Origin: Amycolatopsis sp. QT-25
Lineage (GTDB): Bacteria; Actinomycetota; Actinomycetes; Mycobacteriales; Pseudonocardiaceae
Assembly: GCF_029369745.1 (NCBI RefSeq)
Contig: NZ_CP120210.1
Coordinates: forward strand, 868,001 to 932,000
Length of the DNA: 64,000 nt
Direction of reading: 5' to 3'
Positions 1 to 64,000 of the stretch are shown one piece after another. Position 1 is the first letter of the stretch, and the number at the start of each line of letters is the position of its first letter. The translations under genes were made by a program, and so were the position numbers. The notes under the pieces are model-generated. The model was not told the origin of the DNA, ran no database searches, and was given only the letters and a program-made list of their open reading frames with translations.

Positions 1-259
1 GGCCGACCTCGCCCAGCAACTCCCCGGTCGTCGGCTCGGCCACCGCCCAGGAGCAACGTTCGTCACCGGCCCACTGGGCCGCGCGCAGCGCGACGTACTC
101 GGTCGCCTCGTCCAGATCCCGTAAACGATAGTTCAGGACGTACTTGCGATGCGTCGGGTCGGCGAAGGCCGCGACCAGCGCCGGACGGTCGTCGAGGGCC
201 TTGTCCGCCCGCAGCTGCCGCAGGTAGTACTCGCCCGCGTTGATCTCCACCGGTTCCAC
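1..259 (-). CDS. GNAT-family N-acetyltransferase, N-terminal part (cut by window edge)
   Basis: Only the first 86 codons are in the window; the gene continues beyond base 1. It starts at a GTG (259-257) and reads VEPVEINAGEYYLRQLRAD, then RYR-like and CSWAVAEPTTGELLGEV segments. The pattern of a short substrate-binding start followed by WAV-x-E-x-x-TGELLGE is typical of RimJ/RimL-like GNAT acetyltransferases, which use acetyl-CoA to acetylate an amine. The acetyl-CoA-binding motif would lie in the missing half, so substrate cannot be judged. It precedes, on the same strand, two DUF1707 genes read towards it. Confidence 0.7.
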   Translation of the reverse strand, partial: MEPVEINAGEYYLRQLRADKALDDRPALVAAFADPTHRKYVLNYRLRDLDEATEYVALRAAQWAGDERCSWAVAEPTTGELLGEVG

Positions 260-280
260 TCTTCGAGGGTAACCGGCCTC

Positions 281-676
281 TCAGCGACGGCGACTCATGA
301 TCAGCGCGACGGCCAGTGGCAGCAAGAAGACCAGGAACGTCCCCCGGGTGAAGAAGAACAGCGCGATCGCCACCGCCGCCGCGATCGGCACGGCGCCGGC
401 CGCCAGCCATTTCGACGGCGGGGCGTCGTTCTTCGCGGACGCCTGCGCCACACCGGGCATCGGTGGCAGGGGGAGCAGCGCGGCGGGCCGGGGCGAGGGC
501 AGATCCGTGAACAGCGGTTCCAGATCGCTCACCATACGCGCGGCACTGACCTTCGCTGACCGCGAACCGAACTCGTCGAGGTCGAGTCTGCCGGTGCGGA
601 CATGCTCTTCCAGCGCTTCGAGCGCGTCTTGGCGTTCGGCGTCGCTCAGCCGCATGTCCGGTCTCTCGGCACTCAC
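281..676 (-). CDS. DUF1707 domain membrane protein
   Basis: 131 residues. Residues 7-60 form a DUF1707 domain (DMRLSDAERQDALEALEEH, then GRLDLDEFGSR and LEPLFTDLP), a short helical module common in actinobacterial membrane proteins and related to SHOCT-like domains. A proline-rich linker is followed by two hydrophobic stretches at about 88-127, so it is probably anchored in the membrane with the N-terminus inside. The function of the family is unknown. A paralogue lies immediately upstream at 697-1161 in the same direction with a 20-base gap, so the two are probably co-transcribed products of a duplication. Confidence 0.8.
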   Translation of the reverse strand: MSAERPDMRLSDAERQDALEALEEHVRTGRLDLDEFGSRSAKVSAARMVSDLEPLFTDLPSPRPAALLPLPPMPGVAQASAKNDAPPSKWLAAGAVPIAAAVAIALFFFTRGTFLVFLLPLAVALIMSRRR

Positions 677-696
677 GTCCCGAGTCTACGGGCGAT

Positions 697-1161
697 TCAA
701 CGGTCCAGTTCCCGCCGACGTTGTTTCCCGAGCTTCTTGTGCGCGTTCTCCCAGCCCTTGCCCCAGATGCCTTCGCCGACGGCGCTGATCCCGATCGGGA
801 CGAGGATGAACCACCAGGTGACCCCGGTGGTGACGATGAGCACGATGGAGGCGATGAAGAGGATCGGCAGGAGCGCGCCCATGATCCGTTGCATCGGAGG
901 GACGTCCGCCCACGACGACGCCGGTTTCCCCGGCTCGCTCACGGCCGGCTTGGGCGCGTCGGAGAGCGGATGTGGTCCGGGCAGGTCCGCGAAGATCCCG
1001 GTCAGGTCGCCGCGTGTCTTGGCGGCGGTGACCTGGGCGGACCGCTCCCCGAACTCGTCGAGGTCGATCCGGCCCACGCTCAAGTGCTCGCCGAGCGCTG
1101 CCAGCGCGGACTCACGATCCTGATCACTGATCCGCAGCCGCGGTGACGGAACCTCGCTCAC
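697..1161 (-). CDS. DUF1707 domain membrane protein (paralogue)
   Basis: Start taken at the GTG (1161-1159) giving VSEVPSPRLRISDQDRES, because DUF1707 proteins begin just before the R-x-S-D-x-D-R motif; a longer in-frame start at 1203 adds only unconserved residues. 154 residues: DUF1707 at about 6-55 (GRIDLDEFGERSAQ, GIFADLP), a linker, then a 2TM-like hydrophobic hairpin at about 93-130 ending in a basic tail (KKLGKQRRREL). Function unknown. It pairs with the neighbouring paralogue 281-676 and lies just downstream of the acyl-CoA carboxylase alpha gene, same strand. Confidence 0.78.
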   Translation of the reverse strand: MSEVPSPRLRISDQDRESALAALGEHLSVGRIDLDEFGERSAQVTAAKTRGDLTGIFADLPGPHPLSDAPKPAVSEPGKPASSWADVPPMQRIMGALLPILFIASIVLIVTTGVTWWFILVPIGISAVGEGIWGKGWENAHKKLGKQRRRELDR

Positions 1162-1206
1162 CCTTGCGATGGTAGGCCGGGCGAGGCCCGCCGACCATGA
1201 CAATCG

Positions 1207-3000
<1,794 letters not shown>

Positions 3001-3005
3001 GCCGT

Positions 3006-3012
3006 ACCTCCT
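3006..3012 (-). promoter_or_regulatory. Ribosome binding site of accA3
   Basis: On the minus strand this reads AGGAGGT, 5 nt before the GTG at 3000. It decides between two candidate GTG starts (3000 and 2970) in favour of the upstream one. Confidence 0.75.
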
Positions 3013-3150
3013 GCGTTCGCACGTCGGGCCGCCCCGATGCGGCTCCGCAGCAGTTTAGAAGAAATTCCCGCCCGGATTAGTGAGAGCAAGGCCACCCAGT
3101 GCCCTCTGTTCTACACCAGTGGTGCCGGGTCTCAGTTCTTCTATCAGGCC

Positions 3151-3435
3151 TTACACCAGCGCTTCACGGTGCCGCAATTCTTCCGGGAGGTCGGAATCGA
3201 GCACGATCAGGTCGTACGGCTGGGCCTGGTGGACCCGCCCGAGGTGCTCGGACTTGACCAGCGCCCACGGCTGATGCGGGCCGCAGCACTCGACCAGGCG
3301 CTGCACGGTGCTGAAGGCGATCAAGGCCATCCGGCCGTCCTTGGTCGCGCGAAGCTCGATCTCCGCGCTCGTGAAGTCCTTCGGCTTCTTCGCCGTGGGA
3401 AGGAACAGGACGTTGGGCAGTCCGGGATTCGTCAC
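3151..3435 (-). CDS. SAV_915 family protein
   Basis: About 94 residues from the GTG at 3435 (VTNPGLPNVLFLPT). The pattern LPNVLFLP, then IELRATKDGRMALIAFSTVQRLVECCGPHQPW, then YDLIVLDSDLPEELRH matches, from memory, the small actinobacterial family named after SAV_915, which resembles the SseB N-terminal fold. Members have no established biochemical role. A longer in-frame ATG start at 3471 would add 12 residues. It stands alone, divergent from the membrane-anchored gene at 3486. Confidence 0.7.
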   Translation of the reverse strand: MTNPGLPNVLFLPTAKKPKDFTSAEIELRATKDGRMALIAFSTVQRLVECCGPHQPWALVKSEHLGRVHQAQPYDLIVLDSDLPEELRHREALV

Positions 3436-3485
3436 GGGAACAACATAGCCGTGCACTCTGCGCCAGATCACTTACGCTCTCGGAT

Positions 3486-4211
3486 ATGCGGACTCAGGAA
3501 GCGCGGGCGCCGCGATCCGTGCTGCTCACCGCGCTGCTGGCGGCGGTGGTGACGGCGGGCGTCATCGTGGCCGTGATCCTGCTCCGCCCGGCCGCGCCGG
3601 TGCCCGCCGGAGACCCCGGCGTGCCTCCCGTTTCCGACAACGCCCCGACCACGCCCGGGATCGGCTGCGGCGACTCGGCCTGCCGGGAGATCGGCGCGAT
3701 GACCGTCGGCGGGCTGCCCGTCGTGCTGCTGGCCGACGACGCGGGGAAGCAGGGCGTGGTCCGGATCGGGGCGGACACGGTGTACCCGCTGATCCTCAAC
3801 GACATGGGGGTCACCCTCAAGGGCGATTCTTTGCGCTGTGTCGACGGCGCGACGCCGGTCTGTCTGGTGCGCGGCGAAGTGAACGGCGGCTCGGCGGGCG
3901 AATTGTTCGTCGCGCGCGGCGGGATCTGGCGGGACACGGGGAAGCCGTACTTCTCCGACGCCGGGACGGTCACGCTGGACGACGTCACCGTCGACGGGAT
4001 CGCGGACGTGATCGTCGTACGGCACGAATGCCCCGGCGCGCAGTCCGGCTCGGCCCGATGCCAGGCGGCGCCGGTGCTCGCCGAGGTCTACGACGTCGCC
4101 CGCGGTTCGGTGAGCTGCACGCGGCGGTACACCGCGCCCTCGGCGCTGAGGGGCTGGCCGGAGGTCCGGCTCACGAAGGCGGACCTGCGGGCTTGCCCCG
4201 AAAAGGAGTAA
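3486..4211 (+). CDS. Membrane-anchored extracytoplasmic protein of unknown function
   Basis: 241 residues. Residues 11-33 (SVLLTALLAAVVTAGVIVAV) form one transmembrane helix after a short basic N-terminus, so the rest should face outside. A proline-rich stalk (about 35-55) leads into a domain of about 180 residues with six to seven cysteines (CGDSACREIG, RCVDGATPVCLV, HECPG, RCQ, SCTRRY, RACPEKE) that could form disulfides. I do not recognise a domain; the architecture resembles many actinomycete secreted hypothetical proteins. It is divergent from 3151-3435, with only 50 bp between them to hold both promoters. Confidence 0.75.
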   Translation: MRTQEARAPRSVLLTALLAAVVTAGVIVAVILLRPAAPVPAGDPGVPPVSDNAPTTPGIGCGDSACREIGAMTVGGLPVVLLADDAGKQGVVRIGADTVYPLILNDMGVTLKGDSLRCVDGATPVCLVRGEVNGGSAGELFVARGGIWRDTGKPYFSDAGTVTLDDVTVDGIADVIVVRHECPGAQSGSARCQAAPVLAEVYDVARGSVSCTRRYTAPSALRGWPEVRLTKADLRACPEKE

Positions 4212-4245
4212 GGGACCTTTGCTCTCGCCCGTCGCGGCGGGTCCG

Positions 4246-4302
4246 AGTACATGAAGGCCCCCTTCCTTGCGCCTGGCGCAAGGAAGGGGGCCTTCATGTA
4301 CT
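4246..4302. repeat. Long hairpin repeat, copy 1
   Basis: Perfect inverted repeat with 26-bp arms (4246-4271 and 4277-4302) and a 5-nt loop; the arms begin AGTACATGAAGGCCCC. It sits between two convergent genes (3486-4211 and 4310-5674), where it could stop transcription from both sides. Sister copies lie at 22288, 32962, 60589 and, in a variant form, 62918. Confidence 0.9.
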
Positions 4303-4309
4303 AAAAACC

Positions 4310-5674
4310 TCACGCACCTGCAGTAACAGGTTCCTTCGCGGACGTAGTAGCCGCTTCACCGTCGGAAGTGGGCGAAGGATCCGTCCGCGAGTTGAGCACG
4401 TCGTCGTCCAGAAGGCCTTCGCTGCGGGCGACGACGACCGGCACGACGATCTGGCCCGCGACGTTGGTGGCGGTCCGCATCATGTCCATGATCGGGTTCA
4501 CCGAGTAGATCAGCGCGATCCCGAGCGCCACCTGCTGCGCGTCGAGCCCGATGAACGCGGTGGTCAGGGTCAGCGCGGTCAGCCAGCCGGTGGTGCCCGC
4601 GGTGGCCAGCGCGCCGAGCACGGCGACCACGACGATGCCGATGTACTGCCAGACGTTCAGCGAAACGCCGGACAGGTTCGCGATGAAGATGGCGCCGATC
4701 GCGGGGAACACCGCGGCGCAGCCGTCCATCTTCGTGGCGCTGCCCAGCGGGGTCGCGAAGGCGGCGTACGCGGGCTGGACGCCCAGGTTGACGGCGGACT
4801 GCCGGGTCAGGGGCAGCGTCGCACCCGAAGACTGCGAAGCGAACGCGAACTGGATCGCCGTGCTCGCCTTCGAGAAGAATTTCAGCGGGCTGACCTTCGC
4901 CACGAACTGCAGCAGGATCGGGTAGACCACGAACAGGACCAGCAGGCAGCCGACGTACACCGCGAGCGTGGTGGACAACAGCGGCCGGAACAGGGCGTCA
5001 CCGTAGTTCGAGACCGCGGCGCCGATCAGGCCGATGATGCCGAGGGGGGCGAGCCGGACGATCCAGCCGAGGTAGCGCTGGATGATCTCGAAGACACTCG
5101 TGGTGAAGTCGACGAACGGCTTGGCCTTGTCGCCGAGGCTGTAGGCCGCCGCGCCGATCAGCACCGCGAGGAACAGCACTTGAAGTGTCTCGCCCTCGGT
5201 GAACGCGGTGAGGAAGTTCTTCGGCAGGAAGCCTTCGACGAAGGCGCTCCAGGAACCCCAGTTGTCGACGCTCTTGGTGGCCTTGTCCGCGTTCTTCGCG
5301 GTCGCGGCGACGCCTTCGCCGAGGCCGCCGCTGCCCGGGTTGAACAGCTTCGCGACGGCGATACCGATCAGCGACGCGATGAACGAGGTGATCGCGAACC
5401 ACAGCACGGTCTTGCCGCCCAGCCGCGCGGCCTTCTTGCCGCCACCGAGGTTGCGCAGACTGTTGATGCCGACCACGATCGCCGTGAAGACCAGCGGGAT
5501 CACCGCGATCTGCAGCAGCGTCGTGAAGATCGTGCCGATCTGGTCGAGCAGGTCGGTCAGCCAGCTCGCCTCGGTCGTCCTGGCGAGCACGCCGAGCAGG
5601 GCGCCCACGACGAGCGAGCCGAGGACCGCCACCGCGAAGACCCTTGGCCTTGTGTAGGTCCGAATGAAAGACAC
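4310..5674 (-). CDS. Dicarboxylate/amino acid:cation symporter (DAACS family)
   Basis: 454 residues, multi-spanning inner membrane protein that imports dicarboxylates or acidic amino acids with cations. Family signatures are visible: SSGATLP (reentrant hairpin 1), PLGSATKMDG (TM7) and NPIMDMMRTATNVAGQ (TM8), with the substrate-binding Asp, Arg, Thr and Asn of MD-x-x-RT-x-x-N present. Two positions differ from the usual pattern: Lys replaces the Asn before MDG, and Gln replaces the Asp that ends NVxGD. In GltPh these surround sodium site 1, so ion coupling may differ. The C-terminal tail (about 415-454) is Asp/Glu/Ser/Thr rich. Substrate cannot be told. Confidence 0.87.
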   Translation of the reverse strand: MSFIRTYTRPRVFAVAVLGSLVVGALLGVLARTTEASWLTDLLDQIGTIFTTLLQIAVIPLVFTAIVVGINSLRNLGGGKKAARLGGKTVLWFAITSFIASLIGIAVAKLFNPGSGGLGEGVAATAKNADKATKSVDNWGSWSAFVEGFLPKNFLTAFTEGETLQVLFLAVLIGAAAYSLGDKAKPFVDFTTSVFEIIQRYLGWIVRLAPLGIIGLIGAAVSNYGDALFRPLLSTTLAVYVGCLLVLFVVYPILLQFVAKVSPLKFFSKASTAIQFAFASQSSGATLPLTRQSAVNLGVQPAYAAFATPLGSATKMDGCAAVFPAIGAIFIANLSGVSLNVWQYIGIVVVAVLGALATAGTTGWLTALTLTTAFIGLDAQQVALGIALIYSVNPIMDMMRTATNVAGQIVVPVVVARSEGLLDDDVLNSRTDPSPTSDGEAATTSAKEPVTAGA

Positions 5675-5774
5675 GGGGCGACTCCGGTGCGTGAAAGTTT
5701 CCTGATTTCCCGAACGTGAAGAACGTTCGGCCAGGCAGAACTCTTCCGGATCACCCGATCGTGTGGGAGTCGTC

Positions 5775-6401
5775 TCAGGATGCGGGACGGGTCCACAGAT
5801 CGACGACGCTGACGCCGACCTCGGTCAGCAAGCGCCGTGTCAGCGGGAGGCTGATCCCGATGACGCTCGAGAAGTCGCCGTCGATGCCTTCGATGAACCA
5901 GCCGCCGAGGCCGTCCAAGGTGAAGCCGCCCGCCACCTGAAGCGGTTCGCCGGACGCGATGTAGGCCTCGATCTCTTCTTGCGAGGGCGTGCCGAAGCGA
6001 ACAGTGGTGCCTTCGGTTCCGGAAGCTTCCTTCGTCCTTACGCCGTCCTCGACGCGGATGATCGCGTGGCCGGTGAGGAGTTCACCGGTTTTGCCCGCCA
6101 TCGACGCCCAGCGCCGGCGCGCGACCTCCGGCGTGTGCGGCTTCCCGACCATTTCGCCGTTGATCGACAGCATCGAATCGCAGCCCACGACGACCATGTC
6201 GCCGTGCCCGCCGAGTGCCTCGAAAACCGCTTCGGCCTTGGCGGCGGCGAGCGCGCGGACCAGTTCCTCCGGCGCCGGATCGATCAGGGACGCGGCGACG
6301 GCGTCCTCGTCGACGCCGGAGACGACGACGCTCGGGTCGAAGCCGGCGGAACGCAGGACGCCGAGGCGGGCGGGGGACTGGGAAGCGAGGACGAAACGCA
6401 C
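5775..6401 (-). CDS. maf: Maf family nucleoside triphosphate pyrophosphatase
   Basis: 208 residues from the GTG at 6401 (VRFVLASQSPARLGVLRSAG), the conserved Maf start; an in-frame extension up to 6551 is unconserved. The protein hydrolyses non-canonical or cell-division-linked nucleoside triphosphates to monophosphates. Seen: SQSPARL phosphate-binding motif, GCDSML with the catalytic Asp region, GKP and the H-A-I-I-R strand. In other actinobacteria maf lies near the acyl-CoA carboxylase genes, as here; a DAACS transporter follows on the same strand. Confidence 0.9.
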   Translation of the reverse strand: MRFVLASQSPARLGVLRSAGFDPSVVVSGVDEDAVAASLIDPAPEELVRALAAAKAEAVFEALGGHGDMVVVGCDSMLSINGEMVGKPHTPEVARRRWASMAGKTGELLTGHAIIRVEDGVRTKEASGTEGTTVRFGTPSQEEIEAYIASGEPLQVAGGFTLDGLGGWFIEGIDGDFSSVIGISLPLTRRLLTEVGVSVVDLWTRPAS

Positions 6402-6550
6402 GTGAGGAACGTACTCGACGACCTGTCGTTGCCCCCTTGTGACCTGGGACATCCGACCGTGGAGCTGGTTCGAGCCGCGGAGGAACCCATGTCGTCCCGC
6501 CTCCACGGCCGAAGACGGACCGTCCGGAGCACCGGTGGGGGCCTCTCTCA

Positions 6551-6574
6551 CCGCAAGTAGGTGACGAATTGCGG
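6551..6574. repeat. CCGCAA/TTGCGG hairpin with conserved loop, copy 1
   Basis: A 24-nt sequence with 6-bp arms CCGCAA and TTGCGG around the loop GTAGGTGACGAA, 17 nt beyond the stop of the MFS gene (minus strand). The same 24 nt occur with one difference at 44900-44923. Placement suggests a terminator, though the loop is more conserved than a plain terminator needs. Confidence 0.7.
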
Positions 6575-6590
6575 GGGGCGGGCAAGGGGG

Positions 6591-8204
6591 TCAGGCGGCG
6601 CTGGCGGCGGTTTCCAGGGCGGGAGGGTGCGGCGCCCGCGGAGCCGGGCGCCGCATGGTGAGGGCGGCGAGCACGCCCAGCACCAGCACCGCGGCCGGAA
6701 GCAGCAGCGTCACCCTTGCCGCGTCGGTGAGTCCATTGTGGACGGCGTCGAGCGCGAGCCGTCGAGCCTGCTCGGCGACGCCGGAAGGCAGGCCGGAAAA
6801 CGCCGTCGGCCCGGACGAACCGAACTCGCCGGTCGATTCCGCGGCCTTCGCGACGCCTTCCGTGAACGGCGCCCGGTACTGCTCCGGCAACGCGCTCGCG
6901 GCCGACGCCGCCTCGTCGGCGATCGAAGCACTGATCCGCGCCTGCAGCAGCACGCCGACGGCGGCGCTGCCGAGCACGCCACCGACCTGGCGGGCGGTGT
7001 TGAAGATGCCCGACGCGGTGCCGACGAGCCGCGGTTCGACCGAACTCATCGCCAGGTTGCCCATCGGCGCGAAGATGAACCCGATCCCGAAGCCCGCGAC
7101 CATCAGGGCCGGGGTGAGCGCCCAGGCGTTCCCGCCTGCCCGTGCGGTCAGCGCCGCCAGCGCCAACCCCGCCGCCAGCGCGGTCAGCCCGATGATCAGC
7201 AGGACCTTGCCGTTGACCCTGTCCGAAGCGCGGCCGACGAACGGGCCGATCATGCCACCCAGCAGCGACATCGGCGCGAACAGCAGACCGGACATCGTCG
7301 GTGACTCACCGAGCACGGCCTGGATGTAGATCACCAGCGGCAGGAACATGCCGGTCATCGCGAAGCCGACGGCGACGGCGGTCAGTGCCCCGGCCGAGAA
7401 GTTGCGGTTCGCGAAAACGCCCAGCGGCAGCAAGGGTTCCTTACGGTTGAACCGTTGCCACAGCACGAAAGCGACCAGCAGGGCGAGACCGGTGCCGATG
7501 ATCTCGAACACGGTGATCGGCCCGAACGCCCGGCCCCAGTCGTACTGCTGTCCATTTTGGACGCCGTAGACGACGCAGAACAAGCCGGCACCGGACAGCA
7601 GGATCCCGGGAACGTCGAAGGAACGCGAGTGCTTCGGCTGCCAGTCCGGCACCTTGAGCAGCGCCAGCGCGAACGCGACCACGCCCACCGGCAGATTGAC
7701 GAAGAAGATCCATTCCCAGCCGAGGTGGTCGACGAGCACGCCACCGAGCAGCGGTCCGACGATGGCCGCGATGCCCGCGACACCGCTCCAGAGTCCCATC
7801 GCGGGACCGCGTTTCGCCGGCGGGAACAGATGGCTGATGAACGCCAGGGTCTGCGGCGTCAGCAAAGCGGCCCCGAGTCCCTGCACCGCGCGGGCCGCGA
7901 TCAGCGTTTCCACCGAACCGGACAGGCCGCACCACAGCGAGGCCAGCGTGAACACCACGAGCCCGGCCAGGTAGACGCGTTTCGGGCCGAAACGGTCGCC
8001 GAGGCGGCTGGCGAACAGCATCGGCACCGCGTAGGCGAGCAGATAGACGCTGATCACCCAGACGATGGCGTTCAGCCCGGTGCCGAGTTCGCGCAGCATC
8101 GCGGGAATCGCGGTCGAAACGATCGTGGTGTCCAGCAGGATCATGAAGAAACCCAGGCACAGCGCGGAAAGCGCGGCCCAGGGGTTAGCTTGTTTCGCGT
8201 TCAT
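6591..8204 (-). CDS. MFS multidrug efflux transporter, DHA2 (EmrB/QacA) type
   Basis: 537 residues with about 14 predicted membrane helices, as expected for drug:proton antiporters of the DHA2 group. Seen: N-terminal ALCLGFFMILLDTTIVSTAIP (motif D1), GDRFGPKR (motif A in loop 2-3), RAVQGLGAALLTPQ (motif B) and GPLLGGVLVD (motif C, antiporter). It overlaps by 20 bases the PadR regulator gene at 8185-8811, whose product probably represses both genes. The exported compound cannot be told from sequence. Confidence 0.9.
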   Translation of the reverse strand: MNAKQANPWAALSALCLGFFMILLDTTIVSTAIPAMLRELGTGLNAIVWVISVYLLAYAVPMLFASRLGDRFGPKRVYLAGLVVFTLASLWCGLSGSVETLIAARAVQGLGAALLTPQTLAFISHLFPPAKRGPAMGLWSGVAGIAAIVGPLLGGVLVDHLGWEWIFFVNLPVGVVAFALALLKVPDWQPKHSRSFDVPGILLSGAGLFCVVYGVQNGQQYDWGRAFGPITVFEIIGTGLALLVAFVLWQRFNRKEPLLPLGVFANRNFSAGALTAVAVGFAMTGMFLPLVIYIQAVLGESPTMSGLLFAPMSLLGGMIGPFVGRASDRVNGKVLLIIGLTALAAGLALAALTARAGGNAWALTPALMVAGFGIGFIFAPMGNLAMSSVEPRLVGTASGIFNTARQVGGVLGSAAVGVLLQARISASIADEAASAASALPEQYRAPFTEGVAKAAESTGEFGSSGPTAFSGLPSGVAEQARRLALDAVHNGLTDAARVTLLLPAAVLVLGVLAALTMRRPAPRAPHPPALETAASAA

Positions 8205-8811
8205 CGGTGTCGTCCTCGGTGACCAGAGTCAGCTGTGGCGTGCAGTGCTCCTGGAACCGGATGCGGCCGGATTCCAGGTCCTCGATCAGTTTTCGGGTCC
8301 ACTCGAGCTCGAAGGCACGCCGCGCGGTGGCGTAGGACCAGTCGAGCCAGTAGATCTCGGGAAGCTTGTGCTCCTCGGCCAGGTTCTCGAGGACGACCTG
8401 GTCGGAAGCGATGGCGGCCTGTAGCCGCAGCACCCGGTGCCTGAGCTGGGTGAGGGTCGTTTCCCGGCCGAGTTCGTCGATGGCGGCGAGCGCGCTGAGG
8501 TACTCGGGGTACTCCTCGGCGGGCGTGGCCAGCATGTCCTGCGCCCGGTCGACGAACTCGTCGCGGCCGGCCTCCGTCATCGCGTACACGGTGCGCTCGG
8601 GGCGTTTCCCGTCTCGCTGTGTCTCGACGACCTCGACGAAACCGTTCTCCGCCAGGCGGTCCACCGCGTGGTAGAGCGAGCCGGCCTTCACTTTGACGCG
8701 CGTGCTGACGTAACGCTCCTTCATCAGCTGCGCCATCTCGTACGGATGCATGGGCCGTTCGTGAAGGAGTTCCAGCACCGCCATGGCGAGCGGGGTGAGC
8801 TTCGCGGCCAA
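8185..8811 (-). CDS. PadR-family transcriptional regulator
   Basis: About 208 residues from a TTG at 8811, giving (M)AAKLTPLAMAVLELLHERPMHPYEM, the standard PadR start, preceded by GAGGGG. The open frame runs upstream to 9162 only because it reads through a tandem repeat. N-terminal winged helix (residues 1-90: MHPYEMAQLM, SLYHAVDRLAENGFV, R-x-VYAMTEAGRDE) and a C-terminal PadR-C/Vir helical dimerisation region (about 95-185). PadR proteins usually repress an adjacent efflux gene and release DNA on binding the drug; the overlapping MFS gene fits this. Confidence 0.88.
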   Translation of the reverse strand: MAAKLTPLAMAVLELLHERPMHPYEMAQLMKERYVSTRVKVKAGSLYHAVDRLAENGFVEVVETQRDGKRPERTVYAMTEAGRDEFVDRAQDMLATPAEEYPEYLSALAAIDELGRETTLTQLRHRVLRLQAAIASDQVVLENLAEEHKLPEIYWLDWSYATARRAFELEWTRKLIEDLESGRIRFQEHCTPQLTLVTEDDTDERETS

Positions 8812-8917
8812 GATGATCCCCTCGGAAGATTCCGTACTGATTATTCCGAGTGGACTATATGGCAGGCCGGGGTCGAACTCAAGTGGGGGTCCCGCGTTCA
8901 GAGGCGAAAATCGCGTG

Positions 8918-9171
8918 CTTGGAGGCGCGTCTCGCGTGCTTGAGGGCGTGACTCGCGTGCTTGGAGGCGCGTCTCGCGTGCTTGAGGGCGTGACTCGCGT
9001 GCTTGGAGGCGCGTCTCGCGTGCTTGAGGGCGTGACTCGCGTGCTTGGAGGCGCGTCTCGCGTGCTTGAGGGCGTGACTCGCGTGCTTGGAGGCGCGTCT
9101 CGCGTGCTTGAGGGCGTGACTCGCGTGCTTGGAGGCGCGTCTCGCGTGCTTGAGGGCGTCACTCGCGTCAG
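8918..9171. repeat. Tandem 42-bp repeat (six copies, two 21-bp half-units)
   Basis: Six nearly identical 42-bp units, each made of two related 21-bp halves (GCGTGCTTGGAGGCGCGTCTC and GCGTGCTTGAGGGCGTGACTC, differing at a few sites). It lies between the PadR start (8811) and the end of the 9168-9488 gene. The units keep all six frames open for hundreds of bases, so the open frames across it are not genes. Related 21-bp units occur at 14848-15003 and 36182-36311. Confidence 0.92.
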
Positions 9172-9488
9172 TTCAGCGGTCTCGGGCCGATTTCGCGTTC
9201 GAGGAAGCGGTGGTACTCGATCGCCGCGATCGAGTTCTCCAGCTGTTCGAACGTCGGCGCGGGCAGCGCGCCGTTGAAGACGATCGTCAGGCTCTTCCGC
9301 GGGATGTTGATGACGTACGGGTCGACGTCGAGTTCCTCGCAGTACTCGCGGAGGACGGCCGTCCAGTGGTCCAGGTCCTCGTCCTCACCCAGGTGTTCCC
9401 AGCGCGCGACGATCCAGTTGCCGTTGATCAGCTGGCCCGCCATCTCCTGTGGATGGTGGACCATGTACGGCTCGGCGACGTCGTTCAT
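9168..9488 (-). CDS. Hypothetical protein
   Basis: 106 residues from the ATG at 9488 (MNDVAEPYMVHHPQEMAGQ). Mixed alpha/beta composition, no signal peptide or membrane segment; includes W-x-x-VLREYCEEL and a strand-rich middle VINIPRKSLTIVF. I do not recognise the family. Its start overlaps the DUF397 gene at 9485-9691 by four bases, so the two are translationally coupled, and an Scr1-type regulator is upstream. That context suggests a partner of the HTH/DUF397 module rather than metabolism. Confidence 0.65.
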   Translation of the reverse strand: MNDVAEPYMVHHPQEMAGQLINGNWIVARWEHLGEDEDLDHWTAVLREYCEELDVDPYVINIPRKSLTIVFNGALPAPTFEQLENSIAAIEYHRFLEREIGPRPLN

Positions 9489-9691
9489 CGGCCAAGGTGA
9501 TCGAGGAGCGCGGCGAAGGATTCGGACGGCAGCACCAGGATGGGCCGCGTCTGGTCGGGCATCGCCCACTGTTTGGTGTCCCGGATACCGACCAGGCCGG
9601 GCGCGGCGCCGACCTCGACGCAGGCGTTCTCCTCCCAGTGCGTGTAGGTCGACTTGTGCCAGCCGGTCATGTTCTCGTGCCAGGTGGTCAT
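9485..9691 (-). CDS. DUF397 domain protein
   Basis: 68 residues from the ATG at 9691. The sequence GWHKSTYTHWEENACVEVG, then GIRDTKQ and PILVLPSESFAALLDHL is the DUF397 pattern (W-x-K-S-x-x-S-x-x-x-x-C-VEVA, then VRDSK and FA-x-FL). Such small proteins accompany XRE/DUF5753 regulators throughout actinomycetes and act in developmental or toxin-antitoxin-like control; the regulator is at 9889-10722. It overlaps the following hypothetical gene by four bases. Confidence 0.88.
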   Translation of the reverse strand: MTTWHENMTGWHKSTYTHWEENACVEVGAAPGLVGIRDTKQWAMPDQTRPILVLPSESFAALLDHLGR

Positions 9692-9888
9692 CGGAGGCCC
9701 TTTCCCCAGTGACTGTTTCGGCAAGTAGACGGGTTGCGCGGCAGCAAGGTTGGCGAGATCGGGTGATCTGTGCCCGCTGGTCGGTGAACGGCGTCGGTGA
9801 TCGCGTTCGGCGCACGAAAGTGGACCTTCACCGACAGCCGCTTTACTCAAGATGCACTCTGGGAGTGCATAGGGCAAAGGGTCTTAGG

Positions 9889-10722
9889 TCACCGAAGTGG
9901 TCCGACCGCGAGCTGTCGGTAGTCGGCCGCGATCCGCGTCAGATGCGAGCAGGCGATGTCGCCGTAAGTGGCGTAACGCTCGACTTCGGTGAAGTTCTTC
10001 TCGTAGTCGGTGACTTCGCGTTCGTCCGTGACGAGCGCGGTGGCCGTCTGCGTGCCGAGGAGCACCGCCCGCGAGTCGTAGATGTCGAAACCGTGGAGTA
10101 CGGGGACCGACACCGGCGTGGTCCACGGGATGACGCCGAGCCGCACCCTGCCGTGCCGGGACATCTCGATGAGATGGCCGAGCTGGGCCAGCATGGTCGC
10201 CGCGCCACCCATGTTCCAGCGCAGGGCGCCTTCGGTGAGCACGAAGTGGAACTGGCGGTCCGAGTCGAGGATCCGCTGGCGCTCCAGCCGGGCCTCGACG
10301 GTCTGGTCGCGTTCGTCCGGCGGCAGGGAATCGCCGAACAGCGCGGTGACGTAGTCGCGGGTCTGGAGCAGGCCGAACACGATGGTCGGCTGGAAACTGC
10401 GGATGCGGGCGGACGCCGTCTCGATCTTGCCGATGCGCTGCTGCATCCGCCAGGCGCCGCGCTGGAGGACGACGCGGGCGGACGACGCCTCTTCACGGAG
10501 GTCCCGCGTGATCGCGACCAGCGCCCGCCGGACCTTCGCGGGTGCGCGGTAGGCCCGGCACAGCGCGACGACCTGGTCCTCGGTCGGCATGAACGCGCCG
10601 GTTTCGACACGGGAGACCTTCGATTGGCTGAGACCGGTGAGCCTGGCCGCTTCGGTGCCGGACAACCCGGCGGCTTTGCGCAGACGGCGCAACTCGGCGG
10701 AAAGCTGATCCTGGTTCGTCAC
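9889..10722 (-). CDS. XRE-family HTH regulator with DUF5753 (Scr1-type)
   Basis: 277 residues from the GTG at 10722 (VTNQDQLSAELRRLRKAAG). Residues 5-65 form a helix-turn-helix (GLSGTEAARLTGLSQSKVSRVETG), and about 95-270 form a DUF5753 domain (ARIRSFQPTIVFGLLQTRDYVTALF, RLERQRIL, HFVLTEGALRW, HGFDIYDS). These proteins pair with DUF397 proteins; here the partner is 198 bp downstream at 9485-9691. NCBI names the class Scr1 family TA-system antitoxin-like regulators. It probably controls its own small operon. Confidence 0.87.
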   Translation of the reverse strand: MTNQDQLSAELRRLRKAAGLSGTEAARLTGLSQSKVSRVETGAFMPTEDQVVALCRAYRAPAKVRRALVAITRDLREEASSARVVLQRGAWRMQQRIGKIETASARIRSFQPTIVFGLLQTRDYVTALFGDSLPPDERDQTVEARLERQRILDSDRQFHFVLTEGALRWNMGGAATMLAQLGHLIEMSRHGRVRLGVIPWTTPVSVPVLHGFDIYDSRAVLLGTQTATALVTDEREVTDYEKNFTEVERYATYGDIACSHLTRIAADYRQLAVGPLR

Positions 10723-10807
10723 GCACGGCTTTCTGAGGGCGGATCCGGTCGGCAGGACTGTCACCCTAGTCCGCGGAAACCGGATCCGCGCCGTCCGACG
10801 GGCCGCG

Positions 10808-11025
10808 TCAGCGAGGAAGCGCCGAAGCCCGCCACGCGCCTTCGCCGGGGGCGAGCGGGGCCCGCACGAGCGAAGTCTTGTCCGCCCACCACGAATTCCG
10901 TTTCGGCGCCGGTTCCGGCGCTCGCGCACCGGCCGCCACCGCCGCGACGACGGCGGTCAGCGCGGCGAGTTCGGCGTCGTCCGGATTGCCCCGGACGACT
11001 TTCAGCAGCGGGGTTTCTGCCGCGC

Positions 11026-11029
<4 letters not shown>
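10808..11029 (-). CDS. accE: Acyl-CoA carboxylase epsilon subunit
   Basis: 73 residues from a GTG at 11029 whose bases overlap the stop of accD5 (four-base overlap), so translation is coupled. The sequence [23 protein letters not shown] at the start and [22 protein letters not shown] at the end are the epsilon signature. The subunit is found only in actinomycetes and stabilises or stimulates the alpha-beta complex of propionyl/acetyl-CoA carboxylases. It pairs with accD5 here and accA3 at 1207-3000. Confidence 0.88.
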
Positions 11030-12672
<1,643 letters not shown>

Positions 12673-12829
12673 GAAACCGCAGCCTAGCTACTCGACGGTC
12701 ACTTCGCGTGTGGCGTAGGCAACGTCCTTCACCGGAGTGATACCGGTACCGCCGGTACCGCGTACCCCTGACGCCACACCTGAGACACGGTCGATTCCGA
12801 GCCGAGTCGCCACTGTCGCCCGACCCGGC

Positions 12830-13492
12830 CTACAGCAAGGCGCGTACCAGGCCCGACTCGTAGGCCGCGATGACCAGCTGTGCCCGGTCCCGTGCCGCGA
12901 GTTTGTGCAGGAGGTGGCCGATATGCGTCTTCACCGTCGCCAGCCCCAGGTGCAGTGTTGCGGCGATCTCGTCGTTCGACAGGCCGCGCGCGATCAGGCC
13001 CAGGACCTCGCGTTCGCGTGCGGTGATGTTGTCGAGCGAGGCCGCGACGCGCCGGCCGGGTTCGGGCAGCCGGGCGAACTCGGCGATGAGCCTTCGCGTG
13101 ATCGAAGGGGCGAGCAGCCCTTCGCCCGCCGCGACGACCCGGATCGCGTTGAGCAGTTCGGCGGGCGGGGTGTCCTTCAACAGGAATCCGCTGGCGCCCG
13201 CGCGCAGGGCCGAATAGACGTAGGCGTCGAGGTCGAAGGTCGTCAGCATCAGCACGTGGACGCCTTCGGTGGCGGACGACGCGCAGATCCGCCGGGTCGC
13301 TTCGATCCCGTCCAGTTCCGGCATGCGGACGTCCATCAGCACGACGTCGGGGCGCTCCCGCCCGGCCAGTTCCGCCGCCTCCGCGCCGTCGCTCGCCTCG
13401 CCGACGACTTCGAGGTCCGGCGCGCTGTCGACGAGCACGCGGAAACTGCCGCGCAGCAACGCCTGGTCGTCGGCGATCAGTACGCGGATCAT
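12830..13492 (-). CDS. NarL/LuxR-family response regulator
   Basis: 220 residues. Receiver domain 1-120 with acidic pair DD (IADDQ), phospho-accepting Asp in VVLMDVRMPELDG, Thr/Ser switch region LMLTTFDLD and conserved Lys in LLKDTPP; then a LuxR-type HTH (about 150-215: NITAREREVLGLIARGLSNDEIAATLHLGLATVKTH, in pieces). It overlaps by four bases the histidine kinase gene at 13489-14640, its evident partner. The target genes are not shown; nothing is co-directional immediately downstream except accD5. Confidence 0.92.
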   Translation of the reverse strand: MIRVLIADDQALLRGSFRVLVDSAPDLEVVGEASDGAEAAELAGRERPDVVLMDVRMPELDGIEATRRICASSATEGVHVLMLTTFDLDAYVYSALRAGASGFLLKDTPPAELLNAIRVVAAGEGLLAPSITRRLIAEFARLPEPGRRVAASLDNITAREREVLGLIARGLSNDEIAATLHLGLATVKTHIGHLLHKLAARDRAQLVIAAYESGLVRALL

Positions 13493-14640
13493 CGTGTCCC
13501 CACTTCCTTGGCGGCGTACGGCAGCCGGGCGAACACCCGGAATCCCCCGGCGGGCAGCGGGCCCGCTTCGAAGTCACCACCGTAGACGGCGACGCGTTCC
13601 CGCATGCCGATCAAGCCGTGCCCGCCGCCGATCGACGGCGAGCCTTCGCCGCGCCCGTCGTCGACGATCTCGACGCTGACCTCGCCGGGGCCTTCGGTGA
13701 TCGTGACCCGGCAGGCCGACGGTCCCGCGTGCTTCACGACGTTGGTCACCGCCTCCTGGGTGATGCGGTAGACCGAAAGCGCGACCCCTTCGGGGAGGTC
13801 GTCCACCGCCTCGCCGGACAGTTCGACGCGGACCCCGGCCTGTCCGGCGCGTTCGGCCAGGGTTCGCAGATCGGCGAGTTTCGGCGCGGGCCCGAGCGCC
13901 GCTTCGGGCGTCCCGTCTCCCGAGCGGAGGACACCGAGCATCCGCCTGAGTTCGACGAGGGTTTCGCGGCTGGTGAGCTCGATGACCCGCAACGCTTCGC
14001 GGGCTTCTTCGGGCTGTTCCCGCGCGACGTGGTTGCCGACGGCCGCCTTGACCGCGATCAGGCTCATGCTGTGCGCGACGACGTCGTGCATCTCGCGCGC
14101 GATGCGCAGCCGTTCGTCGGAAACCGCCTGCTCGGCTTGGGTTTCGGCGAGTTGCGCCAGGTTCGCGCGCCGTTGCCGCGCCATCCAGCCCAGCGCCCAG
14201 GACCCCGCCACCCCGCCACCGGCGAAGGCCGTCGACACGATCGTGTTCGGCCCGAGCCGCAGAAGCTCGAAGATCATGACGACCGCCAGGCCGAGACCCA
14301 TCGCGGTCAGCGAGCGGGCCCGCGGGTGTTCCAGTGCCACGGTGGACAGGGCGCACGCGGTGGCCACGAGCGCGGCCGGGCCCAGTCCGCTGCCGGCGAG
14401 CATGGCCGGGATCAGGCTGCCGAGGCCGAGGCCGTAGGCGATCAGGGGCCGGTGGCGCCGCAGCGCGATCGCGATCCCGCTGGCGGCGACCGTCGCCCAG
14501 GCGAGCCACATCGGGAGGGGGACGAGGAACGTCCAGGTCCGGGCGGCGAGGTTCCCGCCGACGGCCACGACGAGCACCACCGCGACGAGCGCGTCGATCG
14601 TGTACGCCACCCGTTGCGGGAGCGACGACGGCTGTTTCAT
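13489..14640 (-). CDS. Two-component sensor histidine kinase (HisKA_3 type)
   Basis: 383 residues. Several hydrophobic segments in residues 12-160 form a membrane sensor with no large outer domain; then the dimerisation motif with the phospho-accepting His in REMHDVVAHSMSLIAVKAAVG, and an HATPase_c domain (ITQEAVTNVVKHA, EIVDDGRGEG, GGHGLIGMRERVAVYGG). This is the usual partner class for NarL-type regulators. The pair is transcribed kinase first, regulator second. The stimulus is probably membrane-related, as for LiaS/DesK-like kinases, but this is inference. Confidence 0.9.
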   Translation of the reverse strand: MKQPSSLPQRVAYTIDALVAVVLVVAVGGNLAARTWTFLVPLPMWLAWATVAASGIAIALRRHRPLIAYGLGLGSLIPAMLAGSGLGPAALVATACALSTVALEHPRARSLTAMGLGLAVVMIFELLRLGPNTIVSTAFAGGGVAGSWALGWMARQRRANLAQLAETQAEQAVSDERLRIAREMHDVVAHSMSLIAVKAAVGNHVAREQPEEAREALRVIELTSRETLVELRRMLGVLRSGDGTPEAALGPAPKLADLRTLAERAGQAGVRVELSGEAVDDLPEGVALSVYRITQEAVTNVVKHAGPSACRVTITEGPGEVSVEIVDDGRGEGSPSIGGGHGLIGMRERVAVYGGDFEAGPLPAGGFRVFARLPYAAKEVGTR

Positions 14641-14847
14641 ACGGCGAACTTAGCCGGACGGGTGGCGCGTGCGCGTCCGTCCGGTGGAGGTCATCCCCAG
14701 GATGGAGATCCTTCAGCTTCTCGCGCCAACTTCGCGGCGCCGCAGGAATGACATCGCCCTGTCCGGCCGGGACGGTGCACGGCTCCCGCCTGATGTGCCT
14801 CGCGAAGAATAGAACCGTGCCGTAGTACTTCGGTCAGCCAAGTCCGC
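14641..14847. other. Intergenic region upstream of the kinase gene
   Basis: Holds the presumed promoter of the kinase/regulator pair. No protein-like frame or clear hairpin seen. It runs into the 21-bp repeat cluster that begins at 14848. Confidence 0.5.
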
Positions 14848-15003
14848 ACTCGCGTGATCGAAGCCGTAACTCGCGTGATTGGAGCCGTAACTCGCGTGAT
14901 CGAAGCCGTAACTCGCGTGATTGGAGCCGTAACACCGAGTTCGCCGCCTGATCACGCGAGTTACGCCTTCAAACACGCGAGTTCCGTCTCCACTCACGCG
15001 TGT
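14848..15003. repeat. 21-bp-period ACTCGCGTG repeat cluster with inverted arm
   Basis: Four direct units of 21 bp (core ACTCGCGTGAT, spacer alternating CGAAGCCGTA and TGGAGCCGTA) are followed, after a short spacer, by units in the opposite orientation (CACGCGAGTT cores, again 21 bp apart), ending inside the 3' end of the 14994-15773 gene. The open reading frames through this region are repeat artefacts. Related clusters lie at 8918 and 36182. Confidence 0.85.
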
Positions 15004-15773
15004 TCGCCCTTCACGTGGACGTCGAGTCCGTTCCGGCCGGGGGCGAGGTCGTCACCCAGGACCAGCTCGTCGTCGTAGTCGCCGCCGTTCTGGTGACGGA
15101 ACGGGATCGGGTCGCGAGTGGACAGTGTCCGCAGCCGTTCGCGCAGTACCTCGGCGGCGGCCTCGTACTGCTCGGGGGAAACGCGGTCGGCGCCGCAGAT
15201 CGTCAGCGGCGGGAGCACGGACATCCCCGCGTACCACAGGGTTCCGTGCTGTACCGGGAACAGCAGCTCGCCGAGTTCACCGTTCACGCCGCGCGGTCCG
15301 ATCGTGGCCTCCGGCGCGCCCGCGGTGAGCACGACCAAGGCGCGTTTCCCGGCCAGCACCCCTTCGCCATAGCGCGCTGTCCGGCCGTCGGGACGTCGGA
15401 CACCGTAGGCGAACCCCTTGACGAAAACGCGGTCGAACCAGCCCTTGAGGATGGCGGGCATTCCGTACCACCACAGGGGGAACTGGATGATCACCGCGTC
15501 CGCCCACGCCAGTTTCCCGTGCTCGGCGCGGATGTCCTCGCCGAGTTCGCCGGTCTCGAAGGCGTGCTTCGACGTCGAGCCGACGACGAGCCGGTCCGTG
15601 GAGGCGGCCCGGCCGAAGTCGTCGGCGTCGACGACGGCCTTCCACTTCATCGCGTACAGGTCGGATTCCCGGACGTCGGCGCCCTGGGCGCGAAGAGCGC
15701 GTACGCCTTCGTCGCGCAATGAGCCGCCGAGGGAACGGGGTTCCGGATGGGCGAAGATCCACAACACGTTCAT
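14994..15773 (-). CDS. NAD(P)H-dependent flavin oxidoreductase, MdaB/NQO1-like
   Basis: 259 residues from the ATG at 15773 (MNVLWIFAHPEPRSLGGSLRDEG). Flavodoxin-like fold: FAHPEPRSLGGSL is the FMN/FAD phosphate loop, and FPLWWYGMPAILKGWFDRVF is the hallmark of the NQO1/MdaB/KefF group. The enzyme reduces quinones or electrophiles with NAD(P)H, usually as protection. It is divergent from a GlxA-type regulator (15844), with 70 bp between, so that regulator probably controls it. The 3' end reads into the repeat cluster, so the last residues may be variable. Confidence 0.88.
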   Translation of the reverse strand: MNVLWIFAHPEPRSLGGSLRDEGVRALRAQGADVRESDLYAMKWKAVVDADDFGRAASTDRLVVGSTSKHAFETGELGEDIRAEHGKLAWADAVIIQFPLWWYGMPAILKGWFDRVFVKGFAYGVRRPDGRTARYGEGVLAGKRALVVLTAGAPEATIGPRGVNGELGELLFPVQHGTLWYAGMSVLPPLTICGADRVSPEQYEAAAEVLRERLRTLSTRDPIPFRHQNGGDYDDELVLGDDLAPGRNGLDVHVKGEHA

Positions 15774-15843
15774 CCGTCCACCGTCGCGCGGTCCGTCGGC
15801 CGACGCGAGTGGCCCGATGGCCAATATGTGCAAGAATCGAGCC

Positions 15844-16827
15844 ATGAGCTTTTCCGGGCATCCCGGCCGCCACCGGGTCGCCGTGCTGGTCCGGCACGGA
15901 ATGCTGGTGATGGAGCTGGGCATCGTCATCCGGCTCTTCGGCACGGCCGAAGCGGCCGACGGCGAGCCGCTCTACGAGGTCGTCACCTGCACGCCGGAAC
16001 CCGGCCGGATCCGGACCGACGCCGACGTCACCATCTCGGTCCCGCTCGGTCCGGAAGTGCTGGCCGAGGCCGACACCGTGGTCATCCCGGCCTCGTCCAC
16101 CGAATACGAACCCTCGGGGCACGACCTCACCGCACCGCTCGCGCGGGCGCTGGAGCTGATCCGGCCGGACGCCAGGATCGCGTCGATCTGCACGGGTGCG
16201 TTCGTGCTCGCCGCCGCCGGACTGCTCGACGGCCGGAAGGCGACCACGCACTGGCGTTCGGCGCTGGACTTCCAGGCGAAGTTCCCGAAGGTCGACCTCG
16301 ACCCCGACGTGCTCTACACCGACGACCGGAACGTTCTGACCGCGGCGGGTGTCGCGTCCGGGATCGACCTCTGCCTGCACATGATCCGGTGCGATCACGG
16401 CGCCGCGATCGCGAACGAGGTCGCACGCGGCACGGTCGTCTCACCGCATCGCGAGGGTGGGCAGGCGCAGTTCATCCGGCGGCCGGTACCGGAGCCACAG
16501 TCCTCGTCGACGGCGGCGGCGCGGGCCTGGGCACTGGAAAACCTCGACCGGCCGCTGACGCTGCGCGAGCTGGCGGCGAAAGAGGCGATGAGCACGAGGA
16601 CGTTCACCCGGCGGTTCCGTGACGAGGTCGGGATTTCGGCGCTGCAATGGCTGACCCGGCAACGGATCGAACGGGCCCGCCAGCTGCTCGAAGAGACCGA
16701 CCTGCCGGTGGACAGAGTCGCCGCCGAAGCGGGCTTCGGCACCGCCGCCTCACTGCGCCAGCACCTACAGGCGGCTTTAGGGGTCTCGCCGAGCGCGTAT
16801 CGGAACACTTTCCGCGAAGCCGTCTAG
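15844..16827 (+). CDS. GlxA-family transcriptional regulator (DJ-1/PfpI plus AraC HTH)
   Basis: 327 residues from the ATG at 15844. Residues 10-185 form a class I glutamine-amidotransferase-like DJ-1/PfpI domain (VAVLVRHGMLVMELGI, with the nucleophile-elbow Cys in ASICTGAFVLAAAGLLDG and TTHW); residues about 222-320 form an AraC HTH (SSSTAARAWALENLDRPLTLRELA and FGTAASLRQHLQAALGVSPSAYR, in pieces). Such regulators sense small molecules through the N-terminal domain. Divergent from the oxidoreductase at 14994-15773, its likely target. Confidence 0.9.
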   Translation: MSFSGHPGRHRVAVLVRHGMLVMELGIVIRLFGTAEAADGEPLYEVVTCTPEPGRIRTDADVTISVPLGPEVLAEADTVVIPASSTEYEPSGHDLTAPLARALELIRPDARIASICTGAFVLAAAGLLDGRKATTHWRSALDFQAKFPKVDLDPDVLYTDDRNVLTAAGVASGIDLCLHMIRCDHGAAIANEVARGTVVSPHREGGQAQFIRRPVPEPQSSSTAAARAWALENLDRPLTLRELAAKEAMSTRTFTRRFRDEVGISALQWLTRQRIERARQLLEETDLPVDRVAAEAGFGTAASLRQHLQAALGVSPSAYRNTFREAV

Positions 16828-16877
16828 AAAGTTGACCGCCTGGTAATTTACCCGGAAATAAGTTCCGGAGGTGGTCA

Positions 16878-17606
16878 GTGACGACAGCGAGGACCCGCGA
16901 GTTCGCCGAACGGCTGCTGTTCGCCGCCGCCGCGATCGGCACGGTGTACTCCGCCAGGACGGGGAACAGAAAGCTGCAACTCGCGACCAAACCGGCCGCG
17001 GTCCCGGTGCTCGCCGCCAGGGTCGCGCGTGCGCGCGGGCTGGCGCCGGGGGAAAAAGGCATGCTCGTCGCCGCGCTGGTCGCGGCGGGGGCGGGTGACC
17101 ACTTCATGGGCAGGTCCGACGAGGACGGCCGGCTGATCCGGGGTGCCGCGTCGTTCGGCGTGATGCAAACGCTGTACTCCGCGCTGCTGTGGCGTCGCGG
17201 CGCTCGTCCGCGCGCGGCGACCGCGCCGCCCCGGCTGGCGGCATGGGCGGCGGCCACCGTCGCGATGGCCTTGCCGAAGCTGTCTCCGGTGTCTTCGCTG
17301 CTTTCGCTCTACGGAGGCCTGCTGAGCACGACGTCGACCCTCGCGGCCGACCCGGTCTTGGCGCCGAAGGCCAAGGTCGCGGGCGGGATGGTGATCCCGT
17401 CGGGTGACCGCCGGACCTGGATCGCCGCCGGCGCGCTGCTGTTCTCCGCGTCGGATCTGGCGATCCTGATCCGACGCGACTTCGTCACCGGCGAGCGGGC
17501 GCGGGCCCATCTCGAGACCTTCGTCCTGACGTCGTACCTCGCCGCACAATGGCTGCTCGTCGAGGGCATGACCGCGGAAGACTGGAAAGGTCGAGCAGCT
17601 ACTTGA
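16878..17606 (+). CDS. YhhN-family membrane protein (lysoplasmalogenase-like)
   Basis: 242 residues from the GTG at 16878, preceded by CCGGAGG. About seven to eight hydrophobic segments. Signatures of the YhhN/TMEM86 family are visible: QLATKPAAVPVL near the start, GDHFMG in the middle and GALLFSASDLAILIRR towards the end. The family hydrolyses the vinyl-ether bond of lysoplasmalogens in animals, and bacterial members have been shown to do so in a few species. Whether this organism has plasmalogens is not known from sequence. Confidence 0.78.
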   Translation: MTTARTREFAERLLFAAAAIGTVYSARTGNRKLQLATKPAAVPVLAARVARARGLAPGEKGMLVAALVAAGAGDHFMGRSDEDGRLIRGAASFGVMQTLYSALLWRRGARPRAATAPPRLAAWAAATVAMALPKLSPVSSLLSLYGGLLSTTSTLAADPVLAPKAKVAGGMVIPSGDRRTWIAAGALLFSASDLAILIRRDFVTGERARAHLETFVLTSYLAAQWLLVEGMTAEDWKGRAAT

Positions 17607-17946
17607 CCAATGCTCGGCAGCACCTCCAGGTATTGGAGGCCGCCGGGCCCCTCCACTCCGAAAAGGCGGACCGGATGCGGACCTGCCGGCTCGATCGTCT
17701 TGGTGGCTTTCTGGACTCCGGCGAAGGGAACCGGTCATGACCGCCGAACACGCCACGTTCACCCTCGAGCGCGTCCACCCCGTGCCGCCGGACCGCGTCA
17801 ACGAGCGGATCGTCCACGCGGGGAAGCTCTCCGGCTGACGTTGATCGAGCAGGGGAACCTACCTCGACGGCCACGAAGAACCGGAGTGGCGGGAACAGGA
17901 CGCCGGCAACTGGCTCGACGACCTGGGGAAGGCATTGTCGGCAGTA
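17607..17946 (+). pseudogene. Remnants of an ArsR-type regulator and an SRPBCC (AHSA1-like) gene
   Basis: Three protein-like fragments lie in order but in broken frames. First, NARQHLQVLEAAGPLHSEKAD and RTCRLD resemble the recognition helix and wing of an ArsR repressor. Second, from an ATG at 17737, FTLERVHPVPPDRV resembles the first strand of an AHSA1/SRPBCC protein and stops after 33 residues (TGA 17836-17838). Third, TYLDGHEEPEWREQDAGNW and LDDLGKAL resemble an SRPBCC C-terminus. ArsR and SRPBCC genes are commonly adjacent and co-transcribed, so this is probably a decayed pair with large internal deletions. Confidence 0.65.
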
Positions 17947-17953
17947 TGAACAC

Positions 17954-19717
17954 ATGCTGACCGCTGAGTCGATCGTCGACAGTCGTGTCCCGTCGCAACC
18001 CGCGCTCTCCCCGGACGGGCGGTGGATCGCCTACCAGGTCGCGACCATCGCGAAGGGAGCCCCCGAGATCTGGCTCGCGGCCGTGGACGGCGGTGAAGAA
18101 CCGCGGAAGCTCGCCGAGGGATCCGCGCCCCGGTGGTCGCCGGATTCCCTCTACTTCCTGCGAGACGGCCGGATCCACTCGGTGGACGGGCCGCTGTTCG
18201 CTTGGCGGAGTGAGATCACCGCCTTCCTGCCGCTGCGCGACCGGATCGTGTTCATCGCCGAAGACGAGACGCCCGCTCCGGCCGTCCGGGTCTGGAGTGA
18301 GAGCCTTCGCCCGGCGCGGCTGCGGAGCTTCGACCCTCGAACCGGTGAAATCACGACCCTGCTCGAAGACCACGTGGCCGACGTCGCCCGCCGTCAGGAC
18401 GACAAGGCGCTCGCCGTGGTGACGTGGCCGACCCCGGAACTCGACCACGGCGGGCTCGAACCCCGGCTCTCCCTGCTGGACCTGGAAACCGGTGAGCAGC
18501 GTGAGCTCGGCCGGGCCTTGGTCGAAGCCGCCGGCCCCGTTTGGTGGCGGGACGAGGACGGCTGGCACATCGCGTATCTCGGGAATCCGGAACTGGTGGG
18601 TGGCCGGGCGGTCGTCGATGTGGCCGTGGAAACGGGGGTGCACCGGAACCTGACCCCGGAATCGGCCTGCCCGATCCTGCTCACGCAGGTCGATTCCGGT
18701 GCTCCCCTGATGCTCGTCGCCGACGGGCTCGACACTGCCCTCCATCGGCTCGGCGACGGCGAAGTGTCGTTCTGGCGCGGGCAAGCCGACGCGCTGGCCT
18801 CGAACGGCGAGATCGTGGTCACCGTCCTGAGCACCGCACATCGGCCGAAAGATGTCCATTGTGGACCTTTGGGCGGAGCGTTGACGCGAGTCAGCGACAC
18901 GGCGCCGGAGTTCACCGGGATTTCGTGGGGCTCGCAGGAACGATTGTCCTACAAGGCGTCCGACGGCCTCGCCTTGGACGGCCTGCTCGTCCTGCCGCCG
19001 GGAAAGACCCGTGCCGACGGGCCTTTCTCGCTGGTCACCGTGGTTCACGGCGGACCGTACGACCGGTACGCGGACCGCTTCATGCTCGGCTGGTTCCCGT
19101 CGGCGCAGTGGCTGGCCCTGGCAGGGCACGCCGTCTTCCTGCCGAATCCCCGTGGTGGACAAGGCCACGGGCACGAATTCGCCGCTTCCGTCGCGGGACG
19201 GGTCGGCCTGGAGGAATGGGGCGATCTCCAGGCCGGGATCGATCTCCTCATCGCCGATGGAACGGCCGATCCGGAGCGGCTCGGGATCGCGGGCGGGAGT
19301 CACGGCGGATACATGACGGCCTGGGCCGTCGGGCAGACCCGGCGGTTCAAGGCGGCGCTGATGGTCGCCGGGATCTGTGACTGGGGAATGCTCGCCGCGA
19401 CCGGTGAACTCGGTCCGCTGGTGGAATCCGCGCATGCCGGGAGTATCGGCTGGGAAGGAACTGGACCGCACCGGCACGATCAGCTCAGCCCGATCTCCTT
19501 CGCGTCGAAGATCGAGACCCCCGTGCTGATCGTGCACGGTGCGGAAGACACGAACGTCCCGTTGTCCCAGGCGGAATTCTTCCACCGCGCGCTACGCCAC
19601 TTCGGCGTCGAACACGACCTCGTCGTCTATCCCGGCGAAGGGCATAAACTCGCCGAACGGGAGCACCAGCTGGACCTGCTCCGCCGGGCTCGCGAGTGGT
19701 TCGCGCGGTTGCTTTAA
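17954..19717 (+). CDS. S9-family peptidase (prolyl oligopeptidase-like serine hydrolase)
   Basis: 587 residues. The N-terminal 350 residues contain TolB/beta-propeller-like repeats (SPDGRWIAYQV, APRWSPDSLYFL, PRLSLLDLETGE); residues about 360-587 form an alpha/beta hydrolase (VTVVHGGPYDRY, NPRGGQGHG, nucleophile Ser in AGGSHGGYMTAW, acid Asp in VHGAEDTNVPL, catalytic His in PGEGHKL). This is the architecture of acylaminoacyl peptidases, which cleave short or modified peptides. No signal peptide, so cytoplasmic. Its stop overlaps the convergent VOC gene by four bases. Confidence 0.9.
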   Translation: MLTAESIVDSRVPSQPALSPDGRWIAYQVATIAKGAPEIWLAAVDGGEEPRKLAEGSAPRWSPDSLYFLRDGRIHSVDGPLFAWRSEITAFLPLRDRIVFIAEDETPAPAVRVWSESLRPARLRSFDPRTGEITTLLEDHVADVARRQDDKALAVVTWPTPELDHGGLEPRLSLLDLETGEQRELGRALVEAAGPVWWRDEDGWHIAYLGNPELVGGRAVVDVAVETGVHRNLTPESACPILLTQVDSGAPLMLVADGLDTALHRLGDGEVSFWRGQADALASNGEIVVTVLSTAHRPKDVHCGPLGGALTRVSDTAPEFTGISWGSQERLSYKASDGLALDGLLVLPPGKTRADGPFSLVTVVHGGPYDRYADRFMLGWFPSAQWLALAGHAVFLPNPRGGQGHGHEFAASVAGRVGLEEWGDLQAGIDLLIADGTADPERLGIAGGSHGGYMTAWAVGQTRRFKAALMVAGICDWGMLAATGELGPLVESAHAGSIGWEGTGPHRHDQLSPISFASKIETPVLIVHGAEDTNVPLSQAEFFHRALRHFGVEHDLVVYPGEGHKLAEREHQLDLLRRAREWFARLL

Positions 19718-20148
19718 CTCCAGTCGGTCTGCGGCTTTCCGGGGATATACGTGCCGAAAGTCCATTCATAGCCTTCGAGATCGTCGACACGGCAACGGTA
19801 GTTGCCCCATTCGGTGTTCTCCGGTTTCCAGACCGGCTTCGCGCCGGCTTCGACGGCGGAAGCGAAGACGGCGTCCACGGCCTCTTGTGTCGGAAGGCTC
19901 ACGTAGAGGCCGTGGCCGACCGTTTCGCCCTTGCGTGCGGGGCGGTCGTAGTTCTCTTCCGCGCTGAAGACGATGATCCCGACTCCGCCGAGCCGCAGTT
20001 CCGCGTGCATGATCAGGCCCCTGTCGTCGGGGAACTCCATGACGGTCTCGAAGCCGAAGGCCCGTTCGAGCCAGCGGAGCGCCTTCGGGGCATCGTGGTA
20101 GGCGAGATAGGAGTGAAGGGAGGCGAGGCGTTCCTGGGTTTCGGTCAT
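19714..20148 (-). CDS. VOC-family (glyoxalase/bleomycin-resistance-like) protein
   Basis: 144 residues from the ATG at 20148 (MTETQERLASLHSYLAYHDA). Single polypeptide with two beta-alpha-beta-beta-beta modules: YHDAPKALRWLERAFGFETVMEFPDDRG-like first half and G-x-G-LYVSLPTQEAVDAVFASAVEAGAKPV second half, ending DLEGYEWTFGTYIP. The pattern matches PhnB/YdeN-like VOC proteins, which bind metal or small ligands; activity is unknown. Convergent with the S9 peptidase and overlapping its stop. Confidence 0.85.
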   Translation of the reverse strand: MTETQERLASLHSYLAYHDAPKALRWLERAFGFETVMEFPDDRGLIMHAELRLGGVGIIVFSAEENYDRPARKGETVGHGLYVSLPTQEAVDAVFASAVEAGAKPVWKPENTEWGNYRCRVDDLEGYEWTFGTYIPGKPQTDWS

Positions 20149-20200
20149 GGGCACAGCCTCGCAACCGATGCGGACAGCCACGGTCCTCGATTCTCGGCGA

Positions 20201-20824
20201 TCACCAGAGGAGGCGGAGGCCGAGCACGGTGATGAGCGCGCTGGACGCCAGCGCGGTCACCAGCCGTCCACGGCGGCCGGTCAACGCCTTGCCGAGTACG
20301 GCGCCACCGCCGGCGAGGAACAGTTGCCAACCGGCCGAAGCGGCGAACGCCGCGAGCACGAAAACCACTTGCTCCGCCCCGCTCGCCGCGGCCATCTCCT
20401 CGCTGCCGAGCACGAGCGCCGCGAAGTAGACCACCGTCGTCGGGTTCAGCAGCGTGATCCCGAGCAAGCTCACGTATGCCTTCACCGGGCCGATCGCGAC
20501 CGGCTGGGTCACCTCGGCTTTCGCGGAGGCACGGTGGTTCCGGACCCCGGTGAGTCCGATGTGGACGGCCAGCCCGAGCAGCACGGCCACCGATACCCAG
20601 CGCAGCGGTTCGGCGACCGGCTCGATGATCGGGATGAGCCTGCCACCGCCGAGGACCGCTGTCAGGGCGTACAGGCCGTCGGCCGTGGCGACTCCCAAGG
20701 CGGCGTACGCGCCGATCTTGAGCCCCGCCCGTGCCGTCAGTACCACGAGATAGGTCGCGACCGCGCCCACCGGGATGGCGATACCGAATCCGGCGAGCAG
20801 GCCCGCCACGAGCGCGGCGCTCAC
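20201..20824 (-). CDS. LysE/RhtB-family exporter
   Basis: 207 residues from the GTG at 20824 (VSAALVAGLLAGFGIAIPVGAVATYLV), which is where LysE proteins begin. Six hydrophobic segments; family marks are G-x-x-IPVGAVATYLV near the N-terminus, ALGVATADGLYAL in TM3, and LLGITLLNPTTVVYFAAL with the conserved NP motif. The family exports amino acids or related small molecules. The substrate cannot be told. The next gene upstream is thioredoxin at 20967, and the gap holds no obvious feature. Confidence 0.85.
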   Translation of the reverse strand: MSAALVAGLLAGFGIAIPVGAVATYLVVLTARAGLKIGAYAALGVATADGLYALTAVLGGGRLIPIIEPVAEPLRWVSVAVLLGLAVHIGLTGVRNHRASAKAEVTQPVAIGPVKAYVSLLGITLLNPTTVVYFAALVLGSEEMAAASGAEQVVFVLAAFAASAGWQLFLAGGGAVLGKALTGRRGRLVTALASSALITVLGLRLLW

Positions 20825-20966
20825 GGCAGGACCGGTGCCGGCCTCCGCCAGGACCCGGCCTGCTGCCGCACCCGCACCCGTCGGGCGACGGAGGACGAGG
20901 GCAGGAAAGCGCGGGTCGAAGTCATGTGGTGAAGGATGCGAACGCACGGCCTCGCGCGCAACACCA

Positions 20967-21311
20967 TTAACGAGCGCCGGTCCGGTGAAGCTCCAGAACG
21001 GCGTCCAGGTCGGCCAGCAATTTGGCCTTCGGCCGGGCACCGACGGTCGTCCACACCGGGCTCCCGGCACGGAAGAGGATCAGCGTCGGCAAGGACATGA
21101 CCTGGTAATTCCTTGCCGTGAGCGGGTTTTCGTCGGAGTTCAGCTTGCGGACGAGCAGCGCGCCGGCACGTTCCCCGGCGATCTCCGCGAGCACCGGCGC
21201 GATCATGTGGCAGGGCGGGCACCACTGCGCCCAGAAGTCCACCAGGACGGGCTTGTCCTGGTCGAGGACGAGTTCTTGGAAGGTTTCGTCGGTGACGACG
21301 GAAAGGGACAT
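20967..21311 (-). CDS. Thioredoxin with WCPPC active site
   Basis: 114 residues, the normal length. FWAQWCPPCHMIAPVLAEIA holds the redox site CPPC in place of the CGPC of classical thioredoxin, which is expected to alter redox potential; the cis-proline region is SLPTLILFRAG. Cytoplasmic, no signal peptide. Its ATG follows the stop codon of the MerR-type regulator (21312-21707) without a gap, so the pair is one operon and the regulator probably controls thioredoxin level. Confidence 0.92.
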   Translation of the reverse strand: MSLSVVTDETFQELVLDQDKPVLVDFWAQWCPPCHMIAPVLAEIAGERAGALLVRKLNSDENPLTARNYQVMSLPTLILFRAGSPVWTTVGARPKAKLLADLDAVLELHRTGAR

Positions 21312-21707
21312 TCAGGCCTCCTCGGTTCGCGGCACGACGACACACGGTCCCGGCGGCGTTTTCAACGCACCCGCCAGTTTGGTCAGCAGGCTGTCCCGCA
21401 CGTCGTTGAGCCTGGACAGACAGGCGTCCACCTCGGCGAGTTTGCGTTGGTAGACCTCGATCGAATCGGCGCACGAATCGCCGGTCTCGTGCCCGGCGCG
21501 CAGGCACTCGACGAACGGCCTGGTGTCCTCCAGACTGAGCCCGACCGCTTGCAGGGTCAGGATCTCGTGCACCAGGCGGTAGTCGTCCTCGTCGTACTCC
21601 CGGTAGCCGTTCGACGCGCGCCGTGCGTCGAGAAGCCCTTGTGACTCATAGAAACGCAGCGCGCGGGTGGTGGTTCCGGTACGCGCGGCGAGCTCGCCGA
21701 TCCGCAT
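21312..21707 (-). CDS. MerR-family transcriptional regulator
   Basis: 131 residues from the ATG at 21707. N-terminal MerR winged helix (MRIGELAARTGTTTRALRFYESQGLL, in pieces, then RRASNGYREYDEDD), a long dimerisation helix (about 75-110), and a short tail with Cys at GDSCADS and GPCVVV. The tail lacks the four-Cys cluster of SoxR. Because the next gene, touching its stop, is a thioredoxin, the two tail cysteines could sense thiol stress; that is inference. Autoregulation from the adjacent promoter is likely. Confidence 0.88.
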   Translation of the reverse strand: MRIGELAARTGTTTRALRFYESQGLLDARRASNGYREYDEDDYRLVHEILTLQAVGLSLEDTRPFVECLRAGHETGDSCADSIEVYQRKLAEVDACLSRLNDVRDSLLTKLAGALKTPPGPCVVVPRTEEA

Positions 21708-21748
21708 GGCCCGAGGGTAAACCTTGCCCTTGGCGTCAAGGCAAACGT

Positions 21749-22144
21749 TCAGTCGCCGAGATCGACCCGGATGGTGAGGAGGTTCGTGCCGATCGCCCGC
21801 ACGGCGGCGCTGTTGAGCCTCGGCAGCGCTTTCAGGCGGGCGCGGGGGTCGTCGTCGGGGACCAGGTGTGCCGTGCCGGGGTGCCACCGGCCCTTGAGCC
21901 GGACCCGGACGCGCGGATCGGCCTGGATGTTGCGGACGTACTGCGACTTCTCGCCGAACTCGGAGACGATCCAGAACTCGCGGCCTACCCGGCGGCCACC
22001 GATCGGCGTCCGCCGGGGCACGCCGGACCTGCGGCCGGTGGTCTCCAGGACCGGCTGGTTCGGGAGGCGGACGAGGATCGGGTTGCCGACGTGGCGCTGG
22101 AACGTCGTGGCCACCCGGTGCTTGATCTCGTGATAGCGGGACAT
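21749..22144 (-). CDS. Deazaflavin-dependent nitroreductase (Ddn-like) family protein
   Basis: 131 residues from the ATG at 22144. LETTGRRSGVPRRTPI and GREFWIVSEFGEKSQYVRNIQADPRVRVRLKGRWHPGTAHLV (in pieces) are the signature of the split-barrel F420-binding Ddn family of actinobacteria. Members reduce quinones or nitro compounds with F420H2, or simply bind F420. It is a single-gene unit beside merR/trx on the same strand. Confidence 0.85.
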   Translation of the reverse strand: MSRYHEIKHRVATTFQRHVGNPILVRLPNQPVLETTGRRSGVPRRTPIGGRRVGREFWIVSEFGEKSQYVRNIQADPRVRVRLKGRWHPGTAHLVPDDDPRARLKALPRLNSAAVRAIGTNLLTIRVDLGD

Positions 22145-22556
22145 GGCTCCAGGGTGCCCTACGCTCGGCCTATGGTGAACGAGTCCGACGTGGCTCCGGG
22201 GGACGGGACCACTGCATCCGGCTTGGGCCGTCACGTATTTCGGCAGGGGTGAGGTCGGGTTTCGTCGGCTGTACCGGTGCGCCTGGAGTACATGAAGGCC
22301 TCCTTCCTTGCGCCTGGCGCAAGGAAGGAGGCCTTCATGTACCTACGAGAGAGAGCCACGGCGACGGCATAGCGGGCACTGGTGTCCTGTGTCCCTTGTG
22401 GACTGTCGAAGCCAACGCCAGGCCACTTCAGCGATTCGCGCTGCCCCCGGCTTCAGTACGTCAAGTTTGCCGTACCCCTCGATCGAGCTGGCCCCTTCAG
22501 CTCCAGCGCGCCATCCGCGACCTATCGCGAAGCCCAGGGACCGGCCGCCTCGTAGG
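22145..22556. other. Intergenic region with a long hairpin
   Basis: About 410 bp between two minus-strand genes. The only clear structure is the hairpin at 22288-22342. The remainder shows no protein-like frame that I can support. Confidence 0.6.
22288..22342. repeat. Long hairpin repeat, copy 2
   Basis: Perfect 25-bp arms (22288-22312 and 22318-22342) around CCTGG. Compared with copy 1, one C in the left arm is T and the matching G in the right arm is A, a compensatory pair of changes. Lies downstream of the NlpC/P60 gene, minus strand. Confidence 0.9.
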
Positions 22557-23678
22557 TCAGGCCGCGGGCCGTCCGGCACCGGTGTAGTCGTCACCCTTCG
22601 AGTGGTACGTGTGGATCTGGATCGCCTGGCCCTGGGTGGGCGCGTTGATCATCAGGCCGTTCCCGAGGTACAGCCCGACGTGATGGATGCGCGTCGCCGG
22701 GTTGCCGTAGAACACGAGGTCGCCGAGTTTCGGTTCTTGACCGCCGGGCACCTGCGGCAACGCCCGGAACTGGCTGTCCGCGGTCCGCGGGAGCGAGACC
22801 CCGGCCTCGTCGTAGGACGCCTTGGTCAGTCCGGAGCAGTCGAAGCCCGCCGCGCCGGCTTCCGGCCCGTTGCCGCCCCACACGTACGGGAGACCCAGCT
22901 GGCCGAGGGCGAACCGCGCCGCCTTCACGGCGGGGCTGCCGGATCGCGCCGGGTCGAGGGACAGGGTCGCGTACAGCTGCGCGTTGCCCAGGACACGTTG
23001 ACGGAACAGCTCGGCTTCGTTGCCCTTGCCGCCCTGGTAGCCGGCGATCGCCTTCCACCAGCCGTTGCCGCCACCGAGGTCGGCGCCGGAAGCGCACAGC
23101 GCGCGGCCGGCGGCGACCGAGGCGGAGTCGGGGTCGGCGAGCGCGGGTTTCGCGATTCCGGGGATCGACGCGCCGTGCTTCTTCCATTGCTGCGCCGACA
23201 GGCCGAGGGGGTTGTCGCCGCCGCGTCCGTGGTTCGAGCTCGCCGCGCCGACCCCGGCCAGGGTCACCCAGGACAGGTGGCAGTTCGGCTGCTCGCCGCG
23301 CAGCGCCAGTTCGCCGTTCGCGTAGCCCATGAGCGACTTCGCCGGGATGTCGAGTGGCCCGGCGAGTTTGCCGGCCCACTCTTCGAGCGGCCGGGCGCCC
23401 TTCGGCGTTTCCTGGGCCTTCACCGGCGCGCTGACTTCGAGGACCGACGGACCCGCACCGCCGCCGACGGTGGCCGGATCCTGTTTGGCGGCGGGGACCG
23501 GAACCGGCTGGTTTCCGCCTGCCGGTGCCGGATCGTTGCCGCCGGCGAGCAGCCAGCCCGCCGTGGCGAGGCCCGCGACCAGCGGGAGTGCGACCAGGCC
23601 ACGCATCGCCACGCCGTGCGCCCACGATTTCTTCTTGCTGTTCTCGGGCGCGCTCGGGGCGGAATCGGGCTCGGTCAC
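22557..23678 (-). CDS. Bifunctional cell-wall hydrolase: lytic-transglycosylase-like plus NlpC/P60
   Basis: 373 residues from the GTG at 23678. A basic stretch and one membrane segment (about 26-46, VALPLVAGLATAGWLLAGG) anchor it outside. Residues about 95-230 resemble an SLT-type lysozyme fold (ANGELALRGE, HLSWVTLAGVGAASSNHG, NPLG, YQGG). Residues about 245-373 form an NlpC/P60 endopeptidase: GLPYVWGGNG, Cys in FDCSGL, His in IHHVGLYLG. The third polar residue, often His in MIHAP, is Asn here (MINAP). It should cut peptidoglycan glycan and stem peptide. Divergent from birA. Confidence 0.87.
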   Translation of the reverse strand: MTEPDSAPSAPENSKKKSWAHGVAMRGLVALPLVAGLATAGWLLAGGNDPAPAGGNQPVPVPAAKQDPATVGGGAGPSVLEVSAPVKAQETPKGARPLEEWAGKLAGPLDIPAKSLMGYANGELALRGEQPNCHLSWVTLAGVGAASSNHGRGGDNPLGLSAQQWKKHGASIPGIAKPALADPDSASVAAGRALCASGADLGGGNGWWKAIAGYQGGKGNEAELFRQRVLGNAQLYATLSLDPARSGSPAVKAARFALGQLGLPYVWGGNGPEAGAAGFDCSGLTKASYDEAGVSLPRTADSQFRALPQVPGGQEPKLGDLVFYGNPATRIHHVGLYLGNGLMINAPTQGQAIQIHTYHSKGDDYTGAGRPAA

Positions 23679-23758
23679 GCCGTCCAGGTTATTGGAGACC
23701 ACCCCTGCGTAACGAGCGAACGCCTTGCACGTTAGGGGGACTCTCATATTCTGGACGA

Positions 23759-24583
23759 ATGAGTGAGACGGGAGCGCTCGACGCCGAGCGTCTGAGTGCC
23801 GCGCTGTCCGGCCGGTATGCCGCGATCCAGGTCGTGGCGAGCACCGGGTCCACCAACGCCGACCTGCGGGAAGCCGCCGCGAAGGGGGCACCGGACCGCA
23901 CCGTGCTGATCGCCGAGGAGCAGACGGCGGGCGTCGGCCGCCGCGCCCGGCAGTGGTCCTCGCCGAAGGGATCCGGCCTCTACGTCAGTGTGCTGCTGCG
24001 GCCGGACGGGGTGCCGTTCAGCACTTTGGGGTCACTTTCCGTGGTCGCGGGTCTCGCGGTCCGGGAGGTCGCCGCGGAAGTGGGCGTCGACGCCGTCCTC
24101 AAGTGGCCGAACGACGTCTTGGCCGGTCCGGGGCGGGCGAAGTGCGCGGGGATCCTGGCGGAGGCCGCCGCCGGTGACGAGACCACGGTGGTTCTCGGCA
24201 TCGGCCTGAACGTGCTGCCGCTCGGCGAGAACGTCCCTGCTGGGCCAGGTGGGCTGCCCGCGACCTCGCTGGCCGAGCAGGGGGCGACGGAGACCGATCG
24301 CGCCGAGATCGCCACCCGGCTGCTCGCCGGTTTCGACGAGCTCGAACGCCGTTGGCGGCTCGCCGTCGGGTCGCTGGCCGAGGCCGGTCTGCTCGGGGAC
24401 TACCGGCGGCATTGCGCCACGCTCGGCCAGGATGTCGAGGTCCAGTTGCCCGACGGCTCGGCGCTGACCGGCCGTGCCGCCGACATCGATCCCGCCGGCC
24501 AGCTCCAGGTCGACGTTCCCGGTGGTGAGCGGTACACGGTGTTCGCCGGTGACGTCGTGCACGTCCGGCCCGCCGGGGCCTGA
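23759..24583 (+). CDS. birA: Biotin-[acetyl-CoA-carboxylase] ligase
   Basis: 274 residues from the ATG at 23759. Activates biotin with ATP and attaches it to the carrier lysine of the acyl-CoA carboxylase alpha subunit (Lys562 of 1207-3000). Seen: STGSTNADLRE, EEQTAGVGRRARQWSSPKGSGLYVSVLLRP (the biotinyl-AMP GRGRRG-like loop), LKWPNDVLAG and KCAGILAE, and a C-terminal SH3-like domain ending VFAGDVVHVRP. There is no N-terminal HTH, so it is a monofunctional enzyme, not a repressor. Confidence 0.95.
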   Translation: MSETGALDAERLSAALSGRYAAIQVVASTGSTNADLREAAAKGAPDRTVLIAEEQTAGVGRRARQWSSPKGSGLYVSVLLRPDGVPFSTLGSLSVVAGLAVREVAAEVGVDAVLKWPNDVLAGPGRAKCAGILAEAAAGDETTVVLGIGLNVLPLGENVPAGPGGLPATSLAEQGATETDRAEIATRLLAGFDELERRWRLAVGSLAEAGLLGDYRRHCATLGQDVEVQLPDGSALTGRAADIDPAGQLQVDVPGGERYTVFAGDVVHVRPAGA

Positions 24584-24681
24584 TCCCCGCGTCTCGATTT
24601 CCGGCGTCTCCTCTTCCGCCGGGACCGTTCGCCGGTACGGTGAGCTCACCAGCGCCGAACATACTTTTGGGAGCGTCCGTC

Positions 24682-25266
24682 GTGGCCTATCCGGACGATT
24701 TGCTCAGCGAAAACGAGCACGTCGTGGTGCACAGTCACCCGCATTTCAAGATGCTGATCTTCCCTTTCCTCGCGCTGATCGTCACGCTCGGCGTGGGCAT
24801 CTGGCTGGCCGTGATCGCGAAGGACGCGACGGCCCCGTGGGACCTGATCTCGGAGATCGCGATCGCCGCGGTCGGGCTCGGTCTCGTCGTGTGGCTCTTC
24901 CTTGCCCCGTTCGTCCGCTGGCGCACGACGCATTTCATCGTGACCACGGATCGGCTGATCGCCCGCGAAGGCGTGCTCAAGCGGACCGGGATCGACATCC
25001 CGTTGTCGCGGATCAACAGCGTCCAGTTCGAGCACGGCCTGCTGGACCGGGTGTTCGGCTGCGGCACGCTGGTGATCGAGTCCGCCTCGGACGAACCGCT
25101 GAAGTTCGACGACATCCCCAAGGTCGAGCGTGTGCACACGGTGATCTACCGCGAAGTCAACGACAACCCGTACGACGACTTCGCGCCGCCTGCCGCCGGC
25201 GCGCCGCAGCAGACCGAACCCTTGCCGCCGCAAGGGCCTCCGCCGCGCGGAAACCGGCGGCGTTGA
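24682..25266 (+). CDS. PH-domain membrane protein (bPH2, Rv3278c-like)
   Basis: 194 residues from the GTG at 24682 (VAYPDDLLSENEHVVVHSHPH). Two membrane helices at about 25-44 and 55-75 are followed by a bacterial PH-like domain (RTTHFIVTTDRLIAREGVLKRTGIDIPLSRINSVQFEHGLLDRVFGCGTLVIES, in pieces) and a proline-rich tail. Rv3278c sits beside birA in M. tuberculosis too, so this is conserved context; function unknown. Its stop overlaps the next start (TGATG). Confidence 0.87.
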   Translation: MAYPDDLLSENEHVVVHSHPHFKMLIFPFLALIVTLGVGIWLAVIAKDATAPWDLISEIAIAAVGLGLVVWLFLAPFVRWRTTHFIVTTDRLIAREGVLKRTGIDIPLSRINSVQFEHGLLDRVFGCGTLVIESASDEPLKFDDIPKVERVHTVIYREVNDNPYDDFAPPAAGAPQQTEPLPPQGPPPRGNRRR

Positions 25267-26198
25267 TGGGAACGCGAGAGCTGGGGCTGCCTGATCGCGT
25301 CCCGTCGGCCGCCGCGTTGCCGCAACGGGTGACGATCTGGGAGGTCGGCCCGCGTGACGGCCTCCAGAACGAGAAGTCGATCGTCCCGGTCGAGGTCAAA
25401 CTCGAGTTCCTGGACAAGCTCGCCGCCGCCGGGCTGACCACGCTCGAGGCGACCAGTTTCGTGAGCCCGAAATGGGTGCCGCAGCTGGCCGACGCCGAGC
25501 AGCTGCTGGCCGGGCTCGAAAAGCGCGAGGGCGTCCGATACCCGGTGCTCGTCCCGAACGAACGCGGGCTGGACAGGGCGCTGGAGGCCGGGGTTTCGCA
25601 TATCGCGATCTTCGCCAGCGCCACCGAGACCTTCGCCAAGAAGAACCTCAACTCGACGGTGGACGACCAGTTCGCGATGTTCGAGCCGGTCGTCACCCGC
25701 GCGCGGGCCGAAGGTCTCGACGTCCGCGGCTACGTGTCGATGTGCTTCGGCGACCCGTGGGAGGGTGCCGTCCCGGCCGCGCAGGTCGCCGGAGTGGGTA
25801 AGCGGCTGCTGGACCTCGGCTGCTCGCAGCTCTCCCTCGGGGACACCATCGGCGTCGCCACCGCCGGCCAGGTCGAGGCACTGATCGGGCAGTTCGCCGA
25901 CGTCGCCGCGCTGGCCGTCCATTTCCACGACACCTATGGTCAGGCGCTCGCGAACACGCTGGCGGCCCTGCGTTGCGGCGTGTCCACTGTGGACTCCTCG
26001 GCCGGCGGCCTCGGCGGCTGCCCGTACGCCGAATCCGCCACCGGGAACCTCGCCACCGAAGATCTGGTGTGGCTGCTCGACGGTCTCGGCGTCGAAACCG
26101 GGGTGGACCTCGACGCGCTGGTGGCGACGAGCAAGTGGATGGCCGGGAAGCTGGGCAGGCCCAGCCCGTCCCGGGTGGTCAACGCGCTCGCCGGGTGA
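25266..26198 (+). CDS. Hydroxymethylglutaryl-CoA lyase
   Basis: 310 residues. Cleaves HMG-CoA to acetyl-CoA and acetoacetate in leucine breakdown. Seen: WEVGPRDGLQNEK (metal Asp and catalytic Arg), EATSFVSPKWVPQLAD, the HFHDTYGQALAN metal histidines, and GGLGGCPYAESATGN with the catalytic Cys. Closely related isopropylmalate- or citramalate-type enzymes lack this Cys loop. It starts inside the stop of the PH-domain gene, so they are coupled, though the functions are not obviously related. Confidence 0.92.
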   Translation: MGTRELGLPDRVPSAAALPQRVTIWEVGPRDGLQNEKSIVPVEVKLEFLDKLAAAGLTTLEATSFVSPKWVPQLADAEQLLAGLEKREGVRYPVLVPNERGLDRALEAGVSHIAIFASATETFAKKNLNSTVDDQFAMFEPVVTRARAEGLDVRGYVSMCFGDPWEGAVPAAQVAGVGKRLLDLGCSQLSLGDTIGVATAGQVEALIGQFADVAALAVHFHDTYGQALANTLAALRCGVSTVDSSAGGLGGCPYAESATGNLATEDLVWLLDGLGVETGVDLDALVATSKWMAGKLGRPSPSRVVNALAG

Positions 26199-26391
26199 GG
26201 TTCGCCGGATTCGCGGATCGGTGAGCCCGTGCGCGAACGCGGGTTCCGCCCTCGTCGAACGCCGCCCCGCGCGCCTCGCCGCGCTTTCGGGTATCCGCCG
26301 ACGGGCACGCCGGTCGGCGCTAAGGTCGTAACGCGTCCTGTCCGCTGCCTCCCCCGTCACCGGTGGGGTCCGATTCCTTGGGGGAGGTGCG

Positions 26392-27216
26392 GTGACCGAT
26401 CCGAGCGAGGCCGGAACGTGCCCGATCCGGCTGCCCGTCCAGTACGACGACACCCCGACACCCCCGCACGGGGCGCGCGCTCCGTACGCGCCTTCGCCGT
26501 GGCCGCCCGCGGTGGCGCCCTTGCGGGTGCCGTTCCCGCCCCGGCCCGTCGCTCCGCCGCCCATGGGGGCGTTGCGGACCGAACGGGAGAGTGTGCTCGC
26601 GCTGTTCCTCGTGCACATGTTCCCGATCGGGCATCTGCCGATCGCGATGGGGAAACCCGCGCGCCAGTTGCCGCTCCCCGACGGCGGTTCCGGCCCGCAG
26701 GATCACCCCGAAGCGGGCGTGCTGGACGATTCGGCCGCGTTGTCGCATGTCAGCAGTGGCTTCCGGCGATCCTCGACGACGCGGGCCGTCGCACCCCCGC
26801 CGGCGTTGAGGAGGGGACACGATCCGTGGGGCGGCATGTCCGAAGAGGACTGGACGGCGCGCTTCGTCGGTGAGAACGGCTGTCTGTGGCCTCCCGCCGA
26901 ACTCTTTCCCGAGGGCGGTATCGACCCGGCGACACCGACGATGCTCGAAGCAGGCACCCTTGTCGATCGCTTCGGGGATCAGCACGGCCGGGTGTTCGCC
27001 GAGGACGGGACCCTGTTCCCGATGCGCTCGCTGCCGCCAGAGCAGATCTGCGCGTACCGGCGTTATCACGTCGTCCGGCCGCTGCCGGTCTGGCGATCGG
27101 TGACCGCCGAATGGTTCGGCCAGCCGGGCGGCGGGGTGCGCTTCCGCACGGTGCTGGGCGCCGATGAACTCGTCACGCTGGGCTTTCTGGCGGACGTCAC
27201 GGGGGAGGTTCGGTGA
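26392..27216 (+). CDS. TNT-domain protein (NAD glycohydrolase-type toxin)
   Basis: 274 residues. Residues about 184-272 match the tuberculosis necrotizing toxin domain: MLEAGTLVDRFGDQHGRVFAEDGTLF, SLPPEQ, YHVVRPLPVW and WFGQPGGG (in pieces). Gln244 in WFGQPGGG corresponds to the catalytic Gln of M. tuberculosis CpnT TNT, which hydrolyses NAD. The first 60 residues are rich in Pro; about 60-150 is unrecognised. There is no signal peptide, so any export would need a dedicated system. The next gene overlaps it by four bases and is a likely immunity factor. Confidence 0.85.
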   Translation: MTDPSEAGTCPIRLPVQYDDTPTPPHGARAPYAPSPWPPAVAPLRVPFPPRPVAPPPMGALRTERESVLALFLVHMFPIGHLPIAMGKPARQLPLPDGGSGPQDHPEAGVLDDSAALSHVSSGFRRSSTTRAVAPPPALRRGHDPWGGMSEEDWTARFVGENGCLWPPAELFPEGGIDPATPTMLEAGTLVDRFGDQHGRVFAEDGTLFPMRSLPPEQICAYRRYHVVRPLPVWRSVTAEWFGQPGGGVRFRTVLGADELVTLGFLADVTGEVR

Positions 27217-27491
27217 ACACGGGGACGATCCTGCGCTGGCTGGCCGCGCTGGGGGTGCCTGCCGAGGTGGTCTCGGTCGGCGCGGAGACGGACAACGCCT
27301 GGTGTCTCATGCGGACCGAGGAAGACGACGGCGCCGAGCCCGCCTGGGAGGTCTTCTGGCGTGAGCAGGGCAACCGGTACGACTGGGCCCGGTTCACCAG
27401 CGAACAGGTCGCCTGCCACTACCTCTTCGGGCGCCTCGCCTGGGCTCAGGTCGCGCGTGGCGCCGTCGGCCTTCTTCCCGGCGCGCAGTGA
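27213..27491 (+). CDS. Probable immunity protein for the TNT toxin
   Basis: 92 residues, acidic, no signal peptide or membrane helix. TILRWLAALGVPAEVVSVG, AWCLMRTEEDD, WEVFWREQGNRYDWARFTSEQ and ACHYLFGRLAW outline a compact alpha/beta protein. It begins four bases before the toxin gene ends, the tight coupling usual for toxin and antidote. It does not look like the mycobacterial IFT by eye. I recall similar small proteins next to TNT genes in other actinomycetes, but immunity here is inferred from position. Confidence 0.7.
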   Translation: MNTGTILRWLAALGVPAEVVSVGAETDNAWCLMRTEEDDGAEPAWEVFWREQGNRYDWARFTSEQVACHYLFGRLAWAQVARGAVGLLPGAQ

Positions 27492-27515
27492 CCCGGCGGG
27501 CGTGCCGTCGCAGGT

Positions 27516-28301
27516 TCAGCGCTGCAGGATCGCCAAGACCTCGTCGTGGAGCAGGCCGTTCGTCGAGAGCGCGGAGCCGTTGTCGTAGCGCGCTTCGCCG
27601 TCGAGGTCACTGAACCGGCCACCGGCTTCGGTGACCAGCACCTGGGCGGCAGCGACGTCCCACGGGTTCACGACGCATTCCGCGGTGACGTCGAGCGCTC
27701 CTTCGGCGACCAGGCAGTGGTGCCAGAAATCGCCGAAAGCACGGCTTTCCCAGCACGCGTCGACGAGGTCGAGGTATTTCTCCCGTGAGTGGTACTCCAC
27801 CCACGAATTCACGTCCGTCGTGGACAGATACGCGTCTCCGAGCGACGCGACCTTCGACACCGAGATGCGGCGTACGCCGGCGGAGTCGCTCATCCAGGCG
27901 CCATCGCCCGCGGCGGCCCACCAGCGGCGGCCGAGCAGCGGCGCGCTGATCATCCCCACCACGGGGTCGCCGTCTTCGACCAGCGCGATCAGCGTCGCCC
28001 AGACCGGGACACCACGGAGGAAGTTCTTGGTCCCGTCGATCGGGTCGAGCACCCAGGCGCGGCCGGTCGCCGCGGTGCCCCCGCGTTCCTCGCCGAGTAC
28101 GGCGTCGTCCGGCCGGTCCGTGGCGAGGATCGCGCGGATGGCGTCTTCGACGGCGGTGTCGGCGTCGGTCACCGGCGTCCGGTCGGGTTTGCGCTCCACG
28201 GCCAGGTCGAGCGCGCGGAACCGGGTGGTGGTGATCGCGTCGGCGGCGTCGGCCAGCCGGGTGGCGAGTTCCAGATCATTCTCGTAGCCAGGCACGGTCA
28301 C
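27516..28301 (-). CDS. hisN: Inositol-monophosphatase-family phosphatase, probable histidinol-phosphatase
   Basis: 261 residues from a GTG at 28301. Metal-dependent phosphatase: LGEERGG (Glu), WVLDPIDGTKNFLRGVPVWATLIAL (DPIDGT metal motif) and NPWDVAAAQVLVTEAGGRF (the third Asp). The PVWATLIAL and NSWVEYHSREKY details resemble actinobacterial HisN, which converts histidinol phosphate to histidinol in histidine synthesis; SuhB-type inositol monophosphatase is the alternative. No other his gene is nearby. Divergent from the response regulator at 28338. Confidence 0.82.
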   Translation of the reverse strand: MTVPGYENDLELATRLADAADAITTTRFRALDLAVERKPDRTPVTDADTAVEDAIRAILATDRPDDAVLGEERGGTAATGRAWVLDPIDGTKNFLRGVPVWATLIALVEDGDPVVGMISAPLLGRRWWAAAGDGAWMSDSAGVRRISVSKVASLGDAYLSTTDVNSWVEYHSREKYLDLVDACWESRAFGDFWHHCLVAEGALDVTAECVVNPWDVAAAQVLVTEAGGRFSDLDGEARYDNGSALSTNGLLHDEVLAILQR

Positions 28302-28337
28302 GATGTTTTCACGCCCCGCGGTCGTAGAGTTGGCCAG

Positions 28338-29114
28338 GTGAGCATGGTGCTACTCGCCGAGGACGACCCGGCCATCGCCGATCCGCTTTCCCGCGCACTC
28401 CAACGGGAGGGGTACGAGGTGCGGGTCGTCGGCGACGGTCCCGCCGCTCTCGACGCGACCGAGAGCGACAGGGTGGATCTGCTGGTCCTCGATCTCGGCC
28501 TGCCCGGCATGGACGGGCTCGAGGTGTGCCGGCGCCTGCGCGCCAGCGGCACCGAGGTGCCGGTGCTGATGCTCACCGCGCGCACGGACGAGGTCGATTT
28601 CGTGGTCGGGCTCGACGCCGGCGCGGACGACTACGTCGCGAAGCCGTTCCGGCTCGCCGAACTGCTGGCCCGCATCCGGGCGCTGCTCCGCCGCCGGGCC
28701 CCCGACGTGCTCGAAGCCGGGGGAGTGCGGATGGACCTCGGCGCCCGGATGGTCACCGTGGACCTGCACGAGGTGCAGCTGGCGAACAAGGAGTTCGAGC
28801 TGCTCCGGGTGCTGATGAGCCGCGCGGGCCAGGTGGTCAGCCGCGACGAGATCCTCGCCGAGGTGTGGAACGACCTCGAATCCAAGACCTCGAAGACCCT
28901 CGACATGCACATGTCGTGGCTCAGGCGGAAGCTCGCCATAGCCGCCGACGAAGCGGTCAACCGAGCAGGCAAGGCGGGTGGCTCAGGCGACAGTGGCCAC
29001 AGCATGGCCGCCGACGAAGCCGCGGGCAGGGCGGGCAAACCCGGTGGGAACGGCGACGGGGAACGGCGGATCGCCACGGTCCGCGGCGTCGGTTTCCGCT
29101 TCAACGCGGAATAG
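28338..29114 (+). CDS. OmpR-family response regulator with a 22-codon duplication
   Basis: 258 residues from the GTG at 28338 (VSMVLLAEDDPAIAD); an ATG at 28344 is nearly as good. Receiver domain 1-118: acidic pair EDD, phospho-accepting Asp in LLVLDLGLPGMDG, Thr in LMLTART, Lys in VAKPFR. Winged-helix domain about 130-258: NKEFELLRVLMSRAGQVVSRDEI and TLDMHMSWLRRKL, ending RRIATVRGVGFRFN. Between RRKL and GERRIATV lie two imperfect copies of a 66-bp unit (28938-29003, 29004-29069) rich in Ala, Gly and Asp; typical proteins have only a few residues there. The kinase gene starts 1 base later. Confidence 0.92.
   Translation: MSMVLLAEDDPAIADPLSRALQREGYEVRVVGDGPAALDATESDRVDLLVLDLGLPGMDGLEVCRRLRASGTEVPVLMLTARTDEVDFVVGLDAGADDYVAKPFRLAELLARIRALLRRRAPDVLEAGGVRMDLGARMVTVDLHEVQLANKEFELLRVLMSRAGQVVSRDEILAEVWNDLESKTSKTLDMHMSWLRRKLAIAADEAVNRAGKAGGSGDSGHSMAADEAAGRAGKPGGNGDGERRIATVRGVGFRFNAE
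28938..29069 (+). repeat. In-frame 66-bp tandem duplication inside the response regulator
   Basis: Two imperfect copies starting ATAGCCGCCGACGAAGC and ATGGCCGCCGACGAAGC, exactly 66 bp apart, encoding AADEAVNRAGKAGGSGDS and AADEAAGRAGKPGGNGDG. They lengthen the loop before the C-terminal hairpin of the winged helix. Confidence 0.85.
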
Positions 29115-29115
29115 C

Positions 29116-30399
29116 ATGCGCCGTCGCATCCTGCTGGCGATCCTGCTCGCCGTCGCGGTCACCGCGGCGGTGCTGGGCATCCCGCTGGGGATCACCGCCT
29201 GGCAGCTGGTCGAGAACCTCAACCGCGAGAACCTCGCTTCCTCGGCCCGGGGGATCGCGGCGACGCTGGACAACGAGATCGCCGTCGGCCAGCCGATCGA
29301 CCTCGACCTCGTCCGGGTCGCCGTGCCGCCGGGCGGGCTGCTGACCGTCCGCGCGCAGGGGCAGATCGAAAAGCGATACGGCTCCGACCCCGGCTCGGAC
29401 GTGGTGTCCGAACGGGCGCCGATCGCGTTGCACGGCGAGGTCGAACTGGCCGTGCCCGCCGGGCCCATGCGCACCCGCCAGACCCAGGTGACGTTGCTCG
29501 TACTCTTGCTGGTCGTGCTGTCGGTGGGCACCGGCACGGTGGTCGCGACGGTGACCGCGCGAAGGCTCGCGAAACCGCTGAGACACGTCGCGGATCGCGC
29601 GGTCAAACTCGGCGGCGGAGACTTCCGGCCGGACCCCAAGCGCTACGGCGTCGGGGAACTCGACATGGTCGCCGAAGCGCTCGACGCGTCCGGTTCGGCG
29701 CTCGCTCAGCTCGTCCAGCGGGAACGCCAGCTCGTCGGCGACGTCTCCCACCAGCTGCGGAGCCGGTTGACCGCCTTGCAACTCCGGCTCGAACCGCTCA
29801 CCGTCCACCCCGATCAGGACGTCGTCGACGAGGCGAAGGCCGCGCAGGAACAGGCGGACCGGCTCGCGGAGGCCCTCGACGAGCTGCTGGCCGCCGCGAG
29901 GGCGGCGCGCGAGGTCGGCGCGGAGCCGGTGAACCTGCCGGAAGTGCTCCCCGAGGTGTCCGAAGAGTGGCGACAGCTGCTTCGCGCCGAAGGCAGACAT
30001 CTGCGGATCCGGGTCACCGACGGGCTGAGGGCGAGAGCGACGCCGGGCCGCTTGCGCGAGGTCGTCGGCGTCCTGCTCGACAACGCGCTCCGTCACGGCG
30101 CGGGAACGGTCACGCTCGCCGCCCGGCGCGGTGACACGGAGGGCACTGTCGTCATCGAGGTGGCCGACACCGGCTCGGGCGTGCCCGACGAACTGGCGCC
30201 GCACATCTTCGAACGCGGCTTCTCCGGCGGCGGTTCGACCGGCGTCGGGCTCGCGCTCGCCCGCGCGCTCACCGAGGCCGACGGCGGACGGCTGGAGCTG
30301 TCGAGCAAGCAGCCCGCGGTGTTCAGCCTCTTCCTGAAGGTGCCCCGGCCGGGTGACGTGGCCGAAGTGCGCTGGCCGGCCGAGCGGGTCCCGCGCTAG
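29116..30399 (+). CDS. Two-component sensor histidine kinase (HAMP, HisKA type)
   Basis: 427 residues. TM helix 1 at about 5-30, an outer domain of about 85 residues, TM helix 2 at about 122-145, a HAMP domain (RRLAKPLRHVADRAVKLGGGDF), the phosphorylation site ERQLVGDVSHQLRSRLTALQLRLE in which RS replaces the common TP after HQLR, and HATPase (LLDNALRHG, VIEVADTGSGVPDELAPHIFERGFSGG, STGVGLALARAL, in pieces). Its start is one base after the stop of the response regulator, clearly one operon and one pathway. Confidence 0.92.
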   Translation: MRRRILLAILLAVAVTAAVLGIPLGITAWQLVENLNRENLASSARGIAATLDNEIAVGQPIDLDLVRVAVPPGGLLTVRAQGQIEKRYGSDPGSDVVSERAPIALHGEVELAVPAGPMRTRQTQVTLLVLLLVVLSVGTGTVVATVTARRLAKPLRHVADRAVKLGGGDFRPDPKRYGVGELDMVAEALDASGSALAQLVQRERQLVGDVSHQLRSRLTALQLRLEPLTVHPDQDVVDEAKAAQEQADRLAEALDELLAAARAAREVGAEPVNLPEVLPEVSEEWRQLLRAEGRHLRIRVTDGLRARATPGRLREVVGVLLDNALRHGAGTVTLAARRGDTEGTVVIEVADTGSGVPDELAPHIFERGFSGGGSTGVGLALARALTEADGGRLELSSKQPAVFSLFLKVPRPGDVAEVRWPAERVPR

Positions 30400-30463
30400 G
30401 ACCTCCCCAAGGACCTCCCCATCGGGCAATGCCGCGGAAGCGCGCCGACCTACCGTCGGAGGG

Positions 30464-30976
30464 GTGCGTTCGACGGCGTTCCGGTACCGCCCGCCGGTGA
30501 GTCCGGTGGCCGCGGCGACCCTGGAGATCGGCAAGGTGGCGATCTCCGTGCGGTTGTTCTTCGACGGCGCTCTGTACGCGTGCCGCGAACCGCCCGGCGT
30601 GGTGGAACGGATGGAGGCCGAGGCGCTGGATCTGCTCTCGAAAGGGCTGTTCGTCAGCGGGATCGACACCCCGGTCGCGACCGTCACCGGCGCGGCGGGC
30701 CACCGGTTCAGCCAGGAGAGCGCGGTGTTCCGGCCGCCGGACACCCGGCTCTACCGGGGCAGGTGCGGCGTCGGCGCCAGCCGGAACGGGCTGACCTTGA
30801 CCGGGATGGTCGGCTACCGCCTCGAAGTTCGCGCGGGGTGGGCCGGACGGGCCGGTGACTGCGGTCCGCCCGGAACGGCCGCCGAATGGGCCGACCTCTT
30901 CGGCGGGCCACTCGCGTCCATCGGCGGTGTGGTCCTGCGGCGGTCCTCGCTGCTCAGTTCCGGTATTCCGCCGTGA
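30464..30976 (+). CDS. Hypothetical protein
   Basis: 170 residues from a GTG at 30464, preceded by CGGAGG. Alpha/beta composition with LEIGKVAISVRLFFDGALYAC, MEAEALDLLSKGLF and a Gly/Arg-rich end; three cysteines, no signal peptide or helix spanning the membrane. I do not recognise the family. It follows the kinase gene by 64 bp in the same direction, and its last 23 bases overlap the convergent Pvc16-like gene. Confidence 0.55.
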   Translation: MRSTAFRYRPPVSPVAAATLEIGKVAISVRLFFDGALYACREPPGVVERMEAEALDLLSKGLFVSGIDTPVATVTGAAGHRFSQESAVFRPPDTRLYRGRCGVGASRNGLTLTGMVGYRLEVRAGWAGRAGDCGPPGTAAEWADLFGGPLASIGGVVLRRSSLLSSGIPP

Positions 30977-31367
30977 CCGTGACGACGAACGCCGCCCTGG
31001 CGGGCAGGCCGAGGCTGACCCACAGCCCGGTCGGATCGGTCTCCCCGAGGGCCATCCGCACCGGTTGCTCGCCGACCATGAGGAACTCGGTCCCGAGCAG
31101 CACCCGCAGCGACCGGTCGAGCAGGGTGTGCTCGTCCCGGACCTTGTCCGCCCGCGCCGTGACCAAATAGGACAGTTCGCACCGCTTCGCCCGCACGGCG
31201 CCGGTTCCCTGGCCGGCGCCGTGCAGGGCGAAGAGGAACAGATCGACGCTCGACACCCGCGTCTCGGTCTGCCAGGCGGGTTTCGGCGGATCCAGCCGGA
31301 CCACCGTCCCCTCCGGCAGCTGAGGCGCGATGAGCAGGCACAACGCCTCGTCGACCTGGCTGATCAC
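30954..31367 (-). CDS. DUF4255 / Pvc16-N-like protein
   Basis: 137 residues. The order MISQVDEALCLLI, VVRLDPPKPAW, VSSVDLFLFALHG, CELSYLVTARA, DEHTLLDRSLRVLLGTEFL and GLWVSLGLPARAAFVVTVTAEY (in pieces) fits, from memory, the N-terminal domain of Pvc16, a tail-end protein of contractile injection systems. No sheath, tube, baseplate or AAA gene is in the window, so if the call is right it is an orphan. It starts 3 bases beyond the stop of the upstream... (minus-strand) LuxR-type gene at 31371-32003, whose product precedes it in the same transcript. Confidence 0.6.
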   Translation of the reverse strand: MISQVDEALCLLIAPQLPEGTVVRLDPPKPAWQTETRVSSVDLFLFALHGAGQGTGAVRAKRCELSYLVTARADKVRDEHTLLDRSLRVLLGTEFLMVGEQPVRMALGETDPTGLWVSLGLPARAAFVVTVTAEYRN

Positions 31368-31370
31368 GGA

Positions 31371-32003
31371 TCAGATCAATCCCTCACGCAGTGCGTAAGC
31401 CACCGCGTGCGAGCGGTTCCGGAGCTGGAACCGGTTGGTCACGTCGTGCAGGATGCTCTTCACCGTGCGCTGCGAGTAGCAGAGCTGGTCGGCGATCTCC
31501 TGCGTCGAAAACCCCGACGCGACCAGTTTGAGCACCTCGGTCTCCCGGCTGCTCATGCCCCCGAATTGCAGGCCGCGCGGCTGCAGGACCTGGCGTTGCA
31601 GCCGCGAGACCCGGTGCAGCAGCCTGCCGAGCAGGTCGGGCGGCAGCGCGCCTTCCCCGGCCGCGGCCGCCTTGATCAGTCGGACCAGGACGTCGGCGCC
31701 CGCCTCGGAACGGCGGGCGACCGCGCAGACGCCGTGCTCGATGGCGCTGAGGATCTCGTTGTCGTCGACTTCGCCCGCGACGAGCACGACGCGGGTGAAT
31801 CCCTGGTGATGCAGGGCGGACAGCAGTTGCGTCATCGCCTCGTCGAGGCGGTCGGTGACCAGGAGGGCCACCATCGTCGGGTCGGCGGTCTCCCCGTCCA
31901 CCAGCCAGACATCGTCACGGGAGCGGAGCGTCATGCGGACGCCGTTGTGCAGAATCGGATCGGTGGCGCGGACGACCACAGGCGTCCGGTTCGGTTCGAA
32001 CAT
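31371..32003 (-). CDS. LuxR-type regulator with degenerate receiver domain
   Basis: 210 residues from the ATG at 32003 (MFEPNRTPVVVRATDPILHNG). The C-terminal HTH is clear (about 142-205: MSSRETEVLKLVASGFSTQEIADQLCYSQRTVKSILHDV, in pieces). Residues 1-120 have the length and strand pattern of a receiver, but the DD pair and the phospho-accepting Asp are not evident; the equivalent strand reads MVALLVTDRLDEAM. It is therefore probably an atypical, phosphorylation-independent regulator. The Pvc16-like gene follows directly after 3 bases, and another LuxR regulator is upstream. Confidence 0.82.
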   Translation of the reverse strand: MFEPNRTPVVVRATDPILHNGVRMTLRSRDDVWLVDGETADPTMVALLVTDRLDEAMTQLLSALHHQGFTRVVLVAGEVDDNEILSAIEHGVCAVARRSEAGADVLVRLIKAAAAGEGALPPDLLGRLLHRVSRLQRQVLQPRGLQFGGMSSRETEVLKLVASGFSTQEIADQLCYSQRTVKSILHDVTNRFQLRNRSHAVAYALREGLI

Positions 32004-32121
32004 GTGAGTCCCATTCCCCTCGAACGGTGCGAGGGCCCCACCCCCCGCACTGCTCACCCTGCCGGGTGAGGTGTCCCGGGCGCATGGGACTCCGGTCCCG
32101 ACATTGCCCGAAAAGCCGCCC

Positions 32122-32781
32122 TCATCGGGGTTCTCGAACACCTAATCCGGCCTCGCGGGCGCGGACGATGGCTTCGGCCCGGTCCGCGACGTGGAGTTTG
32201 CTGAAAACGTGGGAAACGTGGTTCCGCACGGTCTTCGGGCTGAGGCACAGGGCGCTGGCGATGGCGGTGTTGCTGTGCCCGCCCGCGATGAGTGAGAGGA
32301 CCTCTCGTTCGCGGACGGTCAGTTCCGGGAATACGGTGTCCGTACTCGGCGGAGTGTGGTTGAAAAAGCCGAGAACCCGCGTCGCGATGTCAGGCCCGAA
32401 GATCGCTTCACGCCTCGCGACGGCGTGAACGGCACGAATGATTTCGTCGGGTTCGGCGTCTTTCAACAGATATCCGCGGGCGCCGGCACGCATCGCGGAG
32501 AAAACCGATTCGCTTTCGTCCGCCATCGTCAACATGAGCACGCCGACTTCGGGCCGTTCGGCGACGATGTGCCGGGTCGCTTCGGCGCCGCTGATATCGG
32601 GCAGATGCAGATCCATGACCACGACGTCGGGCGTGAGGGCGCCCGCCGCGCTGATCGCGTGCGCGCCGCTCGCGGCCTCGCCGACCACGTCGATCCGCGG
32701 CTCGTTGGCGAGCAGCGTGCAAACCCCGAACCGGAACAACGGATGGTCGTCGACCACGAGTACGCGAAGGCGTTCGTTCAT
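32122..32781 (-). CDS. NarL/LuxR-family response regulator
   Basis: 219 residues. Full receiver domain: VVDDHPLFRFGV, phospho-accepting Asp in VVVMDLHLPDISG, Thr in LMLTMADE, Lys in LLKDAEPDE. LuxR HTH: LTVREREVLSLIAGGHSNTAIASALCLSPKTVRNHVSHVFSKLHV (in pieces). No kinase gene adjoins it, so it is an orphan. The next gene on the same strand (31371-32003) is a second LuxR-type gene; the two may work together, one phosphorylated and one not. Confidence 0.9.
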   Translation of the reverse strand: MNERLRVLVVDDHPLFRFGVCTLLANEPRIDVVGEAASGAHAISAAGALTPDVVVMDLHLPDISGAEATRHIVAERPEVGVLMLTMADESESVFSAMRAGARGYLLKDAEPDEIIRAVHAVARREAIFGPDIATRVLGFFNHTPPSTDTVFPELTVREREVLSLIAGGHSNTAIASALCLSPKTVRNHVSHVFSKLHVADRAEAIVRAREAGLGVREPR

Positions 32782-32961
32782 TGGTTCCCCCTGTCTCCCC
32801 GACGCGGCACGTTAGCGAGAGGGCCGGACGTGGACAACGCGTGGCCCGGACAGCGGACCGGTGAGAATTAAACGCCTGATGAGTGTCGCGTATCTTCGGG
32901 ACCCACCCAACCCATTAACCCTTTCGGCGCAGTGTTGGTGAAAGAGGCCGCTCGCAGCCCA

Positions 32962-33018
32962 AGTACATGAAGGCCCCCTTCCTGTACCTAGGCGCAAGGA
33001 AGGGGGCCTTCATGTACT
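32962..33018. repeat. Long hairpin repeat, copy 3
   Basis: Arms of 22 bp (32962-32983 and 32997-33018) with a 13-nt loop. The left arm has lost the inner TTGCG found in other copies, and the loop holds CTAGG in its place. Located downstream of the NmrA-family gene (minus strand). Confidence 0.88.
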
Positions 33019-33033
33019 CAAGAGCCAGGCGAC

Positions 33034-33050
33034 AGCAAAGGTCCCTTGCT
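33034..33050. repeat. 17-nt near-palindrome AGCAAAGGTCCCTTGCT
   Basis: Its reverse complement, AGCAAGGGACCTTTGCT, occurs exactly at 36393-36409, and a partial form at about 4209-4223. It lies 12 bp before the stop of the 33063-33899 gene, beyond its 3' end. Confidence 0.75.
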
Positions 33051-33062
33051 CACTTCCGCAGG

Positions 33063-33899
33063 TCAGGCGAAAGCGGCGGCGTGCTGGCGGGCCCAGTCGT
33101 CGAATGTCAGCGGCGCCCGGCCGAGCAAATCGAGAACGGTGTCGAACACGATCTCCTCGTTCCCGGCGGACTGCCGTTTGAGCTCGAACATCCCGTCGAC
33201 CGCGGAAGCGGGCCACTCGAACCCGAGCATCCGGGCTCGAGAATCGGCTTCGGGTTCTTCGACGTACGTCAGTTGCCGCCCGAGCGCACCGCCGAGGATT
33301 TCGACCTGCCGCCGCGTCGTGAGTGCTTCGCCGCCGGTGATCGGGTACGTCTTGCCCGCATGCCCGTCACTGGTCAGGACGGTCGCGGCGACTTCGGCGA
33401 TGTCGCGGGCGTGCACCAGCGCGGAGGCCGGATCGCCCTCGGTGACGCGGACGACCCCGTCGCCACGGACGGCGGGCAGCCACGCGAACCGGTTGTCCAT
33501 GAAGGTGCCGGGGCGCAGGATCGTCCAATCCGGCCCGGCCTCGCGCACGGCCCGTTCGGCCTCCGCGTGCACGAGGGAGATCGGGTCGGTCTGTCCGAAG
33601 TGGACTCCCGTGGTGGAGAGTTTGACGACGTGCGCGACACCGGTGGCGGCCTCGAGCACGGTGCGTTCCTGAGTGAGCGGGTCCGAGCCGTGACCGGAGG
33701 TCAGGACGAACACGCGGTCGACACCGTCGAGCAGCGCCGGATCGAAGGCGTCGAGATCGCCGGTGGCGACCTCGGCACGCGGGTCGATCCGGGCGCGGGC
33801 GGGGTCGCGCGTCAGAGCACGCACACGGGCACCCTTGTCCAGGAGCGCGGGCACGAGTTCGCGGCCGATCTTGCCGGTGGAACCGAGAACGAGAATCAT
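33063..33899 (-). CDS. NmrA-family NAD(P)-binding protein
   Basis: 278 residues. Atypical short-chain dehydrogenase: N-terminal Rossmann motif LVLGSTGKIGRELVPALL, ALTRDP, then LSTTGVHFG, WTILRPGTFMDN and ITGGEALT. These resemble NmrA/QOR2-like proteins, which bind NAD(P) and act as redox sensors or quinone reductases. It lies 12 bases downstream of the MFS gene and is surely co-transcribed, so a role in sensing or detoxifying the compound that the pump exports is plausible. Confidence 0.87.
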   Translation of the reverse strand: MILVLGSTGKIGRELVPALLDKGARVRALTRDPARARIDPRAEVATGDLDAFDPALLDGVDRVFVLTSGHGSDPLTQERTVLEAATGVAHVVKLSTTGVHFGQTDPISLVHAEAERAVREAGPDWTILRPGTFMDNRFAWLPAVRGDGVVRVTEGDPASALVHARDIAEVAATVLTSDGHAGKTYPITGGEALTTRRQVEILGGALGRQLTYVEEPEADSRARMLGFEWPASAVDGMFELKRQSAGNEEIVFDTVLDLLGRAPLTFDDWARQHAAAFA

Positions 33900-33911
33900 C
33901 GAAATATTCCT

Positions 33912-35270
33912 TCAGTGGTCGCGCCGCAGGGAAACGCGCGGCAGGAAGAGGGAAGCAATGAGGCCGATCGCCAGTACGGGGACCATCGCCCAGAACACGC
34001 CACCGAGCGCGGAGGCGTACCCGGCGGGGCTGTCGGAGTCGAACGAAGCAGTGAACACCGCGCCGAAAACGGTCAGCCCGGCCGTGGTGCCGAGGGAACG
34101 CAGGAAACCGACGGTCGCCGAAACGGCGCCGAGATCGGTCCGGGCGACGCCCTGCTGGGCCGCCATGGAAAGCACCTGCATGTTGAGCCCGGCCGCCACG
34201 CCGAACACGACGAGATAGGCGACGACGAGCGGCAGCGGCGTCGTTTCGTCCATGGTGGACATGGCGAGGGCGGCGGCGAGGCCGAGGGTCATGCTGAGGA
34301 TCGGCGCCCACCGATAAGCGCCGGTCTTGGCGATGATCCGGCCCGCGACCATCGACGACGCGGCGACCGCGAGGGTCATGGGCAGCAGCAGGAGCCCGGC
34401 TTCCGAAGGTCCGGCACCACCGGCGGTCTGCAGGAAGAGCGCCAGATGGTTGACCGAACCGAGGAAGACGAACCCGGCCGCGGCACTGGCCAAGACGCTC
34501 AGGCCGAACATCCTGGCGCGGAACAGCCGAAGCGGGACGACCGGTTCGGCCGCCCGGCGTTCGATGACCAGGAAGGCGACGAGCAGTACCGCGCCGATCG
34601 ACGCCGTGAGCGGGGTCGCCAGGGTCAGGCCGATGATCGCGCCGGACAGCACGACGATGCCCGCGAAGTCGAACGGCGCGGTCTTGCGGCGTCGTTCGAG
34701 CCGCAGGCATCGCGCCACGACGCCGAACGCGACCAGCCCGATCGGCACGTTGATCCCGAAGATCGACCGCCAGCCGGCGAGGTCGGTCAGGACACCGCCG
34801 ACGACCGGGCCCGCCAGGGAGGAGCCGGCGAAACAGATCGAGAACCAGGCGAAGTAGCGGGCGCCTTCGCGTCCCGGGAACAGTTCGCCGATGATCGCGG
34901 CGACCGCGACGAACAGGCCGCCGGAGCCGATGCCCTGCAGGACGCGGGCGGCGATCAGCAGCGGCATCGTCGGCGCGAGCCCGCAGGCGAGGGAGCCGAG
35001 GACGAACAGTGCGATCGCGACGAGCACGACGCGCTTGCGGCCGAAGAGGTCACCGAGTTTCCCGTAGACGGGGGCGCTGACGCTGCCCGCCAGCAGGTAG
35101 GCGGTGGTGACCCAGGCGAACGAGGTCGCGCCGCCGAGTTCGCCGACCATCCGCGGCAGCGCGGTCGCGACGACCTGGGCGTCGAGCATCGCCAGGAAGA
35201 CGGCGGCGAAGAGCCCGACGAGGGCAAGAGTGTTACGGGCGCGCGAAGGCGCGCCGAGAGCGGTGCTCAA
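33912..35270 (-). CDS. MFS multidrug efflux transporter
   Basis: 452 residues, about 14 helices. FLAMLDAQVVATALPRMVGELGG (motif D-like), YGKLGDLFGRKR (motif A), RVLQGIGSGGLFV (motif B) and GPVVGGVLTD (motif C) mark it as a drug:proton antiporter. The upstream 250 bp carry a good promoter (35484-35512) with an inverted repeat over the -35 box and a leader of about 200 nt. The operon continues into the NmrA gene. Confidence 0.9.
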   Translation of the reverse strand: MSTALGAPSRARNTLALVGLFAAVFLAMLDAQVVATALPRMVGELGGATSFAWVTTAYLLAGSVSAPVYGKLGDLFGRKRVVLVAIALFVLGSLACGLAPTMPLLIAARVLQGIGSGGLFVAVAAIIGELFPGREGARYFAWFSICFAGSSLAGPVVGGVLTDLAGWRSIFGINVPIGLVAFGVVARCLRLERRRKTAPFDFAGIVVLSGAIIGLTLATPLTASIGAVLLVAFLVIERRAAEPVVPLRLFRARMFGLSVLASAAAGFVFLGSVNHLALFLQTAGGAGPSEAGLLLLPMTLAVAASSMVAGRIIAKTGAYRWAPILSMTLGLAAALAMSTMDETTPLPLVVAYLVVFGVAAGLNMQVLSMAAQQGVARTDLGAVSATVGFLRSLGTTAGLTVFGAVFTASFDSDSPAGYASALGGVFWAMVPVLAIGLIASLFLPRVSLRRDH

Positions 35271-35483
35271 GGAGAAATCCGTTCACTGGAAGAAACGAGG
35301 GAACGCGAGGGACGCGGAGCACTGCTCGGAAGCAGCCCCGGATCCCCGCCAAGACGGGAAAAGGCTCAACCGTCATCCGAACCGGATGCGGTCCTCTTCG
35401 CGCTTGGCGATCACCTCGGATTCGTCCCGCTCGACCGTACGAACCCGGCCGGCGTCATCAGTGAAGGAACATCGACATGGATG

Positions 35484-35512
35484 ACCTTAGGCAATCACAT
35501 GTCATTTGACAA
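35484..35512 (-). promoter_or_regulatory. Putative promoter and operator of the MFS/NmrA operon
   Basis: On the minus strand, TTGTCA (35512-35507) and TAAGGT (35489-35484) are separated by 17 nt, close to the consensus for the main sigma factor. The inverted repeat TGTCA-AA-TGACA (35511-35500) overlaps the -35 box, where a MarR- or TetR-type repressor could bind. The start of the coding region is about 205 nt further on. Confidence 0.5.
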
Positions 35513-35516
35513 GTAC

Positions 35517-36056
35517 TTAGCGGAGAGGAACGACGTCGTCGTCCGGCTCGTCGCTGTCCCGGCGGCGTTTGCCGAGCTCATCGGGGAAGACCCACTTCTT
35601 GAAACCCCAGAAGCGGAAGAACATCGCCAGGAGCATGCCGATGATCGACCCGCTCGTGAAGTCGGCGAACTCCTGGACGAACCGCGTCACATGCGGCACT
35701 TCCAGGTCGAAGATGTAGCGCGACGTGTAGAGCGGGATCAGGTTGACCACCACGGCGATCCCGCTGATCACGAAGAAGAGCGCCGCCTCGTGATGGCGCT
35801 CGCGGCCGCCGCGGGTCCGGAAGGACCACTCGCTGTTGAGGATGTAGGACACGATCGTCGCGACGATGATCGCGATCGCCTTCGCCGTGGTCGGCTTCGA
35901 CTCCAGCACGCTCAGTTTCAGCAGGTACCAGACGCCGTTGTCGACGAGGAACGTCGTGCCGCCCACGATCGCGAACTTCAACAGCTCACGGTGCTTGATC
36001 AGCACGGATCGGAACGGCTCGGGCGTCCTCGAAAGGACGGATTCGACCACGGTCAC
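35517..36056 (-). CDS. GtrA-family membrane protein (Rv3277-like)
   Basis: 179 residues with four membrane helices. KFAIVGGTTFLVDNGVWYLL opens the GtrA domain, followed by SYILNSEWSFRTRG, the second pair of helices and RFWGFKKWVFPDE near the end. GtrA proteins help move polyprenyl-linked sugars across the membrane or support cell-wall polysaccharide assembly. Orthologue position between birA/PH gene and purK is conserved in mycobacteria. A paralogue is at 36422-36961. Confidence 0.9.
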   Translation of the reverse strand: MTVVESVLSRTPEPFRSVLIKHRELLKFAIVGGTTFLVDNGVWYLLKLSVLESKPTTAKAIAIIVATIVSYILNSEWSFRTRGGRERHHEAALFFVISGIAVVVNLIPLYTSRYIFDLEVPHVTRFVQEFADFTSGSIIGMLLAMFFRFWGFKKWVFPDELGKRRRDSDEPDDDVVPLR

Positions 36057-36181
36057 CGGATCAGTCTAATTCGCTTCGCCCGCCGAATGGGCCGGGAGGG
36101 GGATGGACAGTGCGTTATATGACGCTTTGGGCGATTGGGGGAACGGCTGATCGTGAAGCCCCTCAGCGCAAGTGGCGGCTT

Positions 36182-36311
36182 CGCGTGATCGGAGGGACGG
36201 CACGCGTGTTCAGGCGGACGGCACCCCGTGGAACCCGCCGCGCCCGTGTCGTCCCTCCAATCACGTGTGTCGTCCATCGGATCACGTGTGTCGTCCGTCC
36301 AGTCACGCGAC
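36182..36311. repeat. 21-bp-period repeat cluster in inverted orientation
   Basis: Two units (GCGTGATCGGAGGGACGGCAC-like) read one way, then after about 35 bp three units read the other way (TCACGTGTGTCGTCC cores, 21 bp apart). The whole could fold into a large cruciform. Same family as at 8918 and 14848. Confidence 0.75.
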
Positions 36312-36392
36312 ATCGTCGGCTCGGCAGCGGTGGTCGTGGCGCCACTCGGTATCCGCCCTTACCGCGAGCTTTGGCCTGACCTGCGGAAAGAG

Positions 36393-36409
36393 AGCAAGGG
36401 ACCTTTGCT
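36393..36409. repeat. 17-nt near-palindrome AGCAAGGGACCTTTGCT
   Basis: Exact reverse complement of 33034-33050, again 12 bp from the 3' end of a minus-strand gene (GtrA, ending 36422). Probably the end of a transcription unit or a repeat favouring such places. Confidence 0.75.
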
Positions 36410-36421
36410 GTCACCTGACGG

Positions 36422-36961
36422 TCAGGCGGCGGGGTCGTCCGGAATGTCGGAGATCTCCGGTCCGCCGCCGCGCACCAGCCGCGGCCGCGCGCCGGCCTCC
36501 GGAAAGACCCACTTCTTGAACGACCACCAGCGGAACGCCGTGCCGAGCAGGGTCCCGACGAGCACCCCGCTGACGAAGTCGGCGATCTCCTGGGTCAGCA
36601 GCCCGACGTGCGGCTGCTCCAGTTCGAACACGTACCGCGAAACCCACTGCGGAAGCGCGTTGAGGCCGAGCGCGATCGCGCTGAGCAGGAAGAAAAGGGC
36701 CGCTTCGTGGGCTCGCTCCCGGCCACCGCGGGTGCGAAAGGACCATGCCCGATTCGCGACGTACGAAAATACGCTCGCCACCAGCACGCCGATGATCAGC
36801 GCGGTCACCGGCTTCTCGGTCAGCACGGTGAACTTCAGGCCGTAGGTGATCGTCATCGTGATGACGAAACTGGCGCCGCCGACCAAGCCGAATCGCACCA
36901 GTTCGCGATGCTTCCCCCGCATGCGGGCGACGCTACCGGAAAATGCGGTCGACCACTCCAT
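36422..36961 (-). CDS. GtrA-family membrane protein (paralogue)
   Basis: 179 residues if started at the ATG at 36961; that overlaps the sigma-factor gene by 29 bases, and an ATG at 36922 (MRGKHRELVRFGLVGG) is a good alternative. Four membrane helices; shares KHREL, FGLVGGASF, WSFRTRGGRERAHEAALFF and FKKWVFPE with the paralogue at 35517-36056. Probable role in cell-envelope glycan export. Proline/acidic tail at the C-terminus. The two GT87 glycosyltransferase genes at 40497-43023 could use the same lipid-linked sugars. Confidence 0.88.
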   Translation of the reverse strand: MEWSTAFSGSVARMRGKHRELVRFGLVGGASFVITMTITYGLKFTVLTEKPVTALIIGVLVASVFSYVANRAWSFRTRGGRERAHEAALFFLLSAIALGLNALPQWVSRYVFELEQPHVGLLTQEIADFVSGVLVGTLLGTAFRWWSFKKWVFPEAGARPRLVRGGGPEISDIPDDPAA

Positions 36962-39233
36962 TGGGTTGAGTGGACGGCTTCGTCTTGCCAGGCCGCGGCG
37001 GCGCGCTCGTGGCCGGCTCCGCAGGGGCGGGCTGTTGTTTCTTGGGCTCCAAAGGCGTCGCTGACGGCGAAGGCTTCTTCGACGGCGAAGGCCATTCTGG
37101 CCGCCCCGGCTTCGTCGTCTCAGGCCTGCCCGAAGGCTTCGAAGTGACCGAAGGCGTCAAAGTGACCGAAGGCAGCGAAGGCACCGTGGTCGGCGGAAGC
37201 AGCGCGCTGTCGTCACACCAGTGGTGCCAGCAGCCGAAGTGGACCGCGACCGGCTTCGCCTTGGCGACGCCGAGGGTGGCGGTCACCGTCACCGGCATGT
37301 TCTCCGCCGGACGGCCCTTCAACCGGACCAGCAGACCCACCTCGCGCCCCGGAGCCAGCGCGCCGCGCGAAGTGCACGACGCGCCTTCGCCGGTCGGGGT
37401 GCACCGGATGCCGTACACGCTCCAGGCGGTGAACACGCGATGGTCGAGAGTGATCGTGACCGGCTTCGTCGTCTTGCCCGTGTTCGTCACACGGATCTTC
37501 ATCAGCGGGTGGTGGATCCACGGGAACGCCGACAGCCCGTCGCTCTCGGCACTCAGGTCGACGCCGTCCGGCGGAGCGGGCACCTTGACCCGCACCGAGA
37601 CCGACACCTTGATCCGCGCACCCGCCGTCACCGAACCGGTCACCACGCTGCCGTCCACGGCCGTCGCGTCGGCGAGCAGCCGGAACATCAGCACCGCGGA
37701 CTGTCCCGGTTCGAGGCCGGTGCCGGTCCGGCAGGTCACCGTGCCGGAGCCACCGGGGCAGCCCACCGCGATCGGAGCCGGTGCCTGCTGCCGGAAGTCG
37801 TTGGCGCCCATCGCGCCACCGCCGGCGGCGGTCACGGCCCGCACACCCCTCGGCAGGTTCAGCGAGACCACCACGGGCTCGGACTTCGATCCACCGTCGT
37901 TGCGCACGGTGATCGGCAGATCGGCTTTTTCCCCGGGCCGGAGTTGCACACCGCCTGCCGGGGTCGACGTCGTCATCGCCGGAGGCGCCGGAACGACCGG
38001 CGAGGTTGCGGGTGGCTCGGCGGGTGCCGGAGTCGGTATGGGTGCTGGAGGAGCGGCGGGGGGCGCGGCCGGAGGCGGCACCTGCTCGGCGGGTGGCACG
38101 GCCGGAGGCACCGGAGGCGGCACTTGCTGGGCGGGCGGCACGGGTTGCTGTGCCGGCGGGACGGCCGGAGGCTCCGCAGGCGGGACCGCGGGGGCGGGAG
38201 CGACGGCAGCGGGCGGCGTGACGGCCGCGGCGGCCGGGATCTCCTGCGTACCGCCACCGGCGGCGAGCGCCACCGCGACGGCGGCGACGATGGCCGCGCT
38301 CGAACCGGCCACTCCGGCGAACTGGCGCGGTCCGGCCGCGGCGGCACCGGCGGCCCCGGCCGAACCCGAACCCGAACCCGCGGCGGCGGCCGTCGCGGCC
38401 GCGGTGACCGCGCCCGCCTTGCCGGCGCCGGTCGTGGTGAGGTAGCCGAGAGCCGCGCCACCGAGCACGATCGGCGCGATGATCCCGCGCAGACCGGTGT
38501 TGACGTCGGCCAGTTCCGCGGCCAGCGCCCGGCAGTTCTCACATTCGTCCAGATGGCTCTCCACCTGGGCACGTTCGCGTTTGGACAACCCGTCGCGGGT
38601 CCACGCGCCGAGCTTGTCCGCGCTCGCGCGGCAGCGTTCGGCGGAGTTCTCGGCCAGGTGGACCTGCAGATAGGCCTGCCGCAGACCCTCACGCGCGCGG
38701 TAGGCGAGCGCGGAGACACCGTTCGCGGTCAACCCCAGCAGCGGCGCGACCTCGGCGGGCGTCTGCCCTTCGATCTCGGTGTGCCACAGCACCGCCTGCC
38801 AGCGTTCGGGCAGCCGGTCGAACGCCTTCGCGGCGAGCGTGCGCTCGAGCCCGGCGACGGCGGTGTCGGAGAAGGGAACTGTCAGCGCTTCGCCGACGGC
38901 GCCGCCGACGTCGGACATGTCCTCGTTGAGGTCGACGCGCTTGTCCTTGCGCGTCTTGTCGTAGGCAGTGTGCCGGAGCGCGGTCAGCAGGTACGCGCGG
39001 AACGCGGCGTCCGGGCCTTTGCCACCGCGCAGCGTGTCCAGCACTTTCGCGAAGGCTTCCGAAACGAGGTCGTCGGCCTCGGAACTCGAGCGGGCGAGCT
39101 GGCGGGCGAGGTTGTGCGCCGCGCCGGCGTGGCGCTCGTAAAGGGTTCCGTAGGACGCGATCTTCCCGTCACGCACCTCGGCGATCAGCTCGGCGTCACT
39201 CTTACCGGAGAGATCGGCGGGAACGGTGGACAC
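36933..39233 (-). CDS. ECF sigma factor fused to a zinc anti-sigma domain, membrane helices and an outer domain
   Basis: 766 residues. Residues 10-190 are an ECF sigma factor (ASYGTLYERHAGAAHNLARQ region 2, DDLVSEAFAKVLDTLRGG, and region 4 LPERWQAVLWHTEIEGQTPAEVAPLLGLTANGVSALAYRAREGL, in pieces). His227-x3-Cys231-x2-Cys234 (SHLDECENC) is a zinc anti-sigma motif. Hydrophobic segments at about 250-268 and 311-327 cross the membrane. Then comes a Pro/Ala region (about 335-425) and two DUF11-like beta domains (LRPGEKADLPITVRNDGG, VKIRVTNTGKTTKPV-like). It resembles one-component ECF groups such as ECF52, from memory. Release of the sigma part probably needs proteolysis. Confidence 0.88.
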   Translation of the reverse strand: MSTVPADLSGKSDAELIAEVRDGKIASYGTLYERHAGAAHNLARQLARSSSEADDLVSEAFAKVLDTLRGGKGPDAAFRAYLLTALRHTAYDKTRKDKRVDLNEDMSDVGGAVGEALTVPFSDTAVAGLERTLAAKAFDRLPERWQAVLWHTEIEGQTPAEVAPLLGLTANGVSALAYRAREGLRQAYLQVHLAENSAERCRASADKLGAWTRDGLSKRERAQVESHLDECENCRALAAELADVNTGLRGIIAPIVLGGAALGYLTTTGAGKAGAVTAAATAAAAGSGSGSAGAAGAAAAGPRQFAGVAGSSAAIVAAVAVALAAGGGTQEIPAAAAVTPPAAVAPAPAVPPAEPPAVPPAQQPVPPAQQVPPPVPPAVPPAEQVPPPAAPPAAPPAPIPTPAPAEPPATSPVVPAPPAMTTSTPAGGVQLRPGEKADLPITVRNDGGSKSEPVVVSLNLPRGVRAVTAAGGGAMGANDFRQQAPAPIAVGCPGGSGTVTCRTGTGLEPGQSAVLMFRLLADATAVDGSVVTGSVTAGARIKVSVSVRVKVPAPPDGVDLSAESDGLSAFPWIHHPLMKIRVTNTGKTTKPVTITLDHRVFTAWSVYGIRCTPTGEGASCTSRGALAPGREVGLLVRLKGRPAENMPVTVTATLGVAKAKPVAVHFGCWHHWCDDSALLPPTTVPSLPSVTLTPSVTSKPSGRPETTKPGRPEWPSPSKKPSPSATPLEPKKQQPAPAEPATSAPPRPGKTKPSTQPNGVVDRIFR

Positions 39234-39542
39234 GGGGCTCCTTCATCTGCTGGTTCGGCGGTCTACTGTCTTGACGCCCGAACCTGCTCAGTGTGACGGA
39301 CTGGGCGACGCACGTCACCTCACGGTCCCTTCGATGACCCGGAGAGCGCAACAACCTTCACCCGGCCTGGGTGGGATTTGCTCCTCGCGCGCAGCGCGTC
39401 CGTCGAGGGCGGCGGCAGCGGGCATGGATGGAGAGTTCGGAAAGATCCTTGAAAAACGCCGTCACGCCCGGCGTGGACCGGCGTCCTCACCGTGAAGCGA
39501 TCGCAAGATCGAAAAGATCGGAACGGAAAGGGGCGGTGGGCT

Positions 39543-40415
39543 GTGGACGTCCCGGTCACCGGTGCGCCGTCCGGGGGATTCGACGGGCGAACCGCCTGGA
39601 ACCGGTTCGAACGAGATCGCACGCTCCGCGCACTGCGGGCTCGCTGGCGCACGGCCAGCTTGGCCGCCGGCTGGCGTTTCCCCAGTGACTGGGGCCTTCC
39701 CGAGGTCGACGCGGTCTGCGCGGCAGTGCTCGAGAACGGCCGGGTCGAACTCACCGAGGTGGCGGAAACCGCGATCGCGGGACTGGGCCGGGCACGGGCC
39801 GCCGCGGGTGCCGGATTGGCCGAAACGCTCGCGGACCTCGCGGCGTTGCACGCCGTGCTCGCCGATCCGGACGCGGTCGACAGCTTCCTCGCACCGGATG
39901 CCGACGCCACGCCCTCCCGGTTACTGCGGGTGACGGCGCTGGCGTGGGCGGACGTCGCGACCGACCAGCTCGTCAACACCGAGGTCACCGAACCGCTCAC
40001 CGGGCTGCCCACGGCCGCGTACCTGAGGACCCGGTTGGGTGAGCTGTACCGCCAGGCCCGACGTGACGAGCGGCCGGTCGCGGAGGCGCACACGCTGCTC
40101 GTGGTCTCGATGGACTTCAGCTCGGTGGCGGGCTGGCCCCGGCTGACCGGGATGATCCTGGTCGCGGACGCCTTGAAGCAGGTGTTCGACGGCGGGGAGA
40201 GCGTCGCTTCGATCGGCCCGTCCGTCGCGGGCGTGCTCGTTCCGAAGGACCTGCGGCTCGCTTCGTCCGGCGTCGCGCTGCGAAGGGCGCTCCACGAGCG
40301 GCTTTCGGTGGACGCTCAGCTGCGGGACGTCGGCCGCCCGCGGATCTCGGCCGTCCGGCTTCCGGCGACCTACGATCTGGCGTGCGATCTGCTCGGTGGC
40401 CTCGCCCGTTCCTGA
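39543..40415 (+). CDS. Degenerate GGDEF-like protein
   Basis: 290 residues from the GTG at 39543, chosen because GGAAAGGGG lies just upstream; a GTG at 39492 has no such site. About residues 140-285 resemble a GGDEF domain: TEVTEPLTGLPTAAYLRTRLGELY matches the start of diguanylate cyclase domains (D-x-LTGL-x-NR), but the GGDEF signature itself is lost (SVASIGPSVAGVLVPKD stands there). It should therefore not make cyclic di-GMP. The N-terminal 130 residues are Ala/Arg-rich helices. Divergent from the membrane sigma factor gene. Confidence 0.6.
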   Translation: MDVPVTGAPSGGFDGRTAWNRFERDRTLRALRARWRTASLAAGWRFPSDWGLPEVDAVCAAVLENGRVELTEVAETAIAGLGRARAAAGAGLAETLADLAALHAVLADPDAVDSFLAPDADATPSRLLRVTALAWADVATDQLVNTEVTEPLTGLPTAAYLRTRLGELYRQARRDERPVAEAHTLLVVSMDFSSVAGWPRLTGMILVADALKQVFDGGESVASIGPSVAGVLVPKDLRLASSGVALRRALHERLSVDAQLRDVGRPRISAVRLPATYDLACDLLGGLARS

Positions 40416-40496
40416 CGCGGGGTAGCGTGAGACGTTCTCCAGGTCACGGCCGACCCAGTCGAGGTAGCGCGACCCGGTTCATGATTTCCTGTTTGC

Positions 40497-41843
40497 GTGA
40501 CCCGGACTGCTTCCGCCGACGCCGACGGCGACGTTTCGGCGAGCCGCCCGCAGCATCGTCTCTCACTGCGGAAGTCGCTCGCCCGCTTGTCCGTCCGGCC
40601 GAGATCGATCCTCATCCTGTCGGTGATCCCGCTGGTCGCGATGGGCTTCGGGATCTGGGGCTGGCAGCACGAATGGGTGCTGGGCGTGGACAGCGCGGTC
40701 TACCGCGCCGGCGCCGAGACGTTGTTGAACGGCGATCCGCTGTACGACGCGAACACGCTTCCGGTGGAGCCGTGGTGGGCGTTGTTGCCGTTCACCTACC
40801 CGCCGACCGCCGCGCTGCTGTTCATTCCGCTCGCGCTGGTCCCGACTCAGGTCGCCTGGGGGCTCCTGACCGCGGTCTCGCTGCTCGCGCTGGCGCTGTG
40901 CGTCCGCATCGCCATCGGCGCGCTGCCGAAACCCTCGACCGACGGCCCGCGCTGGTGGGCCTCGCCCGCCCGCTCGACGCTCGCGTTCTTCCTGGTCTTC
41001 CTCGGCCTCGAGCCGGTGTGGCGCACGATCTTCCTCGGCCAGATCAACATCATCCTGATGGCGCTGGTGATGCTCGACATCCTCGTCATCGGGGCGAGGG
41101 GCAGCCGCTGGGGCGGCGTGCTCGTCGGCGTCGCGGCCGCGGTCAAGCTCACCCCGATCGTGTTCCTGGGCCATCTCTTCATCACCGGCCGCCGGATGGA
41201 CGCCCTTCGCGGGCTCATCACCTTCGTCGTGATGCAGGGCCTGATGTTCCTGATCATCCCGCACGACGCGGCCCGGTACTGGACCTACACGCTGCCCGAC
41301 ACCGGCCGCATCGGCCCGGTGCACTGGGCGGGCAACCAGTCGCTGAACGCGTTGATGAACCGCTTCACCGAGCTCGCGCCCTGGGCGTCGAAAGCGGCGA
41401 TGGGGATCGGCGCGCTGCTCGCGATCCCGGCGATCTGGCTGGTGCTGCGTTTCCACCGCAAGGGCCAGGCGCTCGCGGCGATGCTCGTGACGGCGTTCTG
41501 GATCCTGCTGATCTCGCCGATCTCCTGGACGCATCACTGGGTGTGGGTGGCGCCGCTGGTCGTCCTGCTGGTCTCGCGGCTGCCGAAGACCACGCCCGCC
41601 ACCGCGTGGAAACGCTGGCTCGGCACCTTCGCGGTGTTCTTCGTCTTCATCAGCTGTGTCCTGCTGATCCTGCCGAACGGCCGGAATGTGGAGCTGCACT
41701 GGAAGGTGTGGCAGAACATCCTGGGCAGCGCGTACATCTTCATGCCGCTCGTGCTGGCGCTCGCGCTCGCCGGGCGCTGGTGGTATCTGCGGCGGAAGCG
41801 AAGCGACGACGAAAAGCATGCCGAAGTCACGGCCCGCGTCTGA
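40497..41843 (+). CDS. GT87 (DUF2029) polyprenyl-phosphomannose-dependent mannosyltransferase
   Basis: 448 residues with about ten membrane helices. GT-C fold: the first outer loop has GVDSAVYRAGAETLLNGDPLY with the catalytic Asp (VDS), and further marks are FTYPPTAALLF, EPVWRTIFLGQINIILM, AAAVKLTPIVFL, NQSLNAL and WTHHWVW. Homologues in mycobacteria (PimE and relatives) add alpha-1,2-mannose to phosphatidylinositol mannosides or lipoglycans on the outer face. The next gene is a paralogue overlapping by 26 bases. Confidence 0.88.
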   Translation: MTRTASADADGDVSASRPQHRLSLRKSLARLSVRPRSILILSVIPLVAMGFGIWGWQHEWVLGVDSAVYRAGAETLLNGDPLYDANTLPVEPWWALLPFTYPPTAALLFIPLALVPTQVAWGLLTAVSLLALALCVRIAIGALPKPSTDGPRWWASPARSTLAFFLVFLGLEPVWRTIFLGQINIILMALVMLDILVIGARGSRWGGVLVGVAAAVKLTPIVFLGHLFITGRRMDALRGLITFVVMQGLMFLIIPHDAARYWTYTLPDTGRIGPVHWAGNQSLNALMNRFTELAPWASKAAMGIGALLAIPAIWLVLRFHRKGQALAAMLVTAFWILLISPISWTHHWVWVAPLVVLLVSRLPKTTPATAWKRWLGTFAVFFVFISCVLLILPNGRNVELHWKVWQNILGSAYIFMPLVLALALAGRWWYLRRKRSDDEKHAEVTARV

Positions 41844-43023
41844 CCCCCGCGTCCTCGGGGCCACGCTGGCGGGTGCGCTCGCACTGGCGATGCTCGCGCT
41901 GGGCGTCGTCGCCTGGCTGGGGGAATGGCACCTCGGCGCGGACAGCGCCGTCTACCGCGCCGGTGCCCTCACCCTGCTGAAGGGTGAACCGCTCTACACC
42001 CGCGAGGCGCTGACGACGCTGCCGCCGTGGGTGCTGCTGCCGTTCACCTACACCCCGGCCGCCGCACCGCTGTTCCTGCCACTCGCGATCGTGCCCGCCG
42101 GCCTGACCTGGGGCGTCGTCGGCGCGCTCTCCCTGGTCTGCCTGAGCGTCGTGCTCTCCGTGGTCGCCCGCGCCTGCTGTGCCCCTTTCACCCGGTGGTG
42201 GGTACTGCCGCTGGCCACGGCGGGCGCGCTGGCCTTGGAGCCGGTCTGGAAGACGCTGTTCCTCGGGCAGATCAACCTCATCCTGATGGCGTTGATCGTC
42301 TTCGACGTCCTGGTGCTCTCGGCCCGCGGTTCGCGCTGGGCCGGGGTGCTGATCGGCGTCTCGGCCGCGATCAAGCTGACGCCGCTGATCTTCGTGCCGC
42401 ATCTGCTGTTCACCGGCCGCTGGAAGGACGCGCTGCGGGCGCTCGGCACGTTCGTCGGGCTCGAAGCCGTGATGTTCGCGGTGATCCCCGGGGACGCCGT
42501 CCGGTTCTGGACGGAGTCGGCGACCGACCCCAGCCGGGTCGGCTCCGTGCACTGGATCTTCAACCAATCACTCAACGGACTGGTGAACCGCGCCTCGGAA
42601 CTCGCGCCCTGGTCGCTGACGGCGGCCATCGCGATCGCCGCCGTCCTCGCCGTACCCGCCGTCTGGCTGGTCGTGCGCCTGCACCGCCGTGGCGATCCCG
42701 TCGGCGCGGTGCTGGTGACCGCGTTCTACGGGCTGTTGCTCTCGCCGGTGTCCTGGTCACATCACTGGGTGTGGACGGTGCCGCTGCTGGTCCTGCTCGT
42801 CGTCCGCCGATCGTGGATCCCGGCGGCGGGGATCGCGGTGCTGTTCGCCAGTGGCGTGATCATGTTCGTGCCCAACGGCGGGGACACCGAGTTCGGCTGG
42901 GGGATGGGCTGGTCGCTGCTCGGCAACGCCTACGTCCTCACGGCTGCGATCGTCATCACAGGCCTGGCCGTACGGGAGCTGCGACGCGGGTCCGCCCAGG
43001 TCGTGGCCGTGGCCGCCCAGTAA
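41818..43023 (+). CDS. GT87 (DUF2029) mannosyltransferase, second copy
   Basis: 401 residues from the ATG at 41818, inside the end of the previous gene. Same marks: GADSAVYRAGALTLLKGEPLY, FTYTPAAAPLF, EPVWKTLFLGQINLILM, AAIKLTPLIF, NQSLNGLVNR and WSHHWVW. It differs from the first copy along its length, so it is an old duplication with perhaps a different acceptor. Followed 13 bp later by purK in the same direction. Confidence 0.88.
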   Translation: MPKSRPASDPRVLGATLAGALALAMLALGVVAWLGEWHLGADSAVYRAGALTLLKGEPLYTREALTTLPPWVLLPFTYTPAAAPLFLPLAIVPAGLTWGVVGALSLVCLSVVLSVVARACCAPFTRWWVLPLATAGALALEPVWKTLFLGQINLILMALIVFDVLVLSARGSRWAGVLIGVSAAIKLTPLIFVPHLLFTGRWKDALRALGTFVGLEAVMFAVIPGDAVRFWTESATDPSRVGSVHWIFNQSLNGLVNRASELAPWSLTAAIAIAAVLAVPAVWLVVRLHRRGDPVGAVLVTAFYGLLLSPVSWSHHWVWTVPLLVLLVVRRSWIPAAGIAVLFASGVIMFVPNGGDTEFGWGMGWSLLGNAYVLTAAIVITGLAVRELRRGSAQVVAVAAQ

Positions 43024-43036
43024 TCTGCACACTGTT

Positions 43037-44221
43037 ATGGACAAACGAACCGGTCTTCCGATCGTGGGCATGGTGGGCGGCGGACAGCTGGCCAGGATGA
43101 CCCACCAGGCGGCGATCTCCCTCGGCCAGTCCCTGCGCGTGCTGGCCGCCGGGGAGAACGAATCCGCCGGCCTCGTCGCGGGCGAGGTCGTGCACGGGCA
43201 CCACACCGACCTCGAAGCGTTGCGCTCGTTCGCCGCCGAGGTCGACGTGCTGACCTTCGACCACGAGCACGTTCCCGGCGAGCACCTGCTCACCCTCGCG
43301 ATGGAAGGCGTCACCATCCGGCCCGATCCGGCCGCGTTGTCGATGGCGCAGAACAAGCTCGTCATGCGCGAGATGATGGCCGGACTCGGGATCCCCGGCC
43401 CCGCCTTCGCCGAAGTGTCCGGTGTGGACGACGTGCTCACCTTCGGCGACAAGCACTCCTGGCCGGTGGTCCTCAAGGCGGCGCAGGGCGGGTACGACGG
43501 CCGCGGTGTCTGGATGCTCGACACCGCGCAGCACGCCCGCGAGACCGTCCCCGAACTGCTCGACGCCGGAACCCCGCTGCTGGTCGAGGAAAGGGTCGTC
43601 ATGCGGCGCGAACTCTCCGCGCTCGTGGCCCGGTCCCCGTTCGGGCAGGGCGCGGCGTGGCCGGTGGTGGAAACCGTGCAGTCCGGCGGGATCAACACCG
43701 AAGTGCTCGCGCCGGCGCCGGGGCTGAGCCTCCAGCGCACGCAGGAGGCGCAGGACCTGGCGTTGCGGATCGCCGCGACGCTGAACGTGACCGGTCTGCT
43801 CGCCGTCGAGCTGTTCGAGACCGACGAAGGCCTGCTGGTCAACGAACTCGCCATGCGCCCGCACAACTCCGGGCACTGGACCCAGGACGGCTCGAAGACG
43901 TCGCAGTTCGAGCAGCACCTGCGTGCCGTGCTCGACTACCCGCTCGGCGTGACCGACCTGATCGCCCCGGCCTGCGTGATGGCGAACGTCCTGGGCGCTC
44001 CCGAGTCGCCCGAGATGGGCCCGGACGAACGGCTGCACCACCTGTTCGCGCGGTACCCGGACATCCGTGTCCACCTGTACGGCAAGGGTGAGCGTCCCGG
44101 CCGCAAACTCGGCCACGTCAACCTCGTCGGCGAACGCATGGAGGAGCTGCGCGACCGCGCGCTGCTCGCCGCGCACTGGCTTTCCCACGCCGTCTGGCTC
44201 GACGGCCACGAAATTCACTAG
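43037..44221 (+). CDS. purK: N5-carboxyaminoimidazole ribonucleotide synthase
   Basis: 394 residues, ATP-grasp enzyme that makes N5-CAIR from AIR, ATP and bicarbonate; PurE, encoded 147 bp downstream, then rearranges it. Seen: VGMVGGGQLARMTHQAAISLG, TFDHEHVPGEHL, VVLKAAQGGYDGRGVW, LLVEERVVMRRELSALVAR, NELAMRPHNSGHWT with the metal/ATP residues. Start ATG at 43037. Same pairing as Rv3276c-Rv3275c. Confidence 0.95.
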   Translation: MDKRTGLPIVGMVGGGQLARMTHQAAISLGQSLRVLAAGENESAGLVAGEVVHGHHTDLEALRSFAAEVDVLTFDHEHVPGEHLLTLAMEGVTIRPDPAALSMAQNKLVMREMMAGLGIPGPAFAEVSGVDDVLTFGDKHSWPVVLKAAQGGYDGRGVWMLDTAQHARETVPELLDAGTPLLVEERVVMRRELSALVARSPFGQGAAWPVVETVQSGGINTEVLAPAPGLSLQRTQEAQDLALRIAATLNVTGLLAVELFETDEGLLVNELAMRPHNSGHWTQDGSKTSQFEQHLRAVLDYPLGVTDLIAPACVMANVLGAPESPEMGPDERLHHLFARYPDIRVHLYGKGERPGRKLGHVNLVGERMEELRDRALLAAHWLSHAVWLDGHEIH

Positions 44222-44355
44222 CCGCCTGTCGGCGGAGCCGAGTTGTGTCCGGAGAACTGACCGAAACGTGAACCGCCCCCGCCCGCACGGTGGCAGGAGA
44301 TCCTTGTCGCCGCCCGTGACGCGGAGGACGAGGTCGCGGGTTCACTGGTGAAGAC

Positions 44356-44361
44356 AAGGAG
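44356..44361 (+). promoter_or_regulatory. Ribosome binding site of purE
   Basis: AAGGAG, 7 nt before the ATG at 44369. It favours that start ([15 protein letters not shown]) over the GTG at 44348 or ATG at 44363, which are respectively upstream of and adjacent to it. Confidence 0.65.
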
Positions 44362-44368
44362 TATGAAG

Positions 44369-44875
44369 ATGGCGCCGCAGGTGGGCCTGATCATGGGCAG
44401 CGACTCGGACTGGCCGACGATGGAAGCGGCCGGGCAGGCGCTGGCCGAGTTCGGCGTCGAATACGAGGTCGGCGTCTACTCGGCGCACCGCACCCCGCAG
44501 CGGATGCTCGACTACGCGACGTCGGCCGCTTCGCGCGGTGTGCGCGTGATCATCGCGGGCGCCGGCGGGGCCGCGCACCTGCCGGGCATGGTCGCGTCGG
44601 CCACGGTGCTGCCGGTGATCGGCGTGCCGGTGCCGCTGAAGTACCTCGACGGCATGGATTCGCTGCTCTCGATCGTCCAGATGCCCGCCGGTGTCCCGGT
44701 CGCGACGGTCTCCGTCGGCGGCGCACGCAACGCGGGGCTGCTCGCGGTGCGCATCCTCGCCGCGTCCGACGAGGGCTTGCAGGCGAAGATGGCCCGCTTC
44801 CAGGCGGATCTGGAACAGCTGGTGCTCGACAAGGACGCCGCACTGCGCTCGAAGATCGGGCAACCCGGCACCTGA
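44369..44875 (+). CDS. purE: N5-CAIR mutase
   Basis: 168 residues. Converts N5-CAIR to CAIR in purine synthesis. Seen: [20 protein letters not shown] (phosphate loop GSDSDW), [13 protein letters not shown] with catalytic His, [14 protein letters not shown] and [22 protein letters not shown]. Length and motifs are those of the class I mutase. Lies after purK in the same direction. Confidence 0.95.
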
Positions 44876-44899
44876 TCGCGGTGGTTCGACGCCGAACCA

Positions 44900-44923
44900 C
44901 CGCAAGTAGGTGACTAATTGCGG
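44900..44923. repeat. CCGCAA/TTGCGG hairpin with conserved loop, copy 2
   Basis: Differs from 6551-6574 at one loop position (T for G). Here the stem is extended outward by CCA/TGG to nine pairs. It lies between the convergent purE and acyl-CoA ligase genes and probably ends transcription from one or both. Confidence 0.72.
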
Positions 44924-44927
44924 TGGG

Positions 44928-46580
44928 TCAGTCGGCGAGTTGCTTCCGCAGCTCGCGTTTGAGCACCTTCCCGGCCGCCGAAACCGGGATCCGATCGACG
45001 AAGTGGATCGCGCGCAGCCGCTGGTACGGCAGCACGCGGGCGCCGACAGCGTCCAGGAGCTGCTCGGCGGTGACGTTCTCGTCGCTGCGCACCACGAAAG
45101 CGACCGGCAGCTCGCCGACCTCGGTGTCCGGTTTGCCGACGACGGCGGCCGCGGAGACGCCGGGCAGGGTGACCAGCAGCTCTTCGAGTTCACGCGGGAA
45201 GACGTTGTATCCTTTGTACAGCAGCATGTCCTTCTTGCGATCCACAATGGACAGATAGCCGTCCTCGTCGAGGACGCCGATGTCGCCGGTGTGCAGCCAG
45301 CCGTCGACGAGCGCGGCCGCGGTCTCCTCGGCGCGGTGGTGATAGCCGGTCATCACCTGCGGACCGCGCAGGCACACCTCGCCGTTTTCCCCGGCGGGCA
45401 AGGGATCTTCGCCGCCCTCGGCCGGGACGATCTTGAGCTCGGTGTCGGGGAGCGGAAGGCCGACCGAGCCGGCCTTCCGGGTGGCGGAGCGATACGACGG
45501 CGCGATGACGGCACCCATGCTGACTTCGGTGAGGCCGTAGCCCTCGGTGATGATCACGCCGGGGAAGCGCTTCCGCAGCGCCCGGATCATCTCGTGGTGC
45601 ATCGGCGCCGCACCGGAACCGATGGTCAGTACCGAAGACAGGTCGGCCGTGTGAAAATCGGGGCAGGCGAGCAAGGCGGCGAACAGCGCGGGCGCCCCGC
45701 CGATGGTGGTGACCCGCAGCAGTTCGGCGTCGGCCACGTACGCGGCCGGGTCGAAGCGGTCGTGCAGGACGACGGTGCCACCGTCGAGCAACGGGACGTT
45801 GAGTGCGGCGATGGTGCCCATGGCGTGGAACCACGGCGTCAGGTTGAGGGCGATCCCGGTGCCGATCCGGGACGGCCATTCCTCCGGGCCGCCGAGCTGG
45901 TCGATGATCACTTCCCCCGAGTCGTCGAGGGTGGGAATCGCGCCCAGCCGCCAGCAGGAGCTCTGGAGGCTGTTGACCACGACGTTCCGATGCGGCAGAC
46001 GGACTCCCTTCGACCGGCCGGTGGTGCCGCCGGTGTACGCCAGATGGGCGAGGTCGCAATAGAGGTCGATCTCGACGTCCGGCCGCTCGTCGGAGTGACC
46101 GGCGTAGAACCGCGTGAACTCGACTTCGTTCTCGCTCACTTCCTCGGGCGGGTGAACGACGACGCTCAGCCGGACCGCTGTCCGGGCACGGACCGCGGCG
46201 AGCACGCGCGCGACCGGGCCGACGGTCACGGCGGCGACCGCTCCGGCGTCGGCCAGCTGGAAGGCGAGGTCCTCGGGTGGCAGCAGGGGGTTCGCCGGGC
46301 TGAAAGCGGCACCCGCGAGCAGCGTGCCGTAGTACGCGATCGGGTACGCCAGGCAGTTCGGCAGGTGGAGGGCCACGACGTCACCCCGTCCGATGCCCTC
46401 CGCGCGCAGGGCGTTCGCAAACCGGCAGGCCGCGCTGTACGTCTCGGTGAAGGTGAGGCTCTGGTCGCCATGCGCGAAGGCGGTTCGCGAGCCCCAGCGA
46501 GCAGCCGCGCCGGCCAGCACCGACCCGACCGGGACCTCGGGATAATCGAGCGACCGGGGGAACGGCGTGAGCTGCATCAC
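44928..46580 (-). CDS. AMP-dependent acyl-CoA synthetase (4-coumarate-CoA ligase-like)
   Basis: 550 residues. ANL-superfamily enzyme that activates a carboxylic acid with ATP and joins it to CoA. Seen: LAYTGGTTGRSKGVRLPHRN (P-loop-like A3 motif), EGYGLTEVSMGA (A5), GWLHTGDIGVLDEDGYLSIVDRKKDMLLYKGYNVFPRELEE (A7-A8, in pieces) and the catalytic Lys in PVSAAGKVLKREL. The substrate may be an aromatic or medium-chain acid. Divergent from the acyl-CoA dehydrogenase at 46682, with a shared regulatory region, so they may act in one beta-oxidation route. Confidence 0.9.
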   Translation of the reverse strand: MMQLTPFPRSLDYPEVPVGSVLAGAAARWGSRTAFAHGDQSLTFTETYSAACRFANALRAEGIGRGDVVALHLPNCLAYPIAYYGTLLAGAAFSPANPLLPPEDLAFQLADAGAVAAVTVGPVARVLAAVRARTAVRLSVVVHPPEEVSENEVEFTRFYAGHSDERPDVEIDLYCDLAHLAYTGGTTGRSKGVRLPHRNVVVNSLQSSCWRLGAIPTLDDSGEVIIDQLGGPEEWPSRIGTGIALNLTPWFHAMGTIAALNVPLLDGGTVVLHDRFDPAAYVADAELLRVTTIGGAPALFAALLACPDFHTADLSSVLTIGSGAAPMHHEMIRALRKRFPGVIITEGYGLTEVSMGAVIAPSYRSATRKAGSVGLPLPDTELKIVPAEGGEDPLPAGENGEVCLRGPQVMTGYHHRAEETAAALVDGWLHTGDIGVLDEDGYLSIVDRKKDMLLYKGYNVFPRELEELLVTLPGVSAAAVVGKPDTEVGELPVAFVVRSDENVTAEQLLDAVGARVLPYQRLRAIHFVDRIPVSAAGKVLKRELRKQLAD

Positions 46581-46612
46581 TCGAACGTACGGACTGTGCG
46601 GTCAAAGACACA

Positions 46613-46647
46613 AGCGCTCGCGATGTCGCAGAATGTGAACGAGCGCT
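46613..46647. promoter_or_regulatory. Inverted repeat in the shared ligase/dehydrogenase promoter region
   Basis: AGCGCTCG (46613-46620) and CGAGCGCT (46640-46647) are perfect inverted copies separated by 19 bp, centred in the 101-bp gap between divergent fatty-acid genes. A TetR-type acyl-CoA-sensing repressor could bind here; no such gene is in the window. Confidence 0.45.
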
Positions 46648-46681
46648 AACATCGGTCGAACCCCCATACTCGTTAGAAGAG

Positions 46682-47854
46682 GTGACGAAGGTGTCTGACG
46701 GCCCGGGTCTTTACCAGCTTGCCGAGGAGCACGAAGAGCTGCGGGCCGCGGTCCGTGCCTTGGCGGAGAAGGAAATCGAGCCGTTCGCGGCCGAGGTCGA
46801 CGAGGACGAGCGTTACCCGATCGAGGCGTACAAAGCCCTGGTCAAGGCGGGTTTCAACGCCGTCCACATCGACGAGGCCTACGACGGGCAGGGTGCGGAC
46901 GCCATCGCCGCCTGCATCGTGATCGAAGAGGTCGCGCGTGTCGACGCGTCGGCGTCGCTGATCCCGGCGGTGAACAAGCTGGGCACCGTGCCGATCATCC
47001 TTTCGGCGTCGGAGGATCTCAAGAAGCTCGTGCTGCCCTCGATCGCCTCCGGTGAGGCGTCGGCGTCGTACGCGCTCTCGGAGCGCGAAGCCGGCTCGGA
47101 CACCGCGTCGATGCGCACCCGCGCGAAGCTCGACGGCGACCACTGGGTGCTCAACGGAACCAAGTGCTGGATCACCAACGCGGGTGAATCGTCCTGGTAC
47201 ACCGTGATGGCGGTGACCGACCCCAACGCCGAAAAGAAGGCCAACGGCATCTCCGCGTTCGTCGTGCACAAGGACGACCCCGGCTTCATCGTCGGCTCGA
47301 AGGAGCGGAAACTCGGCATCAAGGGCTCGCCGACCCGCGAGATCCATTTCGAGAACTGCACCATCCCGGCCGACCGCATCATCGGCGAGCCCGGCACCGG
47401 CCTGAAGACCGCGCTGCGCACCCTCGACCACACCCGCCCCACCATCGGCGCGCAGGCGCTGGGCATCGCGCAGGGCGCGCTCGACGCGGCCATCGCGTAC
47501 GTCAAGGAGCGCAAGCAGTTCGGCAAGTCGATCTCGGAGTTCCAGGGCGTCCAGTTCATGCTGGCCGACATGGGCATCAAGATCGAAGCCGCCCGGAACC
47601 TCGTCTACGCCTCCGCCGCGGCGACCGAACGCGGCGACAAGCGCGGCGGTTACCTGGCCGCGGCCGCGAAGGCGTACGCGTCGGACATCGCGATGTCGGT
47701 GACGACGGACGCCGTGCAGCTCTTCGGCGGCGCGGGTTACACGCGCGACTTCCCGGTGGAACGCATGATGCGCGACGCGAAGATCACCCAGATCTACGAA
47801 GGCACCAACCAGATCCAGCGCATGGTCATGGCACGCGCCCTGCTCAAGGGCTGA
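46682..47854 (+). CDS. fadE25: Acyl-CoA dehydrogenase (fadE25-like), host of the attachment site
   Basis: 390 residues from the GTG at 46682. FAD enzyme that makes the 2,3-double bond in acyl-CoA. Seen: YALSEREAGSDTASMRTRA, GTKCWITNAG, PTREIHFENC, ERKQFGKSISEFQGVQFMLADM, QLFGGAGYTRDFPVERMMRDAKI and the C-terminal QIYEGTNQIQRMVMARALL with the probable catalytic base Glu in YEGT. Position after purE matches Rv3274c fadE25. The last 24 codons and stop are the left copy of the 74-bp repeat flanking the integrated element, so the present 3' end came from the element. Confidence 0.95.
   Translation: MTKVSDGPGLYQLAEEHEELRAAVRALAEKEIEPFAAEVDEDERYPIEAYKALVKAGFNAVHIDEAYDGQGADAIAACIVIEEVARVDASASLIPAVNKLGTVPIILSASEDLKKLVLPSIASGEASASYALSEREAGSDTASMRTRAKLDGDHWVLNGTKCWITNAGESSWYTVMAVTDPNAEKKANGISAFVVHKDDPGFIVGSKERKLGIKGSPTREIHFENCTIPADRIIGEPGTGLKTALRTLDHTRPTIGAQALGIAQGALDAAIAYVKERKQFGKSISEFQGVQFMLADMGIKIEAARNLVYASAAATERGDKRGGYLAAAAKAYASDIAMSVTTDAVQLFGGAGYTRDFPVERMMRDAKITQIYEGTNQIQRMVMARALLKG
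47781..47854 (+). repeat. attL: 3' end of the acyl-CoA dehydrogenase gene
   Basis: Encodes the last 24 residues (from K-ITQIYEGTNQIQ) and the stop. Identical to 60502-60575 except at 47833 (A here, G there), the third base of an Ala codon. Confidence 0.93.
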
Positions 47855-47877
47855 TTTGATCTTGATCCGGTAGTTCG

Positions 47878-47909
47878 GGCGGCCCTGACTGCTCATGATC
47901 AGGCCGCCT
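47878..47909 (-). terminator. Hairpin at the 3' end of the integrase gene
   Basis: GGCGGCCCTGA (47879-47889) and TCAGGCCGCC (47899-47908) pair with one bulge, overlapping the integrase stop. No clear T-run follows on the minus strand, so termination is plausible rather than shown. Confidence 0.4.
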
Positions 47910-49149
47910 CCAGGCCGTCATGGGAGCCAGGCCGCCCGAACACCGCGTCGATGGCCTGCCGAGCCCGCTCGTGGCTCGACGGGACGAGGTGCGTGTACGT
48001 CCGCAGGGTGAATCCCGCATCGGAGTGGCCGAGGTACTCGGCGAGTTCCTTGATCGACACGGCGCGAGACAGCAGCGTCGAGGCGAAGAAGTGCCGCAGC
48101 GCGTGCATGCCGTCCGCTCGGCCACGGTAGGCGATCTCAGCCGCCCTGAACGCGCCCTGCCACACAACCTTGGTGAACAGGTCTCCGGTGTAGAGCCGCC
48201 CCTCTTCTCCCGTCATCAGGAGCCGGACCGTCACAGGTTCGCCGTCTGGCTTCCGCCACGGAAGCGTGACCGCGACGGGCGGGAACCGGTCCTCGTGGTC
48301 GTCGATCTCGGCGAGCATGGCGGGGGAGAGCGGCACAGTCCGCGACTTCCCGCCCTTGGGTGGCGCGAACATCATCACACCCTTGACGGTCTTGATCTGC
48401 CGTTGAATGTGGACGACCATCGCGTCTCGGTCGATATCGTCCGGGGAGTACCCGAGGATTTCCCCTTGCCGCAGGCCCAGCCCAGAGCCCAACGGGACGG
48501 CGATTCGGAACCGTTCGGCGAGCCCCTTCCGCACCTTGTGCACCCGTTCTTCCGGCCACACGACCACCGGCGGGCTTTCACCGACAGGTCGTCGAACCGT
48601 CTTGGCATGACAGGGGTTCTCCCGAATCAGCCTGTCGTCCACCGCTGAGTCCAGTACACCGGCCACGATGGTGAACAAGACAACCTGATAGTCCGTGGAC
48701 AGTCCCCGTTCGTCCATGTCGCCCACCCAGTCACGGATGGTGGACGGCTTGATCTGGCCGAACTTCAGATGCCCGAAGGTCGGGTAGATCTGGCTTTCCA
48801 AGCGGCTACGCAGGATCTCGCGGGTGGCCGGGTCGGGTGAGGTGGCCTTGAGCCAGTTCTCGCCCTGCTTACGGAAGACCTTCGATGACGCCCGCGGATC
48901 GATGTACTTGTCTTCGCGCTTGTCTGCCTCCACGCCGATGAGAAAGTTCTCGGCGCGCTTCTTTTGCTTGTCCGGGAACGACTTCGAGCGTTCTTCGTTG
49001 TCGGGGTCGAGGTATCGGACCTTGTACCGCATGCCGATGCCGTACAGCTCGGTCTTTTCGAGCACGGGCTTGCCCCGCCCGTTGAGGATGACCTTTCCGG
49101 TCTCCTCGTCACGGGCGGGGCGGTACCAGCGATCTTGAATGTGTCCCAT
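47899..49149 (-). CDS. int: Tyrosine-type site-specific integrase
   Basis: 416 residues. Integrates the element at the 3' end of the acyl-CoA dehydrogenase gene and excises it with Xis. N-terminal Arm-like and SAM-like DNA-binding parts (about 1-180), then the catalytic domain: Arg in LGSGLGLRQGEILGY, Lys-bearing hairpin near KTVKGVMMF, His-x-x-Arg in MHALRHFFASTLL, and the nucleophile Tyr in FTLRTYTHLV. Length and the early MGHIQDRWYRP are as in pSAM2-like integrases. Overlaps xis by one base. Confidence 0.93.
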   Translation of the reverse strand: MGHIQDRWYRPARDEETGKVILNGRGKPVLEKTELYGIGMRYKVRYLDPDNEERSKSFPDKQKKRAENFLIGVEADKREDKYIDPRASSKVFRKQGENWLKATSPDPATREILRSRLESQIYPTFGHLKFGQIKPSTIRDWVGDMDERGLSTDYQVVLFTIVAGVLDSAVDDRLIRENPCHAKTVRRPVGESPPVVVWPEERVHKVRKGLAERFRIAVPLGSGLGLRQGEILGYSPDDIDRDAMVVHIQRQIKTVKGVMMFAPPKGGKSRTVPLSPAMLAEIDDHEDRFPPVAVTLPWRKPDGEPVTVRLLMTGEEGRLYTGDLFTKVVWQGAFRAAEIAYRGRADGMHALRHFFASTLLSRAVSIKELAEYLGHSDAGFTLRTYTHLVPSSHERARQAIDAVFGRPGSHDGLEAA

Positions 49150-49340
49150 CAGGCTGCCGCCTCGTCTGTGCTCCAGGCACGGACCTTGGTCGGGTCATAT
49201 CGGAGGTGACGGCCGATCTTGCGGACTGGCGGGCCTTCACCGAGCCACTTCCACTGGTAAAGCGTCTTGACCGGTACGCCGAGGTAGGCCGAGACGTCTT
49301 CGACCGACCAGAGCCGGTCCACCTTGCTCACGTTGTCCAT
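49149..49340 (-). CDS. xis: Excisionase (MerR-like HTH)
   Basis: 63 residues. LWSVEDVSAYLGVPVKTLYQWKWLGEGPPVRKIGRHLRYDPTKVRAW (in pieces) is the winged-helix excisionase pattern. It directs excision together with the integrase. Its stop overlaps the integrase start (ATGA), the usual AICE arrangement, and it follows rep by 10 bases. Confidence 0.9.
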   Translation of the reverse strand: MDNVSKVDRLWSVEDVSAYLGVPVKTLYQWKWLGEGPPVRKIGRHLRYDPTKVRAWSTDEAAA

Positions 49341-49350
49341 GTCGTCCCCC

Positions 49351-50961
49351 TCAGGCTGCTAGTGGAGTTGCCGAAAGATCCTGTGCGGCTAGTAGCGCTC
49401 TGTCGTACTCGGCCTTCCATGTGATGCGTTCGGAGATCGCGTGCATCACCAGGTGGTCCCGAGGTGGCACGGACGGATCGCCGGAGTCGACCTTGCGCCA
49501 GACCAGCCGTGCCGGATCGGGTGCTGGCTTCTCGATCCCGACCGCCGCCAGAGCCTCCAGGACGAAGGCTTTGCGGTCCGCCTTGTGGTCGACGAGCGTC
49601 TTCCCGGACCATTTGCGTGACACCAGCACCCGCCGCCCCGGCAAGCCGAGCGTGGTCCGCCGATGAGCCCTTCCCTTGCAGTGCCCTGGGGTGACCTTTC
49701 CGTTGGCGCCCTTGGGGTTGATGCCGTAGATCAGCCACACGGCGCACCGAGGCGAGCAGGGTGTCACGGACAGTTCCGCGTGCAAGCGGTCGTGGTGATC
49801 CTTCTGCCGCGCGGTGTCGGCTTCGACGACCTCGCCCGTGGATTTGGTGAGGTACTTGGTCAGGTAGCCGATGTGCCGCCCGGCCTCTTCGGAGCCGCCG
49901 AGAACGCCCTTGGAATGCACCTGACGGCCGAAGGTGACCACGTGCGCCGGGTCTTCCACGGCTTCTATCGCGTCGTCCCAGTCGGTCAGAGGTGCGCGGG
50001 TGTCCGGGTCGACGAACACCCGGCGGTCGCCGTCCCACAGCGGCATCCGGTCGACGTAGACGACCTGGTCATGCTTGGGCCACCAGACCTGGTGATAGGT
50101 CGCTTCGGTGACTTGGCGGATGACGTCATGCGGCACCGATCCCCGAATCGCCGCGTGCAGGTGCGGTGCCGCCCGCCGTTGAGGTTCCACGGTCGCGAAG
50201 TACTGCGCGTCCCAGCCGACCACCCGCCGCAGGTTCTGCCACCACCTGTCCACCAGAGCGGAGAAGTGCACCGCGTCCCGAGCCGCCCGCCGATAGTCAT
50301 AGGACGCCGGATCAACCGGAGCGCCATCCGACCGAACCGGCCCGTAGGTGTCGCAGGTGAGCGTGACGAACATCGACGGCCGGAACCGCCCCGCGTACTC
50401 CCGGCCCACGGTGGTCTTGGCGACCTTCCGTCGAGGGAGGTTCGGCGCGTCCTGCCGCCTCTTGGTCGAGCGCTTCACCGCCTTCTTCGTGGGCAGGTCG
50501 ATCGAGGGGAGGCGGCCGCGCATCCCGAGTTGCCGAAGTTCGTCGTCGACGCTCTGGATCTCCTCCCGCAGCTCCTCGGCCTCCGCCTGATCTGGCTCTT
50601 GCCGGTAGGCGGCGACGAGGTCAGCCCGAAACGCCAGCAGCTCCGTTTGGGTCTCGGAGGGTGGCTCCGGAGTGAAGTCCGGTTCGATCTCCATGTGCCA
50701 GCCCTCGCGGCACTGGACCTGTCGTAGCGCCTTCGCTTTCCGGGCACAGGGCAGGCAGACCGATTCGACCGTTGAGCCACACGGGACGGGGACGTACCGA
50801 AGTTCTCCCGTGGCGGTATCCCCGACCTCCATCGTGAACGGCCGAACACAAACACCGTGCTTCTCAGCGGTCGCCTTCACCACGTCCGACGCCAGGGGTT
50901 CCCGCATCCGAGCGGCCCGAGTTTCGGCCGGCATAGTCACCGCGGATTCCTGGGTGCTCAT
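49351..50961 (-). CDS. repSA: Replication initiator, RepSA-type HUH protein
   Basis: 536 residues from the ATG at 50961. An N-terminal cysteine cluster (Cys61, Cys69, Cys72) may bind zinc. The metal-binding HUH motif is His267-Leu-His269 in RAAPHLHAAIRG, and the nicking Tyr is in GYLTKYLTKS (Tyr366 or Tyr370). Such proteins start rolling-circle replication of the excised AICE; the double-strand origin is often inside or next to the gene. It follows a small gene whose stop overlaps its start by one base. Confidence 0.88.
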   Translation of the reverse strand: MSTQESAVTMPAETRAARMREPLASDVVKATAEKHGVCVRPFTMEVGDTATGELRYVPVPCGSTVESVCLPCARKAKALRQVQCREGWHMEIEPDFTPEPPSETQTELLAFRADLVAAYRQEPDQAEAEELREEIQSVDDELRQLGMRGRLPSIDLPTKKAVKRSTKRRQDAPNLPRRKVAKTTVGREYAGRFRPSMFVTLTCDTYGPVRSDGAPVDPASYDYRRAARDAVHFSALVDRWWQNLRRVVGWDAQYFATVEPQRRAAPHLHAAIRGSVPHDVIRQVTEATYHQVWWPKHDQVVYVDRMPLWDGDRRVFVDPDTRAPLTDWDDAIEAVEDPAHVVTFGRQVHSKGVLGGSEEAGRHIGYLTKYLTKSTGEVVEADTARQKDHHDRLHAELSVTPCSPRCAVWLIYGINPKGANGKVTPGHCKGRAHRRTTLGLPGRRVLVSRKWSGKTLVDHKADRKAFVLEALAAVGIEKPAPDPARLVWRKVDSGDPSVPPRDHLVMHAISERITWKAEYDRALLAAQDLSATPLAA

Positions 50962-51347
50962 CAGGCGGCCACCTCCCCAGGCGTGTTCCACTGCCGCAGC
51001 ACGAACACCGGCATGTCCTGCCGCATCCCCGCAGGCAGATCGGGGAACGTTGCTTCGTCGAACCAGACGCCGCCGTAGACGACCACTGGGATGCCGCAGG
51101 GAGTCCGGCCGCTCAGTTCCAGGTGCACCGACCCGCCGCCCGCAGGACGCCACAGGGACGCCGTCACGTCGTCGAGCGAGGCAGCCCAGGTGAGGAGGCC
51201 ACGGGCGACGTCCTCCAGGCGGTCGGAGTCGAGTTGCACCGTGATCGGATCAGGACCCACCCCGACCCGAACCGACGCGGTCGGAGGCAACGCGAATGAG
51301 TCGAGGTGATCGCGGATCGCGTCGAGGAAGACCATCAGCCGGTTCAT
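50961..51347 (-). CDS. Hypothetical AICE protein
   Basis: 128 residues from the ATG at 51347. Cytoplasmic alpha/beta protein: MNRLMVFLDAIRDHLDSF, VRVGVGPDPITVQL, VARGLLTWAASLDDVTASLWRP and VVYGGVWFDEATFPDLPAG (in pieces). I do not recognise a domain. It lies between traB (four-base overlap with its end) and rep (one-base overlap), so all three are translationally coupled, pointing to a role in replication or transfer. Confidence 0.7.
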   Translation of the reverse strand: MNRLMVFLDAIRDHLDSFALPPTASVRVGVGPDPITVQLDSDRLEDVARGLLTWAASLDDVTASLWRPAGGGSVHLELSGRTPCGIPVVVYGGVWFDEATFPDLPAGMRQDMPVFVLRQWNTPGEVAA

Positions 51348-52904
51348 GCCGCCCTCCCCTCGGAGAGTCCAACCACGTGAGAGCCACAGTTGGTCACGTA
51401 GTTCTCCAGCGCCTTGATCTCCTCGTCGGCGACCCAACCGGCCCGGACGCGCAGGGGTTCACGGACGCCTTCGCCCCAGACGTAGCCGACACCGGCTTCG
51501 GAATCGCCGATCCGGTTCGCCCAGGCGCCACGTTCGTAAGCGCCGTCACCGAGGACCATCCCGACGTGGGTCTTCGAGGTCACCCGCAGACAGACACGGC
51601 GCGGGAACAACTCCCGAACAGGAACGGTGTCCTTCGTGGGTTCCTGCACATAGCCGCGCACCGTGATCCCCAAGGCCCGGCCCTGCGTGGTGAGGAGCGC
51701 GACCTTTTCCACGATCGCGTCACGGGTCTTGCGGTCGGTGTACTTGGTCAGCGCGCCGATCTCGTCGAACTCCAGAACCTCTAGCGGATGATCGACGCTG
51801 ATCGGGATCATCCGCACGCGTCCGGCGAACTCGTGCTTGCGGGCTTCCATCTCCTCAAGCAGGCCGTCGAGAAGTTCGAGCGCCTGCTTACCGGTCACCG
51901 CGTACCGGGCGAAGATCCTGCGTCCGTAGGCGAGTTCCATCCCCTTGGGATCGATGCCGGACACCCGGACCACACCGGACCGGATCGCGGGTGCGGCCGA
52001 CACCAGCGGGCACCACATGACCGAGTTCTTGCCCGATCCGGTCGCGCCAGCGGTCAGGCAGTGCGCACCCGAGCCGACCAGCGGGACCCGCCAGTCCGAG
52101 CCGTACTCCGTGGTCCCGGACCACACATGCCGCAGATCCACGCCGAGCCCATCGGGTGACACCAGGTCAGGAATCGGCAGGGAGGTCACCGCGGATTTGA
52201 GTAGGTCACGGCGCTGGAAGTCGATGGAGACCACGTTGGGCTCCAGTTCCCGCACCTGGCACCGCTTGACCTTGCGCGCCACCGCCAGCGCCCGCGCGGC
52301 CTCGTCGAAGTCCTCGGGCTTCTGCCCCGGAACGAGCTGCACTCGCACCTCATCCCACGACGGCCCGGACCGGACCTTGAGCACCTTCGGCACCTGTACG
52401 GCCCGTGATGCCGAGGCGGCCTTGCGGGACAGCAAACGTCGACGGCCGACCAGGTTTACCGTTACTTCTACCGGTAGCGTCTCGTCCCGGATGCTCAGCC
52501 CGCAGGCGTGCAGCCAGGCCGGGAGCTTGCGCGCGTAGACCGCCCAGCGCATCCACCACGAGCGCAGGAGCCGGCCGCAGTGCTGGTCATAGGACACCAC
52601 GTCGATCAGCCGCCATGACGCCAGCACGGTGACGACCGAGGCTGTCACGATCGCCAGGGACAGCCACCCGAGGTACTGCCACCACGCCATGAACGCCACC
52701 ACGGTAAGACTGGTTCGCCAGCGCGTGATGACCTGCTTTGCCAGCCACAGCAACGATTTGAACAGCCACGAGGGTGATGAACACCAGTGCGGCCGCCGCC
52801 AGGACTTCCAGGATCGTGGCGAGCGCGCGACCGAGCTTGTGCAGCAGCCACACCACCACACCCAGCACCCCGCCGCAGACGAGAAGAACACCGATCCCGT
52901 TCAT
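51344..52904 (-). CDS. traB: TraB-type FtsK/SpoIIIE DNA translocase, apparent frameshift near 52757
   Basis: Moves double-stranded DNA between hyphae in conjugation. ATPase part intact in one frame: Walker A in TAGATGSGKNSV, Walker B in VLEFDEIGAL, and a C-terminal wing. N-terminal membrane segments are split between frames: MNGIGVLLVCGGVLGVVVW to ALVFITL from the ATG at 52904, then WLFKSLLWLAKQ onward in the ATPase frame. Removing one base in CTCGTGGCTG (about 52757) joins them to about 519 residues, the family length. The 52904 start overlaps the upstream gene's stop (ATGA), supporting it. Either decay, programmed shift or a sequence error; the internal frame alone might start lower down. 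Confidence 0.8.
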
Positions 52905-53062
52905 CGGCGACCACCGCCGGTCAGATCCAGCGGCAGCATTCCCCGGCAGGGAGCACACTCGGTCTCGCCGGGCAGGAGCTTCGCGAACCGCTTGCAGACC
53001 GTGCAGCGCGTTCGGGTGACCCCGTCTAGCGGACGGTTGTTGCCATCGTTTAGCGTTGTCAT
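52901..53062 (-). CDS. Small zinc-ribbon protein
   Basis: 53 residues from the ATG at 53062 to a TGA overlapping the traB start. Reads MTTLNDGNNRPLDG, then CTVCKRFAKLLPGETECAPC (two CxxC pairs 12 residues apart), then RGMLPLDLTGGGRR. The two pairs could hold one zinc ion. It is too short for most gene finders. The ATGA junction with traB makes translation of both linked, so it is probably a transfer-region protein. Confidence 0.72.
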   Translation of the reverse strand: MTTLNDGNNRPLDGVTRTRCTVCKRFAKLLPGETECAPCRGMLPLDLTGGGRR

Positions 53063-53152
53063 TGTTCACTTCTAGAGGTTGTGGACAGCGCAGGAGCGGC
53101 AAGGTTGGTAGCCGGATTCCGCTTCTGCGCCTTACGGGACAAGAAAAGCGTT

Positions 53153-53183
53153 TGAGGACGTGTTTGTACGCCGCACGTCCTCA
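53153..53183. terminator. Bidirectional terminator-like hairpin in the transfer region
   Basis: Perfect 10-bp arms TGAGGACGTG and CACGTCCTCA around an 11-nt loop. On the minus strand TTTTCTT follows 6 nt later; on the plus strand TTTTT follows about 6 nt later. It separates the 53213-54000 genes from the traB group. Confidence 0.6.
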
Positions 53184-53212
53184 CGTGCGTTTTTCGCTCT
53201 GTCATTCAGTTT

Positions 53213-53467
53213 TCAGCTGGCTTGCGACTTCTCCTTCTGGATCTGCGCGGCCACCTCCCTGGCCTTCCGCTCCTCGTAGCCCACCCAGTACTTGAGTTCG
53301 TGGTGGTGCCAGCGGTCCACATCGGACGCCGCCTGATACGCGCGGGCGTTGGCCTGATGGAACTTCAGCCAGGTCTCCAGATTCGCCTCCCGCTTCGGCC
53401 TGCGAGCCGAGACGAGCGCGTGCGCCTCCTGGAGGGTCTGCGGCTCATTCCGGCCGGGCGTCGTCAT
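53213..53467 (-). CDS. AMED_5909-like small protein
   Basis: 84 residues. RRPKREANLETWLKFHQANARAYQAASDVDRWHHHELKYWVGYEERKA (in pieces) is a helical, His- and Trp-rich protein that resembles, from memory, the small family NCBI names after Amycolatopsis mediterranei AMED_5909. Function unknown; seen near phage- or plasmid-derived genes. It overlaps the start of its own upstream neighbour's end by a few bases and is followed by a terminator-like hairpin. Confidence 0.68.
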   Translation of the reverse strand: MTTPGRNEPQTLQEAHALVSARRPKREANLETWLKFHQANARAYQAASDVDRWHHHELKYWVGYEERKAREVAAQIQKEKSQAS

Positions 53468-53693
53468 TGCGCACCGCCTTGTGTTTGTCGAGGAATACGG
53501 CCAGTTCGTCCGCGCTGTCGCGGATTTGGCGAAGGAGCCGGATGAATTCCGGCCACGCGGCCGGGTCGGACGGCGGCAGGATCGCCAGGCTGTCCGGGTC
53601 GAGGTAGATCACCAGAGCCGGGTTCGCCGAACCATTGCCCTGCATTCCCGCGACCGCCTGCGGCCCCGGCTTCCACATCGCGTTGAACGCCAC
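53445..53693 (-). CDS. Hypothetical AICE protein (possibly the C-terminal part of the upstream gene)
   Basis: 82 residues from a GTG at 53693 (VAFNAMWKPGPQAVAGMQG), with GGAAGGG about 8 nt before. ALVIYLDPDSLAIL, WPEFIRLLRQIRDSADELAVFLDKHK look like real protein. It lies in a different frame within the long tail of the 53464-54000 frame, whose own C-terminal 80 residues there are Gly/Arg/Pro filler. Either this is a separate gene starting inside the other, or one gene is split by a frameshift near 53700. Confidence 0.6.
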   Translation of the reverse strand: MAFNAMWKPGPQAVAGMQGNGSANPALVIYLDPDSLAILPPSDPAAWPEFIRLLRQIRDSADELAVFLDKHKAVRNDDARPE

Positions 53694-54000
53694 GGCCTTG
53701 CCCTTCCTCGCTGTAAGCGCGCATCTCCCACGACCGCGCGTTCTCCTCGAAACCTTCCGCCGCAGCCGTCACGGCCGCAAGAACCCACCACGGCAACTGG
53801 ACGTGAGCGGCCAGGTCCCGCCAGGACGACGCCACCGCGACCGAGGCGACGGCCAGGTCATGAGCCGCCAAAGCATCAGCGCCGGATGCCGCTCTGGCCG
53901 TCAGCGCGCTGTAGTGGCGATAGGCCATCTCCCACGCCTGGACCAGGTACGGAGGAACCACGGCCACACGGTGACTCCCCGGCACCCCGCCCGGCATCAC
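53464..54000 (-). CDS. Hypothetical AICE protein (first about 98 residues credible)
   Basis: Open for 178 residues from the ATG at 54000. The first part is protein-like: YLVQAWEMAYRHYSALTARAASGADALAAHDLAVASVAVASSWRDLA and LPWWVLAAVTAAAEGFEENARSWEMRAYSEEG (in pieces), mostly helical. Beyond about residue 103 the composition turns to Gly, Arg and Pro, while the good frame continues in 53445-53693. Its start overlaps the 53997-54458 gene by four bases. Confidence 0.55.
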   Translation of the reverse strand: MMPGGVPGSHRVAVVPPYLVQAWEMAYRHYSALTARAASGADALAAHDLAVASVAVASSWRDLAAHVQLPWWVLAAVTAAAEGFEENARSWEMRAYSEEGQGRGVQRDVEAGAAGGRGNAGQWFGEPGSGDLPRPGQPGDPAAVRPGRVAGIHPAPSPNPRQRGRTGRIPRQTQGGAQ

Positions 54001-54458
54001 GCAGCCTTGGGCGTTGACTCGGCAGCGCCCGAGGTCCGCGACGACTTCGACGCCCCGCCCGAAGCCGCAGCCTTGAAGCCGGTCGCGCGGAACATGTAGG
54101 ACTGGTACTTGAACTCGCCTTGACCAGCCACCTTGGGCTCAGCCGTCAGGCCTTCCAGTTCGATCGGCCGCATGCCCGGCAGCACTTCCGACGTGGTCGG
54201 CACCGGCTGAACATCGGCCAGCAACGTGATCTCGAACGACGCCCGCTTCGCCTTGACCTCGTCCGGGTCGGTCACCGTCACCTTCCACTGGCGCTTGCCC
54301 GTCACCTCGTCGACCCGCTGCCGAGCCGGACGACCCGACGACCGGTCCTCACGCGACTGGTACTCATTGTCCGGCGACACCTCACCGACCATCACCAAGC
54401 CCTGACCGAAAGCCTCGTCGAAATCGATGGGGAACCGGAAACCCTTGTAGATAGCCAT
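53997..54458 (-). CDS. Conserved AICE transfer-region protein
   Basis: 153 residues. MAIYKGFRFPIDFDEAFGQGLVMVGEVSPDNEYQSREDR opens a beta-rich domain; QRVDEVTGKRQWKVTVTDPDEVKAKRASFEITLLADVQPVP continues it, and the C-terminal 25 residues are a low-complexity Ala/Ser/Lys tail. I recall similar proteins beside traB genes in actinomycete elements, without a known role. Overlaps the next gene by four bases. Confidence 0.72.
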   Translation of the reverse strand: MAIYKGFRFPIDFDEAFGQGLVMVGEVSPDNEYQSREDRSSGRPARQRVDEVTGKRQWKVTVTDPDEVKAKRASFEITLLADVQPVPTTSEVLPGMRPIELEGLTAEPKVAGQGEFKYQSYMFRATGFKAAASGGASKSSRTSGAAESTPKAA

Positions 54459-54481
54459 TTGCTGCTCCTAGATACGTGTGA

Positions 54482-54778
54482 TCAGTCGTTCTTGCGCGTG
54501 ACGGCGTCGTCGGCAGCGTCGGACCACTGGTCATGGAAGGAAGAGGAATGCGAGCGCGTGCGGTGCTGGGTTTCGCACCACTCGCTGAACTCGCTGGCAG
54601 CGGCCGCGAGACTCTGCGCGAACCGTGCGGTGTCCATCAGGCCGCCGATACGGGCGGGCACCTGGACGATGAAGGAGGTCTCTTCACTTCCGGCGACGAG
54701 CTGACGAACGCCAGGAGAGGGTGAAACCACCGCCGCGCCGTAGCCGACGAGGGGCTGAATCACCACGTGAATGCCCAT
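54482..54778 (-). CDS. Hypothetical AICE protein
   Basis: 98 residues from the ATG at 54778 (MGIHVVIQPLVGYGAAVVSP). A beta-rich first half (VAGSEETSFIVQVPARIGG) and a helical second half (ARFAQSLAAAASEFSEWCETQ) with a Ser/His-rich segment. No recognised domain. First gene of the minus-strand transfer block, 23 bases upstream of 53997-54458 in transcription order. Confidence 0.62.
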   Translation of the reverse strand: MGIHVVIQPLVGYGAAVVSPSPGVRQLVAGSEETSFIVQVPARIGGLMDTARFAQSLAAAASEFSEWCETQHRTRSHSSSFHDQWSDAADDAVTRKND

Positions 54779-54858
54779 GTGTGCTCTCCCGATGTCTCGG
54801 TCTCGGCGAGCCCGGTCGGGCGCGCTGGACACAGGAGACACCCAGTGAGCAGCCTCAC

Positions 54859-54877
54859 CCCGGACAAACTGTCCGGG
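54859..54877. promoter_or_regulatory. Inverted repeat CCCGGACA-AAC-TGTCCGGG
   Basis: Perfect 8-bp arms with a 3-nt centre between the flavoprotein gene end (54884) and the start of the transfer block (54778). It may be a terminator for the regulator/flavoprotein pair or an operator in front of the transfer genes. Confidence 0.5.
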
Positions 54878-54883
54878 TAGGGA

Positions 54884-55444
54884 CTAGCGAGGGAGAGGAA
54901 CGGCCTCGTTCACCACGGAAAGCACCGCCGACCAGGGCAACTCTCGGCCCGGAGCGCTCCGCGGTTCATGCAGCGGCCACACGTCGTCCCCGTACACGAG
55001 ACGCACACCAGCACGCCGCAACGCGTCGATATGGGTTCCCCAGGACGGGTGACGAGCGTGCGCGGCGTTCACGCGCGGGAAAACGACGACCGGCAGGTTG
55101 AGCGTGCCGATGGCCTCGTTGACCTGCGTGAGGGCTTGGTTGTCGGCGATGCCCATCGCGAGCTTAGCGACCATGTTCGCCGAGGCGGGCGCGACCAGGT
55201 AGCAGTCCGGGGCCGGATGGGGGCTGGTTTCGGCCGGCGTGCGGGGCTCGACCCGGACCGGGAATCCGGTGGCCTCCTCGATCTCGGCGCGGCCGCCGTT
55301 CTCGTCCAGCCAGCGTCCCGCCGTCGGGGTCAAGGTCACCGCGACCGTCCAGCCGTCCTCTTGGAGAGGACGGATCACGCGCGGAAGAAGGTCCTCAACA
55401 CCACCAGCACCCGAGCCCACCAGGCCCAGAACACGCGACGCCAC
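54884..55444 (-). CDS. Flavoprotein of the HFCD/CoaC-like family
   Basis: 186 residues. Rossmann-like flavin-binding fold: LGLVGSGAGGVEDLL at the start, LVAPASANMVAKLAMGIADNQ (the PASANT-like FMN motif) and VVVFPRVNAAHARHPSWGTHI. The family includes phosphopantothenoylcysteine decarboxylase and peptide cysteine decarboxylases; a free-standing copy like this has no fixed role. It begins 5 bases after the XRE-TPR regulator stop, so the two form an operon, possibly a redox-sensing switch for the element. Confidence 0.82.
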   Translation of the reverse strand: MASRVLGLVGSGAGGVEDLLPRVIRPLQEDGWTVAVTLTPTAGRWLDENGGRAEIEEATGFPVRVEPRTPAETSPHPAPDCYLVAPASANMVAKLAMGIADNQALTQVNEAIGTLNLPVVVFPRVNAAHARHPSWGTHIDALRRAGVRLVYGDDVWPLHEPRSAPGRELPWSAVLSVVNEAVPLPR

Positions 55445-55449
55445 CCGAC

Positions 55450-56688
55450 CTACCTCACCGCGCCGCAGCGCTCAGCCAACGCCAACAAAGGCGAGAACTT
55501 CTTACCAGCCGTCGCCGGGGCACGGCGATACATCGACCGCACGACCTCCCGCACCGCCGTACTGTGCCAGACGATCCCCGGCGCCTTCTGCTCAGCCGTC
55601 AGCAGCGCAGACAATGCCTCGTCATCCTTCGCGACCAGGCTCAAGGCCCGTGCGAAGTCGATCAGATGGGTGACCTGCCGCTCTACCGGCAGGTGGTCGA
55701 CGCTGATTCGCGGAGCCGACTCGATCACCTGCGAAATGTCGCCCAGATCCAGCGCCGCCGACAGGCGGTGCAGCTCGACGTTGGCCGGGCCGAAGCCCGT
55801 TTGCCAGTGATTCGCATCCACGCCGAGCTGATCAGCCGCGCGCCCCGCGTGAGACAGCAGCTCGTTCGCCGTCGACCGGTCCTGTTGCCGAGCAGCGGCG
55901 ACAGCCGTCCGCAGGTAGAGCATCCCGTAGAGGCTCAGCGCTGACGGGTCACCAGCGCGCATCCTCGGGACCAGCCACTTCGCGGCGACGTCGCCCAGCT
56001 CAAGCGCGTCGTCGAACCGGCCGACGGCCAGGAGCGCGTGTGTACCGGAGCGGGCAGCGGAGGCCAGGACCAGGGGATCATCGGCTTCGTCGGCTGCCTG
56101 CATGGCGCGTTCCGCCGCGATCCACGCGAGGTCGGCTTCACCGATCTTGCTCAGCGTCGTTGCGGCCAGGTGGTGGACGCGCGCGGACACCGCTGCACAG
56201 GCCCGTCGGTAGGCAGCGTCATCGGCTGAGGCGGACTCCATGCCCTGGCTGGTCTTGATCAGGCCCGGCAGCGCGGCGACGACGCGGCCGAGGTCGCCCT
56301 TCTGATAGCTGGACCAGGCACCTTCCACCAGTTGAGCTACCGGGGCCGGGTCGATGTATTCGGGCGACATGGCAGAGGAGAACAGGGTGCGGGACAGCCG
56401 CCGGGGAGCCATGAGCGCATCTCGGATGGCCGGGACGTCGTCGTTCTTGTCCTCGTCCTCCATCAGCACCGGTTCGCCGAGGAGGTCTCCCAGCGTCACC
56501 CGCAGGCCCCGCGCGACGTCGGCCAGCACGTCCAAGCGCCGGATCTCGCGTTCACCGCGCTCGATCTTGCTCAGCCAGTCCTCGGTACGGCCCACCAGGT
56601 CAGCAAGAACCGCCTGCGACAGACCACGCCGCCGCCGGTAGAAGGCAATACGCTCCCCGATGCTGAGCTGATCACCCGCACCACGCAT
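55450..56688 (-). CDS. XRE-family regulator with TPR-like region
   Basis: 412 residues. HTH at about 9-65: IGERIAFYRRRRGLSQAVLADLVGRTEDWLSKIERGER (in pieces). The rest (about 100-400) is all-helical with Ala-rich repeats (WIAAERAMQAADEADDPL, LALSLVAKDDEAL-like), as in TPR-containing quorum or ligand-sensing XRE proteins. It lies divergent from the helicase cargo and probably controls both that promoter and its own operon with the flavoprotein. It occupies the place that Pra takes in pSAM2. Confidence 0.87.
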   Translation of the reverse strand: MRGAGDQLSIGERIAFYRRRRGLSQAVLADLVGRTEDWLSKIERGEREIRRLDVLADVARGLRVTLGDLLGEPVLMEDEDKNDDVPAIRDALMAPRRLSRTLFSSAMSPEYIDPAPVAQLVEGAWSSYQKGDLGRVVAALPGLIKTSQGMESASADDAAYRRACAAVSARVHHLAATTLSKIGEADLAWIAAERAMQAADEADDPLVLASAARSGTHALLAVGRFDDALELGDVAAKWLVPRMRAGDPSALSLYGMLYLRTAVAAARQQDRSTANELLSHAGRAADQLGVDANHWQTGFGPANVELHRLSAALDLGDISQVIESAPRISVDHLPVERQVTHLIDFARALSLVAKDDEALSALLTAEQKAPGIVWHSTAVREVVRSMYRRAPATAGKKFSPLLALAERCGAVR

Positions 56689-56883
56689 ACCCCCAGGTTA
56701 ACAGGGATATCTGCTGCCACACTTTGGTTAGCTGGGTCTGGGCTCGACCTACGGGTGCGTGGCGCTTGGCCACAGCGAACTCGTGTGGGGCCCATCCTGA
56801 CATGGACACGACCGGCTGTTTTCGCATGACGGACCACAAGATGCGCCCCGGCTCCGATTCACCCAACAGCTTTACGGACAGTC

Positions 56884-56914
56884 TTGAGGCAACTAGGGGA
56901 TTTTGGTCTAAACT
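56884..56914 (+). promoter_or_regulatory. Possible promoter of the helicase/DUF2290-like pair
   Basis: TTGAGG (56884-56889) and TAAACT (56909-56914) with 19 nt between, 40 nt ahead of the GTG start. The spacing is long, so support is weak. Confidence 0.3.
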
Positions 56915-56953
56915 CTTACTGGTCCACTCTGTCCAGCTGTCGGAGAGTTACTG

Positions 56954-59119
56954 GTGACCACTCAACCTACAATAGTTCGCGGTACGAATGATAAACCAGC
57001 GGCTAGTGACAGCTTGGCGGGCATCTTCGAGAGCTCGCAGAGTCTCGACGGCCAACTCTTTATAGGTTATCCAATTATCGGTACCGCTGACGGTAAGTTG
57101 CCCATCGATGCCGTTTATGTGTCACCTACGCGCGGTGTGGTGGTTTTTGACCTTGTTGAGGGGAACAATCTATCCGGCTTTGAGAGTCGGCAAGATGATG
57201 CTGCGACAAAGTTGGAGTCGCGCTTGATGCAGCATCGTGATCTCGTGAATCGGAGAAAACTCAAGGTTATCGTCACGCCGGTGACCTTTGCGCCTGCGGT
57301 CTCTTCAAGAGGTATCGAGGAAAGCAATTCCGAAGAGTATCGGATAGCTAATGTGGACAGCTTGGAAGCCCTTCTCGCTGAAATTCCAGGCGGGCATCTT
57401 GACTCAATCACTTACGCTCAAACTCTCTCCGCGTTGCAAAGTATTTCCACTATCCGGAAGTCGCGCGCAAGTCGAGTTGTGTCTGACGAGAAGTCGCGAG
57501 GTGCGCGACTGAAGCGACTTGAGGAATCAATTGCAACGCTTGACAATCAGCAGAGTAAAGCTGTAATTGAAACAGTTAAAGGCGTTCAGCGGATCCGCGG
57601 TCTCGCGGGCTCAGGAAAAACAATCGTACTTGCGCTCAAGGCCGCCTATCTGCATGCACAGCATCCTGATTGGAAAATCGCGGTCACGTTCCAAACTCGC
57701 TCGTTAAGGTCTCAATTTAGTAGATTGATTAACAATTTTTCAATTGAGCAGGCTGGCGAAGAGCCTGATTGGGACAGACTAAAAATTATCCACGCGTGGG
57801 GGGCGCCGGGAGGCGGTCGTCGCGAGGGTATCTACCATGAGTTCTGCGTCAGTAATGAGACGACATACTATGACTTTATGAGCGCTAACTCAAAGTATGG
57901 ACGCGATCAAGCTTTCCAGGGCGCTTGCCGAGAGGCGCTCGCGGAGGCTACTGAACCAAATGTAACCTACGATGCAATTCTTGTAGATGAAGCGCAAGAC
58001 TTCCCTCCTGAATTCCTGAATCTGTGCTACAAAATCCTCACTGCTCAAAAGCGGCTTGTCTATGCGTATGATGAGTTGCAGAACCTTTCTAGTGCGGGGC
58101 TCCCGTCGGCCGCTGACATATTTGGCGTGGATTCCACTGGGACGCCTCGAGTGTCGTTCGATAACTCTTCTCAGGATGTCATACTTGAGAAGTGCTACAG
58201 GAACTCGCGCCCTGTGCTGACTAGCGCGCATTCTCTTGGATTTGGGATTTATCGGCAACCGCCCAACTCTGATTCGACGGGACTCGTCCAGATCTTTGAT
58301 CAACCTGAGTTGTGGAATGACATCGGGTATCGGGTTAAGTCAGGGCAGACGGAGCCGGGAGAGCATGTCGTGTTGACGCGGCCAGCGGATACCAGTCCCG
58401 GCTTCCTCGAAGATCACTCGCCGGTAGACGACCTAATTCACTTCCAATCGTTCACCAATCAGGGAGAGCAGGCGCAGTGGGTCGCTGGCGAGATCGAGAA
58501 AAACCTCGAATCTGATGAGCTGCGGGCGGACGACATTGTCATTATCAATCCAAACCCCCGCACGGCACGTTCTAACCTCGGTCATGTGCGAAAGGCGCTG
58601 TTTCAGCGGGGAATCGCAACTCATCTCGCTGGGGTGGACGTAGGTGCAGATACCTTCTTTCGATCAGATGCTGAGAGCATTACCTGCACTGGAATCTTCC
58701 GTGCGAAGGGTAATGAAGCTGGAATGGTTTATATTATTGACGCCGATGAGTGTTATGAAAGCCCTGGCACTATGGCTCGCACGAGAAATATGCTTTTCAC
58801 CGCGATAACGCGTAGCAAAGCGTGGGTCCGCGTTTTGGGTATTGGATCGCCTATGGATGCATTGAGGGCCGAGTACGACGAGGTAAAAGCCGCGAATTTT
58901 GAGCTTCGATTTAGGTACCCGACTGATCGGGAGCGGGCGCAGCTACAGGTTGTCCACAGGGATATGTCTGAGGAAGAACTTAATGCCGTTCGTCGACAGC
59001 GTACCGCATTGCCTCAGCTGGTAGAGGATCTCGAAACTGGACGCGTTTACCTCGAAGACCTTGACGACCGTGTTGTCAACAGGCTTCAGAGCATTTTGGA
59101 TAGACATGGCAAGCAGTAG
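56954..59119 (+). CDS. Superfamily 1 (UvrD-like) helicase with degenerate nuclease-like N-terminus
   Basis: 721 residues from a GTG at 56954, with CGGAGAG ahead. Residues about 25-135 resemble a NERD/restriction-endonuclease fold (GKLPIDAVYVSPTRGVVVFDLVEG), but the E-x-K catalytic pair is missing. Helicase motifs: Walker A GLAGSGKT (216-223), Walker B ILVDEAQDF (342-350), YAYDELQN, CYRNSRP (414-420), a motif-V-like FRAKGNEAGMVYIID and motif-VI-like MLFTAITRSK. AT-rich codon use unlike the rest of the window. Its end overlaps the DUF2290-like gene by 14 bases. Host defence is the most likely role, by inference. Confidence 0.82.
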   Translation: MTTQPTIVRGTNDKPAASDSLAGIFESSQSLDGQLFIGYPIIGTADGKLPIDAVYVSPTRGVVVFDLVEGNNLSGFESRQDDAATKLESRLMQHRDLVNRRKLKVIVTPVTFAPAVSSRGIEESNSEEYRIANVDSLEALLAEIPGGHLDSITYAQTLSALQSISTIRKSRASRVVSDEKSRGARLKRLEESIATLDNQQSKAVIETVKGVQRIRGLAGSGKTIVLALKAAYLHAQHPDWKIAVTFQTRSLRSQFSRLINNFSIEQAGEEPDWDRLKIIHAWGAPGGGRREGIYHEFCVSNETTYYDFMSANSKYGRDQAFQGACREALAEATEPNVTYDAILVDEAQDFPPEFLNLCYKILTAQKRLVYAYDELQNLSSAGLPSAADIFGVDSTGTPRVSFDNSSQDVILEKCYRNSRPVLTSAHSLGFGIYRQPPNSDSTGLVQIFDQPELWNDIGYRVKSGQTEPGEHVVLTRPADTSPGFLEDHSPVDDLIHFQSFTNQGEQAQWVAGEIEKNLESDELRADDIVIINPNPRTARSNLGHVRKALFQRGIATHLAGVDVGADTFFRSDAESITCTGIFRAKGNEAGMVYIIDADECYESPGTMARTRNMLFTAITRSKAWVRVLGIGSPMDALRAEYDEVKAANFELRFRYPTDRERAQLQVVHRDMSEEELNAVRRQRTALPQLVEDLETGRVYLEDLDDRVVNRLQSILDRHGKQ

Positions 59120-59789
59120 TCCATCGGCCAAATCTCTCATTAAAGATATTAAAGCAATTTCGGCATTCTTGATCGAAAAGAGCCTTGCGGATGATGCTAA
59201 TTTTCCGACGGTTTTAGATGGGCCGGAAAAGAGGGAATATGTCGAGTATGTGCGAGGGGCCGACTATGCTGGCATGCTAAGGGACGTGCCATATCGCAAG
59301 GTCTACGAGGCTCAGGCGCTCGGTCGTCAGTATAATCTTCGGATGCTTGATGGGGCTTTGCTGCAGATGTCTTATGAGCTTAAGGGGGGCGAACTTGAGA
59401 AATCTCGGCACGCGTACCTTCCATCTCCTAGTCTGCTTCATTTTCATGAAGCAGCTGATTTGTACTACGAAGATGACCTATACTTGGACGTTGTTGCACA
59501 TAGAGAGGTTCTAGTTCCTATTCGCTTTGACTACGACTCGCGGGAAGGTGTTTCAAGCAGCCTTCGGCACCCTGTTTCTCATCTTACGTTGGGCCAGTTT
59601 AAGGAATGCAGAATTGCGGCAACGGGTCCGATGACGCCATACTTCTTTACCGAGTTTATTCTTCGTTCTTTCTATGATCGCCCTGGTCAAGTTGTCTCAG
59701 ACTTGCTCCCGGTTAGTGATGCTAAATGGTCGGGCTGTTCAACGCGAGAAGAAGTTGACCGAGTTCATATCGGTATACCGGTAACGTAG
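59106..59789 (+). CDS. DUF2290-like protein, partner of the helicase
   Basis: 227 residues from the ATG at 59106. Marks: YVRGADYAGMLRDVPYRKVYEAQALGRQYNLRMLDGALLQMSYE, ARHAYLPSP-like HAYLPSPSLLHF, DVVAHREVLVPIRFDYDSREG, LRHPVSHLTLGQFKECRIAATGPMTPYFFTEFILRSFY (all in pieces). The H-P-x-x-HL-x-x-G and P-x-TP-x-x-F-x-x-FIL-x-x-FY pattern recalls the DUF2290 family; I cannot check this. No catalytic motif is evident. It shares the low GC and the reading overlap of the helicase, so the two form one functional unit. Confidence 0.72.
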   Translation: MASSSPSAKSLIKDIKAISAFLIEKSLADDANFPTVLDGPEKREYVEYVRGADYAGMLRDVPYRKVYEAQALGRQYNLRMLDGALLQMSYELKGGELEKSRHAYLPSPSLLHFHEAADLYYEDDLYLDVVAHREVLVPIRFDYDSREGVSSSLRHPVSHLTLGQFKECRIAATGPMTPYFFTEFILRSFYDRPGQVVSDLLPVSDAKWSGCSTREEVDRVHIGIPVT

Positions 59790-59823
59790 AAAGCGTTGAC
59801 GAACTTGGCTCTAGGGGATCAAG

Positions 59824-59842
59824 GCGCCGCCGTCGGCGGCGC
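59824..59842 (+). terminator. GC hairpin downstream of the cargo operon
   Basis: GCGCCGCC-GTC-GGCGGCGC, perfect 8-bp arms, 34 nt after the stop of the DUF2290-like gene. No T-run follows, as is common for actinomycete terminators. Confidence 0.5.
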
Positions 59843-60064
59843 GCACGTCACCACTCGTACGGCGGGCTCCGCCCAAGCGACACGGACGGCCTGCCGCTCC
59901 GCTCCGGCCGCCGGTCGCGGCGAGCCCGCCGACGAGCAGCACCGCGCAGCGCGCCGCCGACGACGGAGATCCAAGGAGTCACTTCGCCTCAAACTCCCGG
60001 CTCACCCAGCCGACGCGCAGTGGTCACCAGGGGGTCCCTCGCTTCTCAGCGTCTAACACCGGCC

Positions 60065-60104
60065 CGATCGCGTCAAGGCGGGAAAGCGTGCCTTGACGCG
60101 ATCG
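60065..60104. repeat. 15-bp inverted repeat near the right end of the element
   Basis: CGATCGCGTCAAGGC (60065-60079) and its exact reverse complement (60090-60104) with a 10-nt loop GGGAAAGCGT. No gene adjoins it, so a role in recombination or replication is possible. Confidence 0.75.
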
Positions 60105-60501
60105 ACCCGGCGCTAGAGATGGCGGGGGCGAGGGAAGCGGGGAGAATAGGCACGGGCAGGTCGGGTACCGGTTAACCAGTCGAAGGCTAGCCAGCGGTGC
60201 GCCATACTTCGGGCGGTCCCCTTCAACAGGCGCACGGGGCGCCCGGGGCGAAAGCCGAACCGGCGAGGGTAAAGCAGCGACATGGGGGATCTCGCATGCG
60301 TGGTGCGCGATCGGCACCTGTGAGTCCCTGCCGGACCTGTGATCGGCGGCAGTCATGCCGAAGCCCCGACGTGAGCCAGGCCGTCTACAGGCCGTCAGAC
60401 GTCAGGTAGGGCCAAGATCCACCGAGAACTGTCGAGAGACGTTTGAGCAGCTCAGAGGCCATTTTCAGGCAAGATCGCCAGGAAGCCAGAAACAGGCCGA
60501 G

Positions 60502-60575
60502 AGATCACCCAGATCTACGAAGGCACCAACCAGATCCAGCGCATGGTCATGGCGCGCGCCCTGCTCAAGGGCTGA
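60502..60575 (+). repeat. attR: second copy of the acyl-CoA dehydrogenase 3' end
   Basis: Would encode the same final 24 residues and stop, but lacks the rest of the gene. It is presumably the original chromosomal 3' end, now displaced, and is followed after 13 bp by a hairpin repeat like those that follow other host genes. Confidence 0.93.
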
Positions 60576-60588
60576 CGTCTCAAGTACA

Positions 60589-60633
60589 TGAAGGCCCCCT
60601 TCCTTGCGCCTAACGCAAGGAAGGGGGCCTTCA
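60589..60633. repeat. Long hairpin repeat, copy 4
   Basis: Arms of 20 bp (60589-60608 and 60614-60633) around CCTAA. Outer ACATGTACT pairing is lost because the right flank has changed to CACGT. Before integration it would have sat right after the acyl-CoA dehydrogenase stop. Confidence 0.88.
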
Positions 60634-60701
60634 CACGTTTTCATAAGTGGGGGACGAGACGTGGATCAGTTGGCCAGACTGTCGTCGGCGCCGTGGTTGC
60701 T

Positions 60702-61349
60702 TTAATTTGGCGGTAAGTGTCCAGGAGCTTCAGGAAGGGGCAAGTGCTTGGCGCGGCGCCAATAGTAGTACCGCTCTCTTACGAGATCCTCGGCTTCGTC
60801 CCAAGAATCGGCTCGGAGAAGTGGTGCCGGAGCCATTCTTCTGTTTGTCGAATTCGTGTAAGCGATGACGGGTTTGCCGGTCTCTTGAAGGTTTCGAATA
60901 TTGGTCTCGTTGTCTTCGATGTAAATATCCGCATCGACCAGAGCCTTATCTCGCATGAAGCAGAGGTCCCAGTAAGGGATCGCATGTGCGTCTAGCCACT
61001 TGACCGTTTGAACCACGGCGTTCTTGTGAAAACTCCGGATGAACAACCTGTGCGTGATGATACGAATACGTACGCCTTCGGTTCCCAGTCGGCGTATTGC
61101 CTGAGCTGCGCCACTGATCGGCTGCATGGTAAGAAACAGATCGCGTTGAGTAACGGCGAATCGATGAATTCGTTCGTATTCGCCCGGCAGGAGGTGCCAT
61201 TCTGGCAGGCCGTAGCTCACGTCCTCGGTCAGGTCGTGCTTGCAAGTCCCGCGCCAGTCCGCGACGATCTCGCGAAACTTCCCATAAAAATCAGCACAGA
61301 CGCCGTCGAGGTCGACACCGAAGACGAACTCGTCAGTTATATCCGTCAT
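60702..61349 (-). CDS. HAD-family 5'(3')-deoxyribonucleotidase-like protein
   Basis: 215 residues from the ATG at 61349 (MTDITDEFVFGVDLDGVCADF). HAD motif I GVDLDGVCADF with the nucleophile and acid Asp; motif II-like RIITHR; motif III Lys region RDKALVDADIYIEDNETN with the acidic motif IV. It resembles NT5C-type nucleotidases, which dephosphorylate nucleoside monophosphates. GC content is clearly lower than the flanking host genes, as in the element's cargo, yet the gene lies outside attR, so it may be an earlier acquisition. Confidence 0.8.
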   Translation of the reverse strand: MTDITDEFVFGVDLDGVCADFYGKFREIVADWRGTCKHDLTEDVSYGLPEWHLLPGEYERIHRFAVTQRDLFLTMQPISGAAQAIRRLGTEGVRIRIITHRLFIRSFHKNAVVQTVKWLDAHAIPYWDLCFMRDKALVDADIYIEDNETNIRNLQETGKPVIAYTNSTNRRMAPAPLLRADSWDEAEDLVRERYYYWRRAKHLPLPEAPGHLPPN

Positions 61350-61618
61350 TCTGCTTCCCTTTTTTCTGTAGTAGAGATCCTGGTTGCCTCCCGGTTTCGG
61401 ATCTCCGTTGAATGCTTCGTAGTCGACCGATGGGTGTCGATGGTTACTGGAATGACCAATCTGATACCGAGGTGTCACCGTCCTTTCGTTTCAAACTGGC
61501 GTGTGGACTCGGTTACGCGGGAGTCTTACTTGTGCTCCCGGTCAGGTTTGGGTGTCGAATCGTGGAGCCGGATAGTGGTGCGTCCCTCGGTGAGATGCTT
61601 CACGGAAGTACGGCGATC

Positions 61619-62074
61619 ATGGCCGCACGGTGTCACTCTCGGAGGATGTTCTGGTTCGCTCCGGTGTCGTGGACACCGCACGACGAGGCCGAGCTGATCG
61701 CCGGCTGGCGGTTGTGGCTCGAACTCGGGGACCGCAGGTGGCCGTCGGCCGCGTGGGACGGGACGGCGGCCGACGTCGTCAGGCCGCTGAGAGAGCTGGT
61801 CGCGGCGTGCGACGACATCGAGACGGGATACCGCGAGGCCGTCGACGAGCCGTCGGAGGAATTCATCCGGATCATTCAGTTCCTCGTATGGACCGTGAGC
61901 ACGGTGATCGAGCTGTGGGCCGACGACGAGGTCCCGCTCGATGCCGAGCGCATAGCGTTGCTGCACGCCGATCTGGCCGGATTCGCCGAGCAGGCCGATC
62001 GGGTGCTCGAGGTGCTGGCCGTCAGCGGGGGCTGGCCGGGCCTGGCCGCGGAGCACCGGCAAACGGATCGCTGA
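61619..62074 (+). CDS. Hypothetical acidic protein
   Basis: 151 residues from the ATG at 61619; an ATG at 61646 (MFWFAPVSWTPHDEAELIAGW) is an alternative and may be the true start. Helical: AELIAGWRLWLELGDRRWPSAAWDG, LRELVAACDDIETGYREAVDE, FLVWTVSTVIELWADDEVPLDAERIALLHADLAGFAEQADRVLEVL (in pieces). No recognised domain, no signal peptide. Codon use is host-like, unlike the preceding nucleotidase gene. Confidence 0.55.
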   Translation: MAARCHSRRMFWFAPVSWTPHDEAELIAGWRLWLELGDRRWPSAAWDGTAADVVRPLRELVAACDDIETGYREAVDEPSEEFIRIIQFLVWTVSTVIELWADDEVPLDAERIALLHADLAGFAEQADRVLEVLAVSGGWPGLAAEHRQTDR

Positions 62075-62480
62075 GCGCTTCCGGTTCCTCGATCCGCGAG
62101 CCCGTCAGGTGTTCGGTCAGCCGGTGGGAGCCGGATCGGCGGGCTCGATCTCGATCACCTTTCGTCGTACTCGACGTCGTGCCGCGGGACACCGCGAACT
62201 CGGTGCTCCAGCTCGCCCGGTAGAGCCATCGAAACCAGGTCGACGGGCTCGACGCTGCCCGGATGCAGGAGCTCGTCCCACCAGCCGTTCGTCCGTCACG
62301 GAGGAGACCTGCCGTACGGGGGGATACCGTCCGCGACTTCCACAGAGGACATGCCGCCGACCGGGTCTGCTTCCTGTCGGGTACCTGTCGATCACGCTCC
62401 GGAGGTGCCATCGGAGCCGCCCGGTGCCCTACCGTGACCTGGGTAAGTTGAATATTCACCGACCAGAAAGCTGATGCCCG
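62075..62480. other. Intergenic region, nothing recognised
   Basis: About 405 bp. Open frames on both strands here have the Arg/Pro/Ser composition of chance frames. The AT-rich bases just before 62481 (AAGTTGAATATTCACC) may be the promoter region of the DoxX gene. Confidence 0.5.
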
Positions 62481-62906
62481 ATGTTCGCTCGTTTCAAGGA
62501 TGTCGCCCTCCTGCTCGGCCGGATCGGTGTCGGTGTGGTCTTCCTCGCACACGGCCTGCAGAAATGGGAAAAGGGGATCGACGGCACCGCGAAGTTCTTC
62601 GAGCAGACCGGAATTCCGCTGCCGACGCTCGCGGCGATCTTCGCGATCGCGGTGGAGATCGTGGGTGGGATCTTGTTCATCGTCGGTTTCCTGACGCCGC
62701 TGGTGGGCCTCGGCTTCGTCGTGGTTTCCGTCGGTGCCCTGCTCTCGGTGCACCTCGACAACGGTCTCACTGGTCAGGGTGGTTATGAATTCGTCCTCGT
62801 CCTGGCGGTCACCGGGCTCGCGCTCGGCTTCAACGCCGGCAAGCTGTCGCTCGACCATGTGCTCTTCGGGCGCAAGCGTGAGGTGAAGCAGCTCCAGGAC
62901 GCCTGA
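62481..62906 (+). CDS. DoxX-family membrane protein
   Basis: 141 residues with four membrane helices. LLLGRIGVGVVFLAHGLQKW at the start, FEQTGIPLPTLAAIFAIAVEIVGGILFIVGFLTPL in the middle and NGLTGQGGYEFVLVLAVTGLAL near the end (in pieces) are the DoxX pattern. Bacterial DoxX proteins are linked to redox or thiol stress in mycobacteria and are of unknown reaction. Followed by a strong hairpin, and convergent with the TIGR03089 gene. Confidence 0.88.
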   Translation: MFARFKDVALLLGRIGVGVVFLAHGLQKWEKGIDGTAKFFEQTGIPLPTLAAIFAIAVEIVGGILFIVGFLTPLVGLGFVVVSVGALLSVHLDNGLTGQGGYEFVLVLAVTGLALGFNAGKLSLDHVLFGRKREVKQLQDA

Positions 62907-62917
62907 CCCCGGTCGCT

Positions 62918-62964
62918 ATGAAGGGACCTTTCCTTGCAAATTTTGCAAGGAAAGGTCCCTTCAT
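62918..62964. terminator. Long hairpin, variant copy 5, between convergent genes
   Basis: Perfect 23-bp arms (62918-62940 and 62942-62964) with ATGAAGGGACCTTTCCTTGC as the outer part and AAAT/TTT at the tip. It combines the CATGAAGG/CCTTGC ends of the long hairpins with the AAGGGACCTTT core of the 17-nt repeat. Position between two gene ends suggests a bidirectional terminator. Confidence 0.85.
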
Positions 62965-62970
62965 GGCACT

Positions 62971-63678
62971 TCAGGAGAGAAGATCCGCGGTAGTCCGCTC
63001 TGCTTCGCGCCGGGAAGCGAGTTTGGCCGGATCCGCGTCGGTGACCTGGACCAGATGCGCGCCGGCGGCCAGCGGCGTCAGAAAGCCCGCGAGGATGCCG
63101 TCGGAGCCGCTCCATTCCACAGTGGACAGAACGCGGTCATCCGCGGACAGGCCCGCCGAAGAAGCGCGGGAGCGGGCTTCGGCGATAACTTCGTCCACAG
63201 TGGACGAACCCAGCGCGGGAGTGCCGCCCGGCACGGGGAACAGCGGGCTGAACTGGTCACCCGAAAGCCTGGCTTCGGTCAGGTAGTCCATCGCCCCGTC
63301 GGGTACGGAACCGGCGGGCAGTCCGAGACCCATCGGGTGCAGCGAGACGACGGCCGTCCCGGCCGCGTCGGAAACGCCGCCGGGCGCGACGAACGCCACC
63401 CGCGCGCCCGCGGTCTCCGTCACCACCCTGGCGCCGCACCACCAAGCGCCCAGCAGGACACCGGCGGTCTGCCAATGCGACGGCAGCACGACGGCGACCT
63501 CGTCTCCCGGTTCGACGTCGAACTCGTCGACCAGCCAGTTCGCCGTCTTGGCGGCCCAGTTCACCGTGGTCGCCACGGACAGCTCGACCCGGCTGCCCTG
63601 CTTGTCGTCGTAGTGCGTGATCAGCGGTTTCGCGGGCGACCCGAGCAGGGGTCGCAGCAGCAGTTCGGTGAGGCTCAC
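62971..63678 (-). CDS. TIGR03089 family protein (Rv3268-like)
   Basis: 235 residues. Resembles the N-terminal part of AMP-forming acyl-CoA ligases (ITHYDDKQGSRVELSVATTVNWAAKTANWLV, DEVAVVLPSHWQTAGVLLGAWWCGA, in pieces) but lacks the ATP-binding core, as is typical of this actinobacterial family. Function unknown. It lies 10 bases from the LCP gene, same strand, as in M. tuberculosis Rv3268-Rv3267. Confidence 0.85.
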   Translation of the reverse strand: MSLTELLLRPLLGSPAKPLITHYDDKQGSRVELSVATTVNWAAKTANWLVDEFDVEPGDEVAVVLPSHWQTAGVLLGAWWCGARVVTETAGARVAFVAPGGVSDAAGTAVVSLHPMGLGLPAGSVPDGAMDYLTEARLSGDQFSPLFPVPGGTPALGSSTVDEVIAEARSRASSAGLSADDRVLSTVEWSGSDGILAGFLTPLAAGAHLVQVTDADPAKLASRREAERTTADLLS

Positions 63679-63688
63679 ACCCTCAACG

Positions 63689-64000
63689 CTAGTTCACGCA
63701 GGGAACACTCGACGCGGCGAGCAGCGGAGCAGCACCGGGGGCGCCGCCGCCACCGCCCCGGCCCACCAGCCCGGACACGAAGGTCCGCACGGCGGCGGGG
63801 TCGATCTCGACGATGCTCTGGCCGTCCGCGCTGCGGCCGTTGATGTTCACCACCGGGATGGTCGTGAACGTCAGGTCACCGGAGGCGATCCCCTTCGCCT
63901 GCTGCGCGAACTCCAGCAGGTCCAGTCCCTCGTCCAGGACGATCGACCGGCGCACCACGTCCATCAGGCCCGCCATCGTCGACGGGCTGGTCAGCGTGCC
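63689..64000 (-). CDS. LCP (LytR-CpsA-Psr) family protein, C-terminal part (cut by window edge)
   Basis: About 103 residues visible. GTLTSPSTMAGLMDVVRRSIVLDEGLDLLEFAQQAKGIASGDLTFTTIPVV (in pieces) is the end of an LCP domain, which joins arabinogalactan or teichoic-type polymers to peptidoglycan at the outer face. It ends after a Gly-rich linker and SSVPCVN. The catalytic Arg/Asp residues lie beyond the window. Matches Rv3267 (cpsA) in position. Confidence 0.85.
   Translation of the reverse strand, partial: GTLTSPSTMAGLMDVVRRSIVLDEGLDLLEFAQQAKGIASGDLTFTTIPVVNINGRSADGQSIVEIDPAAVRTFVSGLVGRGGGGGAPGAAPLLAASSVPCVN

Follow-up and report, generated by a model that had tools for sequence, protein, structure and literature searches.

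How an AICE comes to lie in the 3′ end of an enzyme-coding gene, and which of the two resulting gene ends is the host's own, is the question raised by a locus of an Amycolatopsis genome. Within the analyzed stretch of 64,000 nucleotides (hereafter the window), a 12,721-bp element lies between two copies of a 74-bp direct repeat (47781 to 47854 and 60502 to 60575; spacing, 12,721 bp) that are identical at 73 of 74 positions, the runner-up direct repeat in the 16.5-kb region measuring 36 nt at 75% identity. The left copy is the in-frame terminus of a 387-aa acyl-CoA dehydrogenase (ACD), and an ARAGORN search of the whole window detected no tRNA; the view of the initial annotation that an AICE occupies an ACD 3′ end rather than a tRNA gene was thus supported. 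The host features are as follows.

46691 to 47854, plus strand: acd, the target gene, encoding an acyl-CoA dehydrogenase of 387 aa (Pfam Acyl-CoA_dh N, M and 1)
47781 to 47854, plus strand: attL, the left 74-bp copy and working 3′ gene end (repeat comparison)
60502 to 60575, plus strand: attR, the right copy and displaced host 3′ end (repeat; host flank match)
60589 to 60633, plus strand: terminator-like hairpin of the host with a 20-bp perfect stem (fold, −42.5 kcal/mol; z, −10.2)

The nearest solved chain to the acd product was 3pfd (628 bits), and orthologs of 97–98% identity were present in 12 of the 19 loci fetched from relatives. A Glu codon is located at 47798–47800 in the left copy and at 60519–60521 in the right copy. 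The latter has no gene body ahead of it and is, as initially proposed, an isolated 3′ end. The terminator-like hairpin now lies 12.7 kb from acd, and a similar hairpin was found 3′ of the ACD stop codon in several relatives with empty sites, such as L004.

Between the repeats, the domain searches identified the following genes, in agreement with the int, xis, rep and tra noted initially.

47899 to 49149, minus strand: tyrosine integrase, 416 aa (PF00589, E 1.6e-12)
49149 to 49340, minus strand: Xis-like HTH_17 protein, 63 aa (PF12728, E 1.4e-9)
49351 to 51153, minus strand: RepSA replication initiator of the pSAM2 type (PF20199, E 1.9e-103)
51344 to 52891, minus strand: FtsK/SpoIIIE-type transfer protein, Tra (PF01580, E 2.6e-9)
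53213 to 55444, minus strand: small element genes, several with same-order homologs in related elements
54884 to 55444, minus strand: Flavoprotein-domain protein (PF02441)
55450 to 56688, minus strand: HTH_31 regulator with a TPR-like part (domain search)
56954 to 59119, plus strand: cargo, UvrD-like helicase (PADLOC "Helicase" PDLC03002, 1010.8 bits)
59061 to 59789, plus strand: cargo, DUF2290 protein (PADLOC PDLC02999, E 3.5e-67; PF10053, E 2e-32)

Residues R227, H349, R352, H375 and Y385 of the integrase, which we take to be catalytic, were invariant in an alignment of 21 integrases (A1). The Xis-like protein scored 19.8 bits against TIGR01764 ("excise"), under the NCBIfam cut-off of 28.8, and RepSA contains an HLH motif, presumably the HUH motif. 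Among the hallmarks by which AICEs are recognized, the element possesses a site-specific integrase (Int-Tyr, PF00589), a replication protein of the RepSA, RepAM or Prim-Pol kinds (via PF20199), an FtsK/SpoIIIE transfer protein (via PF01580), and flanking att repeats with an empty site in relatives; the tRNA 3′ end that is the usual target is absent from the window. Judged from its sequence, the element is an AICE placed in the ACD 3′ end by site-specific recombination.

To establish the origin of the two ends, the locus was compared with those of relatives, as had been suggested at the outset, an empty site being defined as an ACD stop codon without the element's left end after it. The element was absent from 14 of the 19 relatives' loci; the downstream DNA of eight of these 14 empty sites matches the sequence after the window's right copy, and the other six gave no match to this flank at E 1e-6. 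The best match (L004) was 98% identical over 56 nt, starting at the third base past the stop codon. When 14 elements were tested, the DNA beyond the right copy matched empty-site downstream DNA in 11 (4 of 6 in the acd class and 7 of 8 in the acdC class), the test failing in L063, L066 and L060. Because the DNA after the right copy matches empty sites, the right copy was assigned as the displaced host end. The left flank gave a match in none of the 14 elements, which adds no proof since the empty sites had been chosen for missing the element's left end. The earlier designation of the left copy as the real gene end therefore holds by function but not by origin, host DNA adjoining the right copy instead. 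At least the terminal portion of the left copy, which today functions as the end of the gene, probably derives from the element, and the ACD would be active with an element-supplied tail.

Both ends of the element carry a further paired motif.

47900 to 47919, plus strand: left arm-type site CAGGCCGCCTCCAGGCCGTC (two 9-mers, 11-bp period)
60377 to 60396, plus strand: right arm-type site CAGGCCGTCTACAGGCCGTC, 142 bp ahead of the right-copy Glu codon

With up to three mismatches allowed, 30 of the 31 elements have paired 9-mers close to their left end and 30 have them close to their right end, against a single occurrence across the interiors of all elements. The right arm site lies at exactly −142 from the Glu codon in 24 of the 31 elements, at −141 or −143 in five and at −130 in one, and is absent in one. 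These pairs are likely to be the arm sites of the integrase.

Replacement of a gene end by the tail of a paralog was observed in Amycolatopsis rubida. At the left copy, acdB of this species continues with a tail of the acd type, beginning with codon +7 past the Glu codon, while its own tail and native-type terminator are found at the right copy, 11.2 kb away. Among eight other Amycolatopsis acdB genes, seven end in MARQLLK, and that of G001 has an acd-type ending followed by an element left-end scar. An element does not always change the tail, because the acdB genes of G010, G012 and G071 show element traces and yet keep MARQLLK. An element tail serving as the working end is thus seen in A. 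rubida and appears probable for the window, in which the host end is displaced as in tail replacement of the e14/icd type.

In 33 left/right pairs, including those of L054, L055 and L058, which were missed by the seed repeat search and found via the translated motif, the copies showed 197 nucleotide versus 10 amino acid differences, and the left boundary of the repeat was alike in nearly all. Glu is encoded in both copies of all 33 pairs, in keeping with the initial claim that the element must carry this codon; that of the working gene, however, may be of host or element origin, because strand exchange was bounded only to approximately −17 to +24. The crossover, mapped by the left/right mismatch per column, third positions and host-likeness, was estimated to lie left of about +6 in acd elements and between +17 and +24 in acdC elements, and it is given only as an interval (−17 to +24 nt around Glu) because the classes disagree. 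The Glu codon showed no mismatch in 31 pairs and was the same in 32 of 33 pairs of the larger set (L055 differs at the third base), a constancy that constitutes weak crossover evidence because members of one class seldom differ at this base. Strand exchange would occur inside the block coding for ITQIYEGTNQIQ.

Had the 74-bp repeat arisen merely by duplication of part of the ACD 3′ end, with unrelated AICE genes in between, one copy would be expected to be a bare gene end, as it is; this account is nevertheless hardly credible given the near-constant left boundary and same arm geometry of the 33 pairs, and it was ruled out by the empty sites at the same position and the host flanks beyond the right copies. 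It is also quite improbable that the left copy is wholly host DNA, with a crossover at or after the stop codon and no coding contribution of consequence by the element. The acdC left copies are indeed about as diverse as native genes to about +57, whereas acd-class left copies are at least as uniform as right copies or native genes at most codons from 0 to +51 (exceptions, +21, +24 and +33), and the A. rubida acdB carries the other paralog's tail. A domesticated island with fixed ends, immobile at present, is unlikely: several related sites are truncated or have a disrupted integrase (L066, L068, L069, L070, L026 and L036), but int, xis, rep and tra of the window are open frames with intact domains, and a near relative, L052 of Amycolatopsis oliviviridis, has 74/74 repeats.

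The reading that we favor, with a probability of roughly 0.9, is that a conjugative element occupies the ACD 3′ end, its attP coding tail replacing the host tail and displacing the host end. In this mechanism, attP would bear a working copy of the ACD coding tail, integration would exchange the host gene 3′ end for the element version with the reading frame kept, and the host's own tail and terminator would be moved to the element's far end. Excision as a 12,721-bp circle and conjugation by the element are likewise predicted. As attP must be coding in each new host, it would be under protein-level selection, which is visible in the excess of nucleotide over amino acid differences given above.

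To place the integrase, a quick tree with midpoint root was built from 149 loci, of which 145 provided long-enough integrases (4 dropped) and 119 remained after removal of 26 exact duplicates. The window integrase fell in a group of 42 among these 119 distinct relatives (SH-aLRT 92). For 39 of the 42, the 3′ end of a convergent ACD gene is no more than 1.5 kb away, and for 34 of these no more than 200 bp; of the other three, L161 has an ACD 2 kb off, and L107 and L111 have an isolated ACD tail at the element's far end. With these three counted as linked, a single change on the tree suffices to explain ACD linkage, and at least six changes of ACD class are required inside the group, which uses five classes in ten named genera. 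L215, an ACD match outside the group, was dropped for a locus without the EGT motif, lowering the class changes from 7 to 6. The acdC ortholog search gave a tally of at least 26 of 80 genomes, a lower bound. A phylum-wide sample of 396 genomes (11 matching, including the window's own) contained no further ACD-adjacent integrase, and plasmid and phage searches returned no integrase of at least 60% identity. The integrase of Micromonospora rosaria plasmid NC_006910, presumably pMR2, aligned with 84% of the query at 25% identity, and no Streptomyces laurentii record was among the plasmid matches listed (40 of 129 and 3 of 3).

Within this group, recombination of the same kind appears to have switched repeatedly to further ACD paralogs sharing the active-site block, which, being common to them, would allow an integrase to move between paralogs. 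Whether the group in fact reads conserved active-site codons of the ACD superfamily rather than a single gene, its mobile tail making chimeric ACDs across Pseudonocardiaceae and Nocardia, we consider evenly balanced; recombination would be redirected within the group to paralogs with the common block, each move bringing a C-terminal tail into a new gene, accompanied by a transcription terminator in elements of the acdC class. The locus would provide a worked, repeated case of integrase target change, in which protein-coding active sites conserved among paralogs act as conserved tRNA loops usually do. It would also offer, on a conjugative element, tail exchange between paralogous enzymes that is testable in harmless actinomycetes, as well as a set of sites at which vectors could be integrated in Amycolatopsis and its relatives.

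RepSA AICEs such as pSAM2 share with this element int, xis, repSA, tra, a tyrosine integrase and direct repeats (PMC3218068). In the same paper, the vast majority of tyrosine-integrase AICEs reside in tRNA genes, and insertion elsewhere is noted for the pSLS subfamily of integrases and for certain AICEs with a serine integrase (Ghinet 2011, PMC3218068). A Streptomyces survey covering several kinds of integrative elements lists 36 tRNA, 14 protein-coding and 1 intergenic sites (PMC9513070); together with the exceptions named above, these figures indicate that sites outside tRNA genes are less rare than implied by the initial statement that nearly all known AICEs use tRNA genes. AICE03 likewise lies within a protein-coding gene, rlmN, but has an 11-nt repeat, and the accessible text describes neither enzyme-tail replacement nor paralog hopping (PMC9513070). 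Prophage prophiT49-3 of Mycobacterium abscessus also targets an ACD gene (fadE MAB_1851), but it uses a serine integrase and is inserted near position 280 of the 1140 of that gene, with probable loss of its function (PMC9934374). No published description of an ACD-tail AICE was found in the literature listings searched, which covered few subscription journals.

In Escherichia coli, icd is the target of phage 21 as well as of e14. Like the present element, e14 integrates into the 3′ portion of a gene for a metabolic enzyme; it provides icd with its final codons (163 bp), the host end persisting as a remnant on the far side (PMC6379469). The mechanism proposed here would resemble that of e14/icd, e14 being a phage at one gene, whereas the present case concerns a family of conjugative elements with five ACD classes and one tail exchange between paralogs.

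The window, which contains no tRNA gene anywhere, comes from a genome represented by a single 8.01-Mb contig and carries a direct repeat whose two copies are identical at 73 of 74 positions with a spacing of 12,721 bp; the runner-up direct repeat was 36 nt at 75% identity. The relevant features are as follows.

46691..47854, plus strand: acd, the target acyl-CoA dehydrogenase (ACD) gene
47781-47854: left copy of the repeat (attL), Glu codon at 47798-47800
60502-60575: right copy of the repeat (attR), Glu codon at 60519-60521
56954-59789: cargo genes for a UvrD-like helicase and a DUF2290 protein
60634-61580: segment just outside attR

As identified by Pfam, a 387-aa ACD (best solved relative 3pfd, 628 bits) terminates in the left copy; the Glu of its IYEGT motif is presumably catalytic, as in acyl-CoA dehydrogenases generally. 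Enclosed by the repeat are genes for an integrase, an Xis-like protein, RepSA, an FtsK-type Tra, a regulator and the helicase–DUF2290 pair, together with small genes. The initial annotation, which had described a 74-bp repeat around an int/xis/rep/tra element and an AICE at a non-tRNA site, was exact in its coordinates and correct in its main points: the AICE and its non-tRNA site are both real. Both proteins of the helicase–DUF2290 pair gave strong matches to PADLOC-DB models, making the pair a candidate anti-phage defence system borne by the element; among the matches listed, no relative of the helicase was found in 40 other element regions.

An ACD match was found in all 60 genomes searched (the window's own included), and the loci were obtained for 19 relatives. 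Relatives lacking the insert, the comparison proposed in the initial annotation, were indeed found, the element left end being absent after the ACD stop in 14 of the 19 loci, and an element or left-end scar being present in five (L006, L007, L014, L016 and L020). DNA beyond the window's right copy was matched downstream of eight of these 14 empty sites, and six gave no match at the limit used. At the empty site L004, the identity reached 98% over 56 nt, starting three bases past the stop, with the third base included, and the matched stretch in the window contains a terminator-like hairpin (−42.5 kcal/mol, z −10.2). The right copy is therefore the original end of the host gene, and the host terminator has been shifted by 12.7 kb. 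The DNA after the left copy folded no better than shuffles (z −0.2), and therefore no replacement terminator was seen there. The earlier view of the left copy as the real gene end thus holds in that this copy ends the 387-aa ACD, but not as regards the original host end, which is the right copy. The segment 60634-61580, with an NT5C (5'-nucleotidase) gene on the minus strand, spans about 950 bp in the window versus some 46 nt in L004, and can be read as a second small insertion or an older remnant beside the attachment site.

The comparison was extended to six elements of the acd class and eight of the acdC class, all from Amycolatopsis, each class being set against 14 empty sites of its own (acdB to acdE denote the other ACD classes). 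DNA flanking the right copy had a match at an empty site in 4/6 and 7/8 elements, respectively, the exceptions being L063, L066 and L060; DNA flanking the left copy had one in 0/14, largely by construction, as the empty sites had been chosen as those without the element left end. In all ten genomes read with an integrase at acdC, one sequence type, starting TTGTG or TTGTA, followed the left stop. The same type without such an integrase, read as a scar, followed the acdC stop in G024, G075 and G069, and other ends were found in 14 further genomes. The one acdC example folded, L057, showed a strong hairpin after the left stop (−52.6 kcal/mol, z −3.8), and the acdC-class element seems to carry in a terminator together with the gene tail. 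After the right copies of L060 (~12035-12124) and L065 (~11838-11927) stands an element-like terminator in place of native sequence, as would be expected after the arrival and loss of an earlier element or after two successive insertions.

Alignment of 33 left/right pairs on the Glu codon, with truncated elements among them, showed identity beginning sharply 17 nt before this codon in nearly all pairs and extending to about the stop codon in most. Over 23 codons the two copies differed by 197 nucleotides but only 10 amino acids: both have evolved as protein-coding DNA. A paired 9-mer, CAGGCCGTC nn CAGGCCGTC, with an 11-bp period and matched with up to three mismatches, was present close to the left end of 30 of the 31 elements and close to the right end of 30 of the 31, and all interiors combined contained one copy. 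At the right end it starts 142 bp upstream of the Glu codon in 24 of the 31, 141 or 143 bp in five and 130 bp in one, and one element lacks it; at the left end its distance mostly follows the ACD class (about 102, 168, 180 or 77). These 9-mers are probably the integrase arm sites.

The origin of the two copies is clearest in Amycolatopsis rubida (G087, L056): its acdB gene ends QIQKVVMARALLKG, which is the acd-class tail, and its right copy, 11.2 kb off, ends QIQRLVMARQLLKG followed by the terminator type seen after acdB in G023 and G025. In this species, then, acdB received an acd tail from an element, and the strands were exchanged to the left of codon +7 after Glu. Seven of the eight other Amycolatopsis acdB genes that were read end in MARQLLK; the exception, in G001, ends in MARALLKG, and the scar of an element left end comes after it. 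A simple rule is spoken against by G010, G012 and G071, three of the seven, which retain the acdB-type tail despite traces of an element. Crossover mapping of acd elements points left of about +6, and that of acdC elements between +17 and +24; because the finer mapping conflicts between classes, strand exchange is placed here only within −17 to +24 relative to the Glu codon.

Some integrase match was present in 79 of 80 genomes of the genus, but only 18 of the 80 (the window's genome counted) had a match that reached 76% identity or more across 291 or more residues, and four further genomes (G092, G078, G071 and G001) had fragments of like kind; most high-identity integrases of the genus adjoin ACD genes, of different classes. 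A family sample gave a match at 1e-60 in 101 of 297 genomes, and a scan of named species genomes yielded 215 relatives, the best 80 of which were kept. In a quick, midpoint-rooted tree of 119 distinct integrases, one 42-row group (SH-aLRT 92) contained all confirmed ACD neighbours, with none among the other 77; L215, outside the group, was rejected as an ACD neighbour upon failing the motif check. Of the 42 members, 39 have a convergent ACD gene within 1.5 kb (within 200 bp in 34 of the 39). The ACD lies 2 kb from the integrase in L161, and an isolated ACD tail stands at the far end in L082 (region L107) and L086 (region L111). Relative to the window's acd, acdB is 67-69% identical, acdC ~34%, and acdD and acdE 33-35%, and the class switches at least six times within the group, whose named genera are Amycolatopsis, Prauserella, Actinophytocola, Nocardia, Lentzea, Crossiella, Actinokineospora, Saccharothrix, Pseudonocardia and Actinomycetospora. 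A second repeat copy was within reach in 15 of 26 named loci examined, with flanks limited to 10 kb. In Pseudonocardia dioxanivorans CB1190 (L110), integrase and Xis-like genes occur with both ACD tail copies, and the matches listed for the interval include no relative of the window's Rep or Tra; this can be read as a recombination module carrying different cargo.

Some of the integrases beyond the ACD group (about 33-53% identical) adjoin the 3' ends of other conserved enzyme or factor genes. Pfam named three of ten neighbouring frames scanned (HlyIII, an LpdA-like pyridine nucleotide-disulphide oxidoreductase and aldehyde dehydrogenase), and visual inspection or pattern matching identified tails of GlnA, NusG and InfA. 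Among 54 named non-ACD loci, all of them free of tRNA genes within 500 bp, 14 matched a tail pattern and 40 did not; the targets of these 40 may be other genes or sites between genes. Integrase kin stand at the 3' ends of the six gene types in L039, L042, L043, L044, L045, L047, L048, L149, L150, L152, L184, L186, L189, L190, L191, L192, L195, L196, L197, L200, L207, L216, L221 and L225, and the target gene tends to go with the tree subgroup, L196 being an exception. The window's own genome holds a second integrase (L153, G000:C1:1879143-1880354), 50% identical, beside an apparent LpdA-like 3' end, probably representing another element of this wider group.

Within the limited coverage of our literature search, no account was found that describes AICEs inside ACD tails, a single integrase group spread across ACD paralogs, or tail exchange between paralogs. 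Replacement of a protein gene's tail has a precedent in e14 at icd (PMC6379469), and AICEs in protein genes are already known (PMC9513070; PMC3218068). A prophage inside a mycobacterial fadE (PMC9934374) uses a serine integrase and probably inactivates the gene. It is the family pattern of ACD-targeting elements that lifts the present finding above the ordinary.
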